A stretch of DNA of 64,000 nucleotides. Source: Rheinheimera mangrovi. GTDB lineage: Bacteria > Pseudomonadota > Gammaproteobacteria > Enterobacterales > Alteromonadaceae. Positions 1 to 64,000 of this stretch are shown here, in pieces. Under the pieces are notes generated by a model. The model worked only from the letters and a program-made list of their open reading frames with translations, ran no database searches and had not been told where the DNA came from. Numbering within the stretch: the stretch's first letter is position 1; the number at the start of each line of letters is the position of its first letter. A program made the position numbers and the translations under genes. Location: contig NZ_CP034683.1 in assembly GCF_003990335.1 (NCBI RefSeq), positions 2,432,501-2,496,500 on the forward strand. The letters run 5' to 3'.

Positions 1-48
1 TTTGTAAACAATGCCGACTGCGAGCGAATTAATTGTCATGTTATTCAT
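1..48 (-). CDS. 5' end of an unidentified gene at the eCIS operon end (partial)
   Basis: An ATG at 48 on the minus strand follows a good GGAGAG ribosome binding site with five-base spacing. The frame runs open to the window edge, giving 16 codons that begin MNNMTINSLAVG. A second in-frame ATG lies at 39. It sits 33 bases after the stop of the Ala/Ser-rich protein gene and in the same direction, so it most likely belongs to the same operon. In related eCIS clusters genes for fibres, cargo or an AAA+ ATPase may follow the tape measure gene, but 16 residues do not allow identification. Confidence 0.6.
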   Translation of the reverse strand, partial: MNNMTINSLAVGIVYK

Positions 49-81
49 TTTTACTCTCCATAGAGCCGTTGTGTTTTATTG

Positions 82-1896
82 TTAAGCCTGAGTGCAAACA
101 GTGATAGCTGGCAGTGTATTCGCCATTACGTTGGTATACTGAGCCTGATCGCTGGGATCCCCAGTGGCAACCGTCAGTATGTAAAGCTGATAACTGGTGT
201 TTGGCTTGATCACATTGCCGAAGTTGTCAGTTGCAGTCGGCGGAAAATTAAAGGTACAGCGGCCTGATACTGCTGCTGGCACTGCGATATAATTCGCAGG
301 TGAAACCTGCCCTGCGATGGCCTGATTAAAATAGATGGGAGGCAAGTTTAGGTTCTCAGGACAACGCAATAGATTGAGGTCCGGCATTCCGCCTTGTTCA
401 ACAAGAATGCAACGGAATTCATAAGCAAGGATCGCTGTGGACGAGCCAGCTGCCAGTGCTTCGGCAGCCGATGAGGTCGCAGCAGGTTGTTCGCCTGAGA
501 CAATCTGCTGTACAGAAGCAGCTGTATCAGCCTGCGCGGCAACAGATTTCGCCTTGCCTTTACCTGGGGCAGCGGTAGTCGTATTTTGTTGCACTGTCCC
601 AGTATCAGCAGATGAGCCTAATGGCGTAAATGTGAAACTGGCGGTCGACCAGGTCACGCCTGCAGCATCCGGGGCGCTATTTGGAGTAACTTCCAGCTTT
701 TGCGCTAATGGCAAAATGGTTGCCGGAGTAAATGGCTGGCTTGGTGCAGACAGTAACTCCGAATAGTTATTAATGTACTGTTTGTATGCTTTGGATAGCT
801 CGATATACAAAAAGGCAACGTAGCTTGAGCCAGCCAGAACAGGATTGCCAAACGCATCAGAGCCAAGCTGTATGCTGGTCGGTGATCTTTTCACCGCACC
901 TGTCACGTCGATGCTTGCATCCGGAGTAATACTCACAAAAAGGCTATTGTCGCCCGCAGGTCGTTGTGAAAATAATTGCTCAACCTGATCAATCGAAAAG
1001 GTAGTCTGATTTTGCGCCGGCACTAGCGTCAAGTAGTAGACAGGATCCGCGTCCGGAATGGTCACATCAGCAGCTTGGGGCGAATAAAAAGCTGGTAACG
1101 GCAGCGCCGCAAAGGATGCTGTTATTTCAGACCCGGACACGACACTTATACTCAGGCACTGATTGAGTTGGTTGTTGCTGTTGTCGTATGCCGTATTAAT
1201 GGCAGACACTTCTCTTCTGGCGTCAGCAAGTTCTCCCTCGGCCTGCCGCTCTGCTTTGCTGGCTGTGGTTATTTGTGCATTTTCTGCAATGCCCTGTTTG
1301 GTGAATTTATCCAGTTCGGCCTGGGTCGATGTAAACAAGTTATCTATTTTCGATTTCACACTTGTCGTTTGAGCTAAAACCTCGCTGATGGTAATTTCAG
1401 CGGTAGAGCCAGAGGCGTTCATCGCACTTTTTGAGATCCGTTTTGCTTCATTCGCCACTTCATTGATCAGGCTGTTGGCGCTCTGAATTTTTTCGTACAC
1501 ATCGGTTTGGTATAGAGCTGCAGTTGCAATATTAAATGCAGCGCCTATATCTGAAGCCAGTACCGAAATGGCATTGGAAGCGATCTGCACATTGGCAGCA
1601 GCAGTAGCCGTATTGGTGATGCTCACTGCAACATCGGTATTTGCCTCTGTGGTCGAGGTGAGTAAATTGAACACCTGGTTCGCGTTGATCAGGCTTTGAT
1701 TATTGATATTTTGCCAGGTGGTAACGTCATCTTCCGTCCCCTCCAATTTGTCCCGAGCGGTGATTTCCGCTCCTTGCGCATAATAAAGCGTGTATTCGGC
1801 CACAGTTTTTAATGAATCCAAATTGGACTGATTAAGCGCCAGAGCCGACAAGGTATTGACCACTGTCTGTTGAAGGTTTTCATTGTAAGTATTCAT
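82..1896 (-). CDS. eCIS-linked Ala/Ser/Thr-rich protein with duplicated beta domain, function unknown
   Basis: A 604-residue protein with no signal peptide. Residues 1 to about 235 are predominantly helical and rich in Ala, Ser, Thr, Asn and Gln, resembling a long coiled coil. Two beta-rich units follow, each ending in a similar motif: DAFGNPVLAGSSY near residue 348 and DNFGNVIKPNTSY near residue 557. An Ala/Gly-rich linker at about 440-500 separates them. The layout suggests a fibrous or structural part of the particle, with a helical shaft and paired immunoglobulin- or FN3-like domains, but a cargo protein cannot be excluded. It is the gene after the tape measure, 72 bases downstream and in the same direction. 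I do not recognise a family. Confidence 0.75.
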   Translation of the reverse strand: MNTYNENLQQTVVNTLSALALNQSNLDSLKTVAEYTLYYAQGAEITARDKLEGTEDDVTTWQNINNQSLINANQVFNLLTSTTEANTDVAVSITNTATAAANVQIASNAISVLASDIGAAFNIATAALYQTDVYEKIQSANSLINEVANEAKRISKSAMNASGSTAEITISEVLAQTTSVKSKIDNLFTSTQAELDKFTKQGIAENAQITTASKAERQAEGELADARREVSAINTAYDNSNNQLNQCLSISVVSGSEITASFAALPLPAFYSPQAADVTIPDADPVYYLTLVPAQNQTTFSIDQVEQLFSQRPAGDNSLFVSITPDASIDVTGAVKRSPTSIQLGSDAFGNPVLAGSSYVAFLYIELSKAYKQYINNYSELLSAPSQPFTPATILPLAQKLEVTPNSAPDAAGVTWSTASFTFTPLGSSADTGTVQQNTTTAAPGKGKAKSVAAQADTAASVQQIVSGEQPAATSSAAEALAAGSSTAILAYEFRCILVEQGGMPDLNLLRCPENLNLPPIYFNQAIAGQVSPANYIAVPAAVSGRCTFNFPPTATDNFGNVIKPNTSYQLYILTVATGDPSDQAQYTNVMANTLPAITVCTQA

Positions 1897-1968
1897 AAGT
1901 TCCTCATTTTTATCCGATTATTCAAACATTAATGACGTTGTTTCATTGCTCCAAAAGCCGGACATCCG

Positions 1969-4900
1969 TTAGGTTGGCCATGTCACATAAATCGCTTTTT
2001 CCATCCAGGGCAACTTGATCACGGAATATGAAAAAGGAGCACGCGCCAACAGCACGTCATAGGCACGCCTGTCCACCACCAAATCCCAATGATCATTTGC
2101 ATCCGTTAACGACCCCTCTCTCACTAACCAGTCACCCCGGCATCCATCCACCGAACTACTGCCTATAGCCTCCCAATGGCCGATCACCGAATTCAGCAGG
2201 CTGTGACAAAGATCGGCCTCATCGGTGGAAATATCGATGCCGATTTCTACAGGCTCATGCAGTGCTAAACCGCAGAGCAATTTATTCAGCAGCAAGTGCT
2301 GTTCCGCAGTTTCACTGCACCCTGTTGCTAAAAACTGTAAGTAATGCACGGCGCGTCGCTGAGCCAGGGGGGTGACGAATTGCTCGTTTTCAACCAGCCC
2401 CAGTCGGGAAAACAACATAGTGATAAAACCCTGCAAAATGACTAAGCCTGCATTGGTTATTCGCATTGGAGAGCTGTTGGCAACTGGATTTTTAGCGGCT
2501 TTTATGGCGTCCGCCAATCTTGCCTCAAGGTTCTTCGTCTCATTGACTGTATTGGCATGAGATGATTTTTTAGCAGAGAGCGCTTCGGTGTTATTCAGCA
2601 CTTTTGTCGTTGCAAGCTGCAAAGGTTTTGCTAATAACTTCAGTTGTGGGGCAAAAGCGGTTTGTAGTACAGCAATGTCGATCTGCTGTTGACGCATCAA
2701 CTGGTATAAAAAATTGCTGACGAATTGATCAGGTGTTAATGCGGCCCAATCATTAGTAAGCCAATGTTTCAAAACCAGCTGAAATAACAATGCGTCACGC
2801 TGCCGTGCAGTTGAATGGGGTATTTCAAGCCTCTGCAGACAGCGCTGGAACTTATCCAACAGCAGAATAGCAGTCTGTTGCTGTGGGTCGGCGATACGCA
2901 TCGCATCTATAAGCCAGGCAAATGGCACAATACTGAGCAGTCGAAGCATCACCCCATGCTGATGCTGTAAGTCATGCAGCAGAGCTGGTAACAGTTTGGG
3001 TTTCACTGTACATACGTCAAATAACAAGCGATTCAAATCTATTGGCCGGGCGATCTTGAGCCAGGAAGGCGGTTGCCCCTGCTGTAACATGCAACGGGCG
3101 ATGTCAATAAAAGCTGGATGATTTAAATACCCGGCCAGATAGTCTTGACTGAAATAGCCAGTAGCCGCGGTTTTGTCTTTATCTGCATCTGCCGGAGTTG
3201 GAATATCTGGCTGAACGGATAACTTTAGGCCCTGCTCTGCTTTTTTCGATGTCCGGTCAATCAATAGCCTGTAGGCATTATTCCAATGCGTTTTCTGTAA
3301 CAGATGCTTTTGTTGCCCGAAACTTTCAACGCAGTCAGACAGAGGTACATTGAGCCGTAAACAGGCACTGGCGATCATTCTGACAAGCAATTCACTGGCC
3401 GATAGATGATGTGCTCTGGCATCAAAGCTCAGAGTCCAGAATATTTCGGCCAGATGTTTCTCCAACACCGCGCTGGCACCTTGCCAATAGCCTGCGTTCT
3501 GCCACAGCAAGGCCCAGTGTTTAATTGTGTCTTTCGCTGGTTTCAGTTCGTCAGGAAGTTGCTTCGATAGCCAGTGGCCAATAGGCTGACTATCACTCTT
3601 GTGGCTGAGTATGTTCAGCAGAAGATATTTATCAGGCTGGCGCTCCAGCCAGTCAGAGATACTATGCCTGTCCTCTTGTTCCAGTTGTCGCCAGAGTACG
3701 GCCAGCGGCACCGCGTCAAGCCCCGGTGGTGCAGCATCAAGTCCCTCTGACAAAGAACTGACCGAGCCAGCACCTTGTGGGATTAAGCGATGTCGTAGTG
3801 CAGACAAGAGTTCGGCAGGGCTCCAATTCCTGTCCGGCACAACACTGAAAACATCATGGCCAGTCTTGAGCTGAGCCAATAAATGCCGGGAAGAAGCTGC
3901 CGCGCCTGCTCCCCCTATTCCTGCATGTATAACTGACAATAATGAGTTCGATAAATACTGAATCGAGCTATGAACCGAGGCATGCTGTAAAGCGAAGCCC
4001 CGGGCAGATGCTGCATTCAGGTTGGGCCAACACAGATCCTGAACCAGGCATTGTGCAATCTGCTGAGAAAGTGCAGAACTATTCACCCCACACTTTTGCT
4101 TCAGTAGCGCAACGAAGTCATGCCAAAAAACAGCCAGATCAAACCCAGTCTGAGCGCCTTGTCTGCCCTTAGAAACTCCAACTAACGCCTGTATTAACAA
4201 GGCCGGGACCTGATGCGCCAGATCAACACCATCCAGGGCAGGCAATTCAGCTCGCTTTTGCCAAAACAGCAGACTGTCGATCAGTGATACACAAAACTCT
4301 GTCGCGTCAGGTTCCAGCAGATCTATCAGTCGAGACAGATCGGCGGCCCCCACCAACCTGAGCAATCTCAGGCTAAGCAGTTCATTGCTGGTTCTGTGTA
4401 ATTCTGCGGCACCTAACAGCATGGCAAGTGATTGCTCTGCACCACTCAGGCTATCGAGTATCAGTTGACCCTGCGTTCCGGCCACCAGGCCATAACCGCC
4501 ATCAGTTCCCGTTTTCAGATAGTGCAGAGCCGCCTGCCAATAGGATGTTCTGACGCCGGCAGCACTATGCCGTCTGTTTTGTTCACGCCTTAACTCTTTG
4601 AAAATTCCCAAGAGTTCAAAATGCTGATAATTTGGATGCTCTGTTTGCACACTATGAATTAACAGATCTAAAAATACGGCCAATTCAAATCCATGTAGCT
4701 TGCAGAGCTCCAGCAAGGTTTTATGAACTAATTGGCGACGATTAAATTTCGAGCTGCGCGCCGTCAAAAGGTAAGCCAGTACGACTTGCCAAACCGTTTC
4801 CTTGTTCCAATTCTGTTTTCTGACCTGTGCTTGTGTTTGCTGAACGTGCGCCAGAATAAAGGAATGCTGTTGTGGCTCTGCGACTTGCACCAGCAAGGCC

Positions 4901-6030
4901 AATTCGGTGAAAGAAAAATGTTTCAATATGCCTTGGCGGGCTTTAACTGAGTGACCTTCAAGGAGCAACAGCTTCGCCATACGTGCAGCGTCCTGGCGTG
5001 CCAGTACTGAAAACAATTCGTCCACTTGTACTGTGTCTGCTCCGACAGCCTGTCGTCTGAGTCCGTAGTGCAACATCTTTTGTAATGCCAGCCAGAGATC
5101 TGGTGGTTCCGCAGATTGAACTACTGCAATCGGACTAGTGCCGTGATCCTGACGGTAAATCATTTTAATGGCGTTGAAAAAAGTCAGGGAGACGGCTCCC
5201 AATGATTCAAGCGCAGCTACAGCCTGAAACATTTGATCAAGCAGCCTCTGGTAATCGATTTGATAGTGCTGGGCAACTTGCCATAGGTTGGCGCGAACAA
5301 AGCTGGTGGTGTTAAACAAAGTGCCTCTGTCCACCAGCAGGTGCTTCAGAATAGTCAGCCAGACAGATTCTCTGAATGCAGAGGCTCCGGCTGCTGGCAA
5401 GTGCCGCTCCTGTTGCAGGGTGAAAAGATCGTCTGCAAAAATACAAATGAAATCCCCCTGCCAGGGTTCCAGTAGCCGGATGATGCTGCGAATACGGGCC
5501 TCACCTAATTGCCAGACAAGGCGTTGCCGCACTCTCTGTGAACGGCCTAAATATCGGATGATATCTATGGTAGCGCGCGGGTTATGCTCCAGTTGTCGAT
5601 CCAGTATTTGCAACGCACTTTCAGTTCCGCTAAACCACCAGGGCGCTGTTCCATGTTGTAAAAACCAGGTCACAAAGTCTTGCATTGATTCAACATGGTC
5701 CATAATCCGCAACGTGCCGCCATCATTCAATGCCACAGCTATCTGCTCATGGGCGAGCATTTTTTCTAAAGCTTTATGTACACATGCAGTTAATCGTCTG
5801 GGTAGCTGGTACGCCAAATCGTCGAACAGCATATCTCCCAAATCCAGCTCCAAGCTGGTAATACGCCAGGTTTGTGTGGTGGGACAAAGTTCATTGAAAG
5901 ATTGCTCCAGCAGTTCGGTGAGCGCTGTATTGCTCCACAGGCTGATGAAATCCTGTAGCTCCTGCACTTTGGCTTCTTGATCAAAGCCGGTTTGCCAGCA
6001 GCATTGGGCTATCAGGTGGCTGGTCGTCAT
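1969..6030 (-). CDS. eCIS tape measure protein (CIS_TMP type)
   Basis: A 1353-residue, Leu-rich, almost entirely helical protein. The first 90 residues match the N-terminal signature of the contractile injection system tape measure family: an FDxE-like start, a Leu-rich helix, then an ITSLELDLGDM segment near residue 60 followed by another helix. In Afp and PVC particles the equivalent protein sits in the tube lumen and sets sheath length. The start codon overlaps the stop of the preceding baseplate gene by four bases (ATGA), indicating translational coupling. The length would imply a fairly long particle, though this family also contains globular repeats so length need not scale simply. The N-terminal match and position make the call strong. 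Confidence 0.85.
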   Translation of the reverse strand: MTTSHLIAQCCWQTGFDQEAKVQELQDFISLWSNTALTELLEQSFNELCPTTQTWRITSLELDLGDMLFDDLAYQLPRRLTACVHKALEKMLAHEQIAVALNDGGTLRIMDHVESMQDFVTWFLQHGTAPWWFSGTESALQILDRQLEHNPRATIDIIRYLGRSQRVRQRLVWQLGEARIRSIIRLLEPWQGDFICIFADDLFTLQQERHLPAAGASAFRESVWLTILKHLLVDRGTLFNTTSFVRANLWQVAQHYQIDYQRLLDQMFQAVAALESLGAVSLTFFNAIKMIYRQDHGTSPIAVVQSAEPPDLWLALQKMLHYGLRRQAVGADTVQVDELFSVLARQDAARMAKLLLLEGHSVKARQGILKHFSFTELALLVQVAEPQQHSFILAHVQQTQAQVRKQNWNKETVWQVVLAYLLTARSSKFNRRQLVHKTLLELCKLHGFELAVFLDLLIHSVQTEHPNYQHFELLGIFKELRREQNRRHSAAGVRTSYWQAALHYLKTGTDGGYGLVAGTQGQLILDSLSGAEQSLAMLLGAAELHRTSNELLSLRLLRLVGAADLSRLIDLLEPDATEFCVSLIDSLLFWQKRAELPALDGVDLAHQVPALLIQALVGVSKGRQGAQTGFDLAVFWHDFVALLKQKCGVNSSALSQQIAQCLVQDLCWPNLNAASARGFALQHASVHSSIQYLSNSLLSVIHAGIGGAGAAASSRHLLAQLKTGHDVFSVVPDRNWSPAELLSALRHRLIPQGAGSVSSLSEGLDAAPPGLDAVPLAVLWRQLEQEDRHSISDWLERQPDKYLLLNILSHKSDSQPIGHWLSKQLPDELKPAKDTIKHWALLWQNAGYWQGASAVLEKHLAEIFWTLSFDARAHHLSASELLVRMIASACLRLNVPLSDCVESFGQQKHLLQKTHWNNAYRLLIDRTSKKAEQGLKLSVQPDIPTPADADKDKTAATGYFSQDYLAGYLNHPAFIDIARCMLQQGQPPSWLKIARPIDLNRLLFDVCTVKPKLLPALLHDLQHQHGVMLRLLSIVPFAWLIDAMRIADPQQQTAILLLDKFQRCLQRLEIPHSTARQRDALLFQLVLKHWLTNDWAALTPDQFVSNFLYQLMRQQQIDIAVLQTAFAPQLKLLAKPLQLATTKVLNNTEALSAKKSSHANTVNETKNLEARLADAIKAAKNPVANSSPMRITNAGLVILQGFITMLFSRLGLVENEQFVTPLAQRRAVHYLQFLATGCSETAEQHLLLNKLLCGLALHEPVEIGIDISTDEADLCHSLLNSVIGHWEAIGSSSVDGCRGDWLVREGSLTDANDHWDLVVDRRAYDVLLARAPFSYSVIKLPWMEKAIYVTWPT

Positions 6031-8726
6031 GCTTGTACCGCCTCCGCTTTTTCCGCTGATAAGCCAAGCTTTAATGCGAGTTCACCTTTTGACGCGTTAC
6101 ACAAATCAAAAGCCTCCTTTGCTGCTTTTCTGGTCACGGATACAGTTGGATCGTCGGCTTTCTTTTGGCTCAAAACATGAAGGAGGGAATTACAGTTATC
6201 TCTGTTATTTTTCCAGTCCACATAGTTTGAAATGATGTCCTTCATCGCATCAAAGGGGGTTGGTACATAGTGCATCTCAACATAAGCCGGCCAATGCAAA
6301 CTCACCAATGTATCGATAAAGTTCTGAAATTTTGGCTGCTGGATCAGCGTCACGTAATCTGGAAAAATCAGGCTGGCTGTTAAAAAATATGGCGCTACAA
6401 CCTGGGGTTGTGGGTTGCCCACCAGCAGTATGGATTCAATCAGCAAAAAGCCTTTTCGCTGGGTCGACAGCCAGAGCAATTGGTCCGCGTACTGTTGGTA
6501 ATCTTCAGCGGTGGCAGCGGAAGAACAGACGATATCCATCAAGCATTGATTACCCTCAACCAATTGATGTTTTTTATCTTGCCCTTGACCACGAATAACC
6601 GAAATATCCGAATCTGCTAAGCGATAACCTGGCTCGCAATTGTTTAACCAGTCGTGGAAATCAGGGGCATCAAGCAAGGCATACAATTTTCCGGCAAGAG
6701 ATCGCCAGCGCCCAGGCAGACCGAGCAAAATACCTGCTTTATGCTCAAAGGCCGAAAAATGTTCAAAATCAGAGGGTTTTAACCTAGCGTCGGAAAAAAC
6801 CTTTGCCTGATCCACTTCTCCATCCAGTGTTGGAAAAACTGGCCTGTGCCACCACTGTTGTTTTTCTGCATTGCTACCGCCTTTGGCGTCAACCGTATTG
6901 GAACTGGCGGCTTGATGCATACAAATCTCATTGATAATAGAGGCGTCACCTGGCATTGGTAACAGCTTGACTGCACTAACATTGAAGGCGCGAGTGCGGT
7001 TATAGGACAACAATTCAAAATTTTGCAGCCAGATGGTCTTTACGATAATGCGCGTCTTGAGCTTGCTACCAAACCATTGGCATGTCTCGATCATCTCATC
7101 ATACAAAATTGCGTCATCGCCATGACGGGCCATCAGATGAGACAACATGGCGTCCCGCCGGGTTGTTGCCTCTAACTCGTTTTCCATGTGTTGGCGCAAA
7201 CCGTATATGTATTCATTAAATTGAAAATTTTTGTATTTTTTCCAGGCTTCATTTTCAACTTGACCGTCTGGTTTACCCGGATCGATCTGATAATGAAATG
7301 CGTCATGCCCCCGCAACAATGGCTTAACTTGTGGAATGTCATACAGCGGCTGACAATGGTATGTGGTGGTGAATTTTTTGTAGGGAAGGCCCGGATTGGG
7401 TAAGCCGGTCTGCTCTGGTTTGCAGTAAGGGGTCCCGAACGAAAACAGATCGCCTATATGCGCAACCTGAGAAAATTGATTGGCCAGTAATTGATCAAAA
7501 GCCATCAGATAGCCTTTCAACTGGCGCGACTGCGCAACCCTATAATTCCCGACATCAGAACCTGCTTCGGACTGAAGCGAGTTATAGCCTATGCCATAAA
7601 CATCCGGGAAGGTGTTTTGTACTGAGTAATAGTCTTCAATGTTGCGATAGTTGCCTTGGGGCAATTCGGGAAATAAATCAATTTTCGCTTCCACACTTGC
7701 GGCCTGATGCTTGGAGCTCAGTGCCGCTAAATACGGCTGCCCAGACTGATTTGGCTCCGTATTCAGCTGTATGCCATTTCGCACTAATTTGAATGTGTCA
7801 GAGAGCGTAACATTCGGCAGTTCGTTTTTTTTGATTGCGATGGTATTGGTGTTGGCATAGCCGCTAAAGCTCAGACTTTCCACGTACCACACGCCATCTA
7901 TAGCAGCAATCAGACCGGTCAAGTCAGACAGACTGACACTCAGGCATTGCGCTTTAAGCGCATCTTTCCCCGCGATCCAGCCGTTAGAGGTTTTGGGCCC
8001 ATTAAAAATATCTTCTGGGTTAAGACCCTGGGCTAAAAGCTCTTTATAGCCGGATTGAACTGCAGCAGGAGCCGCATAGTTAAGTAACACTTGCGCTATC
8101 AGACTCTCTACTTTCGCAGCATTCGCAGATGGAGTGATCCACACAGTGCCTGCCAGTCGAATATCTACCGGTGTCAGACTTTTAGGACGCAGGAACCACT
8201 CAGCAAGATTGCGGTGCTGGTTCAACAGGACATGCACAGCGTTGATGATCTGCTCGACATCCGTTTGTCCGGAGTTATCCTTTAAACTCAGATAACTTTT
8301 GTAGCGCCCCGTATATAGCTTCTGGCGGCTGTCGCCCTCTGGTGCAGGCACGGAAACAGCCTCTGGTTCAATATAAATCACCCGCACTTGCGGCACATGA
8401 GCCAGTACCAGCTTGCGATAATCATCGGGTGTAACAGGGCTCGATGTCAGAATATTTTGTGGCTCAAAGAACTGATCCTGAAAATGAATAGTTCCGTCTG
8501 CTTGTGTCAGCACATCGGCTATCGGAAATTGTGCGCAATAGCCTAATTCAGTCAGGGCATAACAGAGTTGATCGAGAATAGTGATACCCGGATCACTCTC
8601 GTTATAATTGGTCCACACCTTTCCGGACAAGGCCTGCAGTTGTTTTATTCCGTCCCGCTTCAACACTGCAAAATTGAGCGCATCGGGAAGCGGTTCATCG
8701 ACAATATAATAATCATCGCCCGTCAT
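6027..8726 (-). CDS. eCIS baseplate wedge protein (Afp12-like)
   Basis: An 899-residue protein. Near residues 38-60 it carries the baseplate J-type signature, here NESDPGITILDQLCYALTELG, broken in the family as DPGxTxLE plus an aromatic-rich helix. The family partners with the J-like protein to form wedges around the spike hub. It overlaps both neighbours by four bases (ATGA), the J-like gene upstream and the tape measure gene downstream, which is the usual eCIS order. The middle of the protein contains long loop-rich segments with many Tyr and Asn residues, and no catalytic motif is seen. The signature and gene order support the role; the exact T4 counterpart (gp6 or gp7) is not resolved. 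Confidence 0.8.
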   Translation of the reverse strand: MTGDDYYIVDEPLPDALNFAVLKRDGIKQLQALSGKVWTNYNESDPGITILDQLCYALTELGYCAQFPIADVLTQADGTIHFQDQFFEPQNILTSSPVTPDDYRKLVLAHVPQVRVIYIEPEAVSVPAPEGDSRQKLYTGRYKSYLSLKDNSGQTDVEQIINAVHVLLNQHRNLAEWFLRPKSLTPVDIRLAGTVWITPSANAAKVESLIAQVLLNYAAPAAVQSGYKELLAQGLNPEDIFNGPKTSNGWIAGKDALKAQCLSVSLSDLTGLIAAIDGVWYVESLSFSGYANTNTIAIKKNELPNVTLSDTFKLVRNGIQLNTEPNQSGQPYLAALSSKHQAASVEAKIDLFPELPQGNYRNIEDYYSVQNTFPDVYGIGYNSLQSEAGSDVGNYRVAQSRQLKGYLMAFDQLLANQFSQVAHIGDLFSFGTPYCKPEQTGLPNPGLPYKKFTTTYHCQPLYDIPQVKPLLRGHDAFHYQIDPGKPDGQVENEAWKKYKNFQFNEYIYGLRQHMENELEATTRRDAMLSHLMARHGDDAILYDEMIETCQWFGSKLKTRIIVKTIWLQNFELLSYNRTRAFNVSAVKLLPMPGDASIINEICMHQAASSNTVDAKGGSNAEKQQWWHRPVFPTLDGEVDQAKVFSDARLKPSDFEHFSAFEHKAGILLGLPGRWRSLAGKLYALLDAPDFHDWLNNCEPGYRLADSDISVIRGQGQDKKHQLVEGNQCLMDIVCSSAATAEDYQQYADQLLWLSTQRKGFLLIESILLVGNPQPQVVAPYFLTASLIFPDYVTLIQQPKFQNFIDTLVSLHWPAYVEMHYVPTPFDAMKDIISNYVDWKNNRDNCNSLLHVLSQKKADDPTVSVTRKAAKEAFDLCNASKGELALKLGLSAEKAEAVQA

Positions 8727-11700
8727 GCCTGGCCTCCGGCAACTGTCACCAGTGTTATTGCATGCTGCTGGTGTGACACCAATACCGACTCATCGTCATT
8801 ATCACCTTCAACACAAACCATCATGCTTAAACCTGACACTGAGACCACACCAGCCTGAGCAGATAAAAACCGGATTAATTCAGATTGATTAATGTCCTGC
8901 GTCAGACTTCTTTGCGGTAAATCACTGTGGATCCAGGGCGATAAGTAGACTCTTAATTGCTGATTTATGGCCTTTTCCATTGCATTTGCATTGACCTGTG
9001 GATCAATAAGTAATGTGGTGCTAATCCTCACGATCTGATGTTTTAGGTTAAAAACACTGAGCTTCGTCATGGCCGAGGTTCGGCATGCGATATGCTGCAC
9101 TATTGCGGCCTGGTCTAAAGCGTCAACCACAGGCCTGAACGCGTTAGGTTGTTGTGCATTGGAGTAGCCTTTGACTAAGCCAATGCGGACAGCACCGCCC
9201 TTTCCACTGATAGCTTTGGCATAAAACAAATTCATACAGGCGCTGTGAGCCATATCTACCAAATCGATGGCGGTGACACATCTGTCTTTATTGTTCAGCC
9301 GCTCACTGACACGCCGATAAAAACTGCTGTACCCGCCATAGCTATTTCTGTTTTCAGCGGGCAATCCACCAAATGAAGGAAATGGCTGCGTAATGCCGGC
9401 AATTTGTGGCCATTTGTTTTGCGTAGCGCTAATGCTGTTTGCATCGATTTGCGGTATTTCACCTGCAGGTAAACCTACTGTTGAAACGCGAGTCAACTTC
9501 ACTGCCTGAGTATCCAGATAGCTGAATTTGATGTTGATGGCCTGGCCATAGCCTTTGGTCGCTATCGCCAGCCAGAAATCAGCATTGGGCATGATAGGTG
9601 ACGCAAGGTAAGACTGGTCTAGCTCCGCTTGTTCGATGTTTACCTGCTGAAGCACACTAAGCTGCTGTTCGGCAGCGGTCAGCCTAAGATCGGCGGACGT
9701 CAATGACGGAACAGCAAAGGTGATAATGCCCGGACAAGTCAGGTTGTTGGTATCGTTTTGCAACACCTTAATTGGTTGCCAACCTTTATTTGTCCAGTAG
9801 TAATAGCCAATACAATCACTCTGAGCTGAAATTTGATTGTCATCCGCGCTTATTTCGGCAAACAAGGTCAAGTTGCAAGGCGCGACAACCCCACTGAGCG
9901 ACAGATACAAACAACCTTGCCCTCCCACACCGGCAAACAGAGGCAACCCGGGAGAAACAGCATCTTGCGGCGTCAGATTGCAAAAACCATAAGCTTGATC
10001 AGTGTTCGTCGCATCGTAAGCGAGATAAGGTTTAAACGAACCATAGTGGTACAGCGCCAGCGGATAGGCTTGCGGATCGATGTTCTGCTCAGGAGAAATG
10101 TCTGTCACCGCACTGGCGCTATAACTGCCCAGTAAGCCGGACAGCTTTGGGCTATAAGGCGGGTTAGGGATAGGTAGAGGTTTTGCTTTAGGGTCTTTGC
10201 TGATCAGCGCCTGTGCGTTGTTAAAACTGATGTATGAAATCACCTGAGCGTACAGACTATTACCAAAAGCATCATCAGGTGTTTCCAAATCAAACCGCAG
10301 ATAACCATTGCTCGCATCACTGACCCCGGGCAAAGGCGATAGCGCTAGCTGCGGTATGACGGTACTCATGGGGTTGAATGTAAAAGTAAAGCTGCTACTT
10401 TGCAGATTAAGATCAGGCGGAGTGGATGACTGTTGAAACAAGCAGACAACATCTGGAGTGAATGCCATTGGTGTTGGCGCTGGCGAGTCCACTTGTGGCT
10501 CTGCAGTTAGCTGAGACGACTCGCCGGTTGGGCTGCCCACTGGCAACATAGGACGGAAGAATGGTGGCAGCATCGGGCTTAATAACGCAATCCACCCTAC
10601 AATCACGTTTACTATTCGCTCAAAAATAGAGGGACGATTTTTTGGCTTGACCGGCGGTAATGGACTGTCACCAGCCTCAGGGGTCAACCCTTGCCAGCTT
10701 TTTGACGTCAGTAAACTCCACTGGCCGGTAAATGATGTATTCGTAAATACTGATGCGGCAGTCAAAACAGCTACAGCCTCTGTGGCGGCAACTAAAGCCA
10801 ATACTGTATTTTGCGCTTTAGCAGTTGCTGCGGCTGCAGTAGTTACAGCTGCAGCCTCTGTTGCTTTTGTCGCCGCAACTGATGCTGATGCCACAGCAAC
10901 GGACGCTGAAGCTATGGCCGCAGCCGCCGATGCTATTGCCTCTGCTGAACCTGGAGGCGGAGATGCTGCGTCTACTGTCGCCTTTGCTGCCTTTACTGCT
11001 GTGTTTGCCTCGGTCACTGCGGCCTGTGCCGCTATCATGGCATCCTTTGATGCTGCAGCTTGAGTTTCAGCTGATGTTCCTTTGGCTTGGCTTGCCGCTG
11101 CTTTAACATCACTGAGCGCGCTGGTCGCTGCAGTTACTGCTGCCGTAACCAGCGATAGTATTTCCGCAGCTCCCTGGGTAAATAAGTACTGATTGTACTG
11201 AGCGTAATAATCGCAAAAATTGGTGGGCAGTTTATCCCAGTTAATAGTCAGCCTAAGCGAGTCGAGCGGCTTGGCGAAGCACTCATTGCTGCCAACATAA
11301 AAACTATCCCCCACTTCGGGCACCGGCCCGAATAATTGTTGTGACCCGCTATTTGCTAAAGGCGAACTATGGTTTGCTAATGAGAAATGACTGAACTGGT
11401 CGACCTGAACCTGAATACTGGCCTTCACCAGACTGGGAGGCTGGCTTAAGTCGACCGACGGACTCAGCATTATTTTGAGCATGGGCCAGGCACTGCTAAA
11501 ACCATCCGGGCTTTTAATAAAGGCAGCTATGGCGGGTGCTTCAAGTGGCAGCGTGATCTTTATCTCTACTGCATCAGGAGCTGGAAGGATCTTGATATCC
11601 CCCTGGTTCAGCGCAAACCAGTTTTTTTCTGTGCTTAAGTAAAACTGGTTAGTTGGGAAAGCCTGGATAAAATCAGTAAGCGCAGCGCAGGGAGACAATG

Positions 11701-12958
11701 AAGCATCGCTTTGAAAGGTTAAGGTAACACTGATAGTCCTCAGCCCGCCCTGCAAAAACAACAGCGGAGATGCCAAAGCAAAGCCTTGTTGCACCGGCAG
11801 CCCTTCATTATTGCCAAAGCCATCCCAACTGATTATTTCTTCTAACGAGTTGCGTGAAACCTGAGCCGGTTTAGCTATGGTGTTCAGATACAAAACCCTG
11901 GCGTCCGGGTGAGTTTGATCATAATAAAGTGTCTGCACTGATGAAATCACAGCATGGTTGATTTCAGTGTCGGCCTGATTAGCAAACACTATTCCGCTCT
12001 GATCCGGATAGCTCCCCGCCTTGAATAAGGTGCCGGCAGGCAGGTTCAGTGGCTGAACTTTGTCCGCCAGCTTCAGGCAGACAAATACCTGATCGGCCTG
12101 CGCGCTCTGCAAAGATTGCTGCAAAATATGGTCATAATAAAAATCGAGATGCTTTGTGCTGAACTGGTTAATGACCTTTTGTTGCGTTTCCATTAACCGG
12201 CTAAAAGCCATCAACAAGGCTGTATCGGGGTAAGGAGTGGGTTGATTTTCCTGTTGATAAAAAGCCTGTGTCGCGTGCTCAATAACCTGCACAAAGACAT
12301 CAAATACGCTGTGAAAAATGCGGCTGCAATTGTTAGCCAGAGACCCAATTGTAACGGGCTCTGTTTCAGCCGTTGCAGACAAACCATGCTGGCTGTTGTG
12401 GCCGTTGAACCAAACTGGCCCGAAGCTGCGATAAAATGCAGTGTCAGGCGCATTAACCATTCCCTTAGTCGCAACACAGATGCGTTGCTGCAATGCAAGC
12501 ATTGACGAGAGTTGGCCGGCCAGTGTTTCTTCTATCATTTTTTTTAGAAAAAGATGCAAGCTGTCAGTGTTGCTGCTTGCATTTAACCCCATGAAATAAA
12601 ACCATTTATTAATGGTGGCAAACAGGGTTTGCAGCAAGGGGATCAACCGGTTGACATAGTCAGCGTCACCGGTTGGCGATTTTAATTTCCCTCCTTCTAA
12701 CAGCATGAATTCTGCATGATAAAAGCTGTAATCCGTTTTACTGATCGCAGCAAGCAAAATGCAGGGGTCTTTCACAAAAAAAGACTGCCAATGACCAGCA
12801 GGTTGATTGTTTTGATCGTAATACAAAATCAATTGGGAAAATGCGGCAACAAAAGCCAGCCGATCACGGTTGTTTCGCCCGTCAACTTTGATACTGCCGG
12901 GGTCCAGCGCCCGGGCAAGTTGACTGTAGCGATTTTCCGCAATGGCATCTGCATTCAT
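8723..12958 (-). CDS. eCIS baseplate J-like protein (Afp11-like) with Ala-rich insertion
   Basis: A 1411-residue protein, long for its family. The C-terminal third carries the baseplate J pattern around FYRRVSERLNNKDRCVTAIDL, corresponding to the conserved SERLRHKxRAxTxWD motif. Residues about 603-740 form an extreme Ala/Ser/Thr/Val-rich segment split by a Pro-Pro-Pro-Gly turn, as expected for a long helical hairpin. It is followed near residues 777-800 by a hydrophobic stretch (IVNVIVGWIALL) and then a Pro-rich linker. Neither is typical of baseplate proteins in particles that are released. The start overlaps the gp25-like gene by four bases. The family call is firm; the role of the insertion is unknown. 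Confidence 0.85.
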   Translation of the reverse strand: MNADAIAENRYSQLARALDPGSIKVDGRNNRDRLAFVAAFSQLILYYDQNNQPAGHWQSFFVKDPCILLAAISKTDYSFYHAEFMLLEGGKLKSPTGDADYVNRLIPLLQTLFATINKWFYFMGLNASSNTDSLHLFLKKMIEETLAGQLSSMLALQQRICVATKGMVNAPDTAFYRSFGPVWFNGHNSQHGLSATAETEPVTIGSLANNCSRIFHSVFDVFVQVIEHATQAFYQQENQPTPYPDTALLMAFSRLMETQQKVINQFSTKHLDFYYDHILQQSLQSAQADQVFVCLKLADKVQPLNLPAGTLFKAGSYPDQSGIVFANQADTEINHAVISSVQTLYYDQTHPDARVLYLNTIAKPAQVSRNSLEEIISWDGFGNNEGLPVQQGFALASPLLFLQGGLRTISVTLTFQSDASLSPCAALTDFIQAFPTNQFYLSTEKNWFALNQGDIKILPAPDAVEIKITLPLEAPAIAAFIKSPDGFSSAWPMLKIMLSPSVDLSQPPSLVKASIQVQVDQFSHFSLANHSSPLANSGSQQLFGPVPEVGDSFYVGSNECFAKPLDSLRLTINWDKLPTNFCDYYAQYNQYLFTQGAAEILSLVTAAVTAATSALSDVKAAASQAKGTSAETQAAASKDAMIAAQAAVTEANTAVKAAKATVDAASPPPGSAEAIASAAAAIASASVAVASASVAATKATEAAAVTTAAAATAKAQNTVLALVAATEAVAVLTAASVFTNTSFTGQWSLLTSKSWQGLTPEAGDSPLPPVKPKNRPSIFERIVNVIVGWIALLSPMLPPFFRPMLPVGSPTGESSQLTAEPQVDSPAPTPMAFTPDVVCLFQQSSTPPDLNLQSSSFTFTFNPMSTVIPQLALSPLPGVSDASNGYLRFDLETPDDAFGNSLYAQVISYISFNNAQALISKDPKAKPLPIPNPPYSPKLSGLLGSYSASAVTDISPEQNIDPQAYPLALYHYGSFKPYLAYDATNTDQAYGFCNLTPQDAVSPGLPLFAGVGGQGCLYLSLSGVVAPCNLTLFAEISADDNQISAQSDCIGYYYWTNKGWQPIKVLQNDTNNLTCPGIITFAVPSLTSADLRLTAAEQQLSVLQQVNIEQAELDQSYLASPIMPNADFWLAIATKGYGQAINIKFSYLDTQAVKLTRVSTVGLPAGEIPQIDANSISATQNKWPQIAGITQPFPSFGGLPAENRNSYGGYSSFYRRVSERLNNKDRCVTAIDLVDMAHSACMNLFYAKAISGKGGAVRIGLVKGYSNAQQPNAFRPVVDALDQAAIVQHIACRTSAMTKLSVFNLKHQIVRISTTLLIDPQVNANAMEKAINQQLRVYLSPWIHSDLPQRSLTQDINQSELIRFLSAQAGVVSVSGLSMMVCVEGDNDDESVLVSHQQHAITLVTVAGGQA

Positions 12959-13374
12959 ATCGGGTTGACCGGCAAGTGAGTGCCTTCAAGCAGTGAGAAT
13001 GGGAATACATGGTTGTGGCGTGTATTCGTCTGCTTGATTTTGTACGAAATAGACAGAGTCGCGACACTCCCGTCCTCAGACAACGAAATATCAACTTCCT
13101 CAACGCTGATCCTCGGTTCACTATTCAACAAGGTTGTCTTAACCGATTGAATAATTTCTTCCTGCAAGGTCGCATCGAGACGGCAAAACAAGTACCGGAT
13201 TAAATCGCAGCCGTAATTGGGCATCAAACTGCGGCTGCCTCGTGGCGTTTTCATCAGCAAGTCAATCGACTGATTGATGTTGCTTTCACCAGAACTCAGC
13301 TGCAGTTGGTAATTCGCGTTATCAAATACTGGTGGAAACGACCAGCCTGTTCCTAAGAAGCTACTTTCATTCAT
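12955..13374 (-). CDS. gp25-like baseplate protein (Afp9-like)
   Basis: A 139-residue protein matching the GPW/gp25 lysozyme-like baseplate family. The diagnostic block LLMKTPRGSRSLMPNYGCDL near residues 40-62 corresponds to the family pattern of a Thr-Pro-Gly-Glu-Arg loop followed by P-x-[FY]-G-C. The protein links wedge proteins and helps nucleate sheath assembly in phage T4 and T6SS (TssE). It starts ten bases after the PAAR gene stop and its stop overlaps the J-like start, consistent with coupled synthesis of stoichiometric baseplate parts. A GGAGG lies 13 bases before the ATG inside the end of the PAAR gene. Confidence 0.88.
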   Translation of the reverse strand: MNESSFLGTGWSFPPVFDNANYQLQLSSGESNINQSIDLLMKTPRGSRSLMPNYGCDLIRYLFCRLDATLQEEIIQSVKTTLLNSEPRISVEEVDISLSEDGSVATLSISYKIKQTNTRHNHVFPFSLLEGTHLPVNPI

Positions 13375-13384
13375 GCTTGATCAC

Positions 13385-13684
13385 TTAGCCTCCAATGATG
13401 ACGGTAAAACAACCCAACACAATAGAACCACCATGCGCCGTAGAATCCCCCATTCTGGCTGCAGGCATATTATTAATCATGACAGTGGACGATCCTTTCA
13501 CTATCGAATCCGGTGGGCCAACGCAAACCGCCATATCACCGACTTTGGCAGCCGGCAATTTACCAATCAGAACTGTAGGTGCACCAGGCGCAGAGACTGG
13601 ACCTCCGACATGAGGGATAGGTGGCAATCCAGGCGTCACCATAGGGCACACATGAAAATCTGTTAAGCGGGCTGCAGGTGGCAT
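13385..13684 (-). CDS. PAAR-like spike tip protein (Afp10-like)
   Basis: A Gly/Pro/Ala-rich protein of 99 residues with repeated short beta strands and PAAR-type motifs: MPPAARLTD at the N-terminus, LPAAKVGD near residue 43 and MPAARMGD near residue 73, with His and Cys residues placed to bind a metal at the apex. It caps the VgrG spike. An upstream in-frame GTG at 13702 exists, but the ATG at 13684 is preceded by an AGGGAGAG ribosome binding site, so I place the start there. The gene follows the spike gene directly, as in most eCIS loci. Confidence 0.88.
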   Translation of the reverse strand: MPPAARLTDFHVCPMVTPGLPPIPHVGGPVSAPGAPTVLIGKLPAAKVGDMAVCVGPPDSIVKGSSTVMINNMPAARMGDSTAHGGSIVLGCFTVIIGG

Positions 13685-13702
13685 AGGTTCTCTCCCTAAC
13701 AC

Positions 13703-15490
13703 TCAATTAATCATGACCATAGCGGCTTTCAGGGTTAGCTCTGTGCCCCCCTGAACCTGAGCTGTCATGTTGCCTTTTGCCGAATACTGCAGCTGGGCCG
13801 TATCCTTAATATTGTTCCCTGTTGTGCTGACATCGCCACCAGAGCTTTGAATATCAATGCCGGTATTGCCCTTGATACTGACCTTTTGCCCTGCCTGTAA
13901 GTTAATGTCTTTATCGCTTTTGATGGTGATACCTGACGAGGTCATCAGCAGTGAGTTGCCATTCTCGTCTTTCACTTCGATCTGCTTATTTTTGTCATCC
14001 AATACAACTGTGTTTTGCCCCGGCGTGGTCAGCGTCAGTATTTTGTTTTCGTCATCAAACATGATGCGCAGCTCACTTTTAGTGACTATGCCTTTCATGC
14101 TGTTTTTTTCATTTGGAGTAAAATCGGAATATGGCTTGTTTTTTTGACTGTAAACACTACCGAGGATCACCGGATAACGCGGGTCCTGGTTCAAAAAACC
14201 CAGAATGACTTCGTCGCCAACTTCAGGTAAAAAGAATGCGCCTTGCCCTTGGGTTGAATAAAAATTGGCCAGCCTTGCCCATAAGCCTGCCCCTTGGTCG
14301 TTAAACAACGCGACCTCAACCAGGATCCGATATTCGCTATCCGGATCGGCGTTTATTTTGACAACAGTTGCGTTAAACAAGCCTGCAATGCCGGGTACTA
14401 ATCCAGCTGCAGACGGCGCTTCCACTTCATGTTCTTGCACAAACCATTCTTGCGACAAGCCAATATTGACTTCAGTAGCCCAGTTACCATCAGAAATGTC
14501 ATGCCGCACCGAAGACACGAAATGATCGCCATCAAAACGAGCGCCCATGCCGGCCAGGGTCACATAATTTCCGGGCACAACCACAGCTGTACCCTGAAAG
14601 CGCGCATCTCCTGTTATTTTGGACAATTCACTTTTTAACATCTGTGCTTTGGCCCAACTTTGGAGTTCATCAGTGCTCTCTGCGGCCGTTGTTTGCAGCT
14701 CGTAGTTGGCTAACCCCACCACTTCAGAAAGCGTTTTGCTGCTTAAATTCCCAGGGCCTGCCAGATTATTAGCAGCCTGCGCTGTGGTTAATTTTTGATT
14801 GGGGTAATCCCAGGCGCTCGCGGTGACCTGTGCCAACTGAGTGATGGCGTTCAGGTCGGCATTAAATTCAAATAGATTGTTGCCGTAGGTCAAAGTCAGA
14901 ACAGAAGAGGTCTCTGTGACAGGATTAAACACCGTCACTTTATTATTGATGGTGCTGACCAGCATGCTGTTCACTTCAGCACGCGCCAACATGAAGTCCC
15001 AATCAGTCACATAATATTGCACCAATTCGGCTAATTGGTTTGAAGTAGCTGTGACAGACGCAGTTAACCCTGCCTGAGCCTGGATCAGCGTACTGATCAC
15101 ATCACTGTCCTTAGTTTTGCTAAAGGCAGCGCTTTTGCGCCCGACAGTCATTTTTACCGCTTTATCTTTGCATTCGATCTCAAGTATGGGGCCGCTGGTG
15201 TTGGCTACACGCAGTGATTGTTTCGTTACTATGCCACTAAAGAGCAGTGTGTTTTTACTGTCGTAGCCCACTTCGATACTGATCTCGTTGCCCGGCACAA
15301 AAACAGCCGAAGCGCTGATGACAAAAGATTCTTTGGCGGCGTCGCCGTCCAACAAGGAAATAGTGGCAGTTGCAATACGGTTAATCGTCTGCTCAATATG
15401 TATGGCATACACCTGATAGGCATCCGGTATGGCGGAGCCAGCCGTCTTGATGCTACATGTCACAACACCGCCAGGTTTTGTATTAGGCAT
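13703..15490 (-). CDS. VgrG-like central spike protein (Afp8-like)
   Basis: A 595-residue protein with gp27-like N-terminal beta barrels (roughly residues 1-370), a gp5-type OB fold around residues 375-465 containing the PEVGDEVILGFLNQDPRYPV block, and a C-terminal repeat of short strands with regularly spaced Lys, Ile, Asn and Gly that forms the beta-helical needle. It makes the trimeric hub and spike. It overlaps the LysM gene by eight bases and is followed by the PAAR tip gene. No extra C-terminal effector domain is present, so this spike is structural rather than an evolved effector. Confidence 0.9.
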   Translation of the reverse strand: MPNTKPGGVVTCSIKTAGSAIPDAYQVYAIHIEQTINRIATATISLLDGDAAKESFVISASAVFVPGNEISIEVGYDSKNTLLFSGIVTKQSLRVANTSGPILEIECKDKAVKMTVGRKSAAFSKTKDSDVISTLIQAQAGLTASVTATSNQLAELVQYYVTDWDFMLARAEVNSMLVSTINNKVTVFNPVTETSSVLTLTYGNNLFEFNADLNAITQLAQVTASAWDYPNQKLTTAQAANNLAGPGNLSSKTLSEVVGLANYELQTTAAESTDELQSWAKAQMLKSELSKITGDARFQGTAVVVPGNYVTLAGMGARFDGDHFVSSVRHDISDGNWATEVNIGLSQEWFVQEHEVEAPSAAGLVPGIAGLFNATVVKINADPDSEYRILVEVALFNDQGAGLWARLANFYSTQGQGAFFLPEVGDEVILGFLNQDPRYPVILGSVYSQKNKPYSDFTPNEKNSMKGIVTKSELRIMFDDENKILTLTTPGQNTVVLDDKNKQIEVKDENGNSLLMTSSGITIKSDKDINLQAGQKVSIKGNTGIDIQSSGGDVSTTGNNIKDTAQLQYSAKGNMTAQVQGGTELTLKAAMVMIN

Positions 15491-16160
15491 TTGTCGTATT
15501 TCCTGGCTTCAGAGGCGGCACTGTCAATACCACTCCGGGATGCAAACGTCTGAACTTATTCAGGCTATTAAACTGCGCGATTTGCAGATAGTAATTGGGC
15601 GAGAGGTAAATCTGATTAGAGATTTGCGGCAAATTGTCGCCTTCAACAATGCTGACCAAATGGCTCATATCAGGGGATTTTTTATCATCTTTTTTCGCCA
15701 AAGTGGCCGCATCAATAGACGACGAGAATTCAAGCGAAATCTTCGCTCTGAGCGGAGTACCATCGGGCTTAAAAAATGTGTAGGACAAATTGAAGCTGGT
15801 TAATACACATTTAAAGGCCAGGCCACTGCCCCAATTAATAATGACGTAATTAGGGCGGTGAATGTCACCGTTATAGTCGTAAATCACTTTCGATAGCTTG
15901 CTCACTTCATTTGGTAAATTCACCCTTTTGCTATCAACCACGCCAGTGCAGTCGATCACCAGATCGAAACTCAACTTTTCACTTAACGTCTTGCTGTATT
16001 TGGACGCAGGAGCACTGCTATCGATACTGGTTTCTTCGTTGTATTGAATACTGCGGTTCCATTGCAGTTTTTCAGGATTGAGCATGACTTCGTAGTCGCC
16101 TTTGGCCACTTTGGTCGTGAAGGTTCCATCGCTATACGCCACTATTTTCATATTGCTCAT
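15483..16160 (-). CDS. LysM-type baseplate hub protein (Afp7-like)
   Basis: A 225-residue protein with a beta-rich N-terminal region starting MSNMKIVAYSDG and a C-terminal LysM-like module of about 55 residues (VEGDNLPQISNQIYLSP to HPGVVLTVPPL). This is the architecture of the gp53-like or Afp7 protein that clamps the spike hub to the tube and wedges. The gene lies between the DUF5908 gene and the spike gene, the canonical place. The C-terminal residues overlap the start of the spike gene by eight bases. The ATG at 16151 is an alternative start three codons in. Confidence 0.87.
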   Translation of the reverse strand: MSNMKIVAYSDGTFTTKVAKGDYEVMLNPEKLQWNRSIQYNEETSIDSSAPASKYSKTLSEKLSFDLVIDCTGVVDSKRVNLPNEVSKLSKVIYDYNGDIHRPNYVIINWGSGLAFKCVLTSFNLSYTFFKPDGTPLRAKISLEFSSSIDAATLAKKDDKKSPDMSHLVSIVEGDNLPQISNQIYLSPNYYLQIAQFNSLNKFRRLHPGVVLTVPPLKPGNTTNA

Positions 16161-16178
16161 AGAGAAACCAAGCTCCGT

Positions 16179-16346
16179 TTAACGATCAAAACTGGTTTTT
16201 GGCGATTGTTTTTTCAGCTTCTTTAAACAATCCTGGACGATTTTCTGACTCAATGCGGATTGTTCCACAGCACGGCTTTTTTCTTCCCGCACCGCATGGC
16301 TTGCGATATGGGTTTTGATGATGAGTTCACGAATTTCTACTGGCAT
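16179..16346 (-). CDS. DUF5908 family small eCIS-associated protein
   Basis: A 55-residue reading frame found by reading the gap between the second tube gene and the LysM gene. It begins MPVEIRELIIKTHIAS and ends with a Lys-rich helix (CLKKLKKQSPKTSF). The MPxEIRELxIK start is the hallmark of DUF5908, a short family found almost only in eCIS loci at this same position. Its role in the particle is not established; a helix-rich adaptor at the tube-baseplate junction is a reasonable guess. It is short enough to be missed by automatic gene callers. It lies 46 bases from the tube gene and 18 from the LysM gene. Confidence 0.85.
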   Translation of the reverse strand: MPVEIRELIIKTHIASHAVREEKSRAVEQSALSQKIVQDCLKKLKKQSPKTSFDR

Positions 16347-16392
16347 TTCTATTCACCCACTAATTCATTTTTATAAATTCTGAATCGGCAAA

Positions 16393-16851
16393 TCATTTTT
16401 TATTCCGGCTATCGTTCACCGTAAAATATTGATAAGCCAACTCAATGGTCTCAATCAGAATGCTGCTTTCCTGCGCCTTCAAATCGCTTACCGACCATTT
16501 GATCGGGTAAGCCCTGACAAAATCCCAACTCATGCAGGACTCGCCATGTTCATTCAGCAAATTCAATGAAATATCTTTGACAATAATTGGCTTCGCAAGA
16601 CCTGAATCAAGGGTAAGCTGGCACCACTTAATAAGCGGTGATGCTTCCGATGCGATACCCCGTTTTAAAACCAGATTTGGGTAGGTGGTGATACCGGGTA
16701 ACCGATACTTAAAACGATTCTCGCCCCCACTCACCACCTCCTCAACGCCAATTTCAGCACTCAAACCTGAAACTTCCTGAAAGCCAACATCGCTGCCAGT
16801 GCTGCGGGAAATTGCTAAGCCAAAATAAAAACCTGTTTTTAAATCAAGCAT
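16393..16851 (-). CDS. tube-type protein, probable tube initiator (second gp19-like gene)
   Basis: A 152-residue gp19-like inner tube fold. It contains FGLAISRSTGSDVGFQEVSGL near the N-terminus, split here by a short loop, the PGITTYPNLVLKRGI block near residue 52 and the WDFVRAYPIKW block near residue 109, all shared with tube proteins. It diverges from the other tube protein in the window and overlaps it by eight bases. Paired tube genes in eCIS usually encode a main tube subunit and an initiator ring that contacts the baseplate; gene order suggests this one is the initiator, since it lies closer to the baseplate genes. Confidence 0.87.
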   Translation of the reverse strand: MLDLKTGFYFGLAISRSTGSDVGFQEVSGLSAEIGVEEVVSGGENRFKYRLPGITTYPNLVLKRGIASEASPLIKWCQLTLDSGLAKPIIVKDISLNLLNEHGESCMSWDFVRAYPIKWSVSDLKAQESSILIETIELAYQYFTVNDSRNKK

Positions 16852-17314
16852 TATTTGTATTGGTAATAGTCAAAGACTCATAGGCAATTTCTATCGTGTC
16901 CACTGCCACTTCATTGCCATCAGACTTCAAGTCAGTGCTGGTGATTTTTGTTGGCCAGGCATTGGCTAAACTCCATTGCATGGTCACCTTACCCGCCTCA
17001 TTCAGCAGCCTGATGATGACAGTGCGGCGCGCTATGGTGTTCATCGTGATTTCCGACATCCAGTTCCAGAAGGTATTGTCACCAACAAAAATCCCGCGTT
17101 TCATCGTGACGTTGCCATATTTCACAATGCCGGGCATTTTTATGGTGGAGAACAACGGATTGTTACTGGCACGGTATTCAATAACCTGAACCTCTTTATC
17201 CATCCCTGAGACTTCCTGGAACGAGATCCCTGTCAACTCAGTACCGAAGTCAACGTCAAAACGAAATTTGGGCATTGGCCAGGTTGAGCCTTCTTTTACA
17301 CCTGTATCAGCCAT
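16844..17314 (-). CDS. inner tube protein (Afp1/gp19-like)
   Basis: A 156-residue tube protein with the standard pattern: RFDVDFGTELTGISFQEVSG at residues 18-37, MPGIVKYGNVTMKRGIF near residue 59, and WSLANAWPTKI near residue 113. It polymerises as hexameric rings inside the sheath. A GAGGA ribosome binding site lies seven bases before the ATG. It follows the sheath gene by 72 bases, as in all phage-tail-like operons. The higher conservation of the core motifs compared with the neighbouring second tube protein fits the main tube subunit. Confidence 0.9.
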   Translation of the reverse strand: MADTGVKEGSTWPMPKFRFDVDFGTELTGISFQEVSGMDKEVQVIEYRASNNPLFSTIKMPGIVKYGNVTMKRGIFVGDNTFWNWMSEITMNTIARRTVIIRLLNEAGKVTMQWSLANAWPTKITSTDLKSDGNEVAVDTIEIAYESLTITNTNNA

Positions 17315-17386
17315 GATAAATCCTCGATTAAAATTAAAATAAAAACGGTCTGCTTAATGAATCACTCACAGGCTACCAAGCCCAAA

Positions 17387-18967
17387 TTAACCGGATGTGG
17401 CCTGTTGTTGCTCAAACGAAATAACTATAAATTCAGCAGGATGAACCACAGCCACTTTGACCGATATCCGCATATAGCCGTTAAGCAAATCATCTGCAGT
17501 CATGGTGGTACCCAAGCCGACACTGACACTAAAAGCGGCAGCCGGAGAAGCACCTTGTAAACCACCGTCCTGCCAGACTCCCGTCAGAAAACTACTGATC
17601 ATGCTTTGCAGTGCTGCCCAGGTGTTTGCGTTATTGGGTGAAAAGACGTAAGCCCGAGCGGCCAACTTGATCGATTGCTCCAGAAAGGTCATGGTTCTGC
17701 GCACGGAAATATAGCGCCAGTCCTGGCTATTGCCATCCAGTGTTCTGGCGCCCCAAATCAATATGCCCTGGCCGTTAAAGAAACGGATGGCGTTGATGGA
17801 TTTTCCTGAAACTGCATCAATGTTCAGATTTTCCTGATCACTGTCGCTCAAACGTATGGGTAACGACACAGCGCCAACAATTGAGGTGTTCGCAGGAGAG
17901 TTCCAGACGCCGGCCTCTTGATCATTTACCGTGTAAACACCTGCCATAGCGCCACTTGGCGGCAGAATATTTGCCTCGGTCAGCACATGATTAATGATCT
18001 GCCCATAGACTGGGCTTGCGACCAAAAGGGCTGCCTGCAGCTGACTGTTTGTCAAAGGCTTGACAGGAGGTGTCTGGATCATGCTAAGAATTTGCGCCGC
18101 AACCGGATTTGGTGCTGACGGCGGGTTCAGAATGGCTGCAAGCTGCTTTGTATCGCCACCAAACAAGTTGGTGAAATCGATATCAGTGGACTGCATAATC
18201 GTAGTGCCAATAAAGGGGTAATAACTAATGCCGTAGTTAAGACCTGCACTGCCTGTACTGTTGCGGAAATTCTGGATGTCGTTGGTGTATAAAATCGGGT
18301 CGGGATTTGCGCCACCAATCACATCGAAGATACATACAGCTGTTTGCATGGTTTCTGCCTGCAACAACATGGTTTCCATCAAGGTGGTATTGTCGTCTAG
18401 CGACAACAGTGTCGCTTCCGGACATATATACATAGTCGGTTCAGGCTCTTTCGTTAACAAAGCCAAACCACGCTGCAAATCGGCTAATTGTACATTCGGG
18501 TTGACCACACTCACTGCCGGATCTGTCATTGGTTTTCCGCTGGCCGGGCCATAAGAACCGACAGCGACTATGTAGGCGTCGCCCCCGCCATTTTGATAAA
18601 ACAATCGAATGCTGTTGTACAAATAGTAAATGGTATTCGGGTCTGGCAATATCGAATAATACTGTCCGCCCAATGACAAATACTCACCTGCCGTAGGTAC
18701 TGTTTTTTGCGCAACCAGATAATACTGTGGACTGTATTGCCTGGCAGGATCAGCAGGTGGTGGTGGATTCGGCAGCATGAAAATCGCCTGAAACTCAGCG
18801 AAAGAACTGATCTTAAAAGGTTTATTGTAATAAGATTTACCCTGGTATTCTGCAGTTGGTGTATAACCAATAAATGCAGGGACAGCGGTAGCCACTGGAA
18901 CTACAGAATTAGGAAATCCATTAATCTCATTAATATATACGCCTGGGGTTGCAAAGGTAGTGCTCAT
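17387..18967 (-). CDS. contractile tail sheath protein
   Basis: A 526-residue sheath protein. The N-terminus (TFATPGVYINEINGF, followed by VVPVATAVPAFIGYT) and the C-terminal block (WGARTLDGNSQDWRYISVRR near residue 407, ending in a domain with EFIVISFEQQQ) are the standard sheath signatures. Only one sheath gene is present, unlike the two or three in Afp and PVC loci and like AlgoCIS and MAC. Contraction of this protein drives the tube through a target envelope. The gene starts the structural block and probably has high expression; the spacing to upstream and downstream genes (60 and 72 bases) leaves room for regulatory hairpins but none is evident. Confidence 0.92.
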   Translation of the reverse strand: MSTTFATPGVYINEINGFPNSVVPVATAVPAFIGYTPTAEYQGKSYYNKPFKISSFAEFQAIFMLPNPPPPADPARQYSPQYYLVAQKTVPTAGEYLSLGGQYYSILPDPNTIYYLYNSIRLFYQNGGGDAYIVAVGSYGPASGKPMTDPAVSVVNPNVQLADLQRGLALLTKEPEPTMYICPEATLLSLDDNTTLMETMLLQAETMQTAVCIFDVIGGANPDPILYTNDIQNFRNSTGSAGLNYGISYYPFIGTTIMQSTDIDFTNLFGGDTKQLAAILNPPSAPNPVAAQILSMIQTPPVKPLTNSQLQAALLVASPVYGQIINHVLTEANILPPSGAMAGVYTVNDQEAGVWNSPANTSIVGAVSLPIRLSDSDQENLNIDAVSGKSINAIRFFNGQGILIWGARTLDGNSQDWRYISVRRTMTFLEQSIKLAARAYVFSPNNANTWAALQSMISSFLTGVWQDGGLQGASPAAAFSVSVGLGTTMTADDLLNGYMRISVKVAVVHPAEFIVISFEQQQATSG

Positions 18968-19027
18968 TTTGTTTATCGCCCTTTCTTTCAGATGAGAATT
19001 CTTGTTTAAGTTGGTATCGCTCGCCCA

Positions 19028-19861
19028 CTACAAATAGATATACATTTCACTGCACATATACTTTTTCGTATCTTTCTGTCTGACTGAAAATTGCCCTGCA
19101 TTTGGTGTAGGTAAACCTTGGATCAAACAGTGTTCAACAGGCTGAAATTCTGTGTGCATTGATGCTGGCAACCGATCCACTAAATCGAACAATTTAGTGG
19201 GGACCTGCTCCAAAGGAAAAAGCCTGTCTCCTGAGTTGAAACTCAGACCCTTTTCTCCATTCGACAGAACTACAGACTCAGGACCATCGAAAAAATAACG
19301 TTCTTTATTACAGATCATCGGGTTATTTAATTTCGTTTGGCTGCGATTGATCAGGTAATACACCCAATGCATAGCTCTGGCCTTGAACTCAATGACATAG
19401 CAAATGCTGTTACAGCCCATCACCAACAGATCGTCCAGATAAATGCAGATCACACCAATCACGTTTTGTTGGCTAACAGTCCTGTTGCCCAACTCAGCTT
19501 TCAGTTGAAGTGGTGTACCACTCGGTGTGTTTTCCGGGATTGTGAGTTTTGAACTGAACCCCATCTGACCACACCAATCGAATGGTACATCGGTTATAGA
19601 TACAAACTGCTCCTCATTAGCCGCCAATAAAAACCTCAGCGGCTCGCCCTGCAGCTGGTCATTCAGGTAACTGACAAAAGCCACCGCACCATCCTGGCAT
19701 GTCATATACACACTAAATATTCCATCGCGCATTCTGGTCAGAAGTTTGTATCGGTCCATCAGTTTTTTAGTGTCGCTATCTACCAGGACTTTGCAGTATT
19801 GATATAAACCATCCGCAAAATAGCCATGCAACAGCTGTATTTGAAAGAGTTGCTTATTCAT
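19028..19861 (-). CDS. conserved eCIS-linked protein of unknown function
   Basis: A 277-residue protein starting MNKQLFQIQLLHGYFADG. It is a mixed alpha/beta sequence with no signal peptide or membrane segment. A gene of similar size and N-terminal HGYFxDG-like motif commonly sits between the DUF4255 terminator gene and the sheath gene in AlgoCIS-type loci, so I regard it as part of the particle or its assembly. The start overlaps the upstream DUF4255 stop by four bases. I cannot name a specific role; a cap, collar or sheath-linked factor are possibilities. Confidence 0.7.
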   Translation of the reverse strand: MNKQLFQIQLLHGYFADGLYQYCKVLVDSDTKKLMDRYKLLTRMRDGIFSVYMTCQDGAVAFVSYLNDQLQGEPLRFLLAANEEQFVSITDVPFDWCGQMGFSSKLTIPENTPSGTPLQLKAELGNRTVSQQNVIGVICIYLDDLLVMGCNSICYVIEFKARAMHWVYYLINRSQTKLNNPMICNKERYFFDGPESVVLSNGEKGLSFNSGDRLFPLEQVPTKLFDLVDRLPASMHTEFQPVEHCLIQGLPTPNAGQFSVRQKDTKKYMCSEMYIYL

Positions 19862-20424
19862 GGCTGTGCCACAGCTGATGTATCTTGTACTGCAGCGAAA
19901 GCGCCCTTAATTTGGCCGGAGAGCACGCTCACATGTCTGATTTTATAAATCATCGAAGGCAAATACTTCGCCCCCAAAGCTGTCCATAAATTATGAGTTT
20001 TGCCTGAAGGAGAATTTTCTATCTCAAACTGTAGAGCTGAGATCCCTTCAGGAAGAGCCGGATGATTGGCACGTGTAAAAGAGAGATTTTCTTGAAAAAA
20101 ACCAATAGTAGCGGTCAGAAACTTTAGTGCTTCGCTATATTCGTCGAAGTTTGCAGAGACCAGAATATCAAGATTAAAACAGACCGCCGGATTGGTGCGA
20201 CTTATTTGCGCAGCGTCCTGCCGTTGTCCGCCATAAAACTGCTTATTGATCTCGTATTCCAGATTAACCAGAGTGACTACCAGTTTGTTTTGATTTTTTT
20301 GCGGTGAATTACCATTCATATCAACCAGATTGTTTAATACGACGACACTTGCTTCCATCCCAAAATGCGTCATCAGGCTTTGATCCAATACTTTTCGAAT
20401 GTATTCGAGTGAAACACCAATCAT
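19858..20424 (-). CDS. DUF4255 (Pvc16_N) family tail terminator
   Basis: A 188-residue protein with the Pvc16/Afp16 N-terminal pattern: a helix of the form ISLEYIRKVLDQ, then VVLNNLVDMNG and NKLVVTLVNLEYE strands. In Afp this protein caps the growing tube and sheath and fixes the final length. It is the first gene of the minus-strand operon; an AGGA ribosome binding site lies nine bases before the ATG at 20424. The promoter for the whole eCIS operon is expected in the 400 bases upstream. Confidence 0.88.
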   Translation of the reverse strand: MIGVSLEYIRKVLDQSLMTHFGMEASVVVLNNLVDMNGNSPQKNQNKLVVTLVNLEYEINKQFYGGQRQDAAQISRTNPAVCFNLDILVSANFDEYSEALKFLTATIGFFQENLSFTRANHPALPEGISALQFEIENSPSGKTHNLWTALGAKYLPSMIYKIRHVSVLSGQIKGAFAAVQDTSAVAQP

Positions 20425-20828
20425 GTTATTTATCCTGTAAATCCGCTACTTGTGTGAGATCTGTAGTACTGGACGAACTGTTATTGCGGTAGTGGGGAAT
20501 AGCATTTGGTGCTGACGAACTTCGTTACCTCGCACTGTATCTTTCGAATCGCCGGACTATTCCCTTAACTGACGCAAAACAACTGTGTGATCGCGATTTC
20601 AAGAGTAGTGGCGTATCGATTCAGAGTTAAGTATCAACGAGGTAACAGTTCTAAGATGTTACGGTATAGTATCTAATATCTGGACGGATTTTTTATGCCT
20701 GACATTTGATTCCATTAAATAATGACCTTTTTCAGAAAAATCTAATTTTTCAAAAAATTTATTGGCTTTTTTATAGACAGTTCGTGTACATTCATTTTCT
20801 GATTTAGTGACAAAAATAAGGAACAGCT
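20425..20828. other. divergent intergenic region upstream of the eCIS operon
   Basis: About 400 bases between the first eCIS gene (minus strand) and the small repeat-protein gene (plus strand). No gene or clear terminator is seen. The half nearest the plus-strand gene is very AT-rich (about 20650-20800). Both transcription units must start here, so it should hold the eCIS promoter and any regulator sites. I see no convincing -35/-10 pair or operator palindrome by eye. Confidence 0.5.
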
Positions 20829-21155
20829 ATGCAAGTCAATTTAAATACACCAAGCACAGTAGCTACACCAACACCACAGACTGTTGCTCCTGCAGCCCAG
20901 ACTAAAACCAATACTACAACTGCACCTTCTACTGCAGATACAGTGACATTATCTGCTGAAGCAAAGGCTAAATTTGCTGCAGATTTGGAGGCAGAAGCCT
21001 TAGGCAATGGGTCGGGCAATGAGCCTCCAATCAAAACTTTAGGTGGAGGCTGGGGCAACGAGCCACCTATGACCACCTTAGGGAATGGTTCTGGTAACGA
21101 ACCACCAATCAAGGATAAAGATAAAGAAAAGGAAGAGGACAACGGTGTGGTTTAA
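20829..21155 (+). CDS. small low-complexity protein with three GNEPP repeats, function unknown
   Basis: A 108-residue protein. Residues 1-37 are rich in Thr, Pro, Ala and Gln. A segment TADTVTLSAEAKAKFAADLE follows, then three head-to-tail 13-residue repeats of the form LG[NG]G[SW]GNEPP[IM]xx at residues 58-96 (bases 21000-21116), and a charged Lys/Asp/Glu tail. The repeats differ at many silent positions, so the protein sequence is being conserved. There is no signal peptide. AAGGAACAGCT precedes the ATG. It starts a three-gene plus-strand operon, five bases before the next gene. I do not recognise a family; a repeat scaffold, a short secreted protein or a multi-core peptide precursor are untested options. 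Confidence 0.7.
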   Translation: MQVNLNTPSTVATPTPQTVAPAAQTKTNTTTAPSTADTVTLSAEAKAKFAADLEAEALGNGSGNEPPIKTLGGGWGNEPPMTTLGNGSGNEPPIKDKDKEKEEDNGVV

Positions 21156-21160
21156 TAAAA

Positions 21161-21652
21161 ATGGGCGAATTTGCTTACAGAATTGACCATGTATTGTGGT
21201 TGATTTGTTTTCTGTTGTTGATTGTATCCATGGTCTATAAGCTAGATATTTCCTCAAGAATAGCCTTAACCGTATGGGTTATAGGCAATTTGGTTATGGA
21301 TAAAGCACAACCCTTTGTAATGGATCTCGCAACTGTCTATGAAGATACAGGGCCATCGTTTTGGTACATCACTTGGAGTGCTGTTGATGTATTGTGTGTT
21401 TGGTGTATTTACAAATTACATATAGTACACGATATTCCAGCTAGTAAACTGACCCGCTATATCATGGTCTGCTTGTTAAGCTTATGTGCTTTGCAGTTTA
21501 TGCGATACGCCGACAGAATGATTTTTGATACAAACTTGTTATCTGAAATGTACAAATATACCATTGTTTCTATTAATATTTCTGTAGTGCCATTCGCTAT
21601 CTTCTGGTTTGTTCAGGATATACAAACTCTAAGAAAAGGAGTCGTCTTATGA
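21161..21652 (+). CDS. multi-pass inner membrane protein of unknown function
   Basis: A 163-residue hydrophobic protein with about five predicted membrane segments: residues roughly 10-28, 33-50, 68-85, 103-118 and 137-153. Short polar loops carry Asp, Lys and Arg residues. The C-terminal tail (QDIQTLRKGVVL) is short and positively charged. It lies five bases after the repeat-protein gene and overlaps the next gene by four bases, so the three are one operon. No transporter or enzyme motif is recognised. The size and topology would also suit a holin-like or signal-sensing role, which is speculation. Confidence 0.7.
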   Translation: MGEFAYRIDHVLWLICFLLLIVSMVYKLDISSRIALTVWVIGNLVMDKAQPFVMDLATVYEDTGPSFWYITWSAVDVLCVWCIYKLHIVHDIPASKLTRYIMVCLLSLCALQFMRYADRMIFDTNLLSEMYKYTIVSINISVVPFAIFWFVQDIQTLRKGVVL

Positions 21653-21975
21653 TTGAATTTTTATCACTGATCGTGCTGGCTGTACTGATGTTAAGTGGCC
21701 TCTTTTGGTATAAAAAAACTTGTCGCCACTTAACAGTGAAAGAAATAGAACAGCGGGTTTCACAGCAAATGGAACTCAGAGCGCACAAACTTTGTATGCA
21801 AGCCTTTGATGTGCAAAGAACCAGCGAAGCTGAAGAGCGCAGTCAACTAGACGAACAGTTTCAAGACGACTTGCATCTGTATGTAGAAGACTTCCAGGCA
21901 GAAGTAGCAGAAAGCTTAAAACAAAACAAAGTGCTGGATATTGAGAGTTATGGCTTTATCAGGCTGACTAAATAG
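21649..21975 (+). CDS. membrane-anchored coiled-coil small protein
   Basis: A 108-residue protein with an N-terminal hydrophobic segment (residues about 2-20, LSLIVLAVLMLSGLFWY) followed by a Lys/Arg-flanked cytoplasmic or periplasmic helix rich in Glu, Gln, Arg and Ala (residues 25-95), likely a coiled coil. Its ATG overlaps the stop of the preceding membrane protein gene, so the two are probably co-translated and may form a complex. The operon appears to end here, before a convergent gene. The family is not recognised. Confidence 0.68.
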   Translation: MIEFLSLIVLAVLMLSGLFWYKKTCRHLTVKEIEQRVSQQMELRAHKLCMQAFDVQRTSEAEERSQLDEQFQDDLHLYVEDFQAEVAESLKQNKVLDIESYGFIRLTK

Positions 21976-21998
21976 CGACCTTTGATCTGCCGCAGCAT

Positions 21999-22634
21999 TT
22001 AGTTAGCCCATTGTTTCTGATACTGATAAAACGCAGGTCTGGCCAGACTTAGGTTTGGCAGATGCTGCTTTTTTAAGTAATGCTGGATCGCCAGTTGAAC
22101 CTGACGCACTGCATCCAACAACTCTGCCAGATTAAACTCCTCGGTATGGAACACAAAGGTTTTACTGGCAGGCTCAAGCCAGCAAAACATAGCTTCGTTG
22201 TCCATCCACGTAATCACCTGATTAAAACTGGTTAAGTGATGAGCGTTGTAACGACGCAGTTTATTATTACTACTATCCCGAACTGAATGATCCAACTCAT
22301 CTGCATGTCGCCACAAGGCTTGATTACGAAGTGCATGATTAAGATCAGGTAAGTTAATTTCACCACGCAGCGCCATAGCCCTGTGACATAGTTCCAGCCC
22401 CTGCTCTCCGCAGCATTTGGCGGGCCAGAATATCCGGGATAATTGGTAGGTATGGATCAAAATAAGATGTACGGCGTCGTACATATCTTCACAAGCCCTC
22501 CGTTGACAATCCCAGTCTTCAGACCAATCATGCAATTGTTTAATGGCCCGGTCCAGCTCCTGTCCGGCTTCAAGGATTAACTCTGATTGCAGCTCAGCTT
22601 GTTTTATATGTAGCAGTATTTCTTTGGCATCCAT
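21999..22634 (-). CDS. uncharacterised helical protein
   Basis: A 211-residue, mostly helical protein with no signal peptide. It has a His/Trp-rich middle part (HDWSEDWDCQRRACEDMYDA near residue 35, and an HADELDHSVRD stretch near residue 110). An AGGAG ribosome binding site precedes the ATG at 22634. It converges on the three-gene operon, with only 23 bases between the stops. I do not recognise a domain; the pattern of repeated helices with conserved His and Asp could suit a metal- or nucleotide-binding helical bundle, but this is not demonstrable by eye. Confidence 0.65.
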   Translation of the reverse strand: MDAKEILLHIKQAELQSELILEAGQELDRAIKQLHDWSEDWDCQRRACEDMYDAVHLILIHTYQLSRIFWPAKCCGEQGLELCHRAMALRGEINLPDLNHALRNQALWRHADELDHSVRDSSNNKLRRYNAHHLTSFNQVITWMDNEAMFCWLEPASKTFVFHTEEFNLAELLDAVRQVQLAIQHYLKKQHLPNLSLARPAFYQYQKQWAN

Positions 22635-23005
22635 TTCAACACTCCTGTAAGACGAGACAACACCCTTAATCGGGTACTCTATGTGTTGAGTGTAGAAAGC
22701 ATCAAGGGCTTTGCAAGCCAGCTAAAATAACGCTAAGTTATAGATTTTTCGATAATTACCTATTTCAGGTTTGCTGGTAAATCTAAGCTGCTGAGTTATC
22801 GTGATATCAACTCTTTTGGTTTTTTCATATTTTTTTGTATTTATTTTCAACTATCTGCGGCTTAATTGGGTAATTCTGCAGATCTGACACCACTGCGCAT
22901 CGAATAAAGTGACCGCTGTAAAACAGTCGTTCATCAAATAGTTACATCTGTTTTTTAAACTTTGACGTACAATAACCGACTTTTTCGTCGCCTCTGAGGA
23001 ATTTT
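22635..23005. other. AT-rich intergenic region between divergent genes
   Basis: About 370 bases upstream of both the 211-residue protein (minus) and the ABC exporter (plus). It contains T-rich stretches near 22800-22860 and a GAGGA ribosome binding site just before the exporter ATG. No gene or terminator hairpin is seen. It presumably holds promoters for both directions. Confidence 0.5.
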
Positions 23006-24847
23006 ATGCTGGGCTTTTTTGAACGATTAACCAAACCTTTCCCTGATGACGAGCCAACTCAGCCGCCTCAAGGCTTATTTGCGTTTTGTTTGCACTACAG
23101 CAAAGGTATGGTGCTGCCGCTGATCCTGATGTCTATTGCAACAGCGCTGCTGGCTGCGCTGGAAGTCTCATTATTTGGTTATATGGGCCAATTGGTGGAT
23201 TGGCTGGTGAATAAAAACCCGGACACCTTCTGGCAGGAAGAGCAAGATACCTTAATCACCATGGCAGTCGTGATGCTGGTAGTGCTACCCGCTTTAGTAT
23301 TTTTCCACTCAGCATTGATCCACCAGACGATATTGGGTAACTACCCTATGTCGATTCGCTGGTTAGCGCACCGTTATTTATTAAAACAAAGCCTTGGCTT
23401 TTATCAGAATGAATTCGCCGGCCGTATCGCCACTAAGGTTATGCAAACGGCTCTGGCTGTGCGCGAAACCGCCACCAAGCTGCTGGATGTAATGGTGTAT
23501 GTAGTGGTTTATTTTGGTTCTATGGTGTATCTGATAGCAGATGCTGACTGGCGCTTGGTACTGCCTATGCTTGCATGGTTAGTTATCTACACCGGCTTAC
23601 AGTTCTATTTTGTGCCGCGCCTAAAACAGGTTGCTACTGAACAGGCCGACGCTCGCTCAGAAATGACAGGCCGTATTGTCGACAGCTACACCAATATCAG
23701 TACCATTAAACTGTTTTCTCACACAGCACGTGAATCTGATTATGCCCGCGACAGCATGCAGCTGTTTCTGGTGCCTGTATACAAACAAATGCGTCTAGCC
23801 ACCTGGCTGAATATTTGTGTGCAGGGCCTGAATTATCTGTTGGTATTCTCTATCGCTACTCTGGCGATATGGTTATGGTCGGTCAATGCTGTCACTGTGG
23901 GTTCTATTGCCATAGCCGTCAGTCTGGCGTTGCGTTTAAACGGTATGTCGCAATGGATCATGTGGGAAGTCAGTGCGCTGTTTGAAAATATAGGTACTGT
24001 GGCTGATGGCATTGCCACTTTGTCTCAGCCTCAGCAAATCGTTGACATAGCAACGGCTAAGCCTATCGAAGTACCAGAGGGACAGATTGAATTTAAACAA
24101 CTTAACTTTAACTACGGTAAAGCCGCAGGCGAACATGGCCCCGTCATTGATGGCCTTGAATTATCGATTAAACCGGGTGAAAAAGTAGGATTAGTGGGTC
24201 GCTCTGGTGCAGGTAAATCGACGCTGGTGAACTTGTTACTGCGTTTTTATGATGTTAATTCCGGCCAGATTTTAATAGATGGCCAGGACATAAAAACCGT
24301 ATCACAGGAAAGCTTACGTGCTCATATCGCAATGGTGACGCAGGATACCTCTTTGCTGCACCGCACTGTGCGTGAAAACATTCTATATGGTCGCCCTGGT
24401 GCTACCGAAGCAGAAATGATTGAAGCAGCTCGCTTGGCCGAAGCCGATGCTTTTATTCAGGAACTGACCGACCCTAAAGGCAATAGTGGCTACGACGCTC
24501 AGGTCGGCGAACGTGGTGTAAAACTATCAGGTGGTCAACGTCAGCGTATTGCTATAGCACGGGTGTTATTGAAAAACGCTCCTATCCTTATTCTGGATGA
24601 AGCAACCTCAGCACTGGATTCAGAAGTGGAGGCGGCCATTCAGCACAGTCTGACTCAGCTGATGATAGGAAAAACTGTGATAGCGATAGCACACCGTTTA
24701 TCTACTATAGCTGCCATGGACAGGCTGATAGTGCTGGACCAGGGTCGTATCGTTGAGCAAGGCAGCCATCAGGAACTGATCGCCAAAGGTGGTATTTATG
24801 CGCAGTTATGGGCGCATCAAACCGGTGGTTTTATTGGTGTGGAATAG
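23006..24847 (+). CDS. ABC-type exporter, fused permease and ATPase
   Basis: A 613-residue half-transporter with a membrane domain of six segments (residues about 30-330) and a C-terminal ATPase. The ATPase has a Walker A (GRSGAGKST, near 398), a signature LSGGQRQRIAIAR (near 507), a Walker B ILILDEATSALD (near 530) and an H-loop AHRLSTI (near 562). It would work as a homodimer exporting lipids, drugs or peptides, like MsbA-type proteins. It converges with the GST-like gene, with 35 bases between the stops that contain a short hairpin. A truncated or whole gene of this type (abct) accompanies gst and blaPER on several mobile resistance elements, which makes its position here notable. Confidence 0.9.
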   Translation: MLGFFERLTKPFPDDEPTQPPQGLFAFCLHYSKGMVLPLILMSIATALLAALEVSLFGYMGQLVDWLVNKNPDTFWQEEQDTLITMAVVMLVVLPALVFFHSALIHQTILGNYPMSIRWLAHRYLLKQSLGFYQNEFAGRIATKVMQTALAVRETATKLLDVMVYVVVYFGSMVYLIADADWRLVLPMLAWLVIYTGLQFYFVPRLKQVATEQADARSEMTGRIVDSYTNISTIKLFSHTARESDYARDSMQLFLVPVYKQMRLATWLNICVQGLNYLLVFSIATLAIWLWSVNAVTVGSIAIAVSLALRLNGMSQWIMWEVSALFENIGTVADGIATLSQPQQIVDIATAKPIEVPEGQIEFKQLNFNYGKAAGEHGPVIDGLELSIKPGEKVGLVGRSGAGKSTLVNLLLRFYDVNSGQILIDGQDIKTVSQESLRAHIAMVTQDTSLLHRTVRENILYGRPGATEAEMIEAARLAEADAFIQELTDPKGNSGYDAQVGERGVKLSGGQRQRIAIARVLLKNAPILILDEATSALDSEVEAAIQHSLTQLMIGKTVIAIAHRLSTIAAMDRLIVLDQGRIVEQGSHQELIAKGGIYAQLWAHQTGGFIGVE

Positions 24848-24852
24848 TCACT

Positions 24853-24869
24853 GGGTCAGAGCTAACAGC
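24853..24869. repeat. short intergenic hairpin between convergent genes
   Basis: CAGAGCT-AAC-AGCTCTG forms a perfect seven-base stem with a three-base loop just after the ABC exporter stop. No T-run follows on either strand, so if it helps end transcription from either convergent gene it is not a standard intrinsic terminator. Confidence 0.45.
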
Positions 24870-24882
24870 TCTGCCCCTGCCT

Positions 24883-25458
24883 TTAGCTTAAACGCGGATC
24901 AGTTTCAGCCACCATAGGCTGTTTTAAGTGCTCAGTTCTGAACTGCAATAACACTGGAAAAGGCTTTAAATCAACCAGATCACGGAATAAAATCCAGTCA
25001 ATTAATGTATACAGGCTAATAGCCGTGTAGTCCCATTGACCAAATTGCCCTGCCCTGATCTGTTGCTCTAAGGCTTCCAGAGTTGCCTGAATACGCTCAT
25101 GCTGTAGATTAAAAAACAACTTATCTTCAGTCACATCGAAACCTGAACGTTTACAAAGCAATAGTTCAACCAGCGAATCTGTGCAGGCGTTGATCGTCGT
25201 CAGGCTGTTTTCCTGATCCCAGCTCAAAGGCGGTAGTTTTAACTTTTGCGTCAGATAACGGTAAATCACACCGGAATCAAAAATAACCTGTTCATTATCC
25301 ACCAACACCGGCACTTTACGGGCCGGGTTGTGTTTTACCAGCACAGAACGGCCTTCGGATTCAAAAATATTCAAAGCTACAAACTGATAAGGCTGACCAG
25401 CCAGCACTAAACGTAAACGACGCACAAAAGGCGAAGCGACCGAACCTAATAACTGCAT
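24883..25458 (-). CDS. glutathione S-transferase-like protein (gst)
   Basis: A 191-residue GST. The N-terminal thioredoxin-like domain begins MQLLGSVASPFVRRLRLVLAG (listed here in part) and contains the NPARKVPVLVD cis-Pro block near residue 45 and a conserved DSGVIYRYL motif near residue 62, where the glutathione gamma-glutamyl group binds. The C-terminal helical domain is short. A Ser near residue 9 in the active-site position suits a bacterial or theta/beta-like GST. It lies 73 bases downstream of the beta-lactamase gene in the same direction, and the pair is found in the same arrangement on mobile blaPER elements. It probably has no part in resistance. Confidence 0.88.
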   Translation of the reverse strand: MQLLGSVASPFVRRLRLVLAGQPYQFVALNIFESEGRSVLVKHNPARKVPVLVDNEQVIFDSGVIYRYLTQKLKLPPLSWDQENSLTTINACTDSLVELLLCKRSGFDVTEDKLFFNLQHERIQATLEALEQQIRAGQFGQWDYTAISLYTLIDWILFRDLVDLKPFPVLLQFRTEHLKQPMVAETDPRLS

Positions 25459-25531
25459 AACCTACTCCATTTTTAGATCATGACTGCAGTTTATACCTTT
25501 AATAAGTCGTTTAGATAGTGCTGATTTTTGT

Positions 25532-26458
25532 TCAATCCGGGCTCACTGCAGAGATTTTTTTCAGTTCAAACTGATAAGCCGCTTGGGCAACCTGCGCAAT
25601 AATAGCTTCATTGATTCGTTCTGATTCAGCCGAATCCTTGACAAATACCGCCACCAATAATGGCCTCCCATCAGGCAACATAATGACTCCCGCATCATTC
25701 GTCGCAGCGGTTTTACCGGCTCTGATGCCCGAAGTGCCGGTTTTATGCGCCACAATAGTACCCACCGGCAATAAGCCTTTTAACCGCTGTGGTCCTGTGG
25801 TGGTTTCAACCATCCATTTCCACAATAAAGCCTGAGAGGTTTCAGATAACTGCTTTTTTTGTTCAAACTTTTTCAAAAGTTGAGCCACTGCTTTCATCGA
25901 CGTCCAGTTTTGATATTGCACCTGATCATCCGCATGCATTTGCGCTTCATTTGCTACCACGGCAACTTCCTTAACGCCTAAAGACTGAATATAAGCATGC
26001 AAAGCTTGCGGCCCGCCCACCAGTTCAAATAACAAATCGCAGGCTACGTTATCACTGTGGGATACCGAGTACTGCAGCAGTTGTTGCAGCGGAACAGCAA
26101 ATTCATCGCCTTGATATTCTTTCATTATAGGCGCCCAGGTATTTTGTAATACTGCAGCACGATTAACAGTAACAGACTGATTTAAACTCAGTTTCCCCTG
26201 ATCGACCTGATGCAGAACTAACATGGCCAAATGCAGTTTAAATACACTTTGCATCGGAAACTTTTCAAATGGATTCAGCAACAAAGGTTCCAGATCGTCA
26301 GGCCCCCACACTGCTACACCTACAGTGGCCTTTTTACCCGTCACTATGGTTTCAATCTGCTCTTTTAACAAAGGAGACTGAGCTGATACTACAAATGAAC
26401 TCAAGCCAAGTATCAGCAGAGCAAAAGTGGTGAAAATACATTTTGTGATGACATTCAT
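25532..26458 (-). CDS. blaPER-like: class A beta-lactamase, PER type
   Basis: A 308-residue class A serine beta-lactamase with a signal peptide ending near the SSFVVSAQ junction. It has the nucleophile motif SVFK (Ser near residue 71), SDN (near 133), the catalytic-base region NEAQMH (near 169) and KTG (near 239). Stretches such as KKATVGVAVWGPDDLEPLL, EFPMQSVF-type context and HADDQVQYQNWTS are those of PER enzymes as I remember them, with scattered substitutions. PER enzymes hydrolyse oxyimino-cephalosporins. An AAGGA ribosome binding site lies seven bases before the ATG. It sits just past the DUF3300 gene's terminator with no insertion sequence or other mobile element adjacent, followed by gst and an ABC exporter. 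It should be read as a resident chromosomal gene, with exact subtype not assigned. Confidence 0.9.
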   Translation of the reverse strand: MNVITKCIFTTFALLILGLSSFVVSAQSPLLKEQIETIVTGKKATVGVAVWGPDDLEPLLLNPFEKFPMQSVFKLHLAMLVLHQVDQGKLSLNQSVTVNRAAVLQNTWAPIMKEYQGDEFAVPLQQLLQYSVSHSDNVACDLLFELVGGPQALHAYIQSLGVKEVAVVANEAQMHADDQVQYQNWTSMKAVAQLLKKFEQKKQLSETSQALLWKWMVETTTGPQRLKGLLPVGTIVAHKTGTSGIRAGKTAATNDAGVIMLPDGRPLLVAVFVKDSAESERINEAIIAQVAQAAYQFELKKISAVSPD

Positions 26459-26490
26459 ACGACTGTCCTTGTTATTTTTTTAGTGGATTG

Positions 26491-26520
26491 TACAAAAGGC
26501 AGCCGCAGCTGCCTTTTGTA
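26491..26520 (-). terminator. intrinsic terminator of the DUF3300 gene
   Basis: A perfect 13-base stem (TACAAAAGGCAGC paired with GCTGCCTTTTGTA) and a four-base loop lie 16 bases after the DUF3300 stop. On the minus strand the descending arm ends CTTTTGTA, supplying part of a U-tract. It lies directly upstream of the beta-lactamase gene and separates the two transcription units. Confidence 0.7.
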
Positions 26521-26535
26521 TTTTGTTTCATACTG

Positions 26536-28053
26536 TTAGTTGATTTCCCTGTTCCGCATTTCCGGAGCCTGAGCCCGTGCTCTCTCGACACGAGGAGCTT
26601 CACTGCGAGGACGTTCCATTCGCTGTTGTTCGATACGAGGTGCCTGATAATTACGTTCCACCCGAGGCTGTTCTACCCGTGGTGTCTGGTAACTACGTTC
26701 CACCCTAGGTTGTTCTACCCGTGGTGTCTGGTAACTACGTTCCACCCTGGGTTGTTCTACCCGAGGTGTCTGGTAATTAGGTTCTGGCCTTGGCTGTTGC
26801 ACGGGGCGTTCAAATTTAGCTTGCTCAGGGCGCGTAGGCTGATAAGAGCGTTCAGGGCGCGCTATGTCTTGCCTCGGCTGTTGCTCCGGCCGTTCAAATC
26901 TCTGTTGTTCACGGTTCTTGATCAGTTCCTGACGTAACACCTGATCCCTATCCCTTACTTCACGTGACTTGCCAGGTTCAACCTGAGCTCGTGGACCTTC
27001 TTCTTTCGCACGACGAATAAGATCATCACCTTTTTTATTGCGTTCAAACTGACGCTCTTTGTCGGCGAAGCGTTGTTCTTTCTCATGATTAAACTTGCGA
27101 TCCGGAGCATAGCCCTTGTTCTCGCGTGTTTGAGCAGCCCATTCACGGTGCTGATCCCTGTTCTGATAGCTACGATTGCCGCTGAACTCACGGGTTGGCT
27201 GGTAACCGGCGTGGTAACTGACACCACGTCTGTGGTGCGGGTTGTGACGCCAATGATGCGAATTTTTGTGATGTACTATCTGGTGGCTGCGATAGTAATA
27301 GGGGTCGCGCCAATGATGATGATGATCGATCACCACAATCTGACGGCGCGGCCAGTGAAAGCTGCTGAAATAGAATCCCGGTGCAATCTGAATACCAACA
27401 CCCCAGGAAAAACCACGATGCACCGCATAACCCACAGGCACATGCCAATACACTGGCGGATAGCTGCGCCACCACCAGGGTCCATACACAATTTGTGGGT
27501 CATAATATGGCAGATACACCACTTGTGGCGAAGCAGATTCAATGATGATGGTTTTTTCTTCCCTCACCACTTTGATATGTTGCTGTTTATCCAGATTACC
27601 CGAGGCATAAGCTTTATTACGCAAGGTCTGGATACTGGTCATCACCTGGGCTTCCTGACCTAAAAATGCATCGCCCAAACGTTGGGTCCAGTCGATGTCA
27701 TCACTCATACGTTCAAGCAGTTGCGGGAAAGGGACTAAAGCTTTTACACTTGGATCCCAATCCAAATCTTCCACTTCATCCAGTGCCCGCTCAGCACTAT
27801 AACCTGGATGTTCTTCTACCCAACGATTGGCTTTAATAATTTCCAATGGATAAGTGGAAGCAATCAGTACATGCGACAACACAGTATCCGGGTACAGAGC
27901 AATAGGAGCAAGCATAGCGTCCAGCTCAGCCTGACTAAAACTTTGCACAGTGCTACCGGCACTGGCGGTCTGTTGTGCTGCCACAGGGGCAACTAACAAG
28001 GCTGGAAATAAAGCCGCTGAAAGCAAAGGTAAGCATTTCATCAGGGCACGCAT
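26536..28053 (-). CDS. DUF3300 family exported protein with tandem repeat tail
   Basis: A 505-residue protein with a signal peptide (MRALMKCLPLLSAALFPALL start, cleaved after VAAQ). Residues about 35-170 match DUF3300: QAELDAMLAPIALYPDTVLS, then YPLEIIKANRW and further Asp/Trp-containing helices. A His/Trp/Tyr-rich segment follows (residues 190-290). The C-terminal third is Arg, Glu, Gln and Pro rich, with three tandem 42-base units (26647-26772) coding for a YQTPRVEQPRVERS-type repeat. The protein is predicted to be periplasmic or surface-exposed; function is not known for the family. The repeat number is likely to vary between strains. An AGGAG ribosome binding site precedes the ATG. Confidence 0.85.
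   Translation of the reverse strand: MRALMKCLPLLSAALFPALLVAPVAAQQTASAGSTVQSFSQAELDAMLAPIALYPDTVLSHVLIASTYPLEIIKANRWVEEHPGYSAERALDEVEDLDWDPSVKALVPFPQLLERMSDDIDWTQRLGDAFLGQEAQVMTSIQTLRNKAYASGNLDKQQHIKVVREEKTIIIESASPQVVYLPYYDPQIVYGPWWWRSYPPVYWHVPVGYAVHRGFSWGVGIQIAPGFYFSSFHWPRRQIVVIDHHHHWRDPYYYRSHQIVHHKNSHHWRHNPHHRRGVSYHAGYQPTREFSGNRSYQNRDQHREWAAQTRENKGYAPDRKFNHEKEQRFADKERQFERNKKGDDLIRRAKEEGPRAQVEPGKSREVRDRDQVLRQELIKNREQQRFERPEQQPRQDIARPERSYQPTRPEQAKFERPVQQPRPEPNYQTPRVEQPRVERSYQTPRVEQPRVERSYQTPRVEQPRVERNYQAPRIEQQRMERPRSEAPRVERARAQAPEMRNREIN
26647..26772 (-). repeat. three tandem 42-base repeats in the DUF3300 gene
   Basis: Units start at about 26647, 26689 and 26731, with a few base differences, and keep the reading frame (14 codons per unit). 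Degenerate partial units lie on both sides. Such in-frame repeats can change length by slippage or recombination. Confidence 0.85.
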
Positions 28054-28249
28054 TGTAAGCTCCTGCCACAGTTGTGGCCGCTAAAACCCGGATCTATGGG
28101 TAAAAGTGTAGCGAGATCCGACGCAACACTCCAAAATCTGTGGCTGATGCATTTACCACCAGCTTGCATCAAGTTATAACAACCGCTGCATGAACATTCT
28201 CTGAATAACCTGTTAACTTGCAGCTGGTTTTGTTTACTCTGTTTGTCTT

Positions 28250-29134
28250 CTAGGCTTTGACTCTGAAAAGAGCTGAAGGTTTAAAACCTGTGACCAGCGA
28301 AGTGCCGGTGATCACCACGGCAACCCCCACAAAAGTATGCCAACCTAACACTTCATTTAAAAACACATGGCCCCAGAACACACCAAATACCGGAATAAGA
28401 AAAGTGACGGTTAAAGCCGGAGTCGCGCCTTCGTCCTGCACCAGGCGGAAAAAGAGTAAATAAGCTACGCCTGTACAAATAACCCCAAGGGCTAATACAG
28501 CTGCAGCCACATTCAAACTGATATCTGCCTGTATCGGGAATAACAGCATGACAGGAGCCAGCATCAAAGCTGATGTCCACATACTGCCATGCGCATTGGT
28601 ATAAGGGGCTACAGTTTTTGCCAGACGGGTATAGTGAGTGGCTATGCCATAACAAAAGGCGGCGCCAGCGGCGCAAAATACAGCAACTAAAGCACCAGGT
28701 TCCAGTACTACAGGGTCAAAGCCTACCAGTATAGCGACGCCGCTGATGCCAAGAATTAAACCCGTCGCAATTCGAAAAGTTAAAGCTTGCCGGAACACCA
28801 CAATACCAATCAAAGCGCCCCAGATAGGAGCTGTCGCATTAAGCACAGATAACACCGAAGCTGTTAAAGTTTGAGCTGCATAGGCAAACAATAAAAACGG
28901 CAAGGCAGAGTTAAAAAAACCGAGAATAAAAAAGTGCTTCCAGTTATTTTTTAAATCCAGCTGATGCTTTTTAAGCAACCAGCCCATCAGTCCCAAAAAT
29001 AAAGCAGCAAATAACACCCTGCCCGTCATCAAAGCAGCAGGACCTAAAGTTCCGACTGCAATGCGCATAAACAAAAATGAAGACCCCCAGATGGCGGCCA
29101 AACTGAACAGACGGATAAAACTGGCTGCCTGCAT
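28250..29134 (-). CDS. EamA/DMT-family exporter
   Basis: A 294-residue membrane protein with ten predicted transmembrane helices in two EamA repeats. The N-terminus (LAAIWGSSFLFMRIAV) and the C-terminal PVFGVFWGHVFLNEVLG block near residue 248 are typical of DMT permeases. It probably exports amino acids or metabolites; the substrate is not indicated. The ATG at 29134 has an AGGAG ribosome binding site. About 195 bases separate it from the DUF3300 gene downstream. Its upstream region also contains a terminator for the preceding dcd gene. Confidence 0.88.
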   Translation of the reverse strand: MQAASFIRLFSLAAIWGSSFLFMRIAVGTLGPAALMTGRVLFAALFLGLMGWLLKKHQLDLKNNWKHFFILGFFNSALPFLLFAYAAQTLTASVLSVLNATAPIWGALIGIVVFRQALTFRIATGLILGISGVAILVGFDPVVLEPGALVAVFCAAGAAFCYGIATHYTRLAKTVAPYTNAHGSMWTSALMLAPVMLLFPIQADISLNVAAAVLALGVICTGVAYLLFFRLVQDEGATPALTVTFLIPVFGVFWGHVFLNEVLGWHTFVGVAVVITGTSLVTGFKPSALFRVKA

Positions 29135-29242
29135 TTAATACTCCTGTACGCAATCAACCTCAGGGTGGTGCTATGACCAGGCCTAGGAAGTCTTTGGATA
29201 AATTCTGTTTTACTAACTAGATATTCAGTTTTTTCGCAAAAA

Positions 29243-29269
29243 AATGAAAAAAACCCAAAAAGCCGGGTT
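29243..29269 (-). terminator. intrinsic terminator downstream of dcd (minus strand)
   Basis: On the minus strand AACCC-GGCTTTTT-GGGTT is followed directly by a T-run and T-rich sequence, the usual form of a Rho-independent terminator. It lies 108 bases after the dcd stop and just upstream of the EamA gene. Confidence 0.65.
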
Positions 29270-29327
29270 GCGAAGCTATGCAGAGATATTGCATAATTAC
29301 CCCGCTTCATTTTTGCTTTATTGCTTC

Positions 29328-29355
29328 AGCCCATACCATTTTGTATGGGCTTTTT
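29328..29355 (+). terminator. strong plus-strand terminator with no plus-strand gene upstream
   Basis: AGCCCATAC and GTATGGGCT form a nine-base stem with a six-base loop followed by TTTT C on the plus strand. The nearest upstream plus-strand gene ends at 24847, so it does not obviously terminate any known gene. It may end an unannotated small RNA starting near 29225, or block antisense transcription into dcd. Confidence 0.65.
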
Positions 29356-29376
29356 CATTTCTGGATCAGTAGCTCT

Positions 29377-29967
29377 TTATTTAGGATCGTCCTGACTAAT
29401 ACGGCTGGCCACAGCACCGGTTTGCTGTTGATACTTTGCATCCACTCTTTTGTTGTAAGGACGGGCAGCTTCACCTGTCATGGTCTCGAAATTCAGTGCG
29501 CCAATTTTCATATTAGGCCGAAGCGCCAGCGGTAAACGACCACTGTTGTAAAACTCCAGCACTATATTGCCAGACCAACCCGGGTCGATACGATGAGCTG
29601 TCACATGCACCATTAAACCAAGGCGGGCTAAGGAAGAACGACCATCTAACCAGCCTACAATGTCGGCAGGCAAAGTGACAGATTCAAGCGTGATAGCCAA
29701 AGCCAGTTCGCCCGGGTGCAGAAAAAAAGCTTCGTCATCTGTTAATACAATTTCATCACTCATCACTGAATTCAGCGCTAAATCCACTTCTTCGCGTGGG
29801 CCACTCAGATCGATAAAAGGTGCTGCGTAAGCGCGGAAAGTGCGGAATTTATGGCCTAAGCGAATATCCACACTGACACCGCTGATCATGTCTGGTGTTG
29901 GCCGTGGCGTAATTTGGATCTTGCCTGCTTCGATATAGGCTTCAATGTCGCGGTCACACAATCTCAT
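29377..29967 (-). CDS. dcd: dCTP deaminase
   Basis: A 196-residue enzyme deaminating dCTP to dUTP for thymidylate synthesis. The start [17 protein letters not shown] and the core [17 protein letters not shown] with the catalytic Glu in [10 protein letters not shown] are standard for Dcd. Length and layout match the Escherichia coli protein closely. It lies two bases after the apbC stop, so the two genes are co-transcribed, as often seen in gammaproteobacteria (apbC/mrp-dcd). Confidence 0.95.
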
Positions 29968-29969
29968 GG

Positions 29970-31058
29970 TTAATCATCCGTAAAAATAATTTCGGGTTGC
30001 TTTGCTTGCTGATGTTGGGAGTTCCAATATAAAGCAAAGCTCAGTTGTCGTGCTATAGCCCGGTAAAAACCAGTACCGCTTTCGGCTGGGTTCAGCACTA
30101 AAGGCGTTCCGGCATCACAGGACTGGCGTATTTGTTTTTGTAAGGGTAACTGACCCAGCACAGGCACCTGATAACGTTCAGCTAATTCTAAGCCGCCATT
30201 GGTACCAAAAATATCGTCGATTTCACCGCAGTGACTGCACTGGTAAAAACTCATGTTTTCTACCAGTCCAAGCACAGGAATATTCACGCTGCGAAACATA
30301 GATATAGCTTTTTGCGCGTCAGCCAACGCCACATCCTGCGGTGTTGTGACGATCAAAGCCCCTGTCACCGGAAGTTTTTGCGACATAGTCAGTTGAATAT
30401 CGCCTGTGCCAGGCGGCATATCGACAATTAAATAATCTAAATCCGGCCACAAGGTTTCATTTAAAAGCTGTAACAAGGCCTGACTGGCCATAGGGCCACG
30501 CCAGACCGATGCTTGTGTAGGGTCGACTAAAAATCCTATAGACTGCAGATAAATACCAGCCGCTTGTTTTGGCAACAAATGTTTATCATCCGGTGATTCT
30601 GCTTTGGCGTCTTTTAACCCCAACATAGTTGGAATGGAAGGACCATAAATATCGGCATCCAACAGCCCTACTTTGGCGCCTTCTAAACCTAAAGCCACCG
30701 CCAAATTGACCGCAGTGGTGCTTTTACCTACACCACCTTTGCCAGACGCCACTAAAATCACCTGTTTGATGTTGCGGTAGACAGGTTCTGCAGTGTTTTC
30801 GCTGCTTAATTCAAGCCTGAGGTCTGGCTGCACCTGCTGAAGCACCGGCAATAACTCATCAGCCAGAGAGGCCCATGGAAACTTCAGCGTTAAGCTCAGG
30901 CTATTGTATTTGCTATTAAAACTGGCCTGCTGAATCAAAGTATCCAGCGGCATAGGAAATTCGTTGCTTTGAAATTCAGCCAAAGTTTTGGCTAATGCTT
31001 CCGGCATCTGTGCCGAAGCTGACTGCTCTGCTGCTTTTTTAAACCATTTAAACCACAT
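29970..31058 (-). CDS. apbC: Fe-S cluster carrier ATPase ApbC/Mrp
   Basis: A P-loop NTPase of about 362 residues that carries and delivers iron-sulfur clusters. It has an N-terminal FSCA-like domain, a deviant Walker [16 protein letters not shown] near residue 105, and the CSHC cluster-binding motif near residue 272 ([15 protein letters not shown]). An upstream TTG at 31103 would add 15 residues without a ribosome binding site; ATG at 31058 ([12 protein letters not shown]) has a weak GAGTGAG site, so I start there. It is divergent from metG, the arrangement common to Enterobacteria and relatives. Confidence 0.93.
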
Positions 31059-31224
31059 CGTCTCACTCGATCTGTGTTGCTGAAGGGGTTCTATTCCTGC
31101 CAACTGTATTTTCTGTAAGCTTTGCCAGCTTTTCAGCGCTTTGCTGCTGTTGAACTGGTGCGCTTTAACGCCGGCTATTGTATCATTAAGCCACTTTTTT
31201 CAGTGATATATCTATGAGTTATCG

Positions 31225-33288
31225 ATGACACAACGCAAAATTCTTATCACCAGTGCTTTACCTTACGCCAATGGCCCCATTCACTTAGGTCATATGCTGG
31301 AATATATTCAGACTGATATCTGGTCCCGTTTCCAAAAAGCCCGTGGTCATCAGTGTTATTACGTCTGTGCGGACGATGCTCATGGCACGCCAATTATGCT
31401 TAAAGCTCAGCAGCTGGGTTTAACGCCTGAGCAAATGATTGCTCAGACTGCCAAAGAGCATCAGGCTGATTTTGCTGAATTTTTAATTGGTTTTGATAAC
31501 TATCACAGCACGCACAGTGAAGAGAACAAGCAGTTCGCCAGTGAGATTTACACCAAGCTGGATCAAGGTGGTTATATAAAACGCAAAACCATCAGCCAGC
31601 TGTTTGACCCGGAAAAACAAATGTTCCTGCCGGACCGTTTCGTTAAAGGCGACTGCCCGAAATGTGGTGCTTTGGATCAAAACGGCGACAGCTGTGACTC
31701 CTGCGGCGCGACTTATAGCCCGACTGAACTGAAAAACCCACGTTCTGTGGTCTCTGGCGCAACGCCAGTGTTAAAAGACAGCGAACACTATTTCTTCGAC
31801 CTGCCTGCTTTTGAGCAAATGCTAAAAGACTGGACCCGCAGTGGTTCATTGCAGGACGAAATGGCGAACAAACTGCAGGAATGGTTTACCGAAGGTCTGC
31901 AACAATGGGATATCAGCCGCGACGCACCATATTTTGGTTTTGAAATTCCAGGCGCGCCAGGCAAGTTTTTTTATGTCTGGTTAGACGCCCCTATCGGCTA
32001 CCTGGCCAGCTTTAAAAACTACTGTGATAAAACCGGCGTTAACTTTGACCAGTTCTGGCAAAAAGACTCAAAGGCTGAGATTTACCACTTTATCGGTAAA
32101 GACATTATCTATTTCCACAGTCTGTTCTGGCCAGCTATGTTAGATGGCGCAGGTTACCGTAAACCGACCTCTGTCTATGCGCACGGTTTTGTTACTGTCA
32201 ACGGCGCCAAAATGTCCAAGTCACGCGGCACCTTTATCAAAGCCCGTACTTATCTGGAACATTTAAACCCGGAGTATCTGCGTTATTACTTTGCGTCCAA
32301 GCTGACCAGCAACATCACAGACTTAGACTTAAATCTGGAAGATTTCGCGCAAAAAGTGAATGCAGATTTGGTTGGCAAAGTGGTCAATATCGCCAGCCGC
32401 TGTGCCAGCTTTATCAGCAAAAAATTCGATGGCAAGTTAAGTGCCGAGATTGCAGAACCTGCTTTATTAGCAGAGTTCACAGCCGCTGGCGAAACTATTG
32501 CCGAAAGCTTTGAAAAACGTGAATTTGCCCGAGCTATTCGCGAAATTATGGCGCTGGCCGATAAAGCCAACCAATACATTGACGCCAAAGCGCCTTGGGT
32601 GCTGGCAAAAAATGAAGCGACCTTAACCGAAGCGCATTTGGTCTGCTCTATGGGCATCAACCTGTTCCGCGTACTAATGCATTACTTAAAACCAGTGCTG
32701 CCGGCCATGGCTAAAGAAGTGGAACTGTTTTTAAACGACGAATTAAGCTGGTCGACGTATCAGACTGCTTTAACCAATCACAGCATCAATGTATTTAAGC
32801 CACTGATGCAACGTGTAGAAATGACAAAGGTAGAAGCTATGGTCGAAGGATCTAAAGAGAACTTACAACCTACAGCTGCTGCACCAGTGGCTAAAGCCGC
32901 TGCGGAAACAAAAGCAGCCCCTGCTGCCGATTCAGCAGAAATCGCCATTGAACCAATAGGCGAAACCATCAGCATTGATGACTTTGCCAAACTGGATTTA
33001 CGGGTTGCCCGCATTATCAACGCCGAACATGTGGAAGGCGCTGACAAACTGGTGAAACTACAGCTGGATTTAGGCAACGAGCAACGTCAGGTGTTCGCCG
33101 GCATTAAATCTGCGTACCAGCCGGAGCAGTTAATAGGCCGTCTGACTGTGATGGTTGCCAACTTAGCACCTCGTAAAATGCGGTTTGGCATGTCCGAAGG
33201 TATGGTCATGGCCGCAGGTCCTGGCGGCAGCGATATTTTCCTGCTGACGCCAGATGATGGGGCTACGCCTGGAATGCGAGTGAAGTAG
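31225..33288 (+). CDS. metG: methionyl-tRNA synthetase with C-terminal tRNA-binding domain
   Basis: A 687-residue class I synthetase charging tRNA-Met. It shows the HIGH motif in [12 protein letters not shown] at residues 14-25, the zinc-knuckle region [18 protein letters not shown] near 147, and KMSKS near 330. After an Ala/Lys-rich linker (about 550-575) the C-terminal Trbp111-type domain begins [14 protein letters not shown], and mediates dimerisation and tRNA binding. Length is that of the two-domain dimeric form. A terminator follows the gene. Confidence 0.97.
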
Positions 33289-33325
33289 ATCTACCCGTCG
33301 TTCTTGAAGCTGCAGCTTTGTTGAC

Positions 33326-33371
33326 TACGCAACCTCGCCCCAGTCACATAGGTGAACTATGCTCCTGGGGT
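33326..33371. repeat. REP-like imperfect palindrome after metG
   Basis: The stretch between the metG stop and its terminator contains nested inverted repeats (CCCAG with CTGGG, and CATAG with CTATG around AGGTGAAC), followed by a TCGCCTCGCTGCAACTCC-like run. This resembles intergenic REP elements in Shewanella and Rheinheimera relatives. No gene is present. Confidence 0.4.
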
Positions 33372-33410
33372 CTCGATCGCTTGTCGCCTCGCTGCAACTC
33401 CAATTACTTA

Positions 33411-33436
33411 GGGTAGCCGGTTGACTACCCTTTTTT
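33411..33436 (+). terminator. intrinsic terminator of metG
   Basis: GGGTAG-CCGGTTGA-CTACCC followed by six T residues, 120 bases after the metG stop. The T-run abuts the region just before the MFS transporter start. Confidence 0.85.
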
Positions 33437-33451
33437 GTGACAAGGAAAAGC

Positions 33452-34858
33452 ATGTCTAACATTCTGCGTTCGTTTTCTTCGTTGTATTTTGCCACCTTAT
33501 TGATGGTACTCGCCTCTGGGGTACTGACTACGTATTTAGGTTTGCGCCTAGCCGCAGACTCTGCAGCGCAAATCTGGATAGGCGGCATGATGTCGGCTTA
33601 TTATCTGGGTTTAGTCGCTGGTTCTAAAATTGGTCACCGTTTAATAGCCCGAGTTGGTCATATCCGTGCTTTTGTTGCCAGCGCCGGCATTACCACAGCA
33701 AGCGCGTTGGGTCATGCCTTAATAGACGATTTAGCCATTTGGCTTGTGCTGCGTCTGATGGTCGGTATGGGCATGATGTGTATGTATATGGTGCTGGAAA
33801 GCTGGCTGAACGAGCAAGCCGACAGTAAAAACCGCGGCACAGTCTTTGCCAGTTATATGATTGTCTCCTACTTAGGCTTGGTGCTGGGCCAGTTGGCGAT
33901 TAGCTTAAACCCGGAGCTGACACTAAAACCTCTGCTGATTGTTGCTATGTGTTTTGCACTTTGTATTGTGCCTTTGGCTTTAACCCGCCGTATTCACCCG
34001 GCGCCTTTGCAACCAGCTCCACTTAAAATCAAACTGTTCTGGCAAAAAGTACCACAGTCACTGACCACTATTGCGATGGCGGGCGTTATTGTGGGTTCCT
34101 TTTACGGTTTAGCTCCTGCCTATATAGCGCACAGTGGCGCCAGTACAGAACAAGTGGCGGCTTACATGGCCACCACAGTGATTGCAGGGTTGCTGGCGCA
34201 ATGGCCTATGGGGCGTTTATCTGACAAGATACGGCGTAGTCGTCTAATTCGTATCAACACAGTTCTGTTAGGTGGCGTAGTGCTTTGCATTGCCATTTTG
34301 CCGTTAAGCGGCGTCTTTGCGCTGATATTCACTTTTGCTTTTGGCATTCTGGCTTTTACTTTGTACCCGCTGGCCACAGCCCTGGCGAATCAAAATGTCG
34401 AACAGGAACACCGGGTGGCTTTATCCGCTACCATTTTGCTGACCTTTGGTATGGGCGCCTGTATCGGTCCTTTAATTGCCTCAGGCTTTATGCAACTGGT
34501 CGGCAACAGCATGTTGTATGGTTTTATGGCGCTTTGTACCCTGCTGCTGTTTTTACGGTTAACTCATGTCAATTACCAGCAAAAACAACAGGATAAAGAA
34601 GTGTCTCAGGATTATGTAATGGCCTCAGGCGATTTGGTGTCATCGCCTTTAGCCGCAGCCTTAGACCCACGGGTTGATGAACAAATGGTGCAGGAGCAAA
34701 TGGTTCACCCCCATCATCCGGATGCTGAACTGCCAACAGCAGATCAGGAGCTGAGCAGTATGGACGCTGCAGCTGCGCCAGAAGTGCAGATAGATACAAC
34801 TGAAGCCGTCCCTGAACCCGTTCAGGATCAACGCAAAGATGAAAACAAACCGGTTTAA
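33452..34858 (+). CDS. MFS transporter (YcaD-like)
   Basis: A 468-residue membrane protein with twelve predicted helices. The first half contains the ARVGHIRAF loop typical of MFS members and an MVLESWLNEQAD motif of the YcaD/UMF group, and the central GRLSDKIRRSRLI loop lies between helices 6 and 7. The last 90 or so residues are hydrophilic, rich in Asp, Glu, Pro and Gln, and cytoplasmic. A GTG at 33437 in the metG terminator is an unlikely start; the ATG at 33452 follows an AAGGA site, so it is chosen. The substrate is unknown. The tail is an unusual extension. Confidence 0.88.
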   Translation: MSNILRSFSSLYFATLLMVLASGVLTTYLGLRLAADSAAQIWIGGMMSAYYLGLVAGSKIGHRLIARVGHIRAFVASAGITTASALGHALIDDLAIWLVLRLMVGMGMMCMYMVLESWLNEQADSKNRGTVFASYMIVSYLGLVLGQLAISLNPELTLKPLLIVAMCFALCIVPLALTRRIHPAPLQPAPLKIKLFWQKVPQSLTTIAMAGVIVGSFYGLAPAYIAHSGASTEQVAAYMATTVIAGLLAQWPMGRLSDKIRRSRLIRINTVLLGGVVLCIAILPLSGVFALIFTFAFGILAFTLYPLATALANQNVEQEHRVALSATILLTFGMGACIGPLIASGFMQLVGNSMLYGFMALCTLLLFLRLTHVNYQQKQQDKEVSQDYVMASGDLVSSPLAAALDPRVDEQMVQEQMVHPHHPDAELPTADQELSSMDAAAAPEVQIDTTEAVPEPVQDQRKDENKPV

Positions 34859-34874
34859 GCCGGTTTGTTCTTTT
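34844..34874 (+). terminator. intrinsic terminator overlapping the MFS gene stop
   Basis: AACAAACCGG-TTTAAG-CCGGTTTGTT followed by CTTTT forms a perfect ten-base stem. The stop codon TAA lies in the loop, so the hairpin begins inside the coding sequence. It serves the MFS gene and may also act on the convergent oxidoreductase. Confidence 0.85.
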
Positions 34875-34889
34875 AGGCAATGGCCAAAC

Positions 34890-35897
34890 TCAAAACAGGG
34901 TAAGCACCAGTTTACCTACTACGGCATTCGCAGAGAGCAATTGATGCGCCCGCTCCGCCTCTGACCAGTCGATACTTTCTGCCAGTACAGGCTTGATGTC
35001 TCCAGCTGCCAAAGCACTGCCAAACTGCTGATTAAAATCGCTGACTAAGGCCGCTTTGTAGCTGTCTGTGCGGCTTCGAAGCGTAGAGCATAGCAATTGA
35101 CCGCGCTTTTTCAGCATCAGACCTAAATCCAGTTCTGGCGTCATACGGCCGCCAAGCATGGAAAGCACTACGATCTGACCATCCAGTGCCAGCAGTTGAA
35201 TATCTTTGGCAATGTAATCCGCCGCCACAGGATCAATAATTAAATCAAAACCTTGTGGCCTCACTGCTTTTAATTCAGCGGCAAAATCATGAGTTTTGTA
35301 GTTGATAGCAACGTCAGCCCCTAAAGCTAAGCAAGCTTTGGCTTTATCCTCTGAACCCACTGTCACAGCAACAAAACAGCCCAGGGCTTTTCCCAGCTGT
35401 ATAGCTGCAGTGCCTACCCCGCTGGCCCCTGCATGCACTAACAATGCGCCTTGATCTGGTAAGTTGCCTACAGCGCGCATGGCCTGAAAAGCAGTTAAAA
35501 ACACTTCAGCGCAAGCCGCAGCTTGAGCCATACCTAAAGCTGCAGGCTTTTTAATTAAATGCTCAGCGGGTAAAGCCACATACTGGGCATAACCACCACC
35601 AGGTACTAAAGCAAAAACAGCTTCACCCAGCCAATCCGAAGATACGTCCTCAGCCACAGCCACCACAGTGCCCGCAACCTCCAAACCTAAAATATCGGAT
35701 TCTCCCGGCGGTGGTGGATACAAACCCGAACGCTGCAATAAGTCCGCTCTGTTGATACCTGCAGCTGCGACTTTGACCAGCACCTGCCCGGCTTTTAACC
35801 CCGGAACTGCCACCGTGACCTGCTGCAACTGGCTTTGATTGCCTGGATTGATCACCTCAATAGCGGTCATTTGCGCTGGGATCTGATAGTTTTGCAT
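34890..35897 (-). CDS. NAD(P)H-quinone oxidoreductase, zinc-independent MDR family (PIG3-like)
   Basis: A 335-residue medium-chain dehydrogenase/reductase of the quinone oxidoreductase type. The N-terminal catalytic domain has GINRADLLQRSGLYPPPPG near residue 47, typical of PIG3-like enzymes, and lacks the zinc ligands. The NADPH fold has LLVHAGASGVGTAAIQLGKA near residue 150 and the following strand. It reduces quinones by one electron. A AAGGTAA site precedes the ATG at 35897. It is divergent from rlmI. Confidence 0.9.
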   Translation of the reverse strand: MQNYQIPAQMTAIEVINPGNQSQLQQVTVAVPGLKAGQVLVKVAAAGINRADLLQRSGLYPPPPGESDILGLEVAGTVVAVAEDVSSDWLGEAVFALVPGGGYAQYVALPAEHLIKKPAALGMAQAAACAEVFLTAFQAMRAVGNLPDQGALLVHAGASGVGTAAIQLGKALGCFVAVTVGSEDKAKACLALGADVAINYKTHDFAAELKAVRPQGFDLIIDPVAADYIAKDIQLLALDGQIVVLSMLGGRMTPELDLGLMLKKRGQLLCSTLRSRTDSYKAALVSDFNQQFGSALAAGDIKPVLAESIDWSEAERAHQLLSANAVVGKLVLTLF

Positions 35898-35987
35898 CTA
35901 TTTACCTTTAACTTGCTATAGTTTTGCTTTAGCTTTTGCGCGCTCTTCACTAAAATAGCGCCCCTTGCCCATCTACAGAGTTCATGT

Positions 35988-37178
35988 ATGTCTCACAGTA
36001 TCATTTTACAACCCGAACGCGAAAAATCCTTAAGACGCCGCCACCCTTGGGTGTTCTCTAAAGCGGTATTGCAGGTTAAAGGCAAACCAGAGTCGGGTGA
36101 AACTGTAGATGTATTAACCCACGACGGGAAATGGTTATGCCGCGGAGCTTATTCAGCCGACTCGCAAATCCGCGTACGCGCCTGGACTTTTAACGAAAAA
36201 GAACAGATTGATCAGGCCTTTTTCACGCGCCGTATTCAGCGCGCTTGGTCTGTGCGTCAGGATATGTACGATCTAAACCAAACCAATGGTTTACGTGTAG
36301 TAGCAGCTGAATCTGATGGTTTACCTGGCGTGACTATCGACTTATACGCCGATGTACTGGTTTGTCAGCTGTTATCCGCTGGTGCCGATGCAAACCGCGA
36401 GTTGATTGTTGAAGCATTAAAGCAAACCTTCCCTGACGTCAGTATTTACGAGCGTTCAGATGTGGATGTGCGTAAAAAAGAAGGCTTAAAACCAGTGACC
36501 GGATGGTTACATTTGCCGCGCGAGAGCGGCGAAGTGGTGATTTTAGAAAACGGCATGAAAATTCTGGTCGATGTGATCAACGGCCACAAAACAGGTTTTT
36601 ATCTGGACCAACGCGATTCACGCGCTGCAGCAGGCCGTCTGGCGAAAGGCAAAACTGTGCTGAACTGCTTTAGCTACACCGGCACTTTTGCATTGTCGTG
36701 TTTAAAAGGTGGAGCGGCTCATGTCACTAACGTGGATATGTCGGATTTAGCCTTAAAAACCGCTGAACGCAATTTAGTGCTGAACAACATGGAACTGGAT
36801 AAAGCCAACAACGTCAAACAGGACGTGTTTAAACTGCTGCGCGAATACAAAGAGCAAGGCAAGTTGTTTGATATGGTGATTTTAGATCCGCCAAAATTTG
36901 CCGATAGCAAAGCCCAATTGATGCAAGCCGCCCGTGGTTACAAAGACATCAACCGTGTGGCTATGCAGCTGGTGAAACCAGGTGGTTTATTACTAACCTT
37001 CAGCTGTTCAGGCTTAATGGACGAAATGTTGTTCCAAAAAATTGTCGCGGATGCTGCGCTGGATGCGAACAAAGATTGTTTGTTTATCGAAAAACTCAGT
37101 CAATCCAGCGACCACCCTATTGCCAGCTTCTACCCTGAAGGTCATTATCTGAAAGGTTTAGTTTGTAAGGTATTCTAA
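35988..37178 (+). CDS. rlmI: 23S rRNA (cytosine-1962-C5) methyltransferase
   Basis: A 396-residue SAM-dependent methyltransferase. An N-terminal PUA domain ([18 protein letters not shown]) is followed by a central domain and a Rossmann fold with [18 protein letters not shown] near residue 225 (SAM loop), NVDMSDLA and VILDPPKFA near residue 298. The catalytic Cys is in TFSCSGLM near 343. The length and order match Escherichia coli RlmI. It is followed by the YceI gene with a short hairpin in the gap. Confidence 0.93.
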
Positions 37179-37199
37179 TCTCAGAATTTTGTTCTGAGA
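37179..37199. repeat. hairpin between rlmI and the YceI gene
   Basis: TCTCAGAA and TTCTGAGA form an eight-base stem with a five-base loop directly after the rlmI stop. No strong T-run follows, so transcription may read through partly into the YceI gene. Confidence 0.5.
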
Positions 37200-37220
37200 C
37201 CATCACAAAAGGAGTGTTCG

Positions 37221-37796
37221 ATGACGATGAAAAAATTAGCTTTAGTAGTGGCAGCCACATTAAGTTTTGCCGCAGCCGCTGACTGGTCAGTGAACAGCCA
37301 GCAATCCAGCCTGAACTTTGTGTCTGTAAAAAATGACGTTGTTGCTGAAACTCACAGCTTTAAAGACTTAACAGGCAGCTTAACTGAAGCAGGCGAGTTT
37401 GCGGTGACTATCCCAGCCCTGACAGTGGACACGGCTATTCCAATTCGTAACGAACGTATTCTGGAACATGTGTTAGCGGCCAAACAATACGCCACTATTA
37501 CGGCCAAAGGCAAAGTCGACAGTAAAGTGTTAGCAGGCTTAAACACAGGTGACAGCGTAGTTGTGGATCAAGCGCTGGATCTGACCTTACTCACTAAAAC
37601 CCAAAGCCTGATGGCTAAAGTAAAAGTGACCAAAGCCTCAGACAGCCAATTGGTAGTGACCACTGTGGCGCCAATTATGCTGGACGTAAACAAGTTTGAA
37701 TTAAATGCTGGCGTAGAAAAACTACGTGAACTGGCAGGCCTGAAAGCCATCAGCCCAATGGTACCAACGACTTTTAGTCTGGTGTTAACGAAGTAA
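37221..37796 (+). CDS. YceI-family periplasmic lipid-binding protein
   Basis: A 191-residue protein with a signal peptide (MTMKKLALVVAATLSFAAAA) and a lipocalin-like beta barrel of the YceI family. The core contains the SSLNFVSVKNDVVAETHSF start and RNERILEHVL near residue 76, typical positions for isoprenoid-binding proteins. An AAAGGAG site precedes the ATG. The tail (VPTTFSLVLTK) forms the last strand. It likely binds polyisoprenoid quinone or lipid in the periplasm; the exact ligand is unknown. Confidence 0.88.
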   Translation: MTMKKLALVVAATLSFAAAADWSVNSQQSSLNFVSVKNDVVAETHSFKDLTGSLTEAGEFAVTIPALTVDTAIPIRNERILEHVLAAKQYATITAKGKVDSKVLAGLNTGDSVVVDQALDLTLLTKTQSLMAKVKVTKASDSQLVVTTVAPIMLDVNKFELNAGVEKLRELAGLKAISPMVPTTFSLVLTK

Positions 37797-37824
37797 GCTT
37801 TTGGTTTAGTTTGATTTGTGAAAC

Positions 37825-37847
37825 AGCCACCGCTTGGTGGCTTTTTT
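37825..37847 (+). terminator. intrinsic terminator of the YceI gene
   Basis: AGCCACC-GCTT-GGTGGCT followed by five to six T residues, about 30 bases after the YceI stop. Confidence 0.88.
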
Positions 37848-37904
37848 GTTGTGATTTAGCCTCTCTGAAGTATTCAACCATACCAACTACAAACTGCCCC
37901 CCTT

Positions 37905-38265
37905 AGCCGCAAGCCGTTCAAAAATGGGTGGGCAAGCTTTTAAGACGAGGAGTGTTTGAGCGAGGAGCGGTAGCGACGAACGAGTTGCACAATCGCCTTG
38001 GACGCACTTTTTTGAGCGGGCTTTATACTCACTTCGTTCGTCCCCTTCGGGGCAAGCTAAAGCTGCTCAACGCAAGCGTTGTCGCAGCGGCCAGGGTCGC
38101 CTTTTATGAATTACATCCATGTAATTCACCCTCTGGGCCAGACTTCGTCTGTTGAAAAGTGCTCCTGCACTTTTCTGCTTTGCGCTACTTTCTTTAGGCG
38201 AAGCAAAAGAAAGTATCTCGCCTACGGCGAAAGCGTTGAAATAAACCAACTCAAAAGCTGATCTA
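37905..38265. repeat. mosaic intergenic repeat with many small hairpins
   Basis: A 360-base stretch between the YceI and LprI-like genes with no plausible gene. It is packed with short inverted repeats: CCCCTTCGGGG, CAACGCAAGCGTTG, GAATTAC/GTAATTC, CAGACTTCGTCTG, GAAAAGTG/CACTTTTC, GCGAAGC/GCTTTGC and CGCCTACGGCG. The right end (ACTTTCTTT paired with AAAGAAAGT followed by a CGCC-rich block) matches a widespread gammaproteobacterial REP style. Open frames here are artefacts of the repeats. Confidence 0.6.
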
Positions 38266-38350
38266 GATTTATGAATTATTTAGTAACCAAACTTGATTTG
38301 CCCCACTTTCCCTGACACTGTTACCACAGCAATTTCAAAAGGATAGGAAG

Positions 38351-38929
38351 ATGAAATCACTACTGCTACTAACCACCCTACTCGCCACAACCCAGCTTCA
38401 GGCGGCAGCAGCAGACAACCAAATCAATTGCCAGGCCAAAGAATTAGGAACCGTTGACCAACTGATTTGTTCAGACCAGGAGCTCCTCAAACAAGATCAA
38501 CAACTGGCAGAGGTCTATCAGCAAGCTTTAGCAAAAGCGGCCAATGAAAGACCCCCAGTGTTAAAAGCTGAACAGCGGGGTTGGGTGAAAGGTAAAGCTG
38601 AGTGCTGGAAAGAAGATGACAAAAAAGCATGTGCTTCAGTGCATTATACCCAGCGCATTGCTGAGTTACAGGCGCGTTACGAACTGGTGGCTAGCAGTAA
38701 AAAATTAGTGCTTGGCTGTGAAAACAATCCAGCCCATGAAATTTCATTGTGTTATTACCCTACAACACCAGCCACCTTAATAGCTGATTATGGCGATCGG
38801 GTATCACTAATGTACCAACAAGCCGATCTGAGTTACGCCGGCAGAAATGAAAAGTTATCCGAGCAAGCTGGCGTTTTTACTGTGCAATGGGGGTACGAAG
38901 CACCACTGATGAGCTGCAAAACTAAATAG
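38351..38929 (+). CDS. periplasmic LprI/MliC-type lysozyme inhibitor-like protein
   Basis: A 192-residue exported protein with a signal peptide (MKSLLLLTTLLATTQLQAAA). Residues about 30-110 match the LprI N-terminal domain: CSDQELLKQDQQLAEVYQQAL and QRGWVKGKAECW with paired Cys residues. The C-terminal part (LGCENNPAHEISLCYYP to GVFTVQWGYEAPLMSC) resembles an MliC-type C-type lysozyme inhibitor barrel with two more disulfide pairs. It would defend against lysozyme or bind a peptidoglycan-related ligand. An AGGA site precedes the ATG. Confidence 0.78.
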   Translation: MKSLLLLTTLLATTQLQAAAADNQINCQAKELGTVDQLICSDQELLKQDQQLAEVYQQALAKAANERPPVLKAEQRGWVKGKAECWKEDDKKACASVHYTQRIAELQARYELVASSKKLVLGCENNPAHEISLCYYPTTPATLIADYGDRVSLMYQQADLSYAGRNEKLSEQAGVFTVQWGYEAPLMSCKTK

Positions 38930-38950
38930 CCAAAGTACCACTAAGACTAT

Positions 38951-39250
38951 TTAATTCAGCTCAACAATTTGCACACCCAACTGGTAACAATCTTCCTGTT
39001 CCTGGGCGCAGCGCATCACCCTAGCGTGGGCGGACAAAGGCGGAATACTGGGGTTGGAGCTTTGCATTTTTATGTACAGCATGACCCCCATCTCCAATGG
39101 TTCATCAATTTCCAGTGACATGCCAGTAGAGCTTAAGTCACGGCATATCGCATTAATGACCCTTCCGGATTGTGGATCGTTGATCATCAACTCCACCTGA
39201 GCATTCACCATCATACGGTAGTAGTTACGTTTATCACTATGGCCTAACAT
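38951..39250 (-). CDS. PilZ-domain protein
   Basis: A 99-residue single PilZ domain that binds cyclic di-GMP. The RNYYRM motif near residue 8 gives the RxxxR part and CRDLSSTGMSLE near residue 35 gives the [DN]xSxxG part. The C-terminal half continues the barrel. It sits just downstream of a stand-alone receiver gene in the same direction (67 bases), which suggests they act together in a surface or motility pathway. Confidence 0.85.
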   Translation of the reverse strand: MLGHSDKRNYYRMMVNAQVELMINDPQSGRVINAICRDLSSTGMSLEIDEPLEMGVMLYIKMQSSNPSIPPLSAHARVMRCAQEQEDCYQLGVQIVELN

Positions 39251-39317
39251 AAGCTGTATTACTGCAGTTATTGGGATTGACTTCTTTTATAGATCCGCAA
39301 CAAGCAGCTGTAAAGCC

Positions 39318-39713
39318 TTATTTGTGGGAATGACTGCAGAGTAAATCGTCAACCAGCATCTGAATATGCCGAGCACTGATAGGTTTACTGACAAAAGCGT
39401 CTGCACCAGCATCCAGCGCTGTCACTTCGTCACGTGGAGTATCGAGTCCGGACATTATAAGAATGGGGATATGACCGGTTTCAGGGGCGTTTTTTAACAA
39501 GCGGCAAGTGTCCAGACCATCCAGACCTGGCATGCAAATATCCATCATTACCAGATCAGGCTGTTGCTGCAGCACCAATTGCAAGGCCTCAACCCCGCTT
39601 TTGGCATAACTGACCTGATAAAAAGGTGATAATGCCAACTCCAGCAAACGAAACATAAAATCCTCGTCGTCCACTATCATGACCTTTTTTTGCTTCAGTT
39701 CCATTGTCTGCAT
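39318..39713 (-). CDS. stand-alone response regulator receiver (CheY-like)
   Basis: A receiver-only protein of about 131 residues. It has the acidic pair in MIVDDEDF, the phospho-acceptor Asp in LVMMDICMPG near residue 53, a Ser in ILIMSG and the conserved Lys in FVSKPI. It lacks an output domain. The upstream ATG at 39728 has no ribosome binding site and lies inside a palindrome, whereas the ATG at 39713 has a GGAG nine bases before it, so I start there. A perfect 18-base palindrome lies just upstream. Confidence 0.85.
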   Translation of the reverse strand: MQTMELKQKKVMIVDDEDFMFRLLELALSPFYQVSYAKSGVEALQLVLQQQPDLVMMDICMPGLDGLDTCRLLKNAPETGHIPILIMSGLDTPRDEVTALDAGADAFVSKPISARHIQMLVDDLLCSHSHK

Positions 39714-39731
39714 CCTTGTGATCTCCATTCA

Positions 39732-39749
39732 AACGCATCGATGCGTTTC
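39732..39749. promoter_or_regulatory. perfect 18-base palindrome upstream of the receiver gene
   Basis: AAACGCATCGATGCGTTT is its own reverse complement and lies 18 to 36 bases before the chosen start of the receiver gene. Full dyad symmetry with no loop is typical of a dimeric repressor operator rather than a terminator. The regulator is unknown. Confidence 0.5.
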
Positions 39750-39805
39750 ACTTAAGTGTATGGCCTATTTAATAATTTGCCAAAAAATCCGTTGAAAAAC
39801 TCAGG

Positions 39806-42800
39806 TTATTTTAACTCACTAACCGCCAGCAAAATGCGTTTTACCGACACTGGATAAGGTGTTCCTAAAGTTTGAGCATGCAAGGACACCTTAAGTTCTT
39901 CCAGCATCCAGCGGATGGCCAGTACAGGTTCCGGAATAGTACGCCCGGCAAATTTACCCAACAAGCTTTGATAAGCATCTTCTGCTTTTTGATATTCGTG
40001 TGACATCAAACGATCACGATTCGGATCGACAGGTAGTTTTTCCTGACGTTTTTGTAGTGCCTGTAAATAACGCAAAATAGCATCCAAACGTGCCGCACCA
40101 TGAGTGCTGACAAAACCTTTAAACAACAAAGAGTCGAGATGTTGCTTGATTTCCCCCTGACCTTGCACATGTTTAAACTCAACTTTACCTTTGAGCTTTT
40201 TCTGAATTTCATGACCCAGGGTTAAAATTTGCTCCACTTTTAATGCAATACGAAGCACGGTTTCACCCAGCTCTGCACGGATTTTTTCTTTGACAGCGGT
40301 AAAGTCAGCTTCGGTTTCAGGCCAGGGCTGCTCACAGATCAGTTGATCCACACCAGCGGCGATACAGTCGTCTATCAGCTCAAGCACTTTACCAAATGGA
40401 TTAAAGTACAAACCAAGCTTGGCCTTATTAGGCAAGGACTCCTGCAAGTATTTGACTGGTGATGGCACGTTTAACAGCACCAACCGACGCAAACCCAGTT
40501 TGCTTTGTTGTGCCGCTTGTTCGGCGTTATCCAACAGCTTAATAGACACCGAATCTTTGTTATCCACCAAAGCTGGATAGGCTTTGATTTGATAACCGGC
40601 CTGCATTTTGATGTATTCACGCGGCAACTGGCCAAAAGACCACTGGGTCAGCTTGTCCTGCTCAATGCCCCGCTCTGCCACCTGACTCAGGTTCTGTTGC
40701 ACTTTGCCTTGCAGCTCTTGTTTTAATAGTGCTAAAGAACGACCTTGTTTTAAGGTGTTACCTTTGTCATCCACCACCTTAAAGTTAAACTTCAGATGGG
40801 TGTCAATACCGGAAAGCTCCCAGGCGTCATCCGGAATAGTCACGCCTGACATACGTTTTAATCTGTTACTGACCACATCCAGCAATGGGCCGTCTTCGGG
40901 TTTAATACTTTGCAATAAGGCATCGGCATAATTAGGTGCTGGCACAAAGTTGCGTCTGTATTGTTTGGGCAGGCATTTAATCAATGCGACCAATAAATCA
41001 TGCCGCAGGCCCGGGATCAACCAGTCGAAACCCTGCTCTTCCAGCTGATTTAATAACGACAAAGGCACCACCAGACTGACACCGTCGTCCGGCGCCCCAG
41101 GTGAGAAATGATAATCCAAAGGTAAAGTTAAATTGCCCTGACGCCAGAACTCCGGAAATTTATCGGCTGTGACTTCAGAGGCATCCCTCTTGTACAGCTG
41201 GTCTAGATCCAGATGCAGCAATTTGGCATCTTTGGCTTTGGCCTCTTTCCACCACTTGGCAAAATCCACTCTGTTATTGGCCCAGAGTGGAATTTTTTCG
41301 GCATAAAAATCGGCTAGTGTTTCTTCGTCCACCAGAATATCGCGCCTTCTGGCTTTTTCTTCCAGCTCTGTGACCTGCTCGATCAGCTTTTGGTTGTGCT
41401 GCAAAAAACTTTCGTTTAAACCCAGCTCCTGCTCCACTAACGCACTACGAATAAAAATTTTATGGCAGGTGGCCGGATCAATTTTGCTGTACAGCACAGG
41501 GCGTTTGCCCACAATGATTAGGCCATACAAAGACACCTGCTCATAAGCCACCACTGCACCTTTTTTCTTTTCCCAGTGTGGCTCGCTATAACTACGGCTG
41601 ACTAAATGCGCCGCCGCTGGTTCTATCCATTCAGGCTCTATCTTGGCGACAGCGCGGGCATACAGCTTGGAGGTTTCCACCAGTTCAGCCGCCATCACCC
41701 ATTTAGGTTTTCGTTTAAATAAACTGCTGCCCGGGAAGACAAAAAAGCGACTTTGGCGTGGGCCCATGTAGTCGGCGTCGCTGTCGCGGCTACCAATTTG
41801 GCCTAATAATCCTGTCAGTAAGGCACTATGGATTTGCTCGTATGAGGCGACCTGCGAATTCAGGCTCCATTGCTGTTCAGTGCAAATCTGGCTCAGTTGA
41901 CCATACAAATCCTGCCATTCACGCACCCGCAGGTAGTTCAACAGCTCTTGTTTACATAAACGGCGGAACTGGTTGTTGGTCAGCTCGTCCTGCTTTTCTT
42001 GTAGATATGCCCAAAGTTTAAGCCAGGCACTGAAATCTGAATCCGGATCGGCAAAACGGCCATGCAATTCATCGGCTTTTTGCTGTTTATCCAAAGGCCG
42101 CTCTCGTGGGTCTTGAATAGACAAAGCCGACACTATCACCAGCACATCCTGCAGACAACTGTGCTTAGTGGCCGCAAACACCATACGGGCTAAACGGGGA
42201 TCTACAGGTAAGCGGCTGATTTGACGACCTAAGTCGGTCATTTGCAGACTATGGCTGTTGGACTGAGGCTTCACTGCCCCGAGTTCTTCCAACAGCTTAA
42301 TACCGTCGTTAATAAAACGGCTGTCTGGCCTTTCTAAAAACGGAAACGCCTGAATATCCCCTAAACCCAAGGCCAGCATTTGTAAAATAACAGAGGCCAA
42401 GTTGGTGCGCAGAATTTCCGGATCGGTAAATTCTGGTCTGCCATTAAAATCCTCTTCGCTGTATAAGCGAATACAAATACCAGCGGCGACACGACCACAA
42501 CGGCCTTTACGCTGATTGGCGCTGGCCTGACTGACGGCTTCAATCGGCAGCTGTTGCACTTTGGAGCGATAGCTGTAACGCGAAATACGCACTGTGCCAG
42601 GGTCTATCACATAACGGATACCTGGCACTGTTAAGGAGGTTTCTGCCACGTTGGTCGATAAGACGATGCGCCGCCCTACGCCGGTCTGGAATATGCGATT
42701 TTGCTCGGCCGCACTTAAACGGGCATACAAAGGCAATATCTCGGTATGAGGGAGTTTCAGCTTTTCCAGCGCATCTGCTGTGTCACGAATTTCGCGCTCA

Positions 42801-43765
42801 CCGTTTAAGAAAATCAGAATATCGCCTGGCGGCTCGCGGTATAACTCTTCGACTGCATCAAAGATAGATTGCAGCTGATCGGCATCTTTATCGTCGATTT
42901 CCGCCACAGGCCGGTAACGGGTTTCCACCGGATAAGTGCGGCCTGAGACTTCGATAATAGGCGCATCAAAAAAGTGTTTGGAAAAACGTTCTGGATCTAT
43001 AGTGGCCGAGGTAATAATGACTTTTAAATCAGGGCGGCGTGGTAACAGCTGCTTTAAATAACCCAGCAGAAAATCGATATTTAAACTGCGCTCGTGCGCT
43101 TCGTCGATGATCAGTGTGTCGTATTGATTTAAAAACCTGTCTTGCTGAATTTCAGCCAGCAGCACACCGTCTGTCATTAGTTTGACTAAGGTCGTAGGCG
43201 CTGTGTGATCACCAAAGCGGATTTTATAACCGACCTGCTGACCCACAGGACATTTCAGTTCTTCAGCTAAACGGGCAGATACACTGCGCGCCGCTAAACG
43301 ACGTGGTTGGGTATGACCTATCATGCCAGCCACACCACGGCCTAACTCTAAACAAATTTTTGGAATTTGAGTGGTTTTACCCGAGCCTGTTTCACCGGCA
43401 ATAATCACCACCTGATGTTTGGCGATGGCGGCTTTAATGTCGTCTTTTTTACCTACAACAGGTAGTTCAGCCGGGTATTCAATAGTGGGCACAGCAGCCA
43501 AACGTTGAGCCCGTAGCTGCATAGAGGCGGTAATTTTTGCCGACAATTGCTGCATCAACTGATGCTGTTTGCTCTCATCCTGTTGCCTTTTTATATTCTG
43601 TAAAGACTGACGGAACCTGTGCTGATCTTTGGATAAAGAATTGGCTATGGCTTTGGTAAGCGCGGCAACAGAAATTTCAGCGTCCGTATTAAGGTGATTG
43701 CTAGCAACAGCGGGTTTAGCAGTAGAGTCGGTCAACACAAGGCCCTCAATAAATAGGGGCGACAT
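39806..43765 (-). CDS. hrpA: ATP-dependent RNA helicase HrpA
   Basis: A DEAH-box helicase of about 1320 residues, close to the length of Escherichia coli HrpA (1300). It shows Walker A GETGSGKT near residue 122, DEAH in IIDEAHERSL, SAT in IITSATIDPE, the QRKGRCGRVAAG motif VI, an OB-fold and the long C-terminal DUF3418 region. HrpA rescues stalled ribosomes on messenger RNA. An ATG at 43831 opens the same frame but sits 5' of a terminator-like hairpin (43793-43825), so I prefer ATG 43765; a TTG at 43735 with a GAGGG site is another option. It ends with ALHAQTLGTPYPVSVKRI-like conserved residues. Confidence 0.92.
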   Translation of the reverse strand: MSPLFIEGLVLTDSTAKPAVASNHLNTDAEISVAALTKAIANSLSKDQHRFRQSLQNIKRQQDESKQHQLMQQLSAKITASMQLRAQRLAAVPTIEYPAELPVVGKKDDIKAAIAKHQVVIIAGETGSGKTTQIPKICLELGRGVAGMIGHTQPRRLAARSVSARLAEELKCPVGQQVGYKIRFGDHTAPTTLVKLMTDGVLLAEIQQDRFLNQYDTLIIDEAHERSLNIDFLLGYLKQLLPRRPDLKVIITSATIDPERFSKHFFDAPIIEVSGRTYPVETRYRPVAEIDDKDADQLQSIFDAVEELYREPPGDILIFLNGEREIRDTADALEKLKLPHTEILPLYARLSAAEQNRIFQTGVGRRIVLSTNVAETSLTVPGIRYVIDPGTVRISRYSYRSKVQQLPIEAVSQASANQRKGRCGRVAAGICIRLYSEEDFNGRPEFTDPEILRTNLASVILQMLALGLGDIQAFPFLERPDSRFINDGIKLLEELGAVKPQSNSHSLQMTDLGRQISRLPVDPRLARMVFAATKHSCLQDVLVIVSALSIQDPRERPLDKQQKADELHGRFADPDSDFSAWLKLWAYLQEKQDELTNNQFRRLCKQELLNYLRVREWQDLYGQLSQICTEQQWSLNSQVASYEQIHSALLTGLLGQIGSRDSDADYMGPRQSRFFVFPGSSLFKRKPKWVMAAELVETSKLYARAVAKIEPEWIEPAAAHLVSRSYSEPHWEKKKGAVVAYEQVSLYGLIIVGKRPVLYSKIDPATCHKIFIRSALVEQELGLNESFLQHNQKLIEQVTELEEKARRRDILVDEETLADFYAEKIPLWANNRVDFAKWWKEAKAKDAKLLHLDLDQLYKRDASEVTADKFPEFWRQGNLTLPLDYHFSPGAPDDGVSLVVPLSLLNQLEEQGFDWLIPGLRHDLLVALIKCLPKQYRRNFVPAPNYADALLQSIKPEDGPLLDVVSNRLKRMSGVTIPDDAWELSGIDTHLKFNFKVVDDKGNTLKQGRSLALLKQELQGKVQQNLSQVAERGIEQDKLTQWSFGQLPREYIKMQAGYQIKAYPALVDNKDSVSIKLLDNAEQAAQQSKLGLRRLVLLNVPSPVKYLQESLPNKAKLGLYFNPFGKVLELIDDCIAAGVDQLICEQPWPETEADFTAVKEKIRAELGETVLRIALKVEQILTLGHEIQKKLKGKVEFKHVQGQGEIKQHLDSLLFKGFVSTHGAARLDAILRYLQALQKRQEKLPVDPNRDRLMSHEYQKAEDAYQSLLGKFAGRTIPEPVLAIRWMLEELKVSLHAQTLGTPYPVSVKRILLAVSELK

Positions 43766-43792
43766 GCTACCAAGTTCAGGGGCTTTAGATCC

Positions 43793-43825
43793 AGTAAAAG
43801 CACCGCTTAAAACGGTGCTTTTACT
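43793..43825 (-). terminator. terminator-like hairpin between the CBS gene and hrpA
   Basis: A perfect 13-base stem (AGTAAAAGCACCG with CGGTGCTTTTACT) and seven-base loop. On the minus strand the descending arm ends GCTTTT. It lies 64 bases after the CBS-pair gene stop and inside the longest open frame of hrpA, which argues that hrpA begins after it. Confidence 0.65.
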
Positions 43826-43843
43826 GCACATTTAATATTAATA

Positions 43844-43873
43844 CCCGTAGGGGCGGGTCTCGCACCCGCCCGC
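43844..43873. repeat. REP-type hairpin, copy 1
   Basis: GGGCGGGT-CTCGC-ACCCGCCC flanked by CCCGTAG. A near-identical element lies at 52862-52890. Both are short GC-rich palindromes between genes, the style of REP elements mobilised by RAYT transposases. Confidence 0.7.
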
Positions 43874-43888
43874 TCAGCGTAAAATCGA

Positions 43889-44308
43889 TTAGCTTACCGC
43901 TTTGTAATGGGAGTGTAGTTCTAAGTCTATCGCTCTTAGTACATCTGTTCTGCTAATCACCCCCAGCAAATAACCATCATCATCCACCACAGGATACACT
44001 TTAGGCTTGGCCTGCAGCATGGTTTGGGCTAAGTCTACTATGCCGTGGTAGGACTTAACCGTTAACACTTCGGTGCGCATCACGTCTTTGACAGAAGCTG
44101 ATTGCTGTAAATGGTAAGTGCATGACAACATTCTGGACAGACAATCCTGTTCAGACACAAAACCTATCACCTTTTTCTCTTTGTTGATCACAGGTCCGCC
44201 AAGTTGTTCGGCAAGGATCAGTTTATTCACCGCTTCTTCGACAGACATCTCTTCGGTAAAGGTCACAGGGTGACGATTCATATGATCGGATATTTTTAAT
44301 AAGTCCAT
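43889..44308 (-). CDS. CBS-domain pair protein
   Basis: A 139-residue protein composed of two CBS motifs (HMNRHPVTFTEEMSVEEAV at residues 8-26, VMRTEVLTVKSYHGIVDLAQ near 76, listed in part). The pair binds adenine nucleotides and senses energy state. No catalytic domain is attached, so it probably regulates a partner protein. A GAGGGG ribosome binding site precedes the ATG at 44308. The gene stands alone, followed by a REP element and a terminator-like hairpin. Confidence 0.85.
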   Translation of the reverse strand: MDLLKISDHMNRHPVTFTEEMSVEEAVNKLILAEQLGGPVINKEKKVIGFVSEQDCLSRMLSCTYHLQQSASVKDVMRTEVLTVKSYHGIVDLAQTMLQAKPKVYPVVDDDGYLLGVISRTDVLRAIDLELHSHYKAVS

Positions 44309-44363
44309 AAGCCCCTCAAAAGTGTCGTATTTTCACAACACCTTAAGCTTAGACCAGAGCTGA

Positions 44364-45389
44364 CTACTTGGCTGAACTCTCTTTAAAAATTTCAGTCACT
44401 GCAGCTTCACCTTCGGATCGTTTTGCTCTATACATGCCTTCGGTATTAAAGCTCCAGCTTACTTTTCCTTTGTGATCAATCAGGATCACCCCACCAGTGC
44501 CACCTACTTTCGCCAGCTCCTGCTGAATGACCTGATCAGCCGCTTTGTCGGCGCTGATGCCCTTATATTTCACTCTGGCACAAATATCAGAAGCAACACG
44601 GTAACGGATAAAAAACTCGCCGTGACCAGTGGCAGAAACCGCACAGCTGGCATTGTCAGCAAAGTTACCAGCGCCAATAATAGGTGCATCACCAATACGT
44701 CCATAACGTTTTGCCGTCATGCCGCCAGTCGAGGTTGCCGCTGTTAATAAACCACTGCGATCCATAGCCACAGCGCCCACAGTGCCCATATTCCACTCGG
44801 GTTGCCATGGCGCAATTAAGCGATAGTTTTGTGCCTGATGAGGCACTTTTTGCATACTTTGTTTAGCTTTTTTCAACGCCTCATATCGAAACTCTGTATC
44901 AAAATAAGAGTTTTCTACCAGCGCCAGCCCCTGCTCTTTGGCAAATTGCTCAGCACCAGCACCCGAGAGCATCACATGCTCAGACTTTTCCATCACAGCA
45001 CGGGCTAATAACACAGGGTTTTTCACGTGAGTTAAACCTGAAGCTGCGCCCGCCATCAGGTTATCCCCCCGCATGATGGACGCATCCAGCTCGTGACCTT
45101 CGTCGTAGGTATAGACAGCGCCTTTACCAGCGTTAAAAAGCGGAGAATCTTCCATAATCAGTACGGCGGCCGTGACCGCATCCACACTGCTGCCGCCTTT
45201 CTCCAGCACCGCATAACCTGTATCCACCGCATGTTTTAATGTGGCGTGATAGGCCTGCTCCTGAGCCTCTGTCATCTGGCTTTTATTGATGGTACCGGCA
45301 CCACCGTGTATGACGATAGCTATAGGTTGTTTGGCAAAAGCCAGAGCAGAAAAGCAGCTTAAGGCTAAAAAAGACATGGTGCGGCGCAT
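44364..45389 (-). CDS. isoaspartyl peptidase / L-asparaginase (Ntn hydrolase), exported
   Basis: A 341-residue type 2 asparaginase. The signal peptide is MRRTMSFLALSCFSALAFA and the core starts IVIHGGAGTI. The autocleavage and nucleophile site is the Thr in WNMGTVGAVAMDRSG near residue 194; downstream are RIGDAPIIGAG and GTGGVILID. It removes beta-aspartyl residues from dipeptides and hydrolyses asparagine. The longest frame starts at 45446, but ATG 45389 is followed by a proper signal peptide and preceded by AGGG, so I start there. The precursor is split into alpha and beta subunits by autocleavage. Confidence 0.9.
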   Translation of the reverse strand: MRRTMSFLALSCFSALAFAKQPIAIVIHGGAGTINKSQMTEAQEQAYHATLKHAVDTGYAVLEKGGSSVDAVTAAVLIMEDSPLFNAGKGAVYTYDEGHELDASIMRGDNLMAGAASGLTHVKNPVLLARAVMEKSEHVMLSGAGAEQFAKEQGLALVENSYFDTEFRYEALKKAKQSMQKVPHQAQNYRLIAPWQPEWNMGTVGAVAMDRSGLLTAATSTGGMTAKRYGRIGDAPIIGAGNFADNASCAVSATGHGEFFIRYRVASDICARVKYKGISADKAADQVIQQELAKVGGTGGVILIDHKGKVSWSFNTEGMYRAKRSEGEAAVTEIFKESSAK

Positions 45390-45487
45390 ACAAAGTACCC
45401 TGATTATTTTATTAGTTACTTCAAGTTGTACCGCGAACTCCATCAAAGACGCAAGTTGCGCTGCGCTAATTCGTTAAGAATAAGGGT

Positions 45488-46426
45488 TTAATCTTCAGCG
45501 CCTATCGAAGCTTCAGCACTGCAATTTCCTGCCCGCTTAAAACCAGCATTCAGCGCCTGCAGCTCTGTGTCAAACCATTGCTGATTGCGCTCTGACACCT
45601 GGCGATAACCACTACAATGACTTAAGTGATAGAGCTTACTGCGTTTATTACCTAGCACCTGACCTGAAGATACAGCTACAGTTTGTCTACTTTCTTTTGC
45701 TGTAGTTAGACCAAAACCCGATACCTTGTAGTTGAGCTGCCAAACCTTTTTACCTGTAACAAAGTCATTGGCATGGCCCATTTGCTGTGCAATACGCTGT
45801 TGCAATTTACGTTCTGTCTCATCCACTGGGTCTTGCTGATGCCAGGCCATAAAAAGCTGCTGCTGCGCTTTGGCCAATGGCAGTTGATATTTATCTGCCA
45901 TATAAAAATGAATACGGGCTATATCACCGCGAATTTCAGCGCGAGGTTCCACCAACCGGCTTTTAAAATCAACTTTCACTTCACAAGAGCCATATTGCGG
46001 AGCCTGCGCTGGCAACATACCAAACCGGTAATGCGCTCTGTCGCCATTCACTTCACCTATAGCGGGTTTGAGGTTAAATAAATCGGCCTCCATTTGCTTA
46101 AACAAAACGTCTGTTTTACCGCATTGCTCACGGCCACCCTTTTTCCAGCACGCTAAAGGCGAGCCAAATTGCTGGGCAGGCATCACATGCTCCCATTCAA
46201 TTCTGTTGGCACGTGGACCGTTTTTGCGAATTTGGTAACCACAACCCTTTAAATCAGGAATACCTTTGCCTGCTTGCCAGCGAATAGCACAGCCACAATA
46301 AAATTCTTGTTTTTCGGGGGCGTAAATACGACTTGCGATAGTTTTTGCAGAGTCAAAATTTGCTGGTGCAGCATTGGCAACTGCAGATAAAACAAACAAA
46401 ACAACATAAAATACGAATTTAAACAA
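45488..46426 (-). CDS. secreted endonuclease I with C-terminal Ada-like zinc domain
   Basis: A 312-residue exported nuclease. TTG at 46426 gives a good signal peptide (MFKFVFYVVLFVLSAVANA). The endonuclease I core has the catalytic His in RIEWEHVMPAQ near residue 76 and the EADLFNLKPAIGEVNGDR block near 113, with Cys pairs forming disulfides as in EndA and Vvn. A C-terminal extension (residues about 235-300, GQVLGNKRSKLYHLSHCSGY to GFKRAGNC) matches the Ada-type or sunset zinc-binding module and is unusual in this family. It degrades external DNA; the zinc module may help substrate or surface binding. Confidence 0.85.
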   Translation of the reverse strand: MFKFVFYVVLFVLSAVANAAPANFDSAKTIASRIYAPEKQEFYCGCAIRWQAGKGIPDLKGCGYQIRKNGPRANRIEWEHVMPAQQFGSPLACWKKGGREQCGKTDVLFKQMEADLFNLKPAIGEVNGDRAHYRFGMLPAQAPQYGSCEVKVDFKSRLVEPRAEIRGDIARIHFYMADKYQLPLAKAQQQLFMAWHQQDPVDETERKLQQRIAQQMGHANDFVTGKKVWQLNYKVSGFGLTTAKESRQTVAVSSGQVLGNKRSKLYHLSHCSGYRQVSERNQQWFDTELQALNAGFKRAGNCSAEASIGAED

Positions 46427-46754
46427 AGCGGTACAACCTTAAACTACCTGCGGATCAGTTTTATTATGCCATAAGTCTGAGCACGACAAATCAGGCATTT
46501 ATTCAAGGATAAATATGCGAATAATGCTTGCACAACACCAGATAAACGCAGTTCATAATGTATAAAAAATAATGGTTTAAGCAGAATTAACCTCAGTTAT
46601 CAGCCTTTTACTTCAACCTTACACTGAAAATAACATTACCAATGGTTAACAATAGAAAGCTTTTTTATCAAAGTTAATTTGACTATTTAGCACGCAAAAT
46701 GTAGTTTCATCGCTATAAAGCAGCAGTTAAGCGCAGAATAAGAGTTAATCCGCT
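46427..46754. other. AT-rich intergenic region between divergent genes
   Basis: About 330 bases upstream of endonuclease I (minus) and the TPR response regulator (plus). It is AT-rich at 46560-46700 and should hold both promoters. No gene or terminator is seen. Confidence 0.5.
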
Positions 46755-48386
46755 ATGGACCAGTCATTTTTTCGTTGCAAAAAAGTCTTGGTCATTGATG
46801 ACTGTGCGCCCGTCCGGGCCACCGTAAAAGGAATGTTACAGCAAATGGGGTTTGAGGCTATTCACCTGGCCAAAGACGCAGGCGAAGCTATGCACAAATG
46901 CATAGAAATGCCCTTTGATTTTATCTTATGTGACTTCAATCTCGGTGACTGTAAAGACGGTTATCAGTTGTTTGAAGCACTGAAAAAGCAACAGCTGTTG
47001 GCCCCACTCTGCTGTTTTATAGTGATAAGTGCCGAAGCACAAAGCCAAATCGTACATGGTGTTATTGAGTTACAGCCTGACGACTACCTGCTAAAACCTT
47101 TTACAGCTCCCGCATTAGAAGAACGTATCTGTAGAGCCATCCGGCACCGCATAGAACTGCGCAAAGTATTTTTCCGCTTATTTGAACATGACTATGCAGA
47201 CGCCTCGCGTGAATGCGATTTGGTGATCCGCACCAAACCTGATTACGCACTGCAAGCCATGCGCTTAAAAGGCGAATTGCTGCTGAAATTAGGCCAGTAC
47301 GACAAAGCTGAGGTGTTTTACCAAAAAGTGCTGCAGCAAAAAACTTATAGCTGGGCACGCCTGGGCCATGCATTAAGTTGTTTTTACCTGGAGCTTTGGG
47401 AAGATACCGAACTGGAACTGGCTGATCTGACTCAGTTTGCCGATACCAAAGTGGAAGCGCTGGACTGGTTATCCCGTTTGTATGTGCGTCACGGCCGTTA
47501 TCAGCTGGCCTTCGAGACCTTAAATAAAGCAGTCACTTTATCGCCGAAAAACATCAGCAGACAAAAAACCTTAAGTAATTTATGCACCATGTTAGGCCAT
47601 ACCGACATAGCGGCCCGTATTGCCGGAAAAATAGTTCAGGCCGCCCGTCATTCAATAGACGATACAGCCGACAATTATCTGAACCATGCCCGTGCTTTGA
47701 TTGATCAAGCCAAAGGCGCTAATTTGCTGGATAAAGCTGTGATCCTGCAAAACGCCGGCAAACTGCTGGATGCGCTGCATAAACGTTTTAATATCGATGT
47801 GCTGAAACGGGAGACTGTGATTTTACGCAGCCGTATCAGCAGTTGCCGTGGCGCTATCAAAGAAGGCCGTGAAGTAATACAACAAATTCAGGATTTACCT
47901 CTGGATGACTTGAGTATCGACAGCTGTATGGACGCCGCCAAAGCTTATTTTGAACTAGGCGATTTGTACTCCAGCCAGCTGTGTATCGACCATCTGAAAA
48001 CCAAGTTGTACGACGACGATTTTCTGACAGAAACCCAACGTATTATGCTTCAGCTGGAGCAGGACAAACACCAAAGCCTAAAACAGCAAATCAAACAAAT
48101 TAATACTGAAGCCACAGACGCCTATCGCATGGGTCAGTTTGGCCGTGCGGTGATGCTGTTTTGTGAAACTTTTGACTATATGCCCACCAATCCGGTGATA
48201 GCGCTGAATTTATTGCAAGCCATGAGTAAAAGCGCAGGTGTAACAGGCGAAACCATTCATTACGCCCGTAACGCTGCACGGGTACTGCGGCAAAACCAGC
48301 TGGGGAAAAACGAGCAGGAACGTTTTGAAAAATACGTGCTCACCTTAAGAAAAACCCAACCGGAATTAGCTCAGATCCAACTGTAA
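46755..48386 (+). CDS. response regulator with receiver and TPR domains
   Basis: A 543-residue protein. The receiver (residues 8-130) has VIDDCAPVR, the phospho-acceptor Asp in DFILCDFNLGD near residue 60 and the conserved Lys in LLKPF near residue 115. The rest is helical with tetratricopeptide-type repeats (for example MRLKGELLLKLGQYDKAE near 176 and a DNYLNHARALIDQAK segment near 310). It has no DNA-binding output, so it probably acts through protein contacts; similar proteins occur in gammaproteobacteria. The gene stands alone, its stop close to that of a convergent gene. Confidence 0.85.
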   Translation: MDQSFFRCKKVLVIDDCAPVRATVKGMLQQMGFEAIHLAKDAGEAMHKCIEMPFDFILCDFNLGDCKDGYQLFEALKKQQLLAPLCCFIVISAEAQSQIVHGVIELQPDDYLLKPFTAPALEERICRAIRHRIELRKVFFRLFEHDYADASRECDLVIRTKPDYALQAMRLKGELLLKLGQYDKAEVFYQKVLQQKTYSWARLGHALSCFYLELWEDTELELADLTQFADTKVEALDWLSRLYVRHGRYQLAFETLNKAVTLSPKNISRQKTLSNLCTMLGHTDIAARIAGKIVQAARHSIDDTADNYLNHARALIDQAKGANLLDKAVILQNAGKLLDALHKRFNIDVLKRETVILRSRISSCRGAIKEGREVIQQIQDLPLDDLSIDSCMDAAKAYFELGDLYSSQLCIDHLKTKLYDDDFLTETQRIMLQLEQDKHQSLKQQIKQINTEATDAYRMGQFGRAVMLFCETFDYMPTNPVIALNLLQAMSKSAGVTGETIHYARNAARVLRQNQLGKNEQERFEKYVLTLRKTQPELAQIQL

Positions 48387-48388
48387 AG

Positions 48389-48411
48389 GTTCAGAGCAAT
48401 CCGCTCTGAAC
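48389..48411. terminator. intergenic hairpin between convergent genes
   Basis: GTTCAGAGC-AATCC-GCTCTGAAC forms a perfect nine-base stem just after the TPR regulator stop and before the convergent DUF1543 gene stop. No T-run is present on either strand, so it could be a bidirectional structure that pauses polymerase. Confidence 0.45.
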
Positions 48412-48416
48412 ACCAT

Positions 48417-48911
48417 TTAAGCCAACACAATATAATCCGACTGATGCACTGTTTCTTTATGTTGCCCCTGGATCAGGCGGACATAACGACCACCGATCTG
48501 ATCAATAGCAATACAATCATCCACATCCAGCACCGCATCGGTATGTGGTTTATCCCAACGTTCAGGCAAGTAGGTTTTACCCTTTTGCTTGGCTTGTGTT
48601 TTGTCTGGGGCTGTCACCAACAGGTAGTGGTGATCTTCACCAAAAGCGCCTGCAGTATAACCACCTAAGTTGATGAAAAATAATCGCAATTCATCTGCTG
48701 CAGGTGCTTGCTCAGAAAACCGTACCTGATAGCCCTCTACCCCATCCACCTGCATCCAGGAATCGATATGCATGCCTGCCATAGTACCAAACCACTGCTG
48801 ACGTAACTCTGGGTAGCAGTCTTCAATACTGTGGCCCGTGACAAACACTACATCATGTACTTCAATTTTTGCTTTAGGATGTTTGCCACCCAGCATAACG
48901 ACAAATAGCAC
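48417..48911 (-). CDS. DUF1543 family protein
   Basis: A 164-residue protein with the DUF1543 start MLFVVMLGGKHPKAKIEVHD and the HSIEDCYPELRQQWFG block near residue 27. It has no signal peptide or membrane segment. GTG at 48911 is the start; an AAGGAG ribosome binding site lies seven to eight bases upstream and overlaps the end of the MATE gene. Function is not known for the family. It lies 10 bases downstream of the MATE gene, so the two are probably co-transcribed. Confidence 0.82.
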   Translation of the reverse strand: MLFVVMLGGKHPKAKIEVHDVVFVTGHSIEDCYPELRQQWFGTMAGMHIDSWMQVDGVEGYQVRFSEQAPAADELRLFFINLGGYTAGAFGEDHHYLLVTAPDKTQAKQKGKTYLPERWDKPHTDAVLDVDDCIAIDQIGGRYVRLIQGQHKETVHQSDYIVLA

Positions 48912-48921
48912 TAAAAACTCC

Positions 48922-50292
48922 TTAAGAAGGTAAACTTTCGTTAAGCTCTGGGGAGCCAGCTAAGCGCCCGGTTTTAATCAGTTGACGTTTGGCCAGCACA
49001 AAGCTGAATACGGCCTGCACCACCACAGAAAGGACTGATATCAGCCATAAGTTATGCAATGAAAAGGCTGTGGTTTGGCTCAACCATACAGCAGGTAAGG
49101 CAAAAAGCAGTAACCTTGTGACTGAGCTCGCCAAACCGGGCAAGGTATTACCCAGCCCCTGAAACAAGCCTGAGCAGGTTAACACCACTCCGGAAGCGAA
49201 AAAATTCCATGAAATGATCTGAATAAAATCGCTTCCTGCAGAGCGAACATCCGCATCTGCACTGAAAAAACCAATCAACCAGGCAGGATTAAGCTGACAG
49301 ACTAAAAACAACAACCCCATCACCACAAGTTGCATTTTTAACGCGGCACTAAAACTTGCGGTTATACGGTCCAACCGGCCAGCCCCAAGGTTCTGGCCAA
49401 AAACTGCCGGCAGTGAAAAAGCAATGGCCACTCCGGGTAAAGAAATAGCCTGAACCAGTCGCATACCGGCACCAAAACCAGCCTGAGCTGCTGAGCCAAA
49501 GTCTTTGATCAGGATATACACCAAAGCACTGAACGCAAACATCATTAAAAACTCAGCACCAGCTGGACAGCCGATAGCCAGTACTCGACGCCACACTTTA
49601 AAATCAGGCTTTTGCATCTGCCGCAGATGCAGATACAGCTCTTGTTTGATCACATAAAAAAGCAACAAAACTAAACCGGCGATCACTGACAAAGTACTAG
49701 CTAAGCCTGCGCCTGCCACTCCCATGGCGTACCCGGTAAGCCAGCCGTTGATAAGAACCGGAGCCAGCACAATATTAAGAACCACTGTCAGCAATTGGAT
49801 TTTCATCGTGGACTGTACATTACCTGTAGCTCGTAAGGCAGCCACCAAAGCAACAGAGACAAACTGCAATGCAAGGCCAGGCAGAAACCAGTTCAGATAC
49901 TGCTGACTTAATAAGATCACAGCTTCTGAGGACGACACGGAATGCAGATATGGCTCAACCAGAAAAGGCCCTAATAAAAACAGCCCTGCTGTACCGGCTA
50001 AACCTAACCAGACGCCCTGATGGAAAAGCCGGTTGGCTTCTGCAGGATTTTTTGCACCAACAGCCGGAGCCATTAATGCAACTAAACCCACACTCAACAC
50101 CTGGGTCAGCGCTATCACCAAAAACATTAAATTGGCGCTGCTGACCACTGCAGCCAACGCATCAGTCCCAAGGCCTGCAACAAAATAAAGATCCACCAGA
50201 ATATAAAGAGTTTGTACCAACATGCCTATGGTCATAGGTACAGCCTGACTGATGATCTGCCTGTATACAGAGCCTTGAGTTAAGTCCTTCAC
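48922..50292 (-). CDS. MATE family multidrug efflux transporter
   Basis: A 456-residue protein with twelve predicted helices in two repeats of six. The N-terminus (GSVYRQIISQAVPMTIGMLV) and the second-half start (GCPAGAEFLMMFAF near residue 240) match the MATE fold. It exports cationic drugs or metabolites using Na+ or H+ gradients. GTG at 50292 is the start, with AGGAA upstream. It precedes the DUF1543 gene. The distance to the upstream deaminase gene is 27 bases, so all three may form an operon. Confidence 0.9.
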   Translation of the reverse strand: MKDLTQGSVYRQIISQAVPMTIGMLVQTLYILVDLYFVAGLGTDALAAVVSSANLMFLVIALTQVLSVGLVALMAPAVGAKNPAEANRLFHQGVWLGLAGTAGLFLLGPFLVEPYLHSVSSSEAVILLSQQYLNWFLPGLALQFVSVALVAALRATGNVQSTMKIQLLTVVLNIVLAPVLINGWLTGYAMGVAGAGLASTLSVIAGLVLLLFYVIKQELYLHLRQMQKPDFKVWRRVLAIGCPAGAEFLMMFAFSALVYILIKDFGSAAQAGFGAGMRLVQAISLPGVAIAFSLPAVFGQNLGAGRLDRITASFSAALKMQLVVMGLLFLVCQLNPAWLIGFFSADADVRSAGSDFIQIISWNFFASGVVLTCSGLFQGLGNTLPGLASSVTRLLLFALPAVWLSQTTAFSLHNLWLISVLSVVVQAVFSFVLAKRQLIKTGRLAGSPELNESLPS

Positions 50293-50319
50293 CTGAAGTT
50301 TTGTTCCTGCGTTATAAAT

Positions 50320-50919
50320 TTATTCCCGACCGTTGTATATCCGGCCACCACAATTTTTGTAGTGTTCCAGCACAGCTTTGGCATCGCTGCGTTTGAACTG
50401 GCGCACCACTTCCATACCGGCCTTTGCTAAATATTGATAAGACTGTTCAAACACTGGGCCTTCATCAAAACCTATAGCACGAGCATCTTCTGCAGTACCT
50501 GCACAAACCATACGATTAACGCCACTCCACAACACAGCACCCATGCACATGGCGCAAGGCTCACAAGAAGTGAAAAGCTCACGGCCACTGTCGGTGGCCA
50601 ATGTAAAAGAGCCTAAGGCTTTTTCGGCCATCATAATAGCAACGGTTTCGCCGTGTAAGGTGGAATTGGTTAAAGGCACTACACGGTTCACGCCAACACC
50701 TAACAGCTGGCCAGACGCCCGGTCAAAAATAGCAGTACCAAAAGGACCACCAGTACCTCGTTCAACGTTTTGTTTTGAGAGTTCAATAGCTAACGCCATT
50801 TTCTCATCATCTGAACTGTAGGTTCTTTGCCAATTGACAAAATCTGCCACCCAATCAGGTAATTCCACAGTGACTGCACTGCCTGGCTGGTGAATAAAAC
50901 CAATACGCTCTTTCATCAT
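50320..50919 (-). CDS. cytidine/deoxycytidylate deaminase-family nucleoside deaminase (guanine deaminase-like)
   Basis: A deaminase of about 199 residues with zinc-binding motifs: the HGE of TLHGETVAIMMAE near residue 89 and PCAMC in TSCEPCAMCMGAVLW near residue 121. It converts a purine or pyrimidine base or nucleoside to its deaminated form; the subgroup resembles guanine deaminase GuaD. TTG at 50940 is a possible upstream start, but ATG at 50919 (or 50916) has AGGAACA upstream and is preferred. It may share a transcript with the MATE gene. Confidence 0.85.
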   Translation of the reverse strand: MMKERIGFIHQPGSAVTVELPDWVADFVNWQRTYSSDDEKMALAIELSKQNVERGTGGPFGTAIFDRASGQLLGVGVNRVVPLTNSTLHGETVAIMMAEKALGSFTLATDSGRELFTSCEPCAMCMGAVLWSGVNRMVCAGTAEDARAIGFDEGPVFEQSYQYLAKAGMEVVRQFKRSDAKAVLEHYKNCGGRIYNGRE

Positions 50920-50940
50920 TGTTCCTGCCGCTTGTAGCAA

Positions 50941-51416
50941 AAAATTGGGCCGACTTTTTACCTTTATATCAGTTGGGCTACAAGTAAAAAATCACAGAAT
51001 GCTAAATTTTTGTGAAATAGCATGCTGAAAATAAGAATCAGACAAATCCGATCCACAATAGGACCAGTAACTTCATACAGTTACGCACTTGGCAAACGTA
51101 GTTTGGTGCTGGCCACTACCTGCCAACACTGCGCCTGTTGCTACCGATCCATCTGCCATGCTCTGGTGTGGGGCCATAGTTTTTATGGTAGCTGTCGGCA
51201 CATTGGCTTCTGTGAGTAATGGTCGCGGCATTTATAGTTGGTCTTCGCTGCATCGACGACAGAGCCGCCTTGCTGGTACACTACAGCAAGACGCACAGCT
51301 TCTTCTTTTGCCATTGGATGGCAAATGCAAATGCAGAATACGCAGTAAAAAGTGACAGACGCTGAGAATACAAGCGCCAGAAAGCACCTAATCATGAATT
51401 GCGCAGGAATAAAAAC
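50941..51416. other. intergenic region before sbcB, no convincing gene
   Basis: About 475 bases with no recognisable gene. Short open frames exist on both strands (for example 51183-51395 minus, coding a hydrophobic N-terminus), but they have no ribosome binding site and no similarity I can name. The region may contain a decayed gene. The sbcB ribosome binding site (AGGA at 51405) lies at its end. Confidence 0.45.
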
Positions 51417-52853
51417 TTGAACCAAACACCTACATTCTATTTCTACGACTTTGAAACCTGGGGTGCGGATCCAAAAAAAGACCGTCCGGCCCAGTTTGGT
51501 GGTATTCGCACAGATTTAGATTTAAACCCTATTGGCGAACCTGATATGTGGTATTGCCAGTTGGCGAACGATTATTTACCTCATCCGGTGGCTGCTCTAA
51601 TTACTGGCCTGACGCCACAGCTGTGTAACCAAAAAGGTTTGGCTGAAACCGAATTTTGCCGTCGTATTCTGGAGAGATTCAGCCAGCCCAATACTTGTGT
51701 GCTTGGGTACAACAGCTTACGTTTTGATGATGAAGTCACGCGTTACAGCCTGTATCGTAACTTCTACGAGCCTTATGGCCGTGAATGGCAACAAGGCAAC
51801 AGCAGATGGGATTTAATCGACATAGTACGCGCCTGTTATGCGCTGCGCCCTGAAGGCATAATCTGGCCGGAAAAAGCCGATGGCAGCCCAAGCTTTAAAT
51901 TAGAAGATTTAACCAAAGCCAATGGTTTATCACACCAACGCGCACACGATGCCTTATCTGATGTGTATGCCACTATCGCCATTGCCAAACTGGTGAAAGA
52001 AAAACAACCTAAGCTGTTTCAGTACCTGCTGGATTTACGCAAAAAAACTGAAGTCAGTAAGTTGTTTGACTTGGTCAATTTAACACCGCTGGTGCATGTG
52101 TCGGGGCGCTTCCCCGCTATTCAGGGTTGTGTTAGCTGGATAGTGCCTTTAGCACCGCATCCAACCAATAAAAACGCCGTGATTTGCTACAACCTGCAAG
52201 CCGACCCCAAACCTTTGCTGGAGCTGGATTTAGCTTCATTGCAGCAACTTTTGTATACCAAAACCGCTGATTTAGACGAAGACCAGCAGCGGCTTGGTTT
52301 AAAGCTTATTCATATTAATAAGTGCCCTGTATTGTCTCCGGCTAAAACCTTGTCAGAGCAACGAGCCGCTGATTTGGGCATCGACAGAGCCGCTTGCCTG
52401 AAGCATCTGGACTGGCTGCGGCAAAACCGCTCTGCTATTCAACCTAAGGTGATGGAGCTGTATCAGTTGCCGACAGACTACACAGTAGAGACTAATCCGG
52501 ATTATCAGCTCTATAACGGTTTTGTCTCCAACGAAGACAAACAGCGGATGGAGCAGCTGCATTTGATGAGTGCTGACCAACTGGCGTCCAACCCTGTGCT
52601 GTTTAGCGAAGACAGGCTAAATCAGCTGCTGTTTTTATACCGTGCCCGCAACTACCCACAAAGCCTGACTGATCAGGAGCAACAACGCTGGCAACGATAT
52701 CGCAGCGACAAACTGACCCATGGCCTGGATAAACCCAATTTAACCTTTGATGAATTTGGTTTGGCGCTGGAAAACCTGGCACATGAAGCAGGTGATGACG
52801 TAAAGAAAATGAATATCCTCAAGGCGTTATTTCAGTACGCTCAGAGCTTATGA
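51417..52853 (+). CDS. sbcB: exonuclease I (3' to 5' single-strand DNA exonuclease)
   Basis: A 478-residue exonuclease. The N-terminal DEDD domain has YFYDFETWG at residues 7-15, the RFDDEVTRY block near residue 102 and HDALSDVYATIAIAKL near residue 180. Beyond it are the SH3-like domain and C-terminal helices of the Escherichia coli SbcB fold (475 residues). It degrades single-stranded DNA in recombination and mismatch repair. No ATG lies in frame near the start; TTG 51417 follows AGGA with eight bases spacing and gives the expected N-terminus, whereas TTG 51399 has no site. Confidence 0.95.
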   Translation: MNQTPTFYFYDFETWGADPKKDRPAQFGGIRTDLDLNPIGEPDMWYCQLANDYLPHPVAALITGLTPQLCNQKGLAETEFCRRILERFSQPNTCVLGYNSLRFDDEVTRYSLYRNFYEPYGREWQQGNSRWDLIDIVRACYALRPEGIIWPEKADGSPSFKLEDLTKANGLSHQRAHDALSDVYATIAIAKLVKEKQPKLFQYLLDLRKKTEVSKLFDLVNLTPLVHVSGRFPAIQGCVSWIVPLAPHPTNKNAVICYNLQADPKPLLELDLASLQQLLYTKTADLDEDQQRLGLKLIHINKCPVLSPAKTLSEQRAADLGIDRAACLKHLDWLRQNRSAIQPKVMELYQLPTDYTVETNPDYQLYNGFVSNEDKQRMEQLHLMSADQLASNPVLFSEDRLNQLLFLYRARNYPQSLTDQEQQRWQRYRSDKLTHGLDKPNLTFDEFGLALENLAHEAGDDVKKMNILKALFQYAQSL

Positions 52854-52861
52854 GCTCTGAG

Positions 52862-52945
52862 CCGTAGGGGCGGGTCTTGCACCCGCCCGTCTAATTATAC
52901 CGCCACTCCCATTGACGGGCCGGGACAAGCCGCGGCCCCTACAAG
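52862..52945. repeat. REP-type hairpin, copy 2, plus adjacent GC-rich hairpin
   Basis: GGGCGGGT-CTTGC-ACCCGCCC flanked by CCGTAG matches the element at 43844-43873 except in the loop. About 25 bases on, GGGCCG and CGGCCC form a second GC-rich hairpin with a different loop. Two linked REP units of this kind suggest a bipartite REP (BIME-like) element. Confidence 0.65.
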
Positions 52946-53064
52946 CAGCACCTCTATAAACTATTTTTGTTCAGCCGCCAGTTCCCTCTCTATGTTTCAG
53001 ATCAGACTTCTGCTAGCCTGCGCACAGTAATTAACCAGTGTTGTTTTTGGGTGCGGAGTCTGTG

Positions 53065-54090
53065 ATGAAGTTGTGGTCAAAAATCAAAGTGATGTTGTGT
53101 AGTTTGTTATTAACCGGCTGTTTCGCGCCGGCTATATTAATGACATCACAGGCACAACTTTTGGGTGAGTTGTTTCGTCCTCTGGTTGGTTTTAACCCGC
53201 TTGAAGTCAAGCTGTTTGAAAACCCGCTGATCCGCGATCCTATGGTGGCCTTAATGGGCGAAGAAAACTACCGCACCGCCGTCACCTTATTAAATACTGC
53301 CACTGCTATTCAGCAACAAGGCCCGCTGTTTTTTGTAGTATCCGAACACTCCCCTTTGCCTCATCTGGCCGAAAAAGCCGGTTTTGTCTGGAACTCAGAG
53401 CATAACCAAATGGCTATTCTGTTGGTGTCCGGCGGAAAAACTGAAATATTTAATCAGGTGGTGGAAGGTGCTGCAGGAAAAATAGCGCCAAGTTGGCCCA
53501 AAGAACTGGTGGAGTACACCAGCCCTGAGAAGTTAAAACAAAAAGCCGTGGCTGCAGCCGCAGGTAAGCTCAGTGAAGGCCTGGGGTTATCGGAAGAGCA
53601 GCAAGCGCTGATGGAAACAGGTTTATCCGGTGGTTCAGTGCAAAACGCGCTGGAAGAAAACTTAAAACAAAAAGCCATGGACCCGGTGGAAGAAATTAAA
53701 CAAAAAGTAGAAGCTGGCAAAGCAGAGCTGTTAAGCGCACCTAAACAACGTTTTACCGAAATGACCCAGGAAGCTGTGCCGACGGAGGATGATGTGGTGA
53801 AACAATTTACCGGCAAATCGGCAGACGAATTAAAAGCGGCAAAAAAATACGTCGAAGATGCGAAGGCCAGAGCTGATGCCAATCAGAAAAAACCAGTGTC
53901 GACAGTGAAAGACAAAGCCACCTTAGAAAAAGAAGCCAAAGAATGGGCTAAAAACAAAGCCAATAAAAAAGTCGAAGACAGCCGCGCCCCGGCCGACGAG
54001 TTACTGAATGAGTTAACTGAAGAAATCAAACAAAAGACCACCCCGCCTGTGCCAGAGAAGAAAAAGGATGGTGTGGAGGAGGTTTTTTAG
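53065..54090 (+). CDS. lipoprotein with Lys/Glu/Ala-rich helical tail, unknown function
   Basis: A 341-residue lipoprotein. The signal ends in LLTGCFAPA (Cys near residue 19), so it is anchored by lipidation. After residue 60 or so it contains mixed helices, then a long charged tail (residues about 150-341) rich in Lys, Glu and Ala, probably a coiled coil or disordered stalk. ATG 53065 is preceded by GGAG eight bases upstream; a TTG at 53038 would add nine residues of no signal-peptide character. The family is not recognised. The tail composition is unusual for a periplasmic enzyme. Confidence 0.8.
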   Translation: MKLWSKIKVMLCSLLLTGCFAPAILMTSQAQLLGELFRPLVGFNPLEVKLFENPLIRDPMVALMGEENYRTAVTLLNTATAIQQQGPLFFVVSEHSPLPHLAEKAGFVWNSEHNQMAILLVSGGKTEIFNQVVEGAAGKIAPSWPKELVEYTSPEKLKQKAVAAAAGKLSEGLGLSEEQQALMETGLSGGSVQNALEENLKQKAMDPVEEIKQKVEAGKAELLSAPKQRFTEMTQEAVPTEDDVVKQFTGKSADELKAAKKYVEDAKARADANQKKPVSTVKDKATLEKEAKEWAKNKANKKVEDSRAPADELLNELTEEIKQKTTPPVPEKKKDGVEEVF

Positions 54091-54173
54091 AGCCTTTATC
54101 TTCTGAACTAAGAGAGGCAACAAAACTCAGCACTTCGATTACTTGTTCAGTGGTTTAGTTAGGCCTATACTCA

Positions 54174-54194
54174 ATGCGCATCAACAATACGCAT
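54174..54194. promoter_or_regulatory. inverted repeat upstream of ccdAB, candidate operator
   Basis: ATGCG-(11 bases)-CGCAT lies 11 bases before the antitoxin ATG. Type II modules are repressed by the antitoxin or its complex on such palindromes, so this is a reasonable operator candidate. Confidence 0.45.
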
Positions 54195-54204
54195 CGGTAA
54201 TCGT

Positions 54205-54450
54205 ATGAAAACAACATACAGCGCACAAGCCCCAAAAAAAGCGACCAACCTTAGCTTAAACAGCGAGTTATTAGCTGAAGCGAAAAGGCTGGATATAAAC
54301 CTGTCAGCGACTATGGAAAAAGCTCTGGAACTCGAAGTCAGTCAACGATTGAAAGCAGAGTGGCTTGAACAAAATGCTGATGCTATCGCTGCCTGTAACG
54401 AACTGACAGAAAAGCATGGGCTATTCTCTGATTCGTTCCGTGTGTTCTGA
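54205..54450 (+). CDS. ccdA: antitoxin CcdA-type
   Basis: An 81-residue antitoxin. The N-terminal half has ribbon-helix-helix character (NLSLNSELLAEAKRLDINLS), used for operator DNA binding, and the C-terminal tail WLEQNADAIAACNELTEKHG followed by SDSFRVF matches CcdA and binds the toxin. Stop and toxin start overlap in ATGA/TGATG style. A chromosomal ccdAB pair of this type occurs in many gammaproteobacteria. Confidence 0.92.
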   Translation: MKTTYSAQAPKKATNLSLNSELLAEAKRLDINLSATMEKALELEVSQRLKAEWLEQNADAIAACNELTEKHGLFSDSFRVF

Positions 54451-54767
54451 TGTCGCAATTCACCGTCTACCGAAACACAGACAAAAGTACAGCCGAAACA
54501 TACCCGTACTTTATTGATGTTCAAAGTGATTTACTTGAGTCGCTGAATACTCGTCTTGTTGTACCACTCACACCATTGGATCTTATGGATAAAAAGGCAC
54601 CTGCGCATCTATGCCCAAAAATTCATTTAGACGCTGGTGATTTTGTAATTCTGACTCACCAAATGACCAGCGTCCCAACCAAACTTTTGATAAACCCTGT
54701 GACCAACTTACAAGCTTTCAGAAACGATATTATTGCTGCTATTGATTTCCTGATCACTGGGATATGA
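54450..54767 (+). CDS. ccdB: gyrase-poisoning toxin CcdB-type
   Basis: A 105-residue toxin that traps DNA gyrase. It has the family start MSQFTVYRN, the central SDLLESLNTRLVVPLTP block, and the C-terminal IIAAIDFLITGI helix where CcdB carries its gyrase-binding Trp-Gly-Ile (here a variant ending TGI, with no Trp). Its ATG shares one base with the antitoxin stop, so translation is coupled. The module may be domesticated; the C-terminal change leaves activity uncertain. Confidence 0.9.
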   Translation: MSQFTVYRNTDKSTAETYPYFIDVQSDLLESLNTRLVVPLTPLDLMDKKAPAHLCPKIHLDAGDFVILTHQMTSVPTKLLINPVTNLQAFRNDIIAAIDFLITGI

Positions 54768-54841
54768 ACAACGGTCTTCGAACCTCGTTAATCTTTATCT
54801 GCTCCTGAAGTCGCCCCCAAAGTTTTTTCTTCCATGTAATT

Positions 54842-56044
54842 TTACTGATTTGGTTGCTCAGCGGCCTTTTTACGCATATCCGTCAGAGCATCCAACACCT
54901 GTTCGTCCAGTTTCTGCGCTTTGCCAAGCATTAGCGCTTTGTCAAAACTCGCTACAGCCTCTTTAGATTGACCAGCATCCAACAGACGCTGGCCCAACAC
55001 CATATGAGCGTAAGGCAGATTTGGGTATGCCTGAACCAAGGTTTGACTGGTTGTCACTGCAGCTGCATAGCGTTGCTGCGCCGCTTGAGCTTCTGCGAAC
55101 TCCACATAACTGTGCACCGGCGGAGCCATGATAAATCCAACTTTTTTGGAAAGATCCGCGTAATGCTGAGTGAGGGCTGTAACTTCTGCATACTTCGCTA
55201 TCTCTGGTGTGATAGTGAAATTTAGACTGCTAAACAAATACTCAAGTCCATCTGCCAAAGCTGGCAAGATCCCACTCATGTGGCCACGGTTTGGATACTG
55301 CTGAAATTTCCACACTAGCTGCGACGGTTTGTTCCGTTCCATTTCCGCCAGTAGATCCAAAGTTCCGGTATAAAAACGCCCGCCCTCACCGCCAACACTG
55401 ATAAACAAATGCTCATAAGGCCGCTTTGCGCCCGCTAGTTTTGCTACATTCGATTCAATTTCGGCATGACTCCACCAGCCATTTGGACTCATGGCCAAAT
55501 AGTTAGTAAAAAGACCAGGCTGATTGAACAGGCTATAAAGCGCCAAAGTACCAGCATTAGAATGTCCGATCAGGGTGCGATGCGGATAAGTTGGATAATG
55601 TTTATCAATGTATGGAATAAGCTCAGTGCGAATAAACTTCAAAAAGTTATCGGTTTGTCCTGAGTTTGGCCACTTAGTGGATATAAAGGCTTGAAGCTCA
55701 TTTTGCGGTTCCCCAACAATTTTTGGCAGGTAATCCCTGGGTCTATTAATGGTTTCAATACCAACCACCATAGTTTTTGGCATCAAAGCATAATCGGTCA
55801 GTGATTTCACCACACCTGTGACTGTATGAAAATGTTCTGCACCGTCCAGCAGGTAGATCACATGAAGTTGTTCATCATTTTCATGCTCAGGCGTATAGAT
55901 CCAAATGGGTCTGTCTTCACCAATAAGATCCGAGTGCAAAACCACTTTTTTACCCATACTGATCTCGCTCGCTGTTACAGGAAAAGCAGCAAAGATCGCA
56001 AACAGAAAAAATACAAAATGAATCGCCACTAATTTCCTAGACAC
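54842..56044 (-). pseudogene. exported esterase (alpha/beta hydrolase with TPR tail), 5' end interrupted by IS3
   Basis: A 400-codon frame coding an esterase D/Fes-like hydrolase: nucleophile Ser in IGHSNAGTLALY near residue 162, the LDGAEHFHTVTGVV loop and a catalytic His in RGHMSG. A TPR-like helical tail (residues about 300-390) ends the protein. The present start is a GTG inside the left inverted repeat of the IS3 element, and the first nine codons are IS-derived. An ATG AAA GG at 57257-57250, on the far side of the IS, joins to the left flank to give MKGFVFFLFAIF, a signal peptide, if two bases are dropped. Expression from the present start is doubtful; the gene is probably silenced. Confidence 0.75.
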
Positions 56045-56081
56045 CTTTCAGTTAGATAAACTAACTCAAAGAGAGGTGCCT

Positions 56082-56360
56082 ATGAGCAGTAAACGTTACC
56101 CCGAAGAATTCAGAATCGAAGCAGTTAAGCAGGTCGTTGATCGCGGCCATTCAGTTGCGGATGTTGCCAAACGGCTCGATATCACCACGCACAGCCTGTA
56201 CGCCTGGATTAAAAAGTACGGTCCTGACAAACAACAGCATAATGATTTGGCTGACGCTCAGGCCGAGATTAAGCGACTGCAAAAAGAGCTGAAGCGAGCC
56301 ACCGAAGAGCGCGACATTCTAAAAAAAGCCGCGGCGTACTTCGCAAAGCTGTCCGACTAA
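56082..56360 (+). CDS. IS3-family transposase OrfA
   Basis: A 92-residue protein with a helix-turn-helix (KRYPEEFRIEAVKQVVDRGH, and DITTHSLYAWIKKYG near residue 36) and a leucine zipper (residues about 55-85). It binds the IS ends. The ATG at 56082 lies six bases after an upstream in-frame GTG and follows the left inverted repeat. OrfA ends shortly after the A-rich slip site. Confidence 0.9.
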   Translation: MSSKRYPEEFRIEAVKQVVDRGHSVADVAKRLDITTHSLYAWIKKYGPDKQQHNDLADAQAEIKRLQKELKRATEERDILKKAAAYFAKLSD

Positions 56361-56398
56361 GATACGCCTTCATTAAAGAACACTGCGACAGCTGGCCG

Positions 56399-57229
56399 GT
56401 GCGCTGGCTTTGTAACATGTTGGATGTGCATCCCAGTGGATACTATGCGTGGAGTAAGGCATCGCTGTCGAAACGCGATAAAGCAAACCGGCGGCTGACA
56501 GGATTAATAAAACAGTTTTGGCTGGAGTCTGGTTGTGTGTATGGCTACCGTAAAATTCATTCTGATTTACGTGATTTCGGCGAGTCTTGCGGCATTAACC
56601 GGGTATACCGGTTGATGCAATCCGAAGGGCTTAAAGCACAGGTTGGATATCGCAAACCCAGATCACGTAAGGGGGACAGCCATATCATTACGCCGAACCG
56701 CTTGCAGCGGCAGTTTAATCCGTTAGTGCCTGACGAGGTATGGGTAACTGATATCACGTACATCCGCACGCATGAGGGGTGGCTGTATTTGGCTGTGGTT
56801 GTGGATTTGTTCTCGCGCAAGGTTGTTGGCTGGTCGATGCATTCCCAAATCAGCAAAGATATTGTGCTGAACGCATTGCTGATGGCCGTGTGGCGACGTC
56901 AGCCTAAAAAACAGGTGATGGTTCACTCCGACCAAGGGAGCCAATACACCAGCCATGACTGGCAGGCATTCCTGAAAACTCATGGCTTACAAGGCAGCAT
57001 GAGCAGACGCGGAAACTGTCATGACAATGCAGTGGCAGAAAGCTTCTTCCAGTTGTTAAAGCGAGAGCGGATCAAGCGGAAAGTCTACACGACGCGTGAT
57101 GAGGCCAGAAGTGATGTGTTTGATTACATTGAAATGTTTTACAACAGTAAACGGAAACATGGTTCCAATAATCTGCTGTCACCGGTAGAGTATGAAAACC
57201 GTTACCAAGAACGGCTGGGAAGTGTCTAG
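56399..57229 (+). CDS. IS3-family transposase OrfB (DDE integrase)
   Basis: A 276-residue DDE transposase with Asp in VWVTDITYI, Asp in VHSDQGSQYTS near residue 182 and Glu in DNAVAESFFQLLKRE near residue 217. The stop is within the right inverted repeat. The frame is -1 relative to OrfA, and the run of seven A residues at 56321-56327 (CTA AAA AAA) gives a slip site for an OrfAB fusion; translation likely runs from about 56322 in the fusion. Confidence 0.92.
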   Translation: MRWLCNMLDVHPSGYYAWSKASLSKRDKANRRLTGLIKQFWLESGCVYGYRKIHSDLRDFGESCGINRVYRLMQSEGLKAQVGYRKPRSRKGDSHIITPNRLQRQFNPLVPDEVWVTDITYIRTHEGWLYLAVVVDLFSRKVVGWSMHSQISKDIVLNALLMAVWRRQPKKQVMVHSDQGSQYTSHDWQAFLKTHGLQGSMSRRGNCHDNAVAESFFQLLKRERIKRKVYTTRDEARSDVFDYIEMFYNSKRKHGSNNLLSPVEYENRYQERLGSV

Positions 57230-57409
57230 TTTATTGGTGGCGATTCAACCCTTTCATAATTTATTTATCCGCTTAACGTTTTTTCGTACAACAGCATCCA
57301 GCAATAAATTGCCATGGTGCCAGCATAAAAATCGTGTTTTTATAAATCCTCAACTCACTCAATAAAGACTGGCAGTTCTAATTGCCAGCAAGACTAATCA
57401 GGAGTTTTT

Positions 57410-58432
57410 ATGCGCAAGGGGCAAGTTGCTGTTTTTTATATCCTCTTTGTTATCGCTTCACTCTTTAGCCAGCAGGTACTGGCAGTCCATGCAGTGAAGT
57501 TACATCAGGATATTGAATGGGCAAAAATGAAGGGCTTTTCGCTGACCACTGACATCTACAGTCCGCAAAAGGCGACTAAGCCTTTGCCTGTACTGGTGAT
57601 TTTTCATGGCGGCGGCTGGCTGGTAAATAACAAATCCATAATGAATGATATGGCCTTGTATATGGCGACGAACGCCGATTTGGTGGTGGTGAATATGAAC
57701 TACCGCCTGCTTGGTGATAACAACAACAGCACCACAGTGAACGAGATAGTCGAAGATGCTTTGGGTGCAGTGCTTTGGGTGAAAGATCATATTCAAAGCT
57801 ATGGCGGCGACCCGGCTAAAATAGCCATCACGGGCGACAGTGCCGGTGGTCATTTAGCTTCGATGGTGATGCTGGCAGGCCGCTCTTTGGATTCGAAAGG
57901 TTTTACCCCGCAAAGCCAGAAATTTACTCCCTCTTACCTGCCTAAAGGCAAAACAGCTGAGCAAGTGGCAGCTGCAGATGGCGTCAAAGTACAGGCGGTG
58001 ATCCTGAGTTACACCGCATTTGATTTAGTGCAAAGCGCAAAAGGAGGCTTTGAGACAGCACAGAACCCGTTCTGGAAATGGGGTAACGCCAGTCCTCGAA
58101 GTTTGTTTGGTGAAGGCATTAGTGTTGATAGCCATGAGCAGTATTACAAAGCGGTATCGCCTCTGTATTTATTGCCGCAAGATGGATACAAACTACCGCC
58201 TCAGTTTGTGTTGGTGGGCAGTGAAGATGGCCTGACCACACCTGAAGTGGCAAGTAGTTATGTCAGTTCGCTCAAAGCGGCCGGACAGCAAGTGGAATTC
58301 AAAATTTATGAAGGCAAAGGCCATGGTTTTCTCGACAGCGGTTGTAACGACTACACCAAGGGCTGCTTTAAAGACTTAGCCACCCCCACTTTGGATGACA
58401 TGATTAAGTTTCTTGCTACAGTTTTCAACTAA
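57410..58432 (+). CDS. exported alpha/beta hydrolase, hormone-sensitive lipase-like carboxylesterase
   Basis: A 340-residue enzyme with a signal peptide (MRKGQVAVFYILFVIASLFS). It has the oxyanion HGGGW near residue 66, nucleophile GDSAGG near residue 142, and catalytic Asp and His in VGSEDGLTTPE and GKGHGF near residue 304. It cleaves short-chain or acyl esters. AGGAG lies five bases before the ATG. It lies just beyond the IS3 element, on the opposite strand from the broken esterase. Confidence 0.88.
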   Translation: MRKGQVAVFYILFVIASLFSQQVLAVHAVKLHQDIEWAKMKGFSLTTDIYSPQKATKPLPVLVIFHGGGWLVNNKSIMNDMALYMATNADLVVVNMNYRLLGDNNNSTTVNEIVEDALGAVLWVKDHIQSYGGDPAKIAITGDSAGGHLASMVMLAGRSLDSKGFTPQSQKFTPSYLPKGKTAEQVAAADGVKVQAVILSYTAFDLVQSAKGGFETAQNPFWKWGNASPRSLFGEGISVDSHEQYYKAVSPLYLLPQDGYKLPPQFVLVGSEDGLTTPEVASSYVSSLKAAGQQVEFKIYEGKGHGFLDSGCNDYTKGCFKDLATPTLDDMIKFLATVFN

Positions 58433-58445
58433 ACACAGGATAGAA

Positions 58446-58471
58446 GGTGGCACTGCAATACTGTGCCGCCC
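58446..58471. repeat. hairpin between convergent genes
   Basis: GGTGGCAC and GTGCCGCC pair with one G-T mismatch around a ten-base loop after the hydrolase stop. No T-run is present. It may help end transcription of either convergent gene. Confidence 0.35.
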
Positions 58472-58487
58472 TCTGCCAACACTAAGT

Positions 58488-59402
58488 TTACTGCAGTTGT
58501 TTTACTATCTGCTGCGGGTTTGAAAAATCGCTGATCTCAGCCACTTTTTTGCCCTCTTTTATTTTCAATAACACAGGAATAGTCCGCACATTAAAGTGTT
58601 GAAACAACAGGCCGTAGTTGTCTATCTGAAATGGAACTTTCATCTGATACAAAGTATTGAATTCAGCCAGCGCTTTATCGTCTGTCCATAAATGGTTCAC
58701 CACCCCGCCCCAGTTTTTCTCCGGCAGTAAAGCCGCTAGTTGGTTTAAACCTGCTTGCGCATCCTTACATTGTTTCGCCATCTCTGGTCGGGATTCAGCC
58801 AGATACCAGTCACACCAGGTGGCAGTAAAAAACAGCAGTTGTTCGCCGCTTTGAACCTTAGCTAAAAGTTGTTGTTGCTCTGCGGCACTCAGATCGGAGC
58901 CGGCCGTTTCTGTAGGTAACTGCTGCCCTTGTGCCAACCGGCTGATAAATCCATCCAAAACAGAGTCTGATTCATGCGTACTGTACAGCTTTTCACCTTT
59001 GGCATTTAACAGCACAGAATAAGGGGTGCCGGCTAAACCCAAAGCTAAAGCCAATTGCCCTTGCTGATCCAGATAAATAGGCATAGTCAGTTGAAAGCCT
59101 TGCTGCACCTTGCTGATCTCCTGCCGTTTTTCGTTGATATTGATATTCACAGCGACAAAATTCACTTTATCCCCATAGTCCTGATACAGCTTTTCAAAGT
59201 GTGGCATTTGTTCCATACAAGGCTTGCACCAGCTGGCCCAAAACTTTAGGTAAGTGGGTTTATTCTGCCCTAGACTGGCTAAAGTAAAAGGCTGCAGGGT
59301 ATTAAACTGCTGTAGTTGCACTGTTCTATAGTCGGGCTGGGCCCAAACAGAAAACACCAGACAAGCCACTAAAGGCAGTAGAAAACGAATCAATTGAGGC
59401 AT
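58488..59402 (-). CDS. exported thioredoxin-like protein with two thioredoxin domains
   Basis: A 304-residue protein with a signal peptide (MPQLIRFLLPLVACLVFSVWA). The first domain has the redox motif WASWCKPC near residue 57 and resembles TlpA/ResA-type thiol-disulfide reductases. The second domain has FTATWCDWYL near residue 192 with only one Cys at the redox position, so it has lost the CxxC pair. The start is ATG 59402, after a perfect AAGGAG site; an earlier ATG at 59474 gives no signal peptide. It probably serves cytochrome or periplasmic disulfide handling next to the 3-keto-glycoside operon. Confidence 0.85.
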   Translation of the reverse strand: MPQLIRFLLPLVACLVFSVWAQPDYRTVQLQQFNTLQPFTLASLGQNKPTYLKFWASWCKPCMEQMPHFEKLYQDYGDKVNFVAVNININEKRQEISKVQQGFQLTMPIYLDQQGQLALALGLAGTPYSVLLNAKGEKLYSTHESDSVLDGFISRLAQGQQLPTETAGSDLSAAEQQQLLAKVQSGEQLLFFTATWCDWYLAESRPEMAKQCKDAQAGLNQLAALLPEKNWGGVVNHLWTDDKALAEFNTLYQMKVPFQIDNYGLLFQHFNVRTIPVLLKIKEGKKVAEISDFSNPQQIVKQLQ

Positions 59403-59662
59403 AACAAAGCTCCTTAAAAAGACCAACCTTAGTGTGACAGGAGCTGTGGCTTTTGCCTTGTAGATTTGCGACATCTTGTGACGGCGGTAAAGACCAACCT
59501 CAATTCAGCGCGGACTAAGGCTGTTGCAACTCAAAAATTAAAAACAGATCTTGCTTTCTACTGGCTTTAGTTGTTTTTATAGAGCAGTAATGAAACCGAT
59601 TACACTACTTAAAATCAACAAATAATGCCGTCAGAGCATTGAACAACAGACAGGGGGACGAA

Positions 59663-60370
59663 TTGACTTTATCAATAAAACATAAAGCCTTAGCAGCCAT
59701 GACGCTGCTTTCGGTGCTCAGCCAACCAGTTTTCGCAAATGACAATCAACTGACAGCACAGGAAAAAGCAGACGGCTGGCAGTTATTGTTTAACGGCAAA
59801 GACATGTCGCAGTGGCGTACTTTTAAACAGCCAACAGTGAACGAGAAATGGCAAATTGAAGATAACGCTATAGCTCTGACTGCAGGCGGTGGCGGCGATT
59901 TAATCAGCAAAGAAAGTTACAAAAACTTTGAGCTGACGCTCGACTGGAAAATTGCCGAAGTAGGCAATAGCGGCATTTTGATTCTTGCTGATGAAAAAGG
60001 GAAATACATTTACTCCCACGCGCCGGAAATTCAAATTCTGGATAACGAGCGCCACCCGGACAACAAGCTCGACACTCACCTCTCTGGTTCCTTGTACGAC
60101 ATGATCGCCTCACCTGCTGCTTCCCATAAAAAAGCCGGAGAGTGGAACAGCACTAAAGTTCGTTTGGACAACTCCACTTTGACCATTTGGCAAAATGAAG
60201 TGCAAACGGCAAAAGTGACTATTGGCAGCGACGAATGGAAAAACCTGATTGCTAAAAGTAAATTTGCCAGTTGGCCTGGTTTTGCTGAAGCCACAGAAGG
60301 CCACATAGGTTTACAGGATCATGGCGATAAGGTCTGGTTCAAAAACATCAAAATTAAAGAGCTGAACTAA
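59663..60370 (+). CDS. DUF1080 protein, 3-keto-disaccharide hydrolase
   Basis: A 235-residue exported protein of the DUF1080 family: WQLLFNGKDMSQWRTFK near residue 33, SNSGILILADEK-type strand, the HPDNKLDTHLSGSLYDMI block and the C-terminal GHIGLQDHGDKVWFKNIKIKE. Family members cleave 3-keto-glycosides. TTG at 59663 follows AGGGGG and leads into a signal peptide ending PVFA; the TTG at 59639 has no such context. The stop overlaps the start of the GMC oxidoreductase gene by one base. Confidence 0.88.
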   Translation: MTLSIKHKALAAMTLLSVLSQPVFANDNQLTAQEKADGWQLLFNGKDMSQWRTFKQPTVNEKWQIEDNAIALTAGGGGDLISKESYKNFELTLDWKIAEVGNSGILILADEKGKYIYSHAPEIQILDNERHPDNKLDTHLSGSLYDMIASPAASHKKAGEWNSTKVRLDNSTLTIWQNEVQTAKVTIGSDEWKNLIAKSKFASWPGFAEATEGHIGLQDHGDKVWFKNIKIKELN

Positions 60371-62049
60371 TGAAAGATTTTGACTTTGAAGTGCTGGTGG
60401 TTGGGTCCGGCGCTGGTGGTTCCATGGCGGCCTATGAGCTGACCAAAGCCGGGCATAAAGTGTTGATGCTCGAAGCCGGGCGGGATTACGACCCAAAAAC
60501 AGAAACCCCCATGTTTAAACGCAACGGCGAAGCACCTTTAATGGGTGCAGGCACTATAGATAAAGACTTTGGTTATTATGACGCCACAGTAGACGGTGGC
60601 TGGAACGTGCCAAACGAACCTTATACAGCGGCAGATGGCTCTGAATTTCTCTGGTGGCGCGCGCGGATGTTGGGTGGCCGCACCAATCACTGGGGCCGTT
60701 ATTCATTGCGCTTCAGCGAGCATGATTTTAAAGGCAAAAGCCGGGATGGTTTAGGCGCCGACTGGCCTTTTGACTATGAAGATATAGCGCCATGGTACGA
60801 CAAAACTGAAGCATTGGTGGGCGTATGTGGCACCAATACAGGGCTGGATGATATGCCGCCTTCTTCGGATGGAATTTTGCAGCCTCCGCCAAAGCCACGT
60901 ATTACAGAGCTGTTAATAGCAGCCGCAGCGAAAAAGTTAGGTATTCCGCTGGCTCCTATGCACCGGGCTGTATTAACACGTCCTTTGGATAACAGAGCCG
61001 CCTGTTTTTATGCGACCCCTTGTGGCCATGGTTGTTCTATAGGTGCAGCTTTCCAGACCACCACATCGCTTATTCCAATGGCCAAAGCCACTGGTAATTT
61101 GCAGGTGATCACAGACGCAATGGTGAAATCTGTAGACACAGACGAAAACGGCAAAGTGACAGGTGTCAGTTATGTCGATAAAAAAACTTCCACTGTGCAT
61201 CAACTCAAAGCCAAAGTAGTGATTCTGGCCGCCAGTGCCTGTGAATCGGCGCGTTTGTTGCTCAATTCAAAATCAGCCCGTTTTCCGCAGGGTCTGGCCA
61301 ATTCCAGTGGTCAGGTGGGTAAAAACCTGATGGACTCCACAGGCGCTAACATTGGCGCTCTGGTTCCTGCTTTACAAGGCCGGCCTATTTATAACGAAGA
61401 TGGCCATACGGCCAATCACTTGTTTATCCCATGGTGGGGCCATAAAGCGCAGGAACGTAAAGAACTGGACTTCCCTCGTGGTTATCACTTTGAAATTGGT
61501 GGCCGTTTTAGTGAGCCAAATTCAGGTATAGCTGGCTATGTTCAGGGCTATGGCCCCGATTTAAAACGTCAGGTGAAACAAAACTACGGTGCTTATATAG
61601 GTTTTGCTTTACGTGGTGAAATGGTGCCTAACGAGCATTGTTATATGGATATAGATCCGGAAGTCAAAGACAAATGGGGTATTCCTGTGGCGCGTTTTCA
61701 CTGGAAATGGTCCGAGCATGAATTAAACCAAGTGGCGCATGGCTTAAAAACCGCCAAAGCTATTTTTGCTGAAATGGGAGCCGATGTTGGCGAGTTGCCA
61801 ACACCAGAGCAAGCCATCTTAAAAGGCGGCGAAATTATTCATGAAGTGGGCACCACCCGTATGGGCGCATCGCCCAAAGACTCAGTCACCAATCAGTGGG
61901 GACAGAGCTGGGACTGCCCTAACCTTTTTGTGATGGACGGCGGCGTCTTTGCCTCTAACCCCCATAAAAACTGCACCCTGACTATTATGACGCTGGCGAT
62001 GCGCAACTCGTCCTGGCTTTCAGCCCAGCTAAAACAAGGAGCGATTTGA
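60370..62049 (+). CDS. GMC-family FAD-dependent sugar/glycoside dehydrogenase, large subunit
   Basis: A 559-residue flavoprotein. FAD fold motif VVGSGAGGSMAAYELTKAGH at residues 9-28, GGRTNHWGRYS near residue 104 and the C-terminal NPHKNCTLTIMT block with His and Asn near residue 535. It resembles the large subunit of the glucoside 3-dehydrogenase family (LacA-like). The next gene encodes its Tat-exported partner, so the mature enzyme should face the periplasm. Its stop and the partner's start overlap in ATGA-like coupling. Confidence 0.88.
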   Translation: MKDFDFEVLVVGSGAGGSMAAYELTKAGHKVLMLEAGRDYDPKTETPMFKRNGEAPLMGAGTIDKDFGYYDATVDGGWNVPNEPYTAADGSEFLWWRARMLGGRTNHWGRYSLRFSEHDFKGKSRDGLGADWPFDYEDIAPWYDKTEALVGVCGTNTGLDDMPPSSDGILQPPPKPRITELLIAAAAKKLGIPLAPMHRAVLTRPLDNRAACFYATPCGHGCSIGAAFQTTTSLIPMAKATGNLQVITDAMVKSVDTDENGKVTGVSYVDKKTSTVHQLKAKVVILAASACESARLLLNSKSARFPQGLANSSGQVGKNLMDSTGANIGALVPALQGRPIYNEDGHTANHLFIPWWGHKAQERKELDFPRGYHFEIGGRFSEPNSGIAGYVQGYGPDLKRQVKQNYGAYIGFALRGEMVPNEHCYMDIDPEVKDKWGIPVARFHWKWSEHELNQVAHGLKTAKAIFAEMGADVGELPTPEQAILKGGEIIHEVGTTRMGASPKDSVTNQWGQSWDCPNLFVMDGGVFASNPHKNCTLTIMTLAMRNSSWLSAQLKQGAI

Positions 62050-62846
62050 TGGCTAAGGATCAAATCAACAACGCCGTGGATCAACAGCAGATACAGTACA
62101 AATCAGGCATGACCAGACGGGATTCGTTAAAACTAATGATGGCCTTAGCCGCCAGTACTCTGTTACCTGCAGTATTAACTGGCTGTGACAGCGCGCCGGT
62201 CAGCAAGACGGATACCGGCGCAGAAGCGGCCAAAACGACCTCTGAACATTGGCCTGAACTGAAGTTATCCCCTATCACAGCAACTGGTTATGGCAAAGAT
62301 CCAAACTTAATTCTGCCACCCGCATCACCATGGCCTTTGACCTTAACTCAGGCGCAACTGACTTTAGTGGCCGTGCTTGCAGATATTCTGGTACCCCGTG
62401 AAGGCGCTGTGCCCAGTGCTTCTGAAGTGCATGTGCCTGCGGTGGTCGATGAATGGGTCAGTGCGCCTTACGAGCGTCAGCAACAAGACAGAGTTACTAT
62501 TTTGTCGGCTCTGGCCTGGATAGACGACGAAGCGCAGATGCGTTTTAGTAAAACTTTTGTCGCGCTCACTAAAGTGCAGCAAAAAGCCATAATGGATGAC
62601 ATCGCCTTTGACACAGCCGAAACTCCGGCTCAGTTTAAACGCATAGCCTCAGCCTTTGGCCGTTTCCGCAGTCTGGTTCTGGCCGCCTTTTTCTGTACGC
62701 CTGAAGGCACAAAAGACATAGGTTATGTGGGTAATGTGCCTATAGGCGGTGATTATCCTGGCCCGACTAAAGAGGCTTATGCTCATTTAGATAAAGTATT
62801 GGCGGATTTGGGTTTGACTGAATACGCCTACCCTATTCAGACATGA
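62049..62846 (+). CDS. gluconate 2-dehydrogenase subunit 3 family, Tat-exported small subunit
   Basis: A 265-residue protein with a twin-arginine signal (MTRRDSLKLMMALAAS), a lipoprotein-like Cys after LTGC, and the gluconate 2-dehydrogenase subunit 3 fold. It partners the GMC protein and carries it to the periplasm. ATG 62049 is chosen; the TTG at 62046 shares the previous stop region. No cytochrome c electron acceptor gene is visible directly downstream, where an unrelated small gene and an IS lie. Confidence 0.85.
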   Translation: MAKDQINNAVDQQQIQYKSGMTRRDSLKLMMALAASTLLPAVLTGCDSAPVSKTDTGAEAAKTTSEHWPELKLSPITATGYGKDPNLILPPASPWPLTLTQAQLTLVAVLADILVPREGAVPSASEVHVPAVVDEWVSAPYERQQQDRVTILSALAWIDDEAQMRFSKTFVALTKVQQKAIMDDIAFDTAETPAQFKRIASAFGRFRSLVLAAFFCTPEGTKDIGYVGNVPIGGDYPGPTKEAYAHLDKVLADLGLTEYAYPIQT

Positions 62847-62877
62847 TGTAGCAACTTGGTACCCAAATTACCTTTAT

Positions 62878-62898
62878 GGGCGACCTTTAGGGTCGTCC
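62878..62898. repeat. hairpin after the dehydrogenase operon
   Basis: GGGCGACC-TTTA-GGGTCGTCC pairs with one G-T. It lies 30 bases after the small subunit stop. No T-run follows, so its terminator activity is uncertain. Confidence 0.4.
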
Positions 62899-62995
62899 AC
62901 AAAGGTATTAGATTGGAATGGTCTGATTTAGATGGCTGCCTTGGTAATTACCGGCTTAAAGCTTGGAAAGCGCTCATCAATGTTACGGTCTTAAA

Positions 62996-63319
62996 TTAGG
63001 GGGAAAGTTTTTTTCCATGAATAACATAATGAATGCTACTTTCTAGTGCATCAGATACTATTATAGTGTCACCAAAGTTTTCATAATCTGCTTCTGTCAA
63101 ACCATAGCCATTTTTCTCAGTGCTTGTTATAAACATCAATCCGGTCACAGTCTTTTTATTAAATTTAAAACCAAAGCGAAGGGCATATCTTCCATAAATA
63201 CTCTTCGTAATTCCAACTTGATGTATCTTTGAGACTTCTGCGATAAAACCAAGTGTAAAATCAACCTTGCTTTTCTTGTCACTCAACTGGCGGTAAATTT
63301 CAAAGAAACGATGATACAT
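62996..63319 (-). CDS. small hypothetical protein, 5' end probably lost to an IS
   Basis: A 107-residue frame from ATG 63319 to TAA 62996. The sequence (YHRFFEIYRQLSDKKSKVDF start, mixed strands and helices) has no recognised domain. The frame is open upstream to about 63385, coding a plausible extension (DLKHSEFNPQQTDKQFWE) without a start codon before the IS end. I read the gene as truncated by the second IS3 element, with the missing 5' part outside the window or deleted. Confidence 0.55.
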   Translation of the reverse strand: MYHRFFEIYRQLSDKKSKVDFTLGFIAEVSKIHQVGITKSIYGRYALRFGFKFNKKTVTGLMFITSTEKNGYGLTEADYENFGDTIIVSDALESSIHYVIHGKKLSP

Positions 63320-63448
63320 TTCCCAAAATTGTTTATCTGTTTGCTGCGGATTAAATTCAGAATGTTTTAAGTCCTGTGGTAATCATCCCTTAAATTAACT
63401 GACGCTAAAAGTAGAATTTTCTCGTAATATAAACGCAGGAGATTCTGC

Positions 63449-63715
63449 ATGAAAACATCAAAATTTAGTGACAGCCAAATCCTGGCAATTTTAAAACAAG
63501 CGGAAGCTGGAGCTCCGGTTCCCGAACTCTGCCGTGAGCACGGTATGAGTTCGGCCACCTTTTACAAATGGCGCGCCAAATTTGGCGGCATGGATGCATC
63601 CATGATGGCCCGGCTTAAAGAGCTGGAGGCGGAAAATGCCCGGCTGAAAAAGATGTACGCCGAAGAACGGCTCAAAGCCGAAATCCTCAAAGAGGCCATC
63701 GAAAAAAAGTGGTAA
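63449..63715 (+). CDS. IS3-family transposase OrfA (second element)
   Basis: An 88-residue OrfA with helix-turn-helix (SDSQILAILKQAEAG, and PELCREHGMSSATFYKWR near residue 29) and a C-terminal leucine zipper. AGGAG precedes the ATG. A canonical slip site A AAA AAG at 63703-63709 lies just before its stop. Confidence 0.92.
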   Translation: MKTSKFSDSQILAILKQAEAGAPVPELCREHGMSSATFYKWRAKFGGMDASMMARLKELEAENARLKKMYAEERLKAEILKEAIEKKW

Positions 63716-64000
63716 AGCCGTCGCGCCGACGGGAATTGGCGCAAAAGGCGGTGCGCGAGAAATCCATTTCTGTCACATTGGCCTGTGCGGTGTTTAGCAT
63801 CAGTGAAACCTGCTACCGCTATCAGGCCCGTCTGAGGGATGAGAACGCGGAAATTGCGGACTGGCTGCTGCGCTTAACCTCCACTTACCGGAGTTGGGGC
63901 TTTGGCATGTGTTTCTATTACCTGCGTAATGTGAAACGCTTTGGCTGGAACCATAAACGTGTGCTGCGGATTTACCGCGAGCTGGAGCTGAACTTAAGGA
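63709..64000 (+). CDS. IS3-family transposase OrfB, N-terminal part (truncated by window)
   Basis: The frame -1 to OrfA starts at or before GTG 63709 and reads VVKPSRRRELAQKAV, then VTLACAVFSISETCYRYQAR and a Trp/Gly-rich stretch (WGFGMCFYYLRN), continuing off the window edge. It is most likely translated as an OrfAB fusion by slippage at 63703-63709. Confidence 0.9.
   Translation, partial: MVKPSRRRELAQKAVREKSISVTLACAVFSISETCYRYQARLRDENAEIADWLLRLTSTYRSWGFGMCFYYLRNVKRFGWNHKRVLRIYRELELNLR

Follow-up and report, generated by a model that had tools for sequence, protein, structure and literature searches.

Pararheinheimera spp. have been named as the recent origin of the mobile PER genes (Ebmeyer, Kristiansson and Larsson, 2018, IJAA; cited in PMC7782503). 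For PER, Table 1 of PMC7782503 lists Pararheinheimera spp. with more than one co-mobilized gene, identities of 78-96%, the elements ISPa12, ISPa13 and ISCR1, and absence of the mobile genetic element in the origin. The same paper treats the mobilisations of PER-1, PER-2 and PER-6 as multiple events independent of each other, and places the cut-offs for a recent origin, in nucleotide identity over the mobilised stretch, at 90% or more for a genus and 95% or more for a species. As far as these statements go, the basic conclusion, an origin of the PER genes in this bacterial group, is already in print at genus level, together with the idea of the locus as their source. We assessed our locus by the five criteria of PMC7782503, namely a mobile form with a mobility element, a non-transferable context, synteny of the co-mobilised genes, nucleotide identity, and a divergent locus kept in several species. 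In genus group, co-mobilised neighbours and IS partners it agrees with the published origin as tabulated there. Beyond this, the present analysis contributes a survey of empty sites in 22 genomes, a comparison of donor and junctions for each element, and a point concerning PER-7.

The window, a stretch of 64,000 nucleotides from the water bacterium Rheinheimera mangrovi, contains the following features.

21329..26586, + strand: stretch homologous to blaPER-2 plasmids by alignment (pKpn33002 over the whole stretch, pCf164_LMB-1 from 22910)
22007..26517, + strand: stretch homologous to the blaPER-1/ISCR1 element by alignment, with an extra piece at 20786-20983
21999..22634, - strand: 211-aa gene from the ORF list, lying within both the PER-1/ISCR1 segment and the longer of the PER-2 segments according to the element alignments
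23006..24847, + strand: abct, MsbA-like ABC exporter of 613 aa, convergent with gst (Pfam ABC_membrane and ABC_tran)
24883..25458, - strand: gst, glutathione S-transferase-like, 191 aa, 73 nt downstream of bla (Pfam GST_N)
25532..26458, - strand: bla, PER-family class A (subclass A2) beta-lactamase of 308 aa (NCBIfam NF000389)
26490..26521, no strand assigned: terminator-like hairpin with a 14-pair stem between DUF3300 and bla
26536..28053, - strand: DUF3300 gene, ancestral neighbour upstream of bla (Pfam DUF3300, 307 bits)
28250..33288, no strand assigned: core anchor genes eamA-like, dcd, apbC/mrp and metG, in an order conserved across the genus

The original prediction of a PER-type class A bla, a co-directed gst and an opposing ABC exporter is confirmed at these positions by the ORFs and Pfam domains, and by a score of 673.1 bits for bla against the NCBIfam blaPER model (cut-off 650) over the full length of 1-308. 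The precursor carries SVFK at 71, SDN at 135, KTG at 239 and a Glu at 171, which we take to be the catalytic omega-loop residue, and its alignment to PER-2, whose structure has been solved, is free of gaps (PDB 4d2o; the PER-1 relative is 1e25). Identity of the window gene to PER-2 is 92.2% in nucleotides and 93.5% in amino acids, versus 78.5% and 85.1% to PER-1. In a protein search in which 8000 candidates were scored, full-length PER-like entries spanned 68-99% identity and the proteins ranked after them reached at most 50%; judged by this gap, the PER assignment is not a chance likeness. The product is predicted to be an exported serine beta-lactamase that would hydrolyse beta-lactams, including oxyimino-cephalosporins, as in the PER family. 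No consensus promoter was found directly upstream of bla.

The anchor genes fix the bla locus as chromosomal and orthologous. Transposase matches to ISPa12 and ISCR1 were absent from the window's own genome at E<=0.001, and neither element flanks bla in the way that one of them does in mobile blaPER. In the list of window ORFs of at least 150 aa, we noticed one transposase-like ORF, IS3-like, at 56399-57229, about 30 kb from bla. The expectation that no insertion sequence or ISCR lies nearby is thus borne out, and with its core neighbours the locus stands in a non-transferable context. The hairpin folds as RNA at -22.6 kcal/mol (z -4.70), with 0 of 200 shuffles as good. No family in Pfam or NCBIfam matched the 211-aa gene at E<=0.001.

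We compared the site across 22 Rheinheimera/Pararheinheimera genomes, including that of the window (G000). As anticipated, synteny extends through the genus: bla sits between gst and DUF3300 in 11 of them, and with G004, in which a contig ends inside bla, the gene is present in 12 of the 22, at 76-100% amino acid identity and with the same neighbours. Nine genomes lack bla and have empty sites, with gst 43-139 nt from the DUF3300 stop; in G018 the DUF3300 side is unreadable and gst is cut by the contig end. The abct gene was found in 22/22 genomes, and gst adjoins it in the window and in all 21 others read. The anchor order (eamA-like, dcd, apbC, metG) is constant as far as the fetched contigs reach, except that eamA-like was not found in G010, and metG was not found and apbC is partial in G007. 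The neighbourhood abct-gst-DUF3300-dcd-apbC is therefore the ancestral, native setting of bla. Because it is ancestral and the empty sites keep gst and DUF3300, gst and abct are passengers, as proposed; both occur, in order, in genomes without bla, and would have moved for no other reason than that they adjoin it.

On plasmids, mobile blaPER adjoins ISPa12, ISPa13 or ISCR1. Our comparison covered PER-1, -2, -3, -4 and -7. The blaPER-2 plasmids are collinear with the window, gst and abct included, up to 26586 (from 22910 in pCf164_LMB-1 and from 21329 in pKpn33002), at 92-93.6% identity. Among 12 chromosomal loci the window comes nearest to this element, at 93.64% over 3680 nt for Citrobacter freundii pCf164_LMB-1 (L030), with the next at 88.7%; Klebsiella pneumoniae pKpn33002 (L054) reaches 92.0% over 2885 nt and 93.3% over 2390 nt on either side of a Tn3-family insertion. 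Unlike the window, these are conjugative plasmids with other mobile elements around; ISPa12 adjoins bla in pCf164_LMB-1, and a Tn3-family transposase lies inside abct in pKpn33002. The element copies are 91.3% (gst) and 94.8% (abct) identical to the window in nucleotides, with silent divergence of 0.24-0.39. PER-2 groups with the window in all trees (bootstrap 100 for bla, 90 for gst, 100 for abct, 100 joined). In the bla tree the window branch is far longer than that of PER-2 (0.086 vs 0.006), so one of the two may have recombined. The PER-2 protein is equally near the environmental P0002 and the window (288/308 each). Since the divergence of 6.4% leaves the pair below the species cut-off but above that for the genus, the window is not itself the donor of PER-2; by the published cut-offs it supports its genus, not its own species, as the source.

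For the blaPER-1/ISCR1 element, identity to the window is 81.6% over 4519 nt and 83.8% over 198 nt, with the main value below both cut-offs. Its nearest of the 12 chromosomal loci is Rheinheimera tangshanensis, at 95.92% over 5690 nt, which exceeds both, with the next at 82.8%. The idea that this locus or a close relative is the source of mobile PER is thus upheld for the genus, but the locus itself is near to the blaPER-2 element alone; the blaPER-1/3/4 and blaPER-7 elements show an identity of about 95-96% to an R. tangshanensis-like lineage instead. PER-1 joins R. tangshanensis with bootstrap 100 for bla, gst, abct and the joined data; deep in the gst and bla trees, some nodes have weak support (33-60). 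The gene block of Acinetobacter baumannii p17-84_OXA is reduced to bla and a shortened gst (ISPa13-gst'-blaPER-1-ISPa12, presumably Tn1213-like; 96.0% to R. tangshanensis), while that of A. johnsonii pXBB1-9 (blaPER-1/ISCR1) is as in the window. As PER-2 and PER-1 have separate nearest chromosomes, they come, on this comparison, from different donor lineages of one genus.

We consider it very probable that blaPER is native to these chromosomes, vertical in one clade, and was later lifted by insertion sequences from several related species. The ancestor of one clade of the genus would have acquired bla in the gap that separates gst from the DUF3300 terminator, and the gene would then have been inherited vertically within the otherwise fixed core. 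Insertion sequences would later have lifted pieces of the neighbourhood, from a relative of the window's species to give blaPER-2, now beside ISPa12, and from an R. tangshanensis-like lineage to give blaPER-1/3/4/7, which today adjoin ISCR1 or sit between ISPa13 and ISPa12. The gene block has the same layout as on plasmids, which would also fit a recent insertion of a mobile blaPER element into the window chromosome. This direction of transfer is already contradicted, and we give it almost no credence: abct and gst stand in the same order in genomes of the genus without bla, the bla-bearing genomes contain no ISPa12 or true ISCR1, and the bla data are compatible with a tree built on core genes from 10 species (AU p 0.12). 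Moreover, the chromosomes differ from the nearest mobile elements by 6.4% and 4.1%, whereas most mobile copies of one type are 0-2 substitutions apart over 1.3-5.7 kb (exceptions are PER-7 with 19 and A. gerneri L088 with 12).

A single donor species for all mobile PER, with PER-1 and PER-2 diverging only after leaving the chromosome, would account for their common gene block and for the occurrence of both with ISPa12. However, each type groups with another chromosome in bla, gst and abct (93.6% and 95.9%), and in the variable stretch left of abct the PER-1 element follows R. tangshanensis fully and other chromosomes only partly. Divergence between the two types amounts to 15% for abct, 19% for gst and 20% for bla, which would be implausible within decades, and a single donor is extremely improbable. 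Two genomes without PER (G007 and G020) hold distant class A genes (39-41%) elsewhere, as might be expected if bla were ancestral to the whole genus and had been lost in 10 genomes. Against this, the 9 readable empty sites contain no trace of bla beyond a 6-residue chance match (E 5.1), and its presence or absence tracks exactly the split in abct, which is at least 93% identical to the window in the 12 genomes with bla and at most 79% in the 10 without. An ancestral gene is unlikely on these grounds, and the pattern would favour a single gain by the clade.

All junctions of mobile blaPER lie no more than about 130 bp from the start codon. In the ISPa13/ISPa12 element the right edge lies 14 bp before the bla ATG; in PER-1 and PER-3 with ISCR1 it coincides with the terminator hairpin, at the corresponding position of the donor lineage; in PER-7, which keeps more donor DNA, it is about 7-12 bp further out; and in PER-2/ISPa12, which carries the last 51 nt (3' end) of DUF3300, it falls at window position 26586. 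DUF3300 and its terminator had been proposed as the ancestral boundary; DUF3300 is indeed the neighbour in the ancestral arrangement, but not every captured segment ends at it. Between the PER-7 and PER-1 elements, both adjoining ISCR1, we counted 19 substitutions over 2680 sites (99.3% identity), as against 0-2 relative to PER-1-type locus L031 in 5 of 6 other PER-1-type loci (L055, L085, L087, L090, L091). The PER-7 leader equals R. tangshanensis for 70 nt, ending 5 nt before the ATG, and the PER-1 leader differs. Together, the substitutions, the longer junction and this leader suggest a further capture or recombination, a point for which our literature search found no earlier report and which appears to be an addition. 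It is possible, though rather doubtful, that PER-7 arose from the PER-1 element by mutation alone. Its high identity, the shared ISCR1 and the last 12 nt before the ATG, which equal PER-1 and not R. tangshanensis, would fit this. So would the sixth PER-1-type locus, A. gerneri L088, which has likewise diverged (12 substitutions and 17 gap positions), and simple divergence would equally produce the finding that at all 20 differing alignment columns one of the two agrees with R. tangshanensis. We lean, by a modest degree, towards repeated capture, with at least three liftings (one for PER-2 from a relative of the window's species, and one each for PER-1 and PER-7 from two different members of a single, recombining population resembling R. 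tangshanensis) and with the PER-1/PER-7 differences representing standing variation of the donor rather than hospital evolution. PER-6, as reported in PMC7782503, adds another mobilisation.

The search for other sources yielded none outside the genus, in line with the original prediction. Among 369 sampled genomes of the class (Gammaproteobacteria), one matched at E<=1e-60, the window's own, and among 395 genomes of the family (Alteromonadaceae) the 12 matches at 76% or more all belong to Rheinheimera/Pararheinheimera. Resident capture machinery was considered and rejected. ISPa12 had no match in the 12 bla-bearing genomes of the genus and its matches were confined to genomes without PER (in G010 a relative at 61% and two others that are short or weak, in G014 broken pieces, in G020 a weak match). 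For ISCR1, the 22 genomes yielded nothing beyond fragments in G014 and matches of 23-24% in G002 and G006.

A clinically important ESBL family is thereby seen in its native chromosomal setting, with its passengers told apart, and donors can now be sought in two lineages, each corresponding to one of the main mobile types. Captures with differing junctions have struck these 130 bp in more than one species, which makes the genus look like a lasting reservoir that may go on supplying new PER variants. Its breadth is indicated by the protein search, where the 8000 candidates scored include 57 full-length PER-like entries with at least 76% identity, the window's own cluster counted.

Adaptive change in PER-1 after capture was not convincing, with 1 of 5 tests below 0.05, uncorrected. 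Silent/replacement codon differences in bla were 15/13 for PER-1 vs R. tangshanensis and 46/20 for PER-2 vs the window (Fisher p 0.16), and the former gave p 0.07, 0.01, 0.09 and 0.12 against four chromosomal pairs. By branch, the changes were 3/5 for PER-1 and 10/5 for R. tangshanensis, with 5 unresolved. Matches at 60-80% identity in 718 of 5426 Escherichia coli genomes, none covering 80% of the query, were rejected as a PER locus; among the 20 matches listed, they represent a 118-nt stretch annotated as type I secretion ATPase. Finally, most of the first non-PER-like proteins (at most 50%) are nameless entries, but the named ones include Chitinophaga, Arcicella and Pedobacter, along with Rheinheimera marina at 47%. 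Because several deep nodes in the tree of the listed proteins are weak, this is a hint of a deep Bacteroidota origin of PER.

The four genes of the locus were found where the original prediction had placed them:

23006-24847, plus strand, ABC exporter gene (abct)
24883-25458, minus strand, GST-like gene (gst)
25532-26458, minus strand, PER-type beta-lactamase gene (bla)
26536-28053, minus strand, DUF3300 gene

The bla gene carries the class A motifs and passed the curated PER model. The three solved structures closest to it by sequence were PER-2 (4d2o), a chain named "Beta-lactamase" (6dgu) and PER-1 (1e25). The gst gene lies 73 nt downstream of bla in the same direction, abct is opposed to both, and DUF3300 lies upstream, with a hairpin inside the DUF3300/bla gap. 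The genome containing the window is a single 4.63-Mb contig. An IS3-family-like transposase ORF at 56399-57229 was the sole transposase-like gene noticed in the window ORF list.

Mobile elements were compared with 12 chromosomal loci. For the blaPER-2 element carried by C. freundii pCf164_LMB-1 (L030), the window was the best match, at 93.64% over 3680 nt (94.8% in abct, 91.3% in gst and 92.2% in bla); R. faecalis and the genus genome G021 came second at 88.7%. For the blaPER-1/ISCR1 element from A. johnsonii pXBB1-9 (L031), the best match was R. tangshanensis CGMCC 1.6362, at 95.92% over 5690 nt (95.6% in abct, 96.7% in gst and 96.5% in bla); R. faecalis came second (82.8%), and the window matched at 81.6%. 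Trees supported both pairings at 90-100. The proposal that this locus or a close relative was the source captured by mobile elements is thus supported for PER-2 but not for PER-1, which is nearer to R. tangshanensis.

A plasmid "near" search with the window region returned 100 records, 17 at 90-95% and 83 at 80-90% identity. The R. tangshanensis region as query gave 102 records (79 at 95-99%, 4 at 90-95%, 17 at 80-90% and two lower, one of these an unrelated 141-nt match). These results fit 17 PER-2-type and 83 PER-1-type records, as a comparison of totals, not of individual records. Because its core flanking genes are at most 88.9% identical to those of the 9 other species compared, the window appears to represent a species of its own, and the PER-2 donor a near relative. 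The bla branch was much longer for the window than for PER-2 (0.086 versus 0.006), with almost equal abct branches (0.031 versus 0.028); bla of the window strain may have undergone recombination or faster evolution.

PMC7782503 gives Pararheinheimera spp. as the origin of PER (78-96% identity; ISPa12, ISPa13, ISCR1) and uses PER-1, PER-2 and PER-6 as an example of multiple independent mobilisation. By the cut-offs given there (at least 90% for a genus, 95% for a species), the window supports a source of PER-2 in its genus but falls short at the level of its own species; for PER-1, R. tangshanensis passes the species threshold. Wider searches gave no better source: among 369 sampled genomes of the class, the window's own genome alone reached E<=1e-60, and in a family sample of 395 genomes all 12 strong matches came from the window's genus; five weaker matches lay at 39-42%. 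Among the best 120 of 8000 scored candidates in a protein search, 58 full-length entries extended down to 68% identity, besides one fragment, followed by a fall to 50% or less. A relative of the ISPa12 transposase (61% identical) was noticed in a bla-less genus genome (G010:C15:413-1657, L079).

The genus survey covered 22 genomes, with the DNA around abct examined in the 21 besides the window's own. All 22 carried abct, and the gene order abct, gst, DUF3300, eamA-like, dcd, apbC, metG was repeated up to contig ends, save in two genomes: G010, where no eamA-like gene was found, and G007, where apbC was partial and metG could not be located even though about 5 kb of contig was left. A bla gene at 76% identity or more was present in 12 of the 22, adjoining gst every time; both bla neighbours were visible in 11 of these, the G004 contig stopping inside bla. 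Nine of the ten bla-less genomes showed an empty site, with the gst start 43-139 nt from the DUF3300 stop and hairpin-like sequence, judged by eye, between them; in the tenth, G018, the DUF3300 side is absent. Two of the ten carried a distant class A gene (39-41%) elsewhere. Because the abct-gst-DUF3300 order recurs also without bla, we infer that gst and abct are long-standing residents and that bla is a later arrival.

A single gain of bla is the simplest account; the bla sequences by themselves gave no ground for rejecting the topology obtained from eamA, dcd and apbC in 10 species (AU p 0.12; Robinson-Foulds distance 4), G004 and G008, whose contigs are too short, being excluded. PER-1 and R. 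tangshanensis share a 495-nt run with one mismatch at an overall divergence of 4.7%, matched by none of 2000 triplet shuffles; for PER-2 and the window, 98 of 2000 shuffles reached the mismatch-free run and 242 the run with one mismatch. Such shuffles ignore rate variation along genes and are too lenient, because two control pairs without suspected exchange also beat most of them (window/G021, 19 and 5 of 2000; PER-2/G021, 2 and 4). The G021/R. faecalis control did not behave this way, its runs being reached in 680 and 798 of 2000. The 495-nt tract is suggestive, but not proof, of recombination inside one population.

Between PER-7 (L086) and the PER-1 element L031, blastn counted 19 differences in 2680 sites and alignment 20 in 2681, and these are clustered. 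Five of six other PER-1-type loci showed just 0-2 substitutions.

Substitutions in other PER-1-type loci relative to L031
L055, Raoultella: 2 in about 5.7 kb
L087, Aeromonas PER-3: 2 in 3829, plus 3 gap positions
L091, Providencia PER-4: 1 in 5574
L085, A. baumannii: 2 in 1411
L090, remnant on a K. pneumoniae NDM-1 plasmid: 0 in 2037
L088, A. gerneri: 12 in 5675, plus 17 gap positions; PER gene broken

The 12 substitutions in A. gerneri mean that raised divergence is not peculiar to PER-7. The PER-7 leader equals that of R. tangshanensis over 70 nt, where the PER-1 leader deviates, and the 5 nt directly preceding the ATG are those of PER-1. At all 20 difference columns one of the two agrees with R. 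tangshanensis, a pattern consistent with simple divergence and with donor variation alike. We favour a separate capture of PER-7, or recombination with a chromosome. Among the open-literature records listed on PER-7/ISCR1, blaPER and R. tangshanensis, none mentioned a separate PER-7 capture in its title or abstract opening.

The remnant in K. pneumoniae pKP27_NDM1 (L090, 4004-6040) comprises 2037 nt that match the PER-1 element's left flank without a difference and adjoins blaNDM-1 and an IS91-type transposase gene; blaPER is not annotated in the stretch examined. We interpret this piece as the footprint of a former PER-1 element.

Element junctions, compared in the direction of bla
ISPa13/ISPa12 element (L085): foreign DNA starts 14 bp before the ATG
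ISCR1 PER-1 and PER-3 elements (L031, L055, L087): foreign DNA starts directly before the terminator hairpin
PER-7 (L086): junction about 12 bp farther out than in the ISCR1 PER-1/PER-3 elements
PER-2 (L030, L089): junction within DUF3300, at window position 26586

Of the 12 extra bp in PER-7, seven are certain; the first five could alternatively be an ISCR1 end repeat. DUF3300 and its terminator had been proposed as the ancestral left boundary. It stands as the ancestral border, but not as a common cut point, since junctions differ by element. By eye, the ISCR1 end beside blaPER (L031, L055, L087) carries partial terminal duplications that differ between plasmids.

The short genes to the left of abct form a variable spot (window 21161-21975 and its counterparts): across species their identity to the window was 28-94%, and they were not found in G009. 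This variability helps to separate donor lineages. Farther left, a large gene run (window 82-20424) resembles a contractile injection cluster; of the two proteins checked, one (17387-18967) has a phage sheath domain and the other (13703-15490) a baseplate hub/injector domain. Of the 11 other loci with bla, four (G001, G004, G006, G013) also have the two genes of this run closest to the locus.
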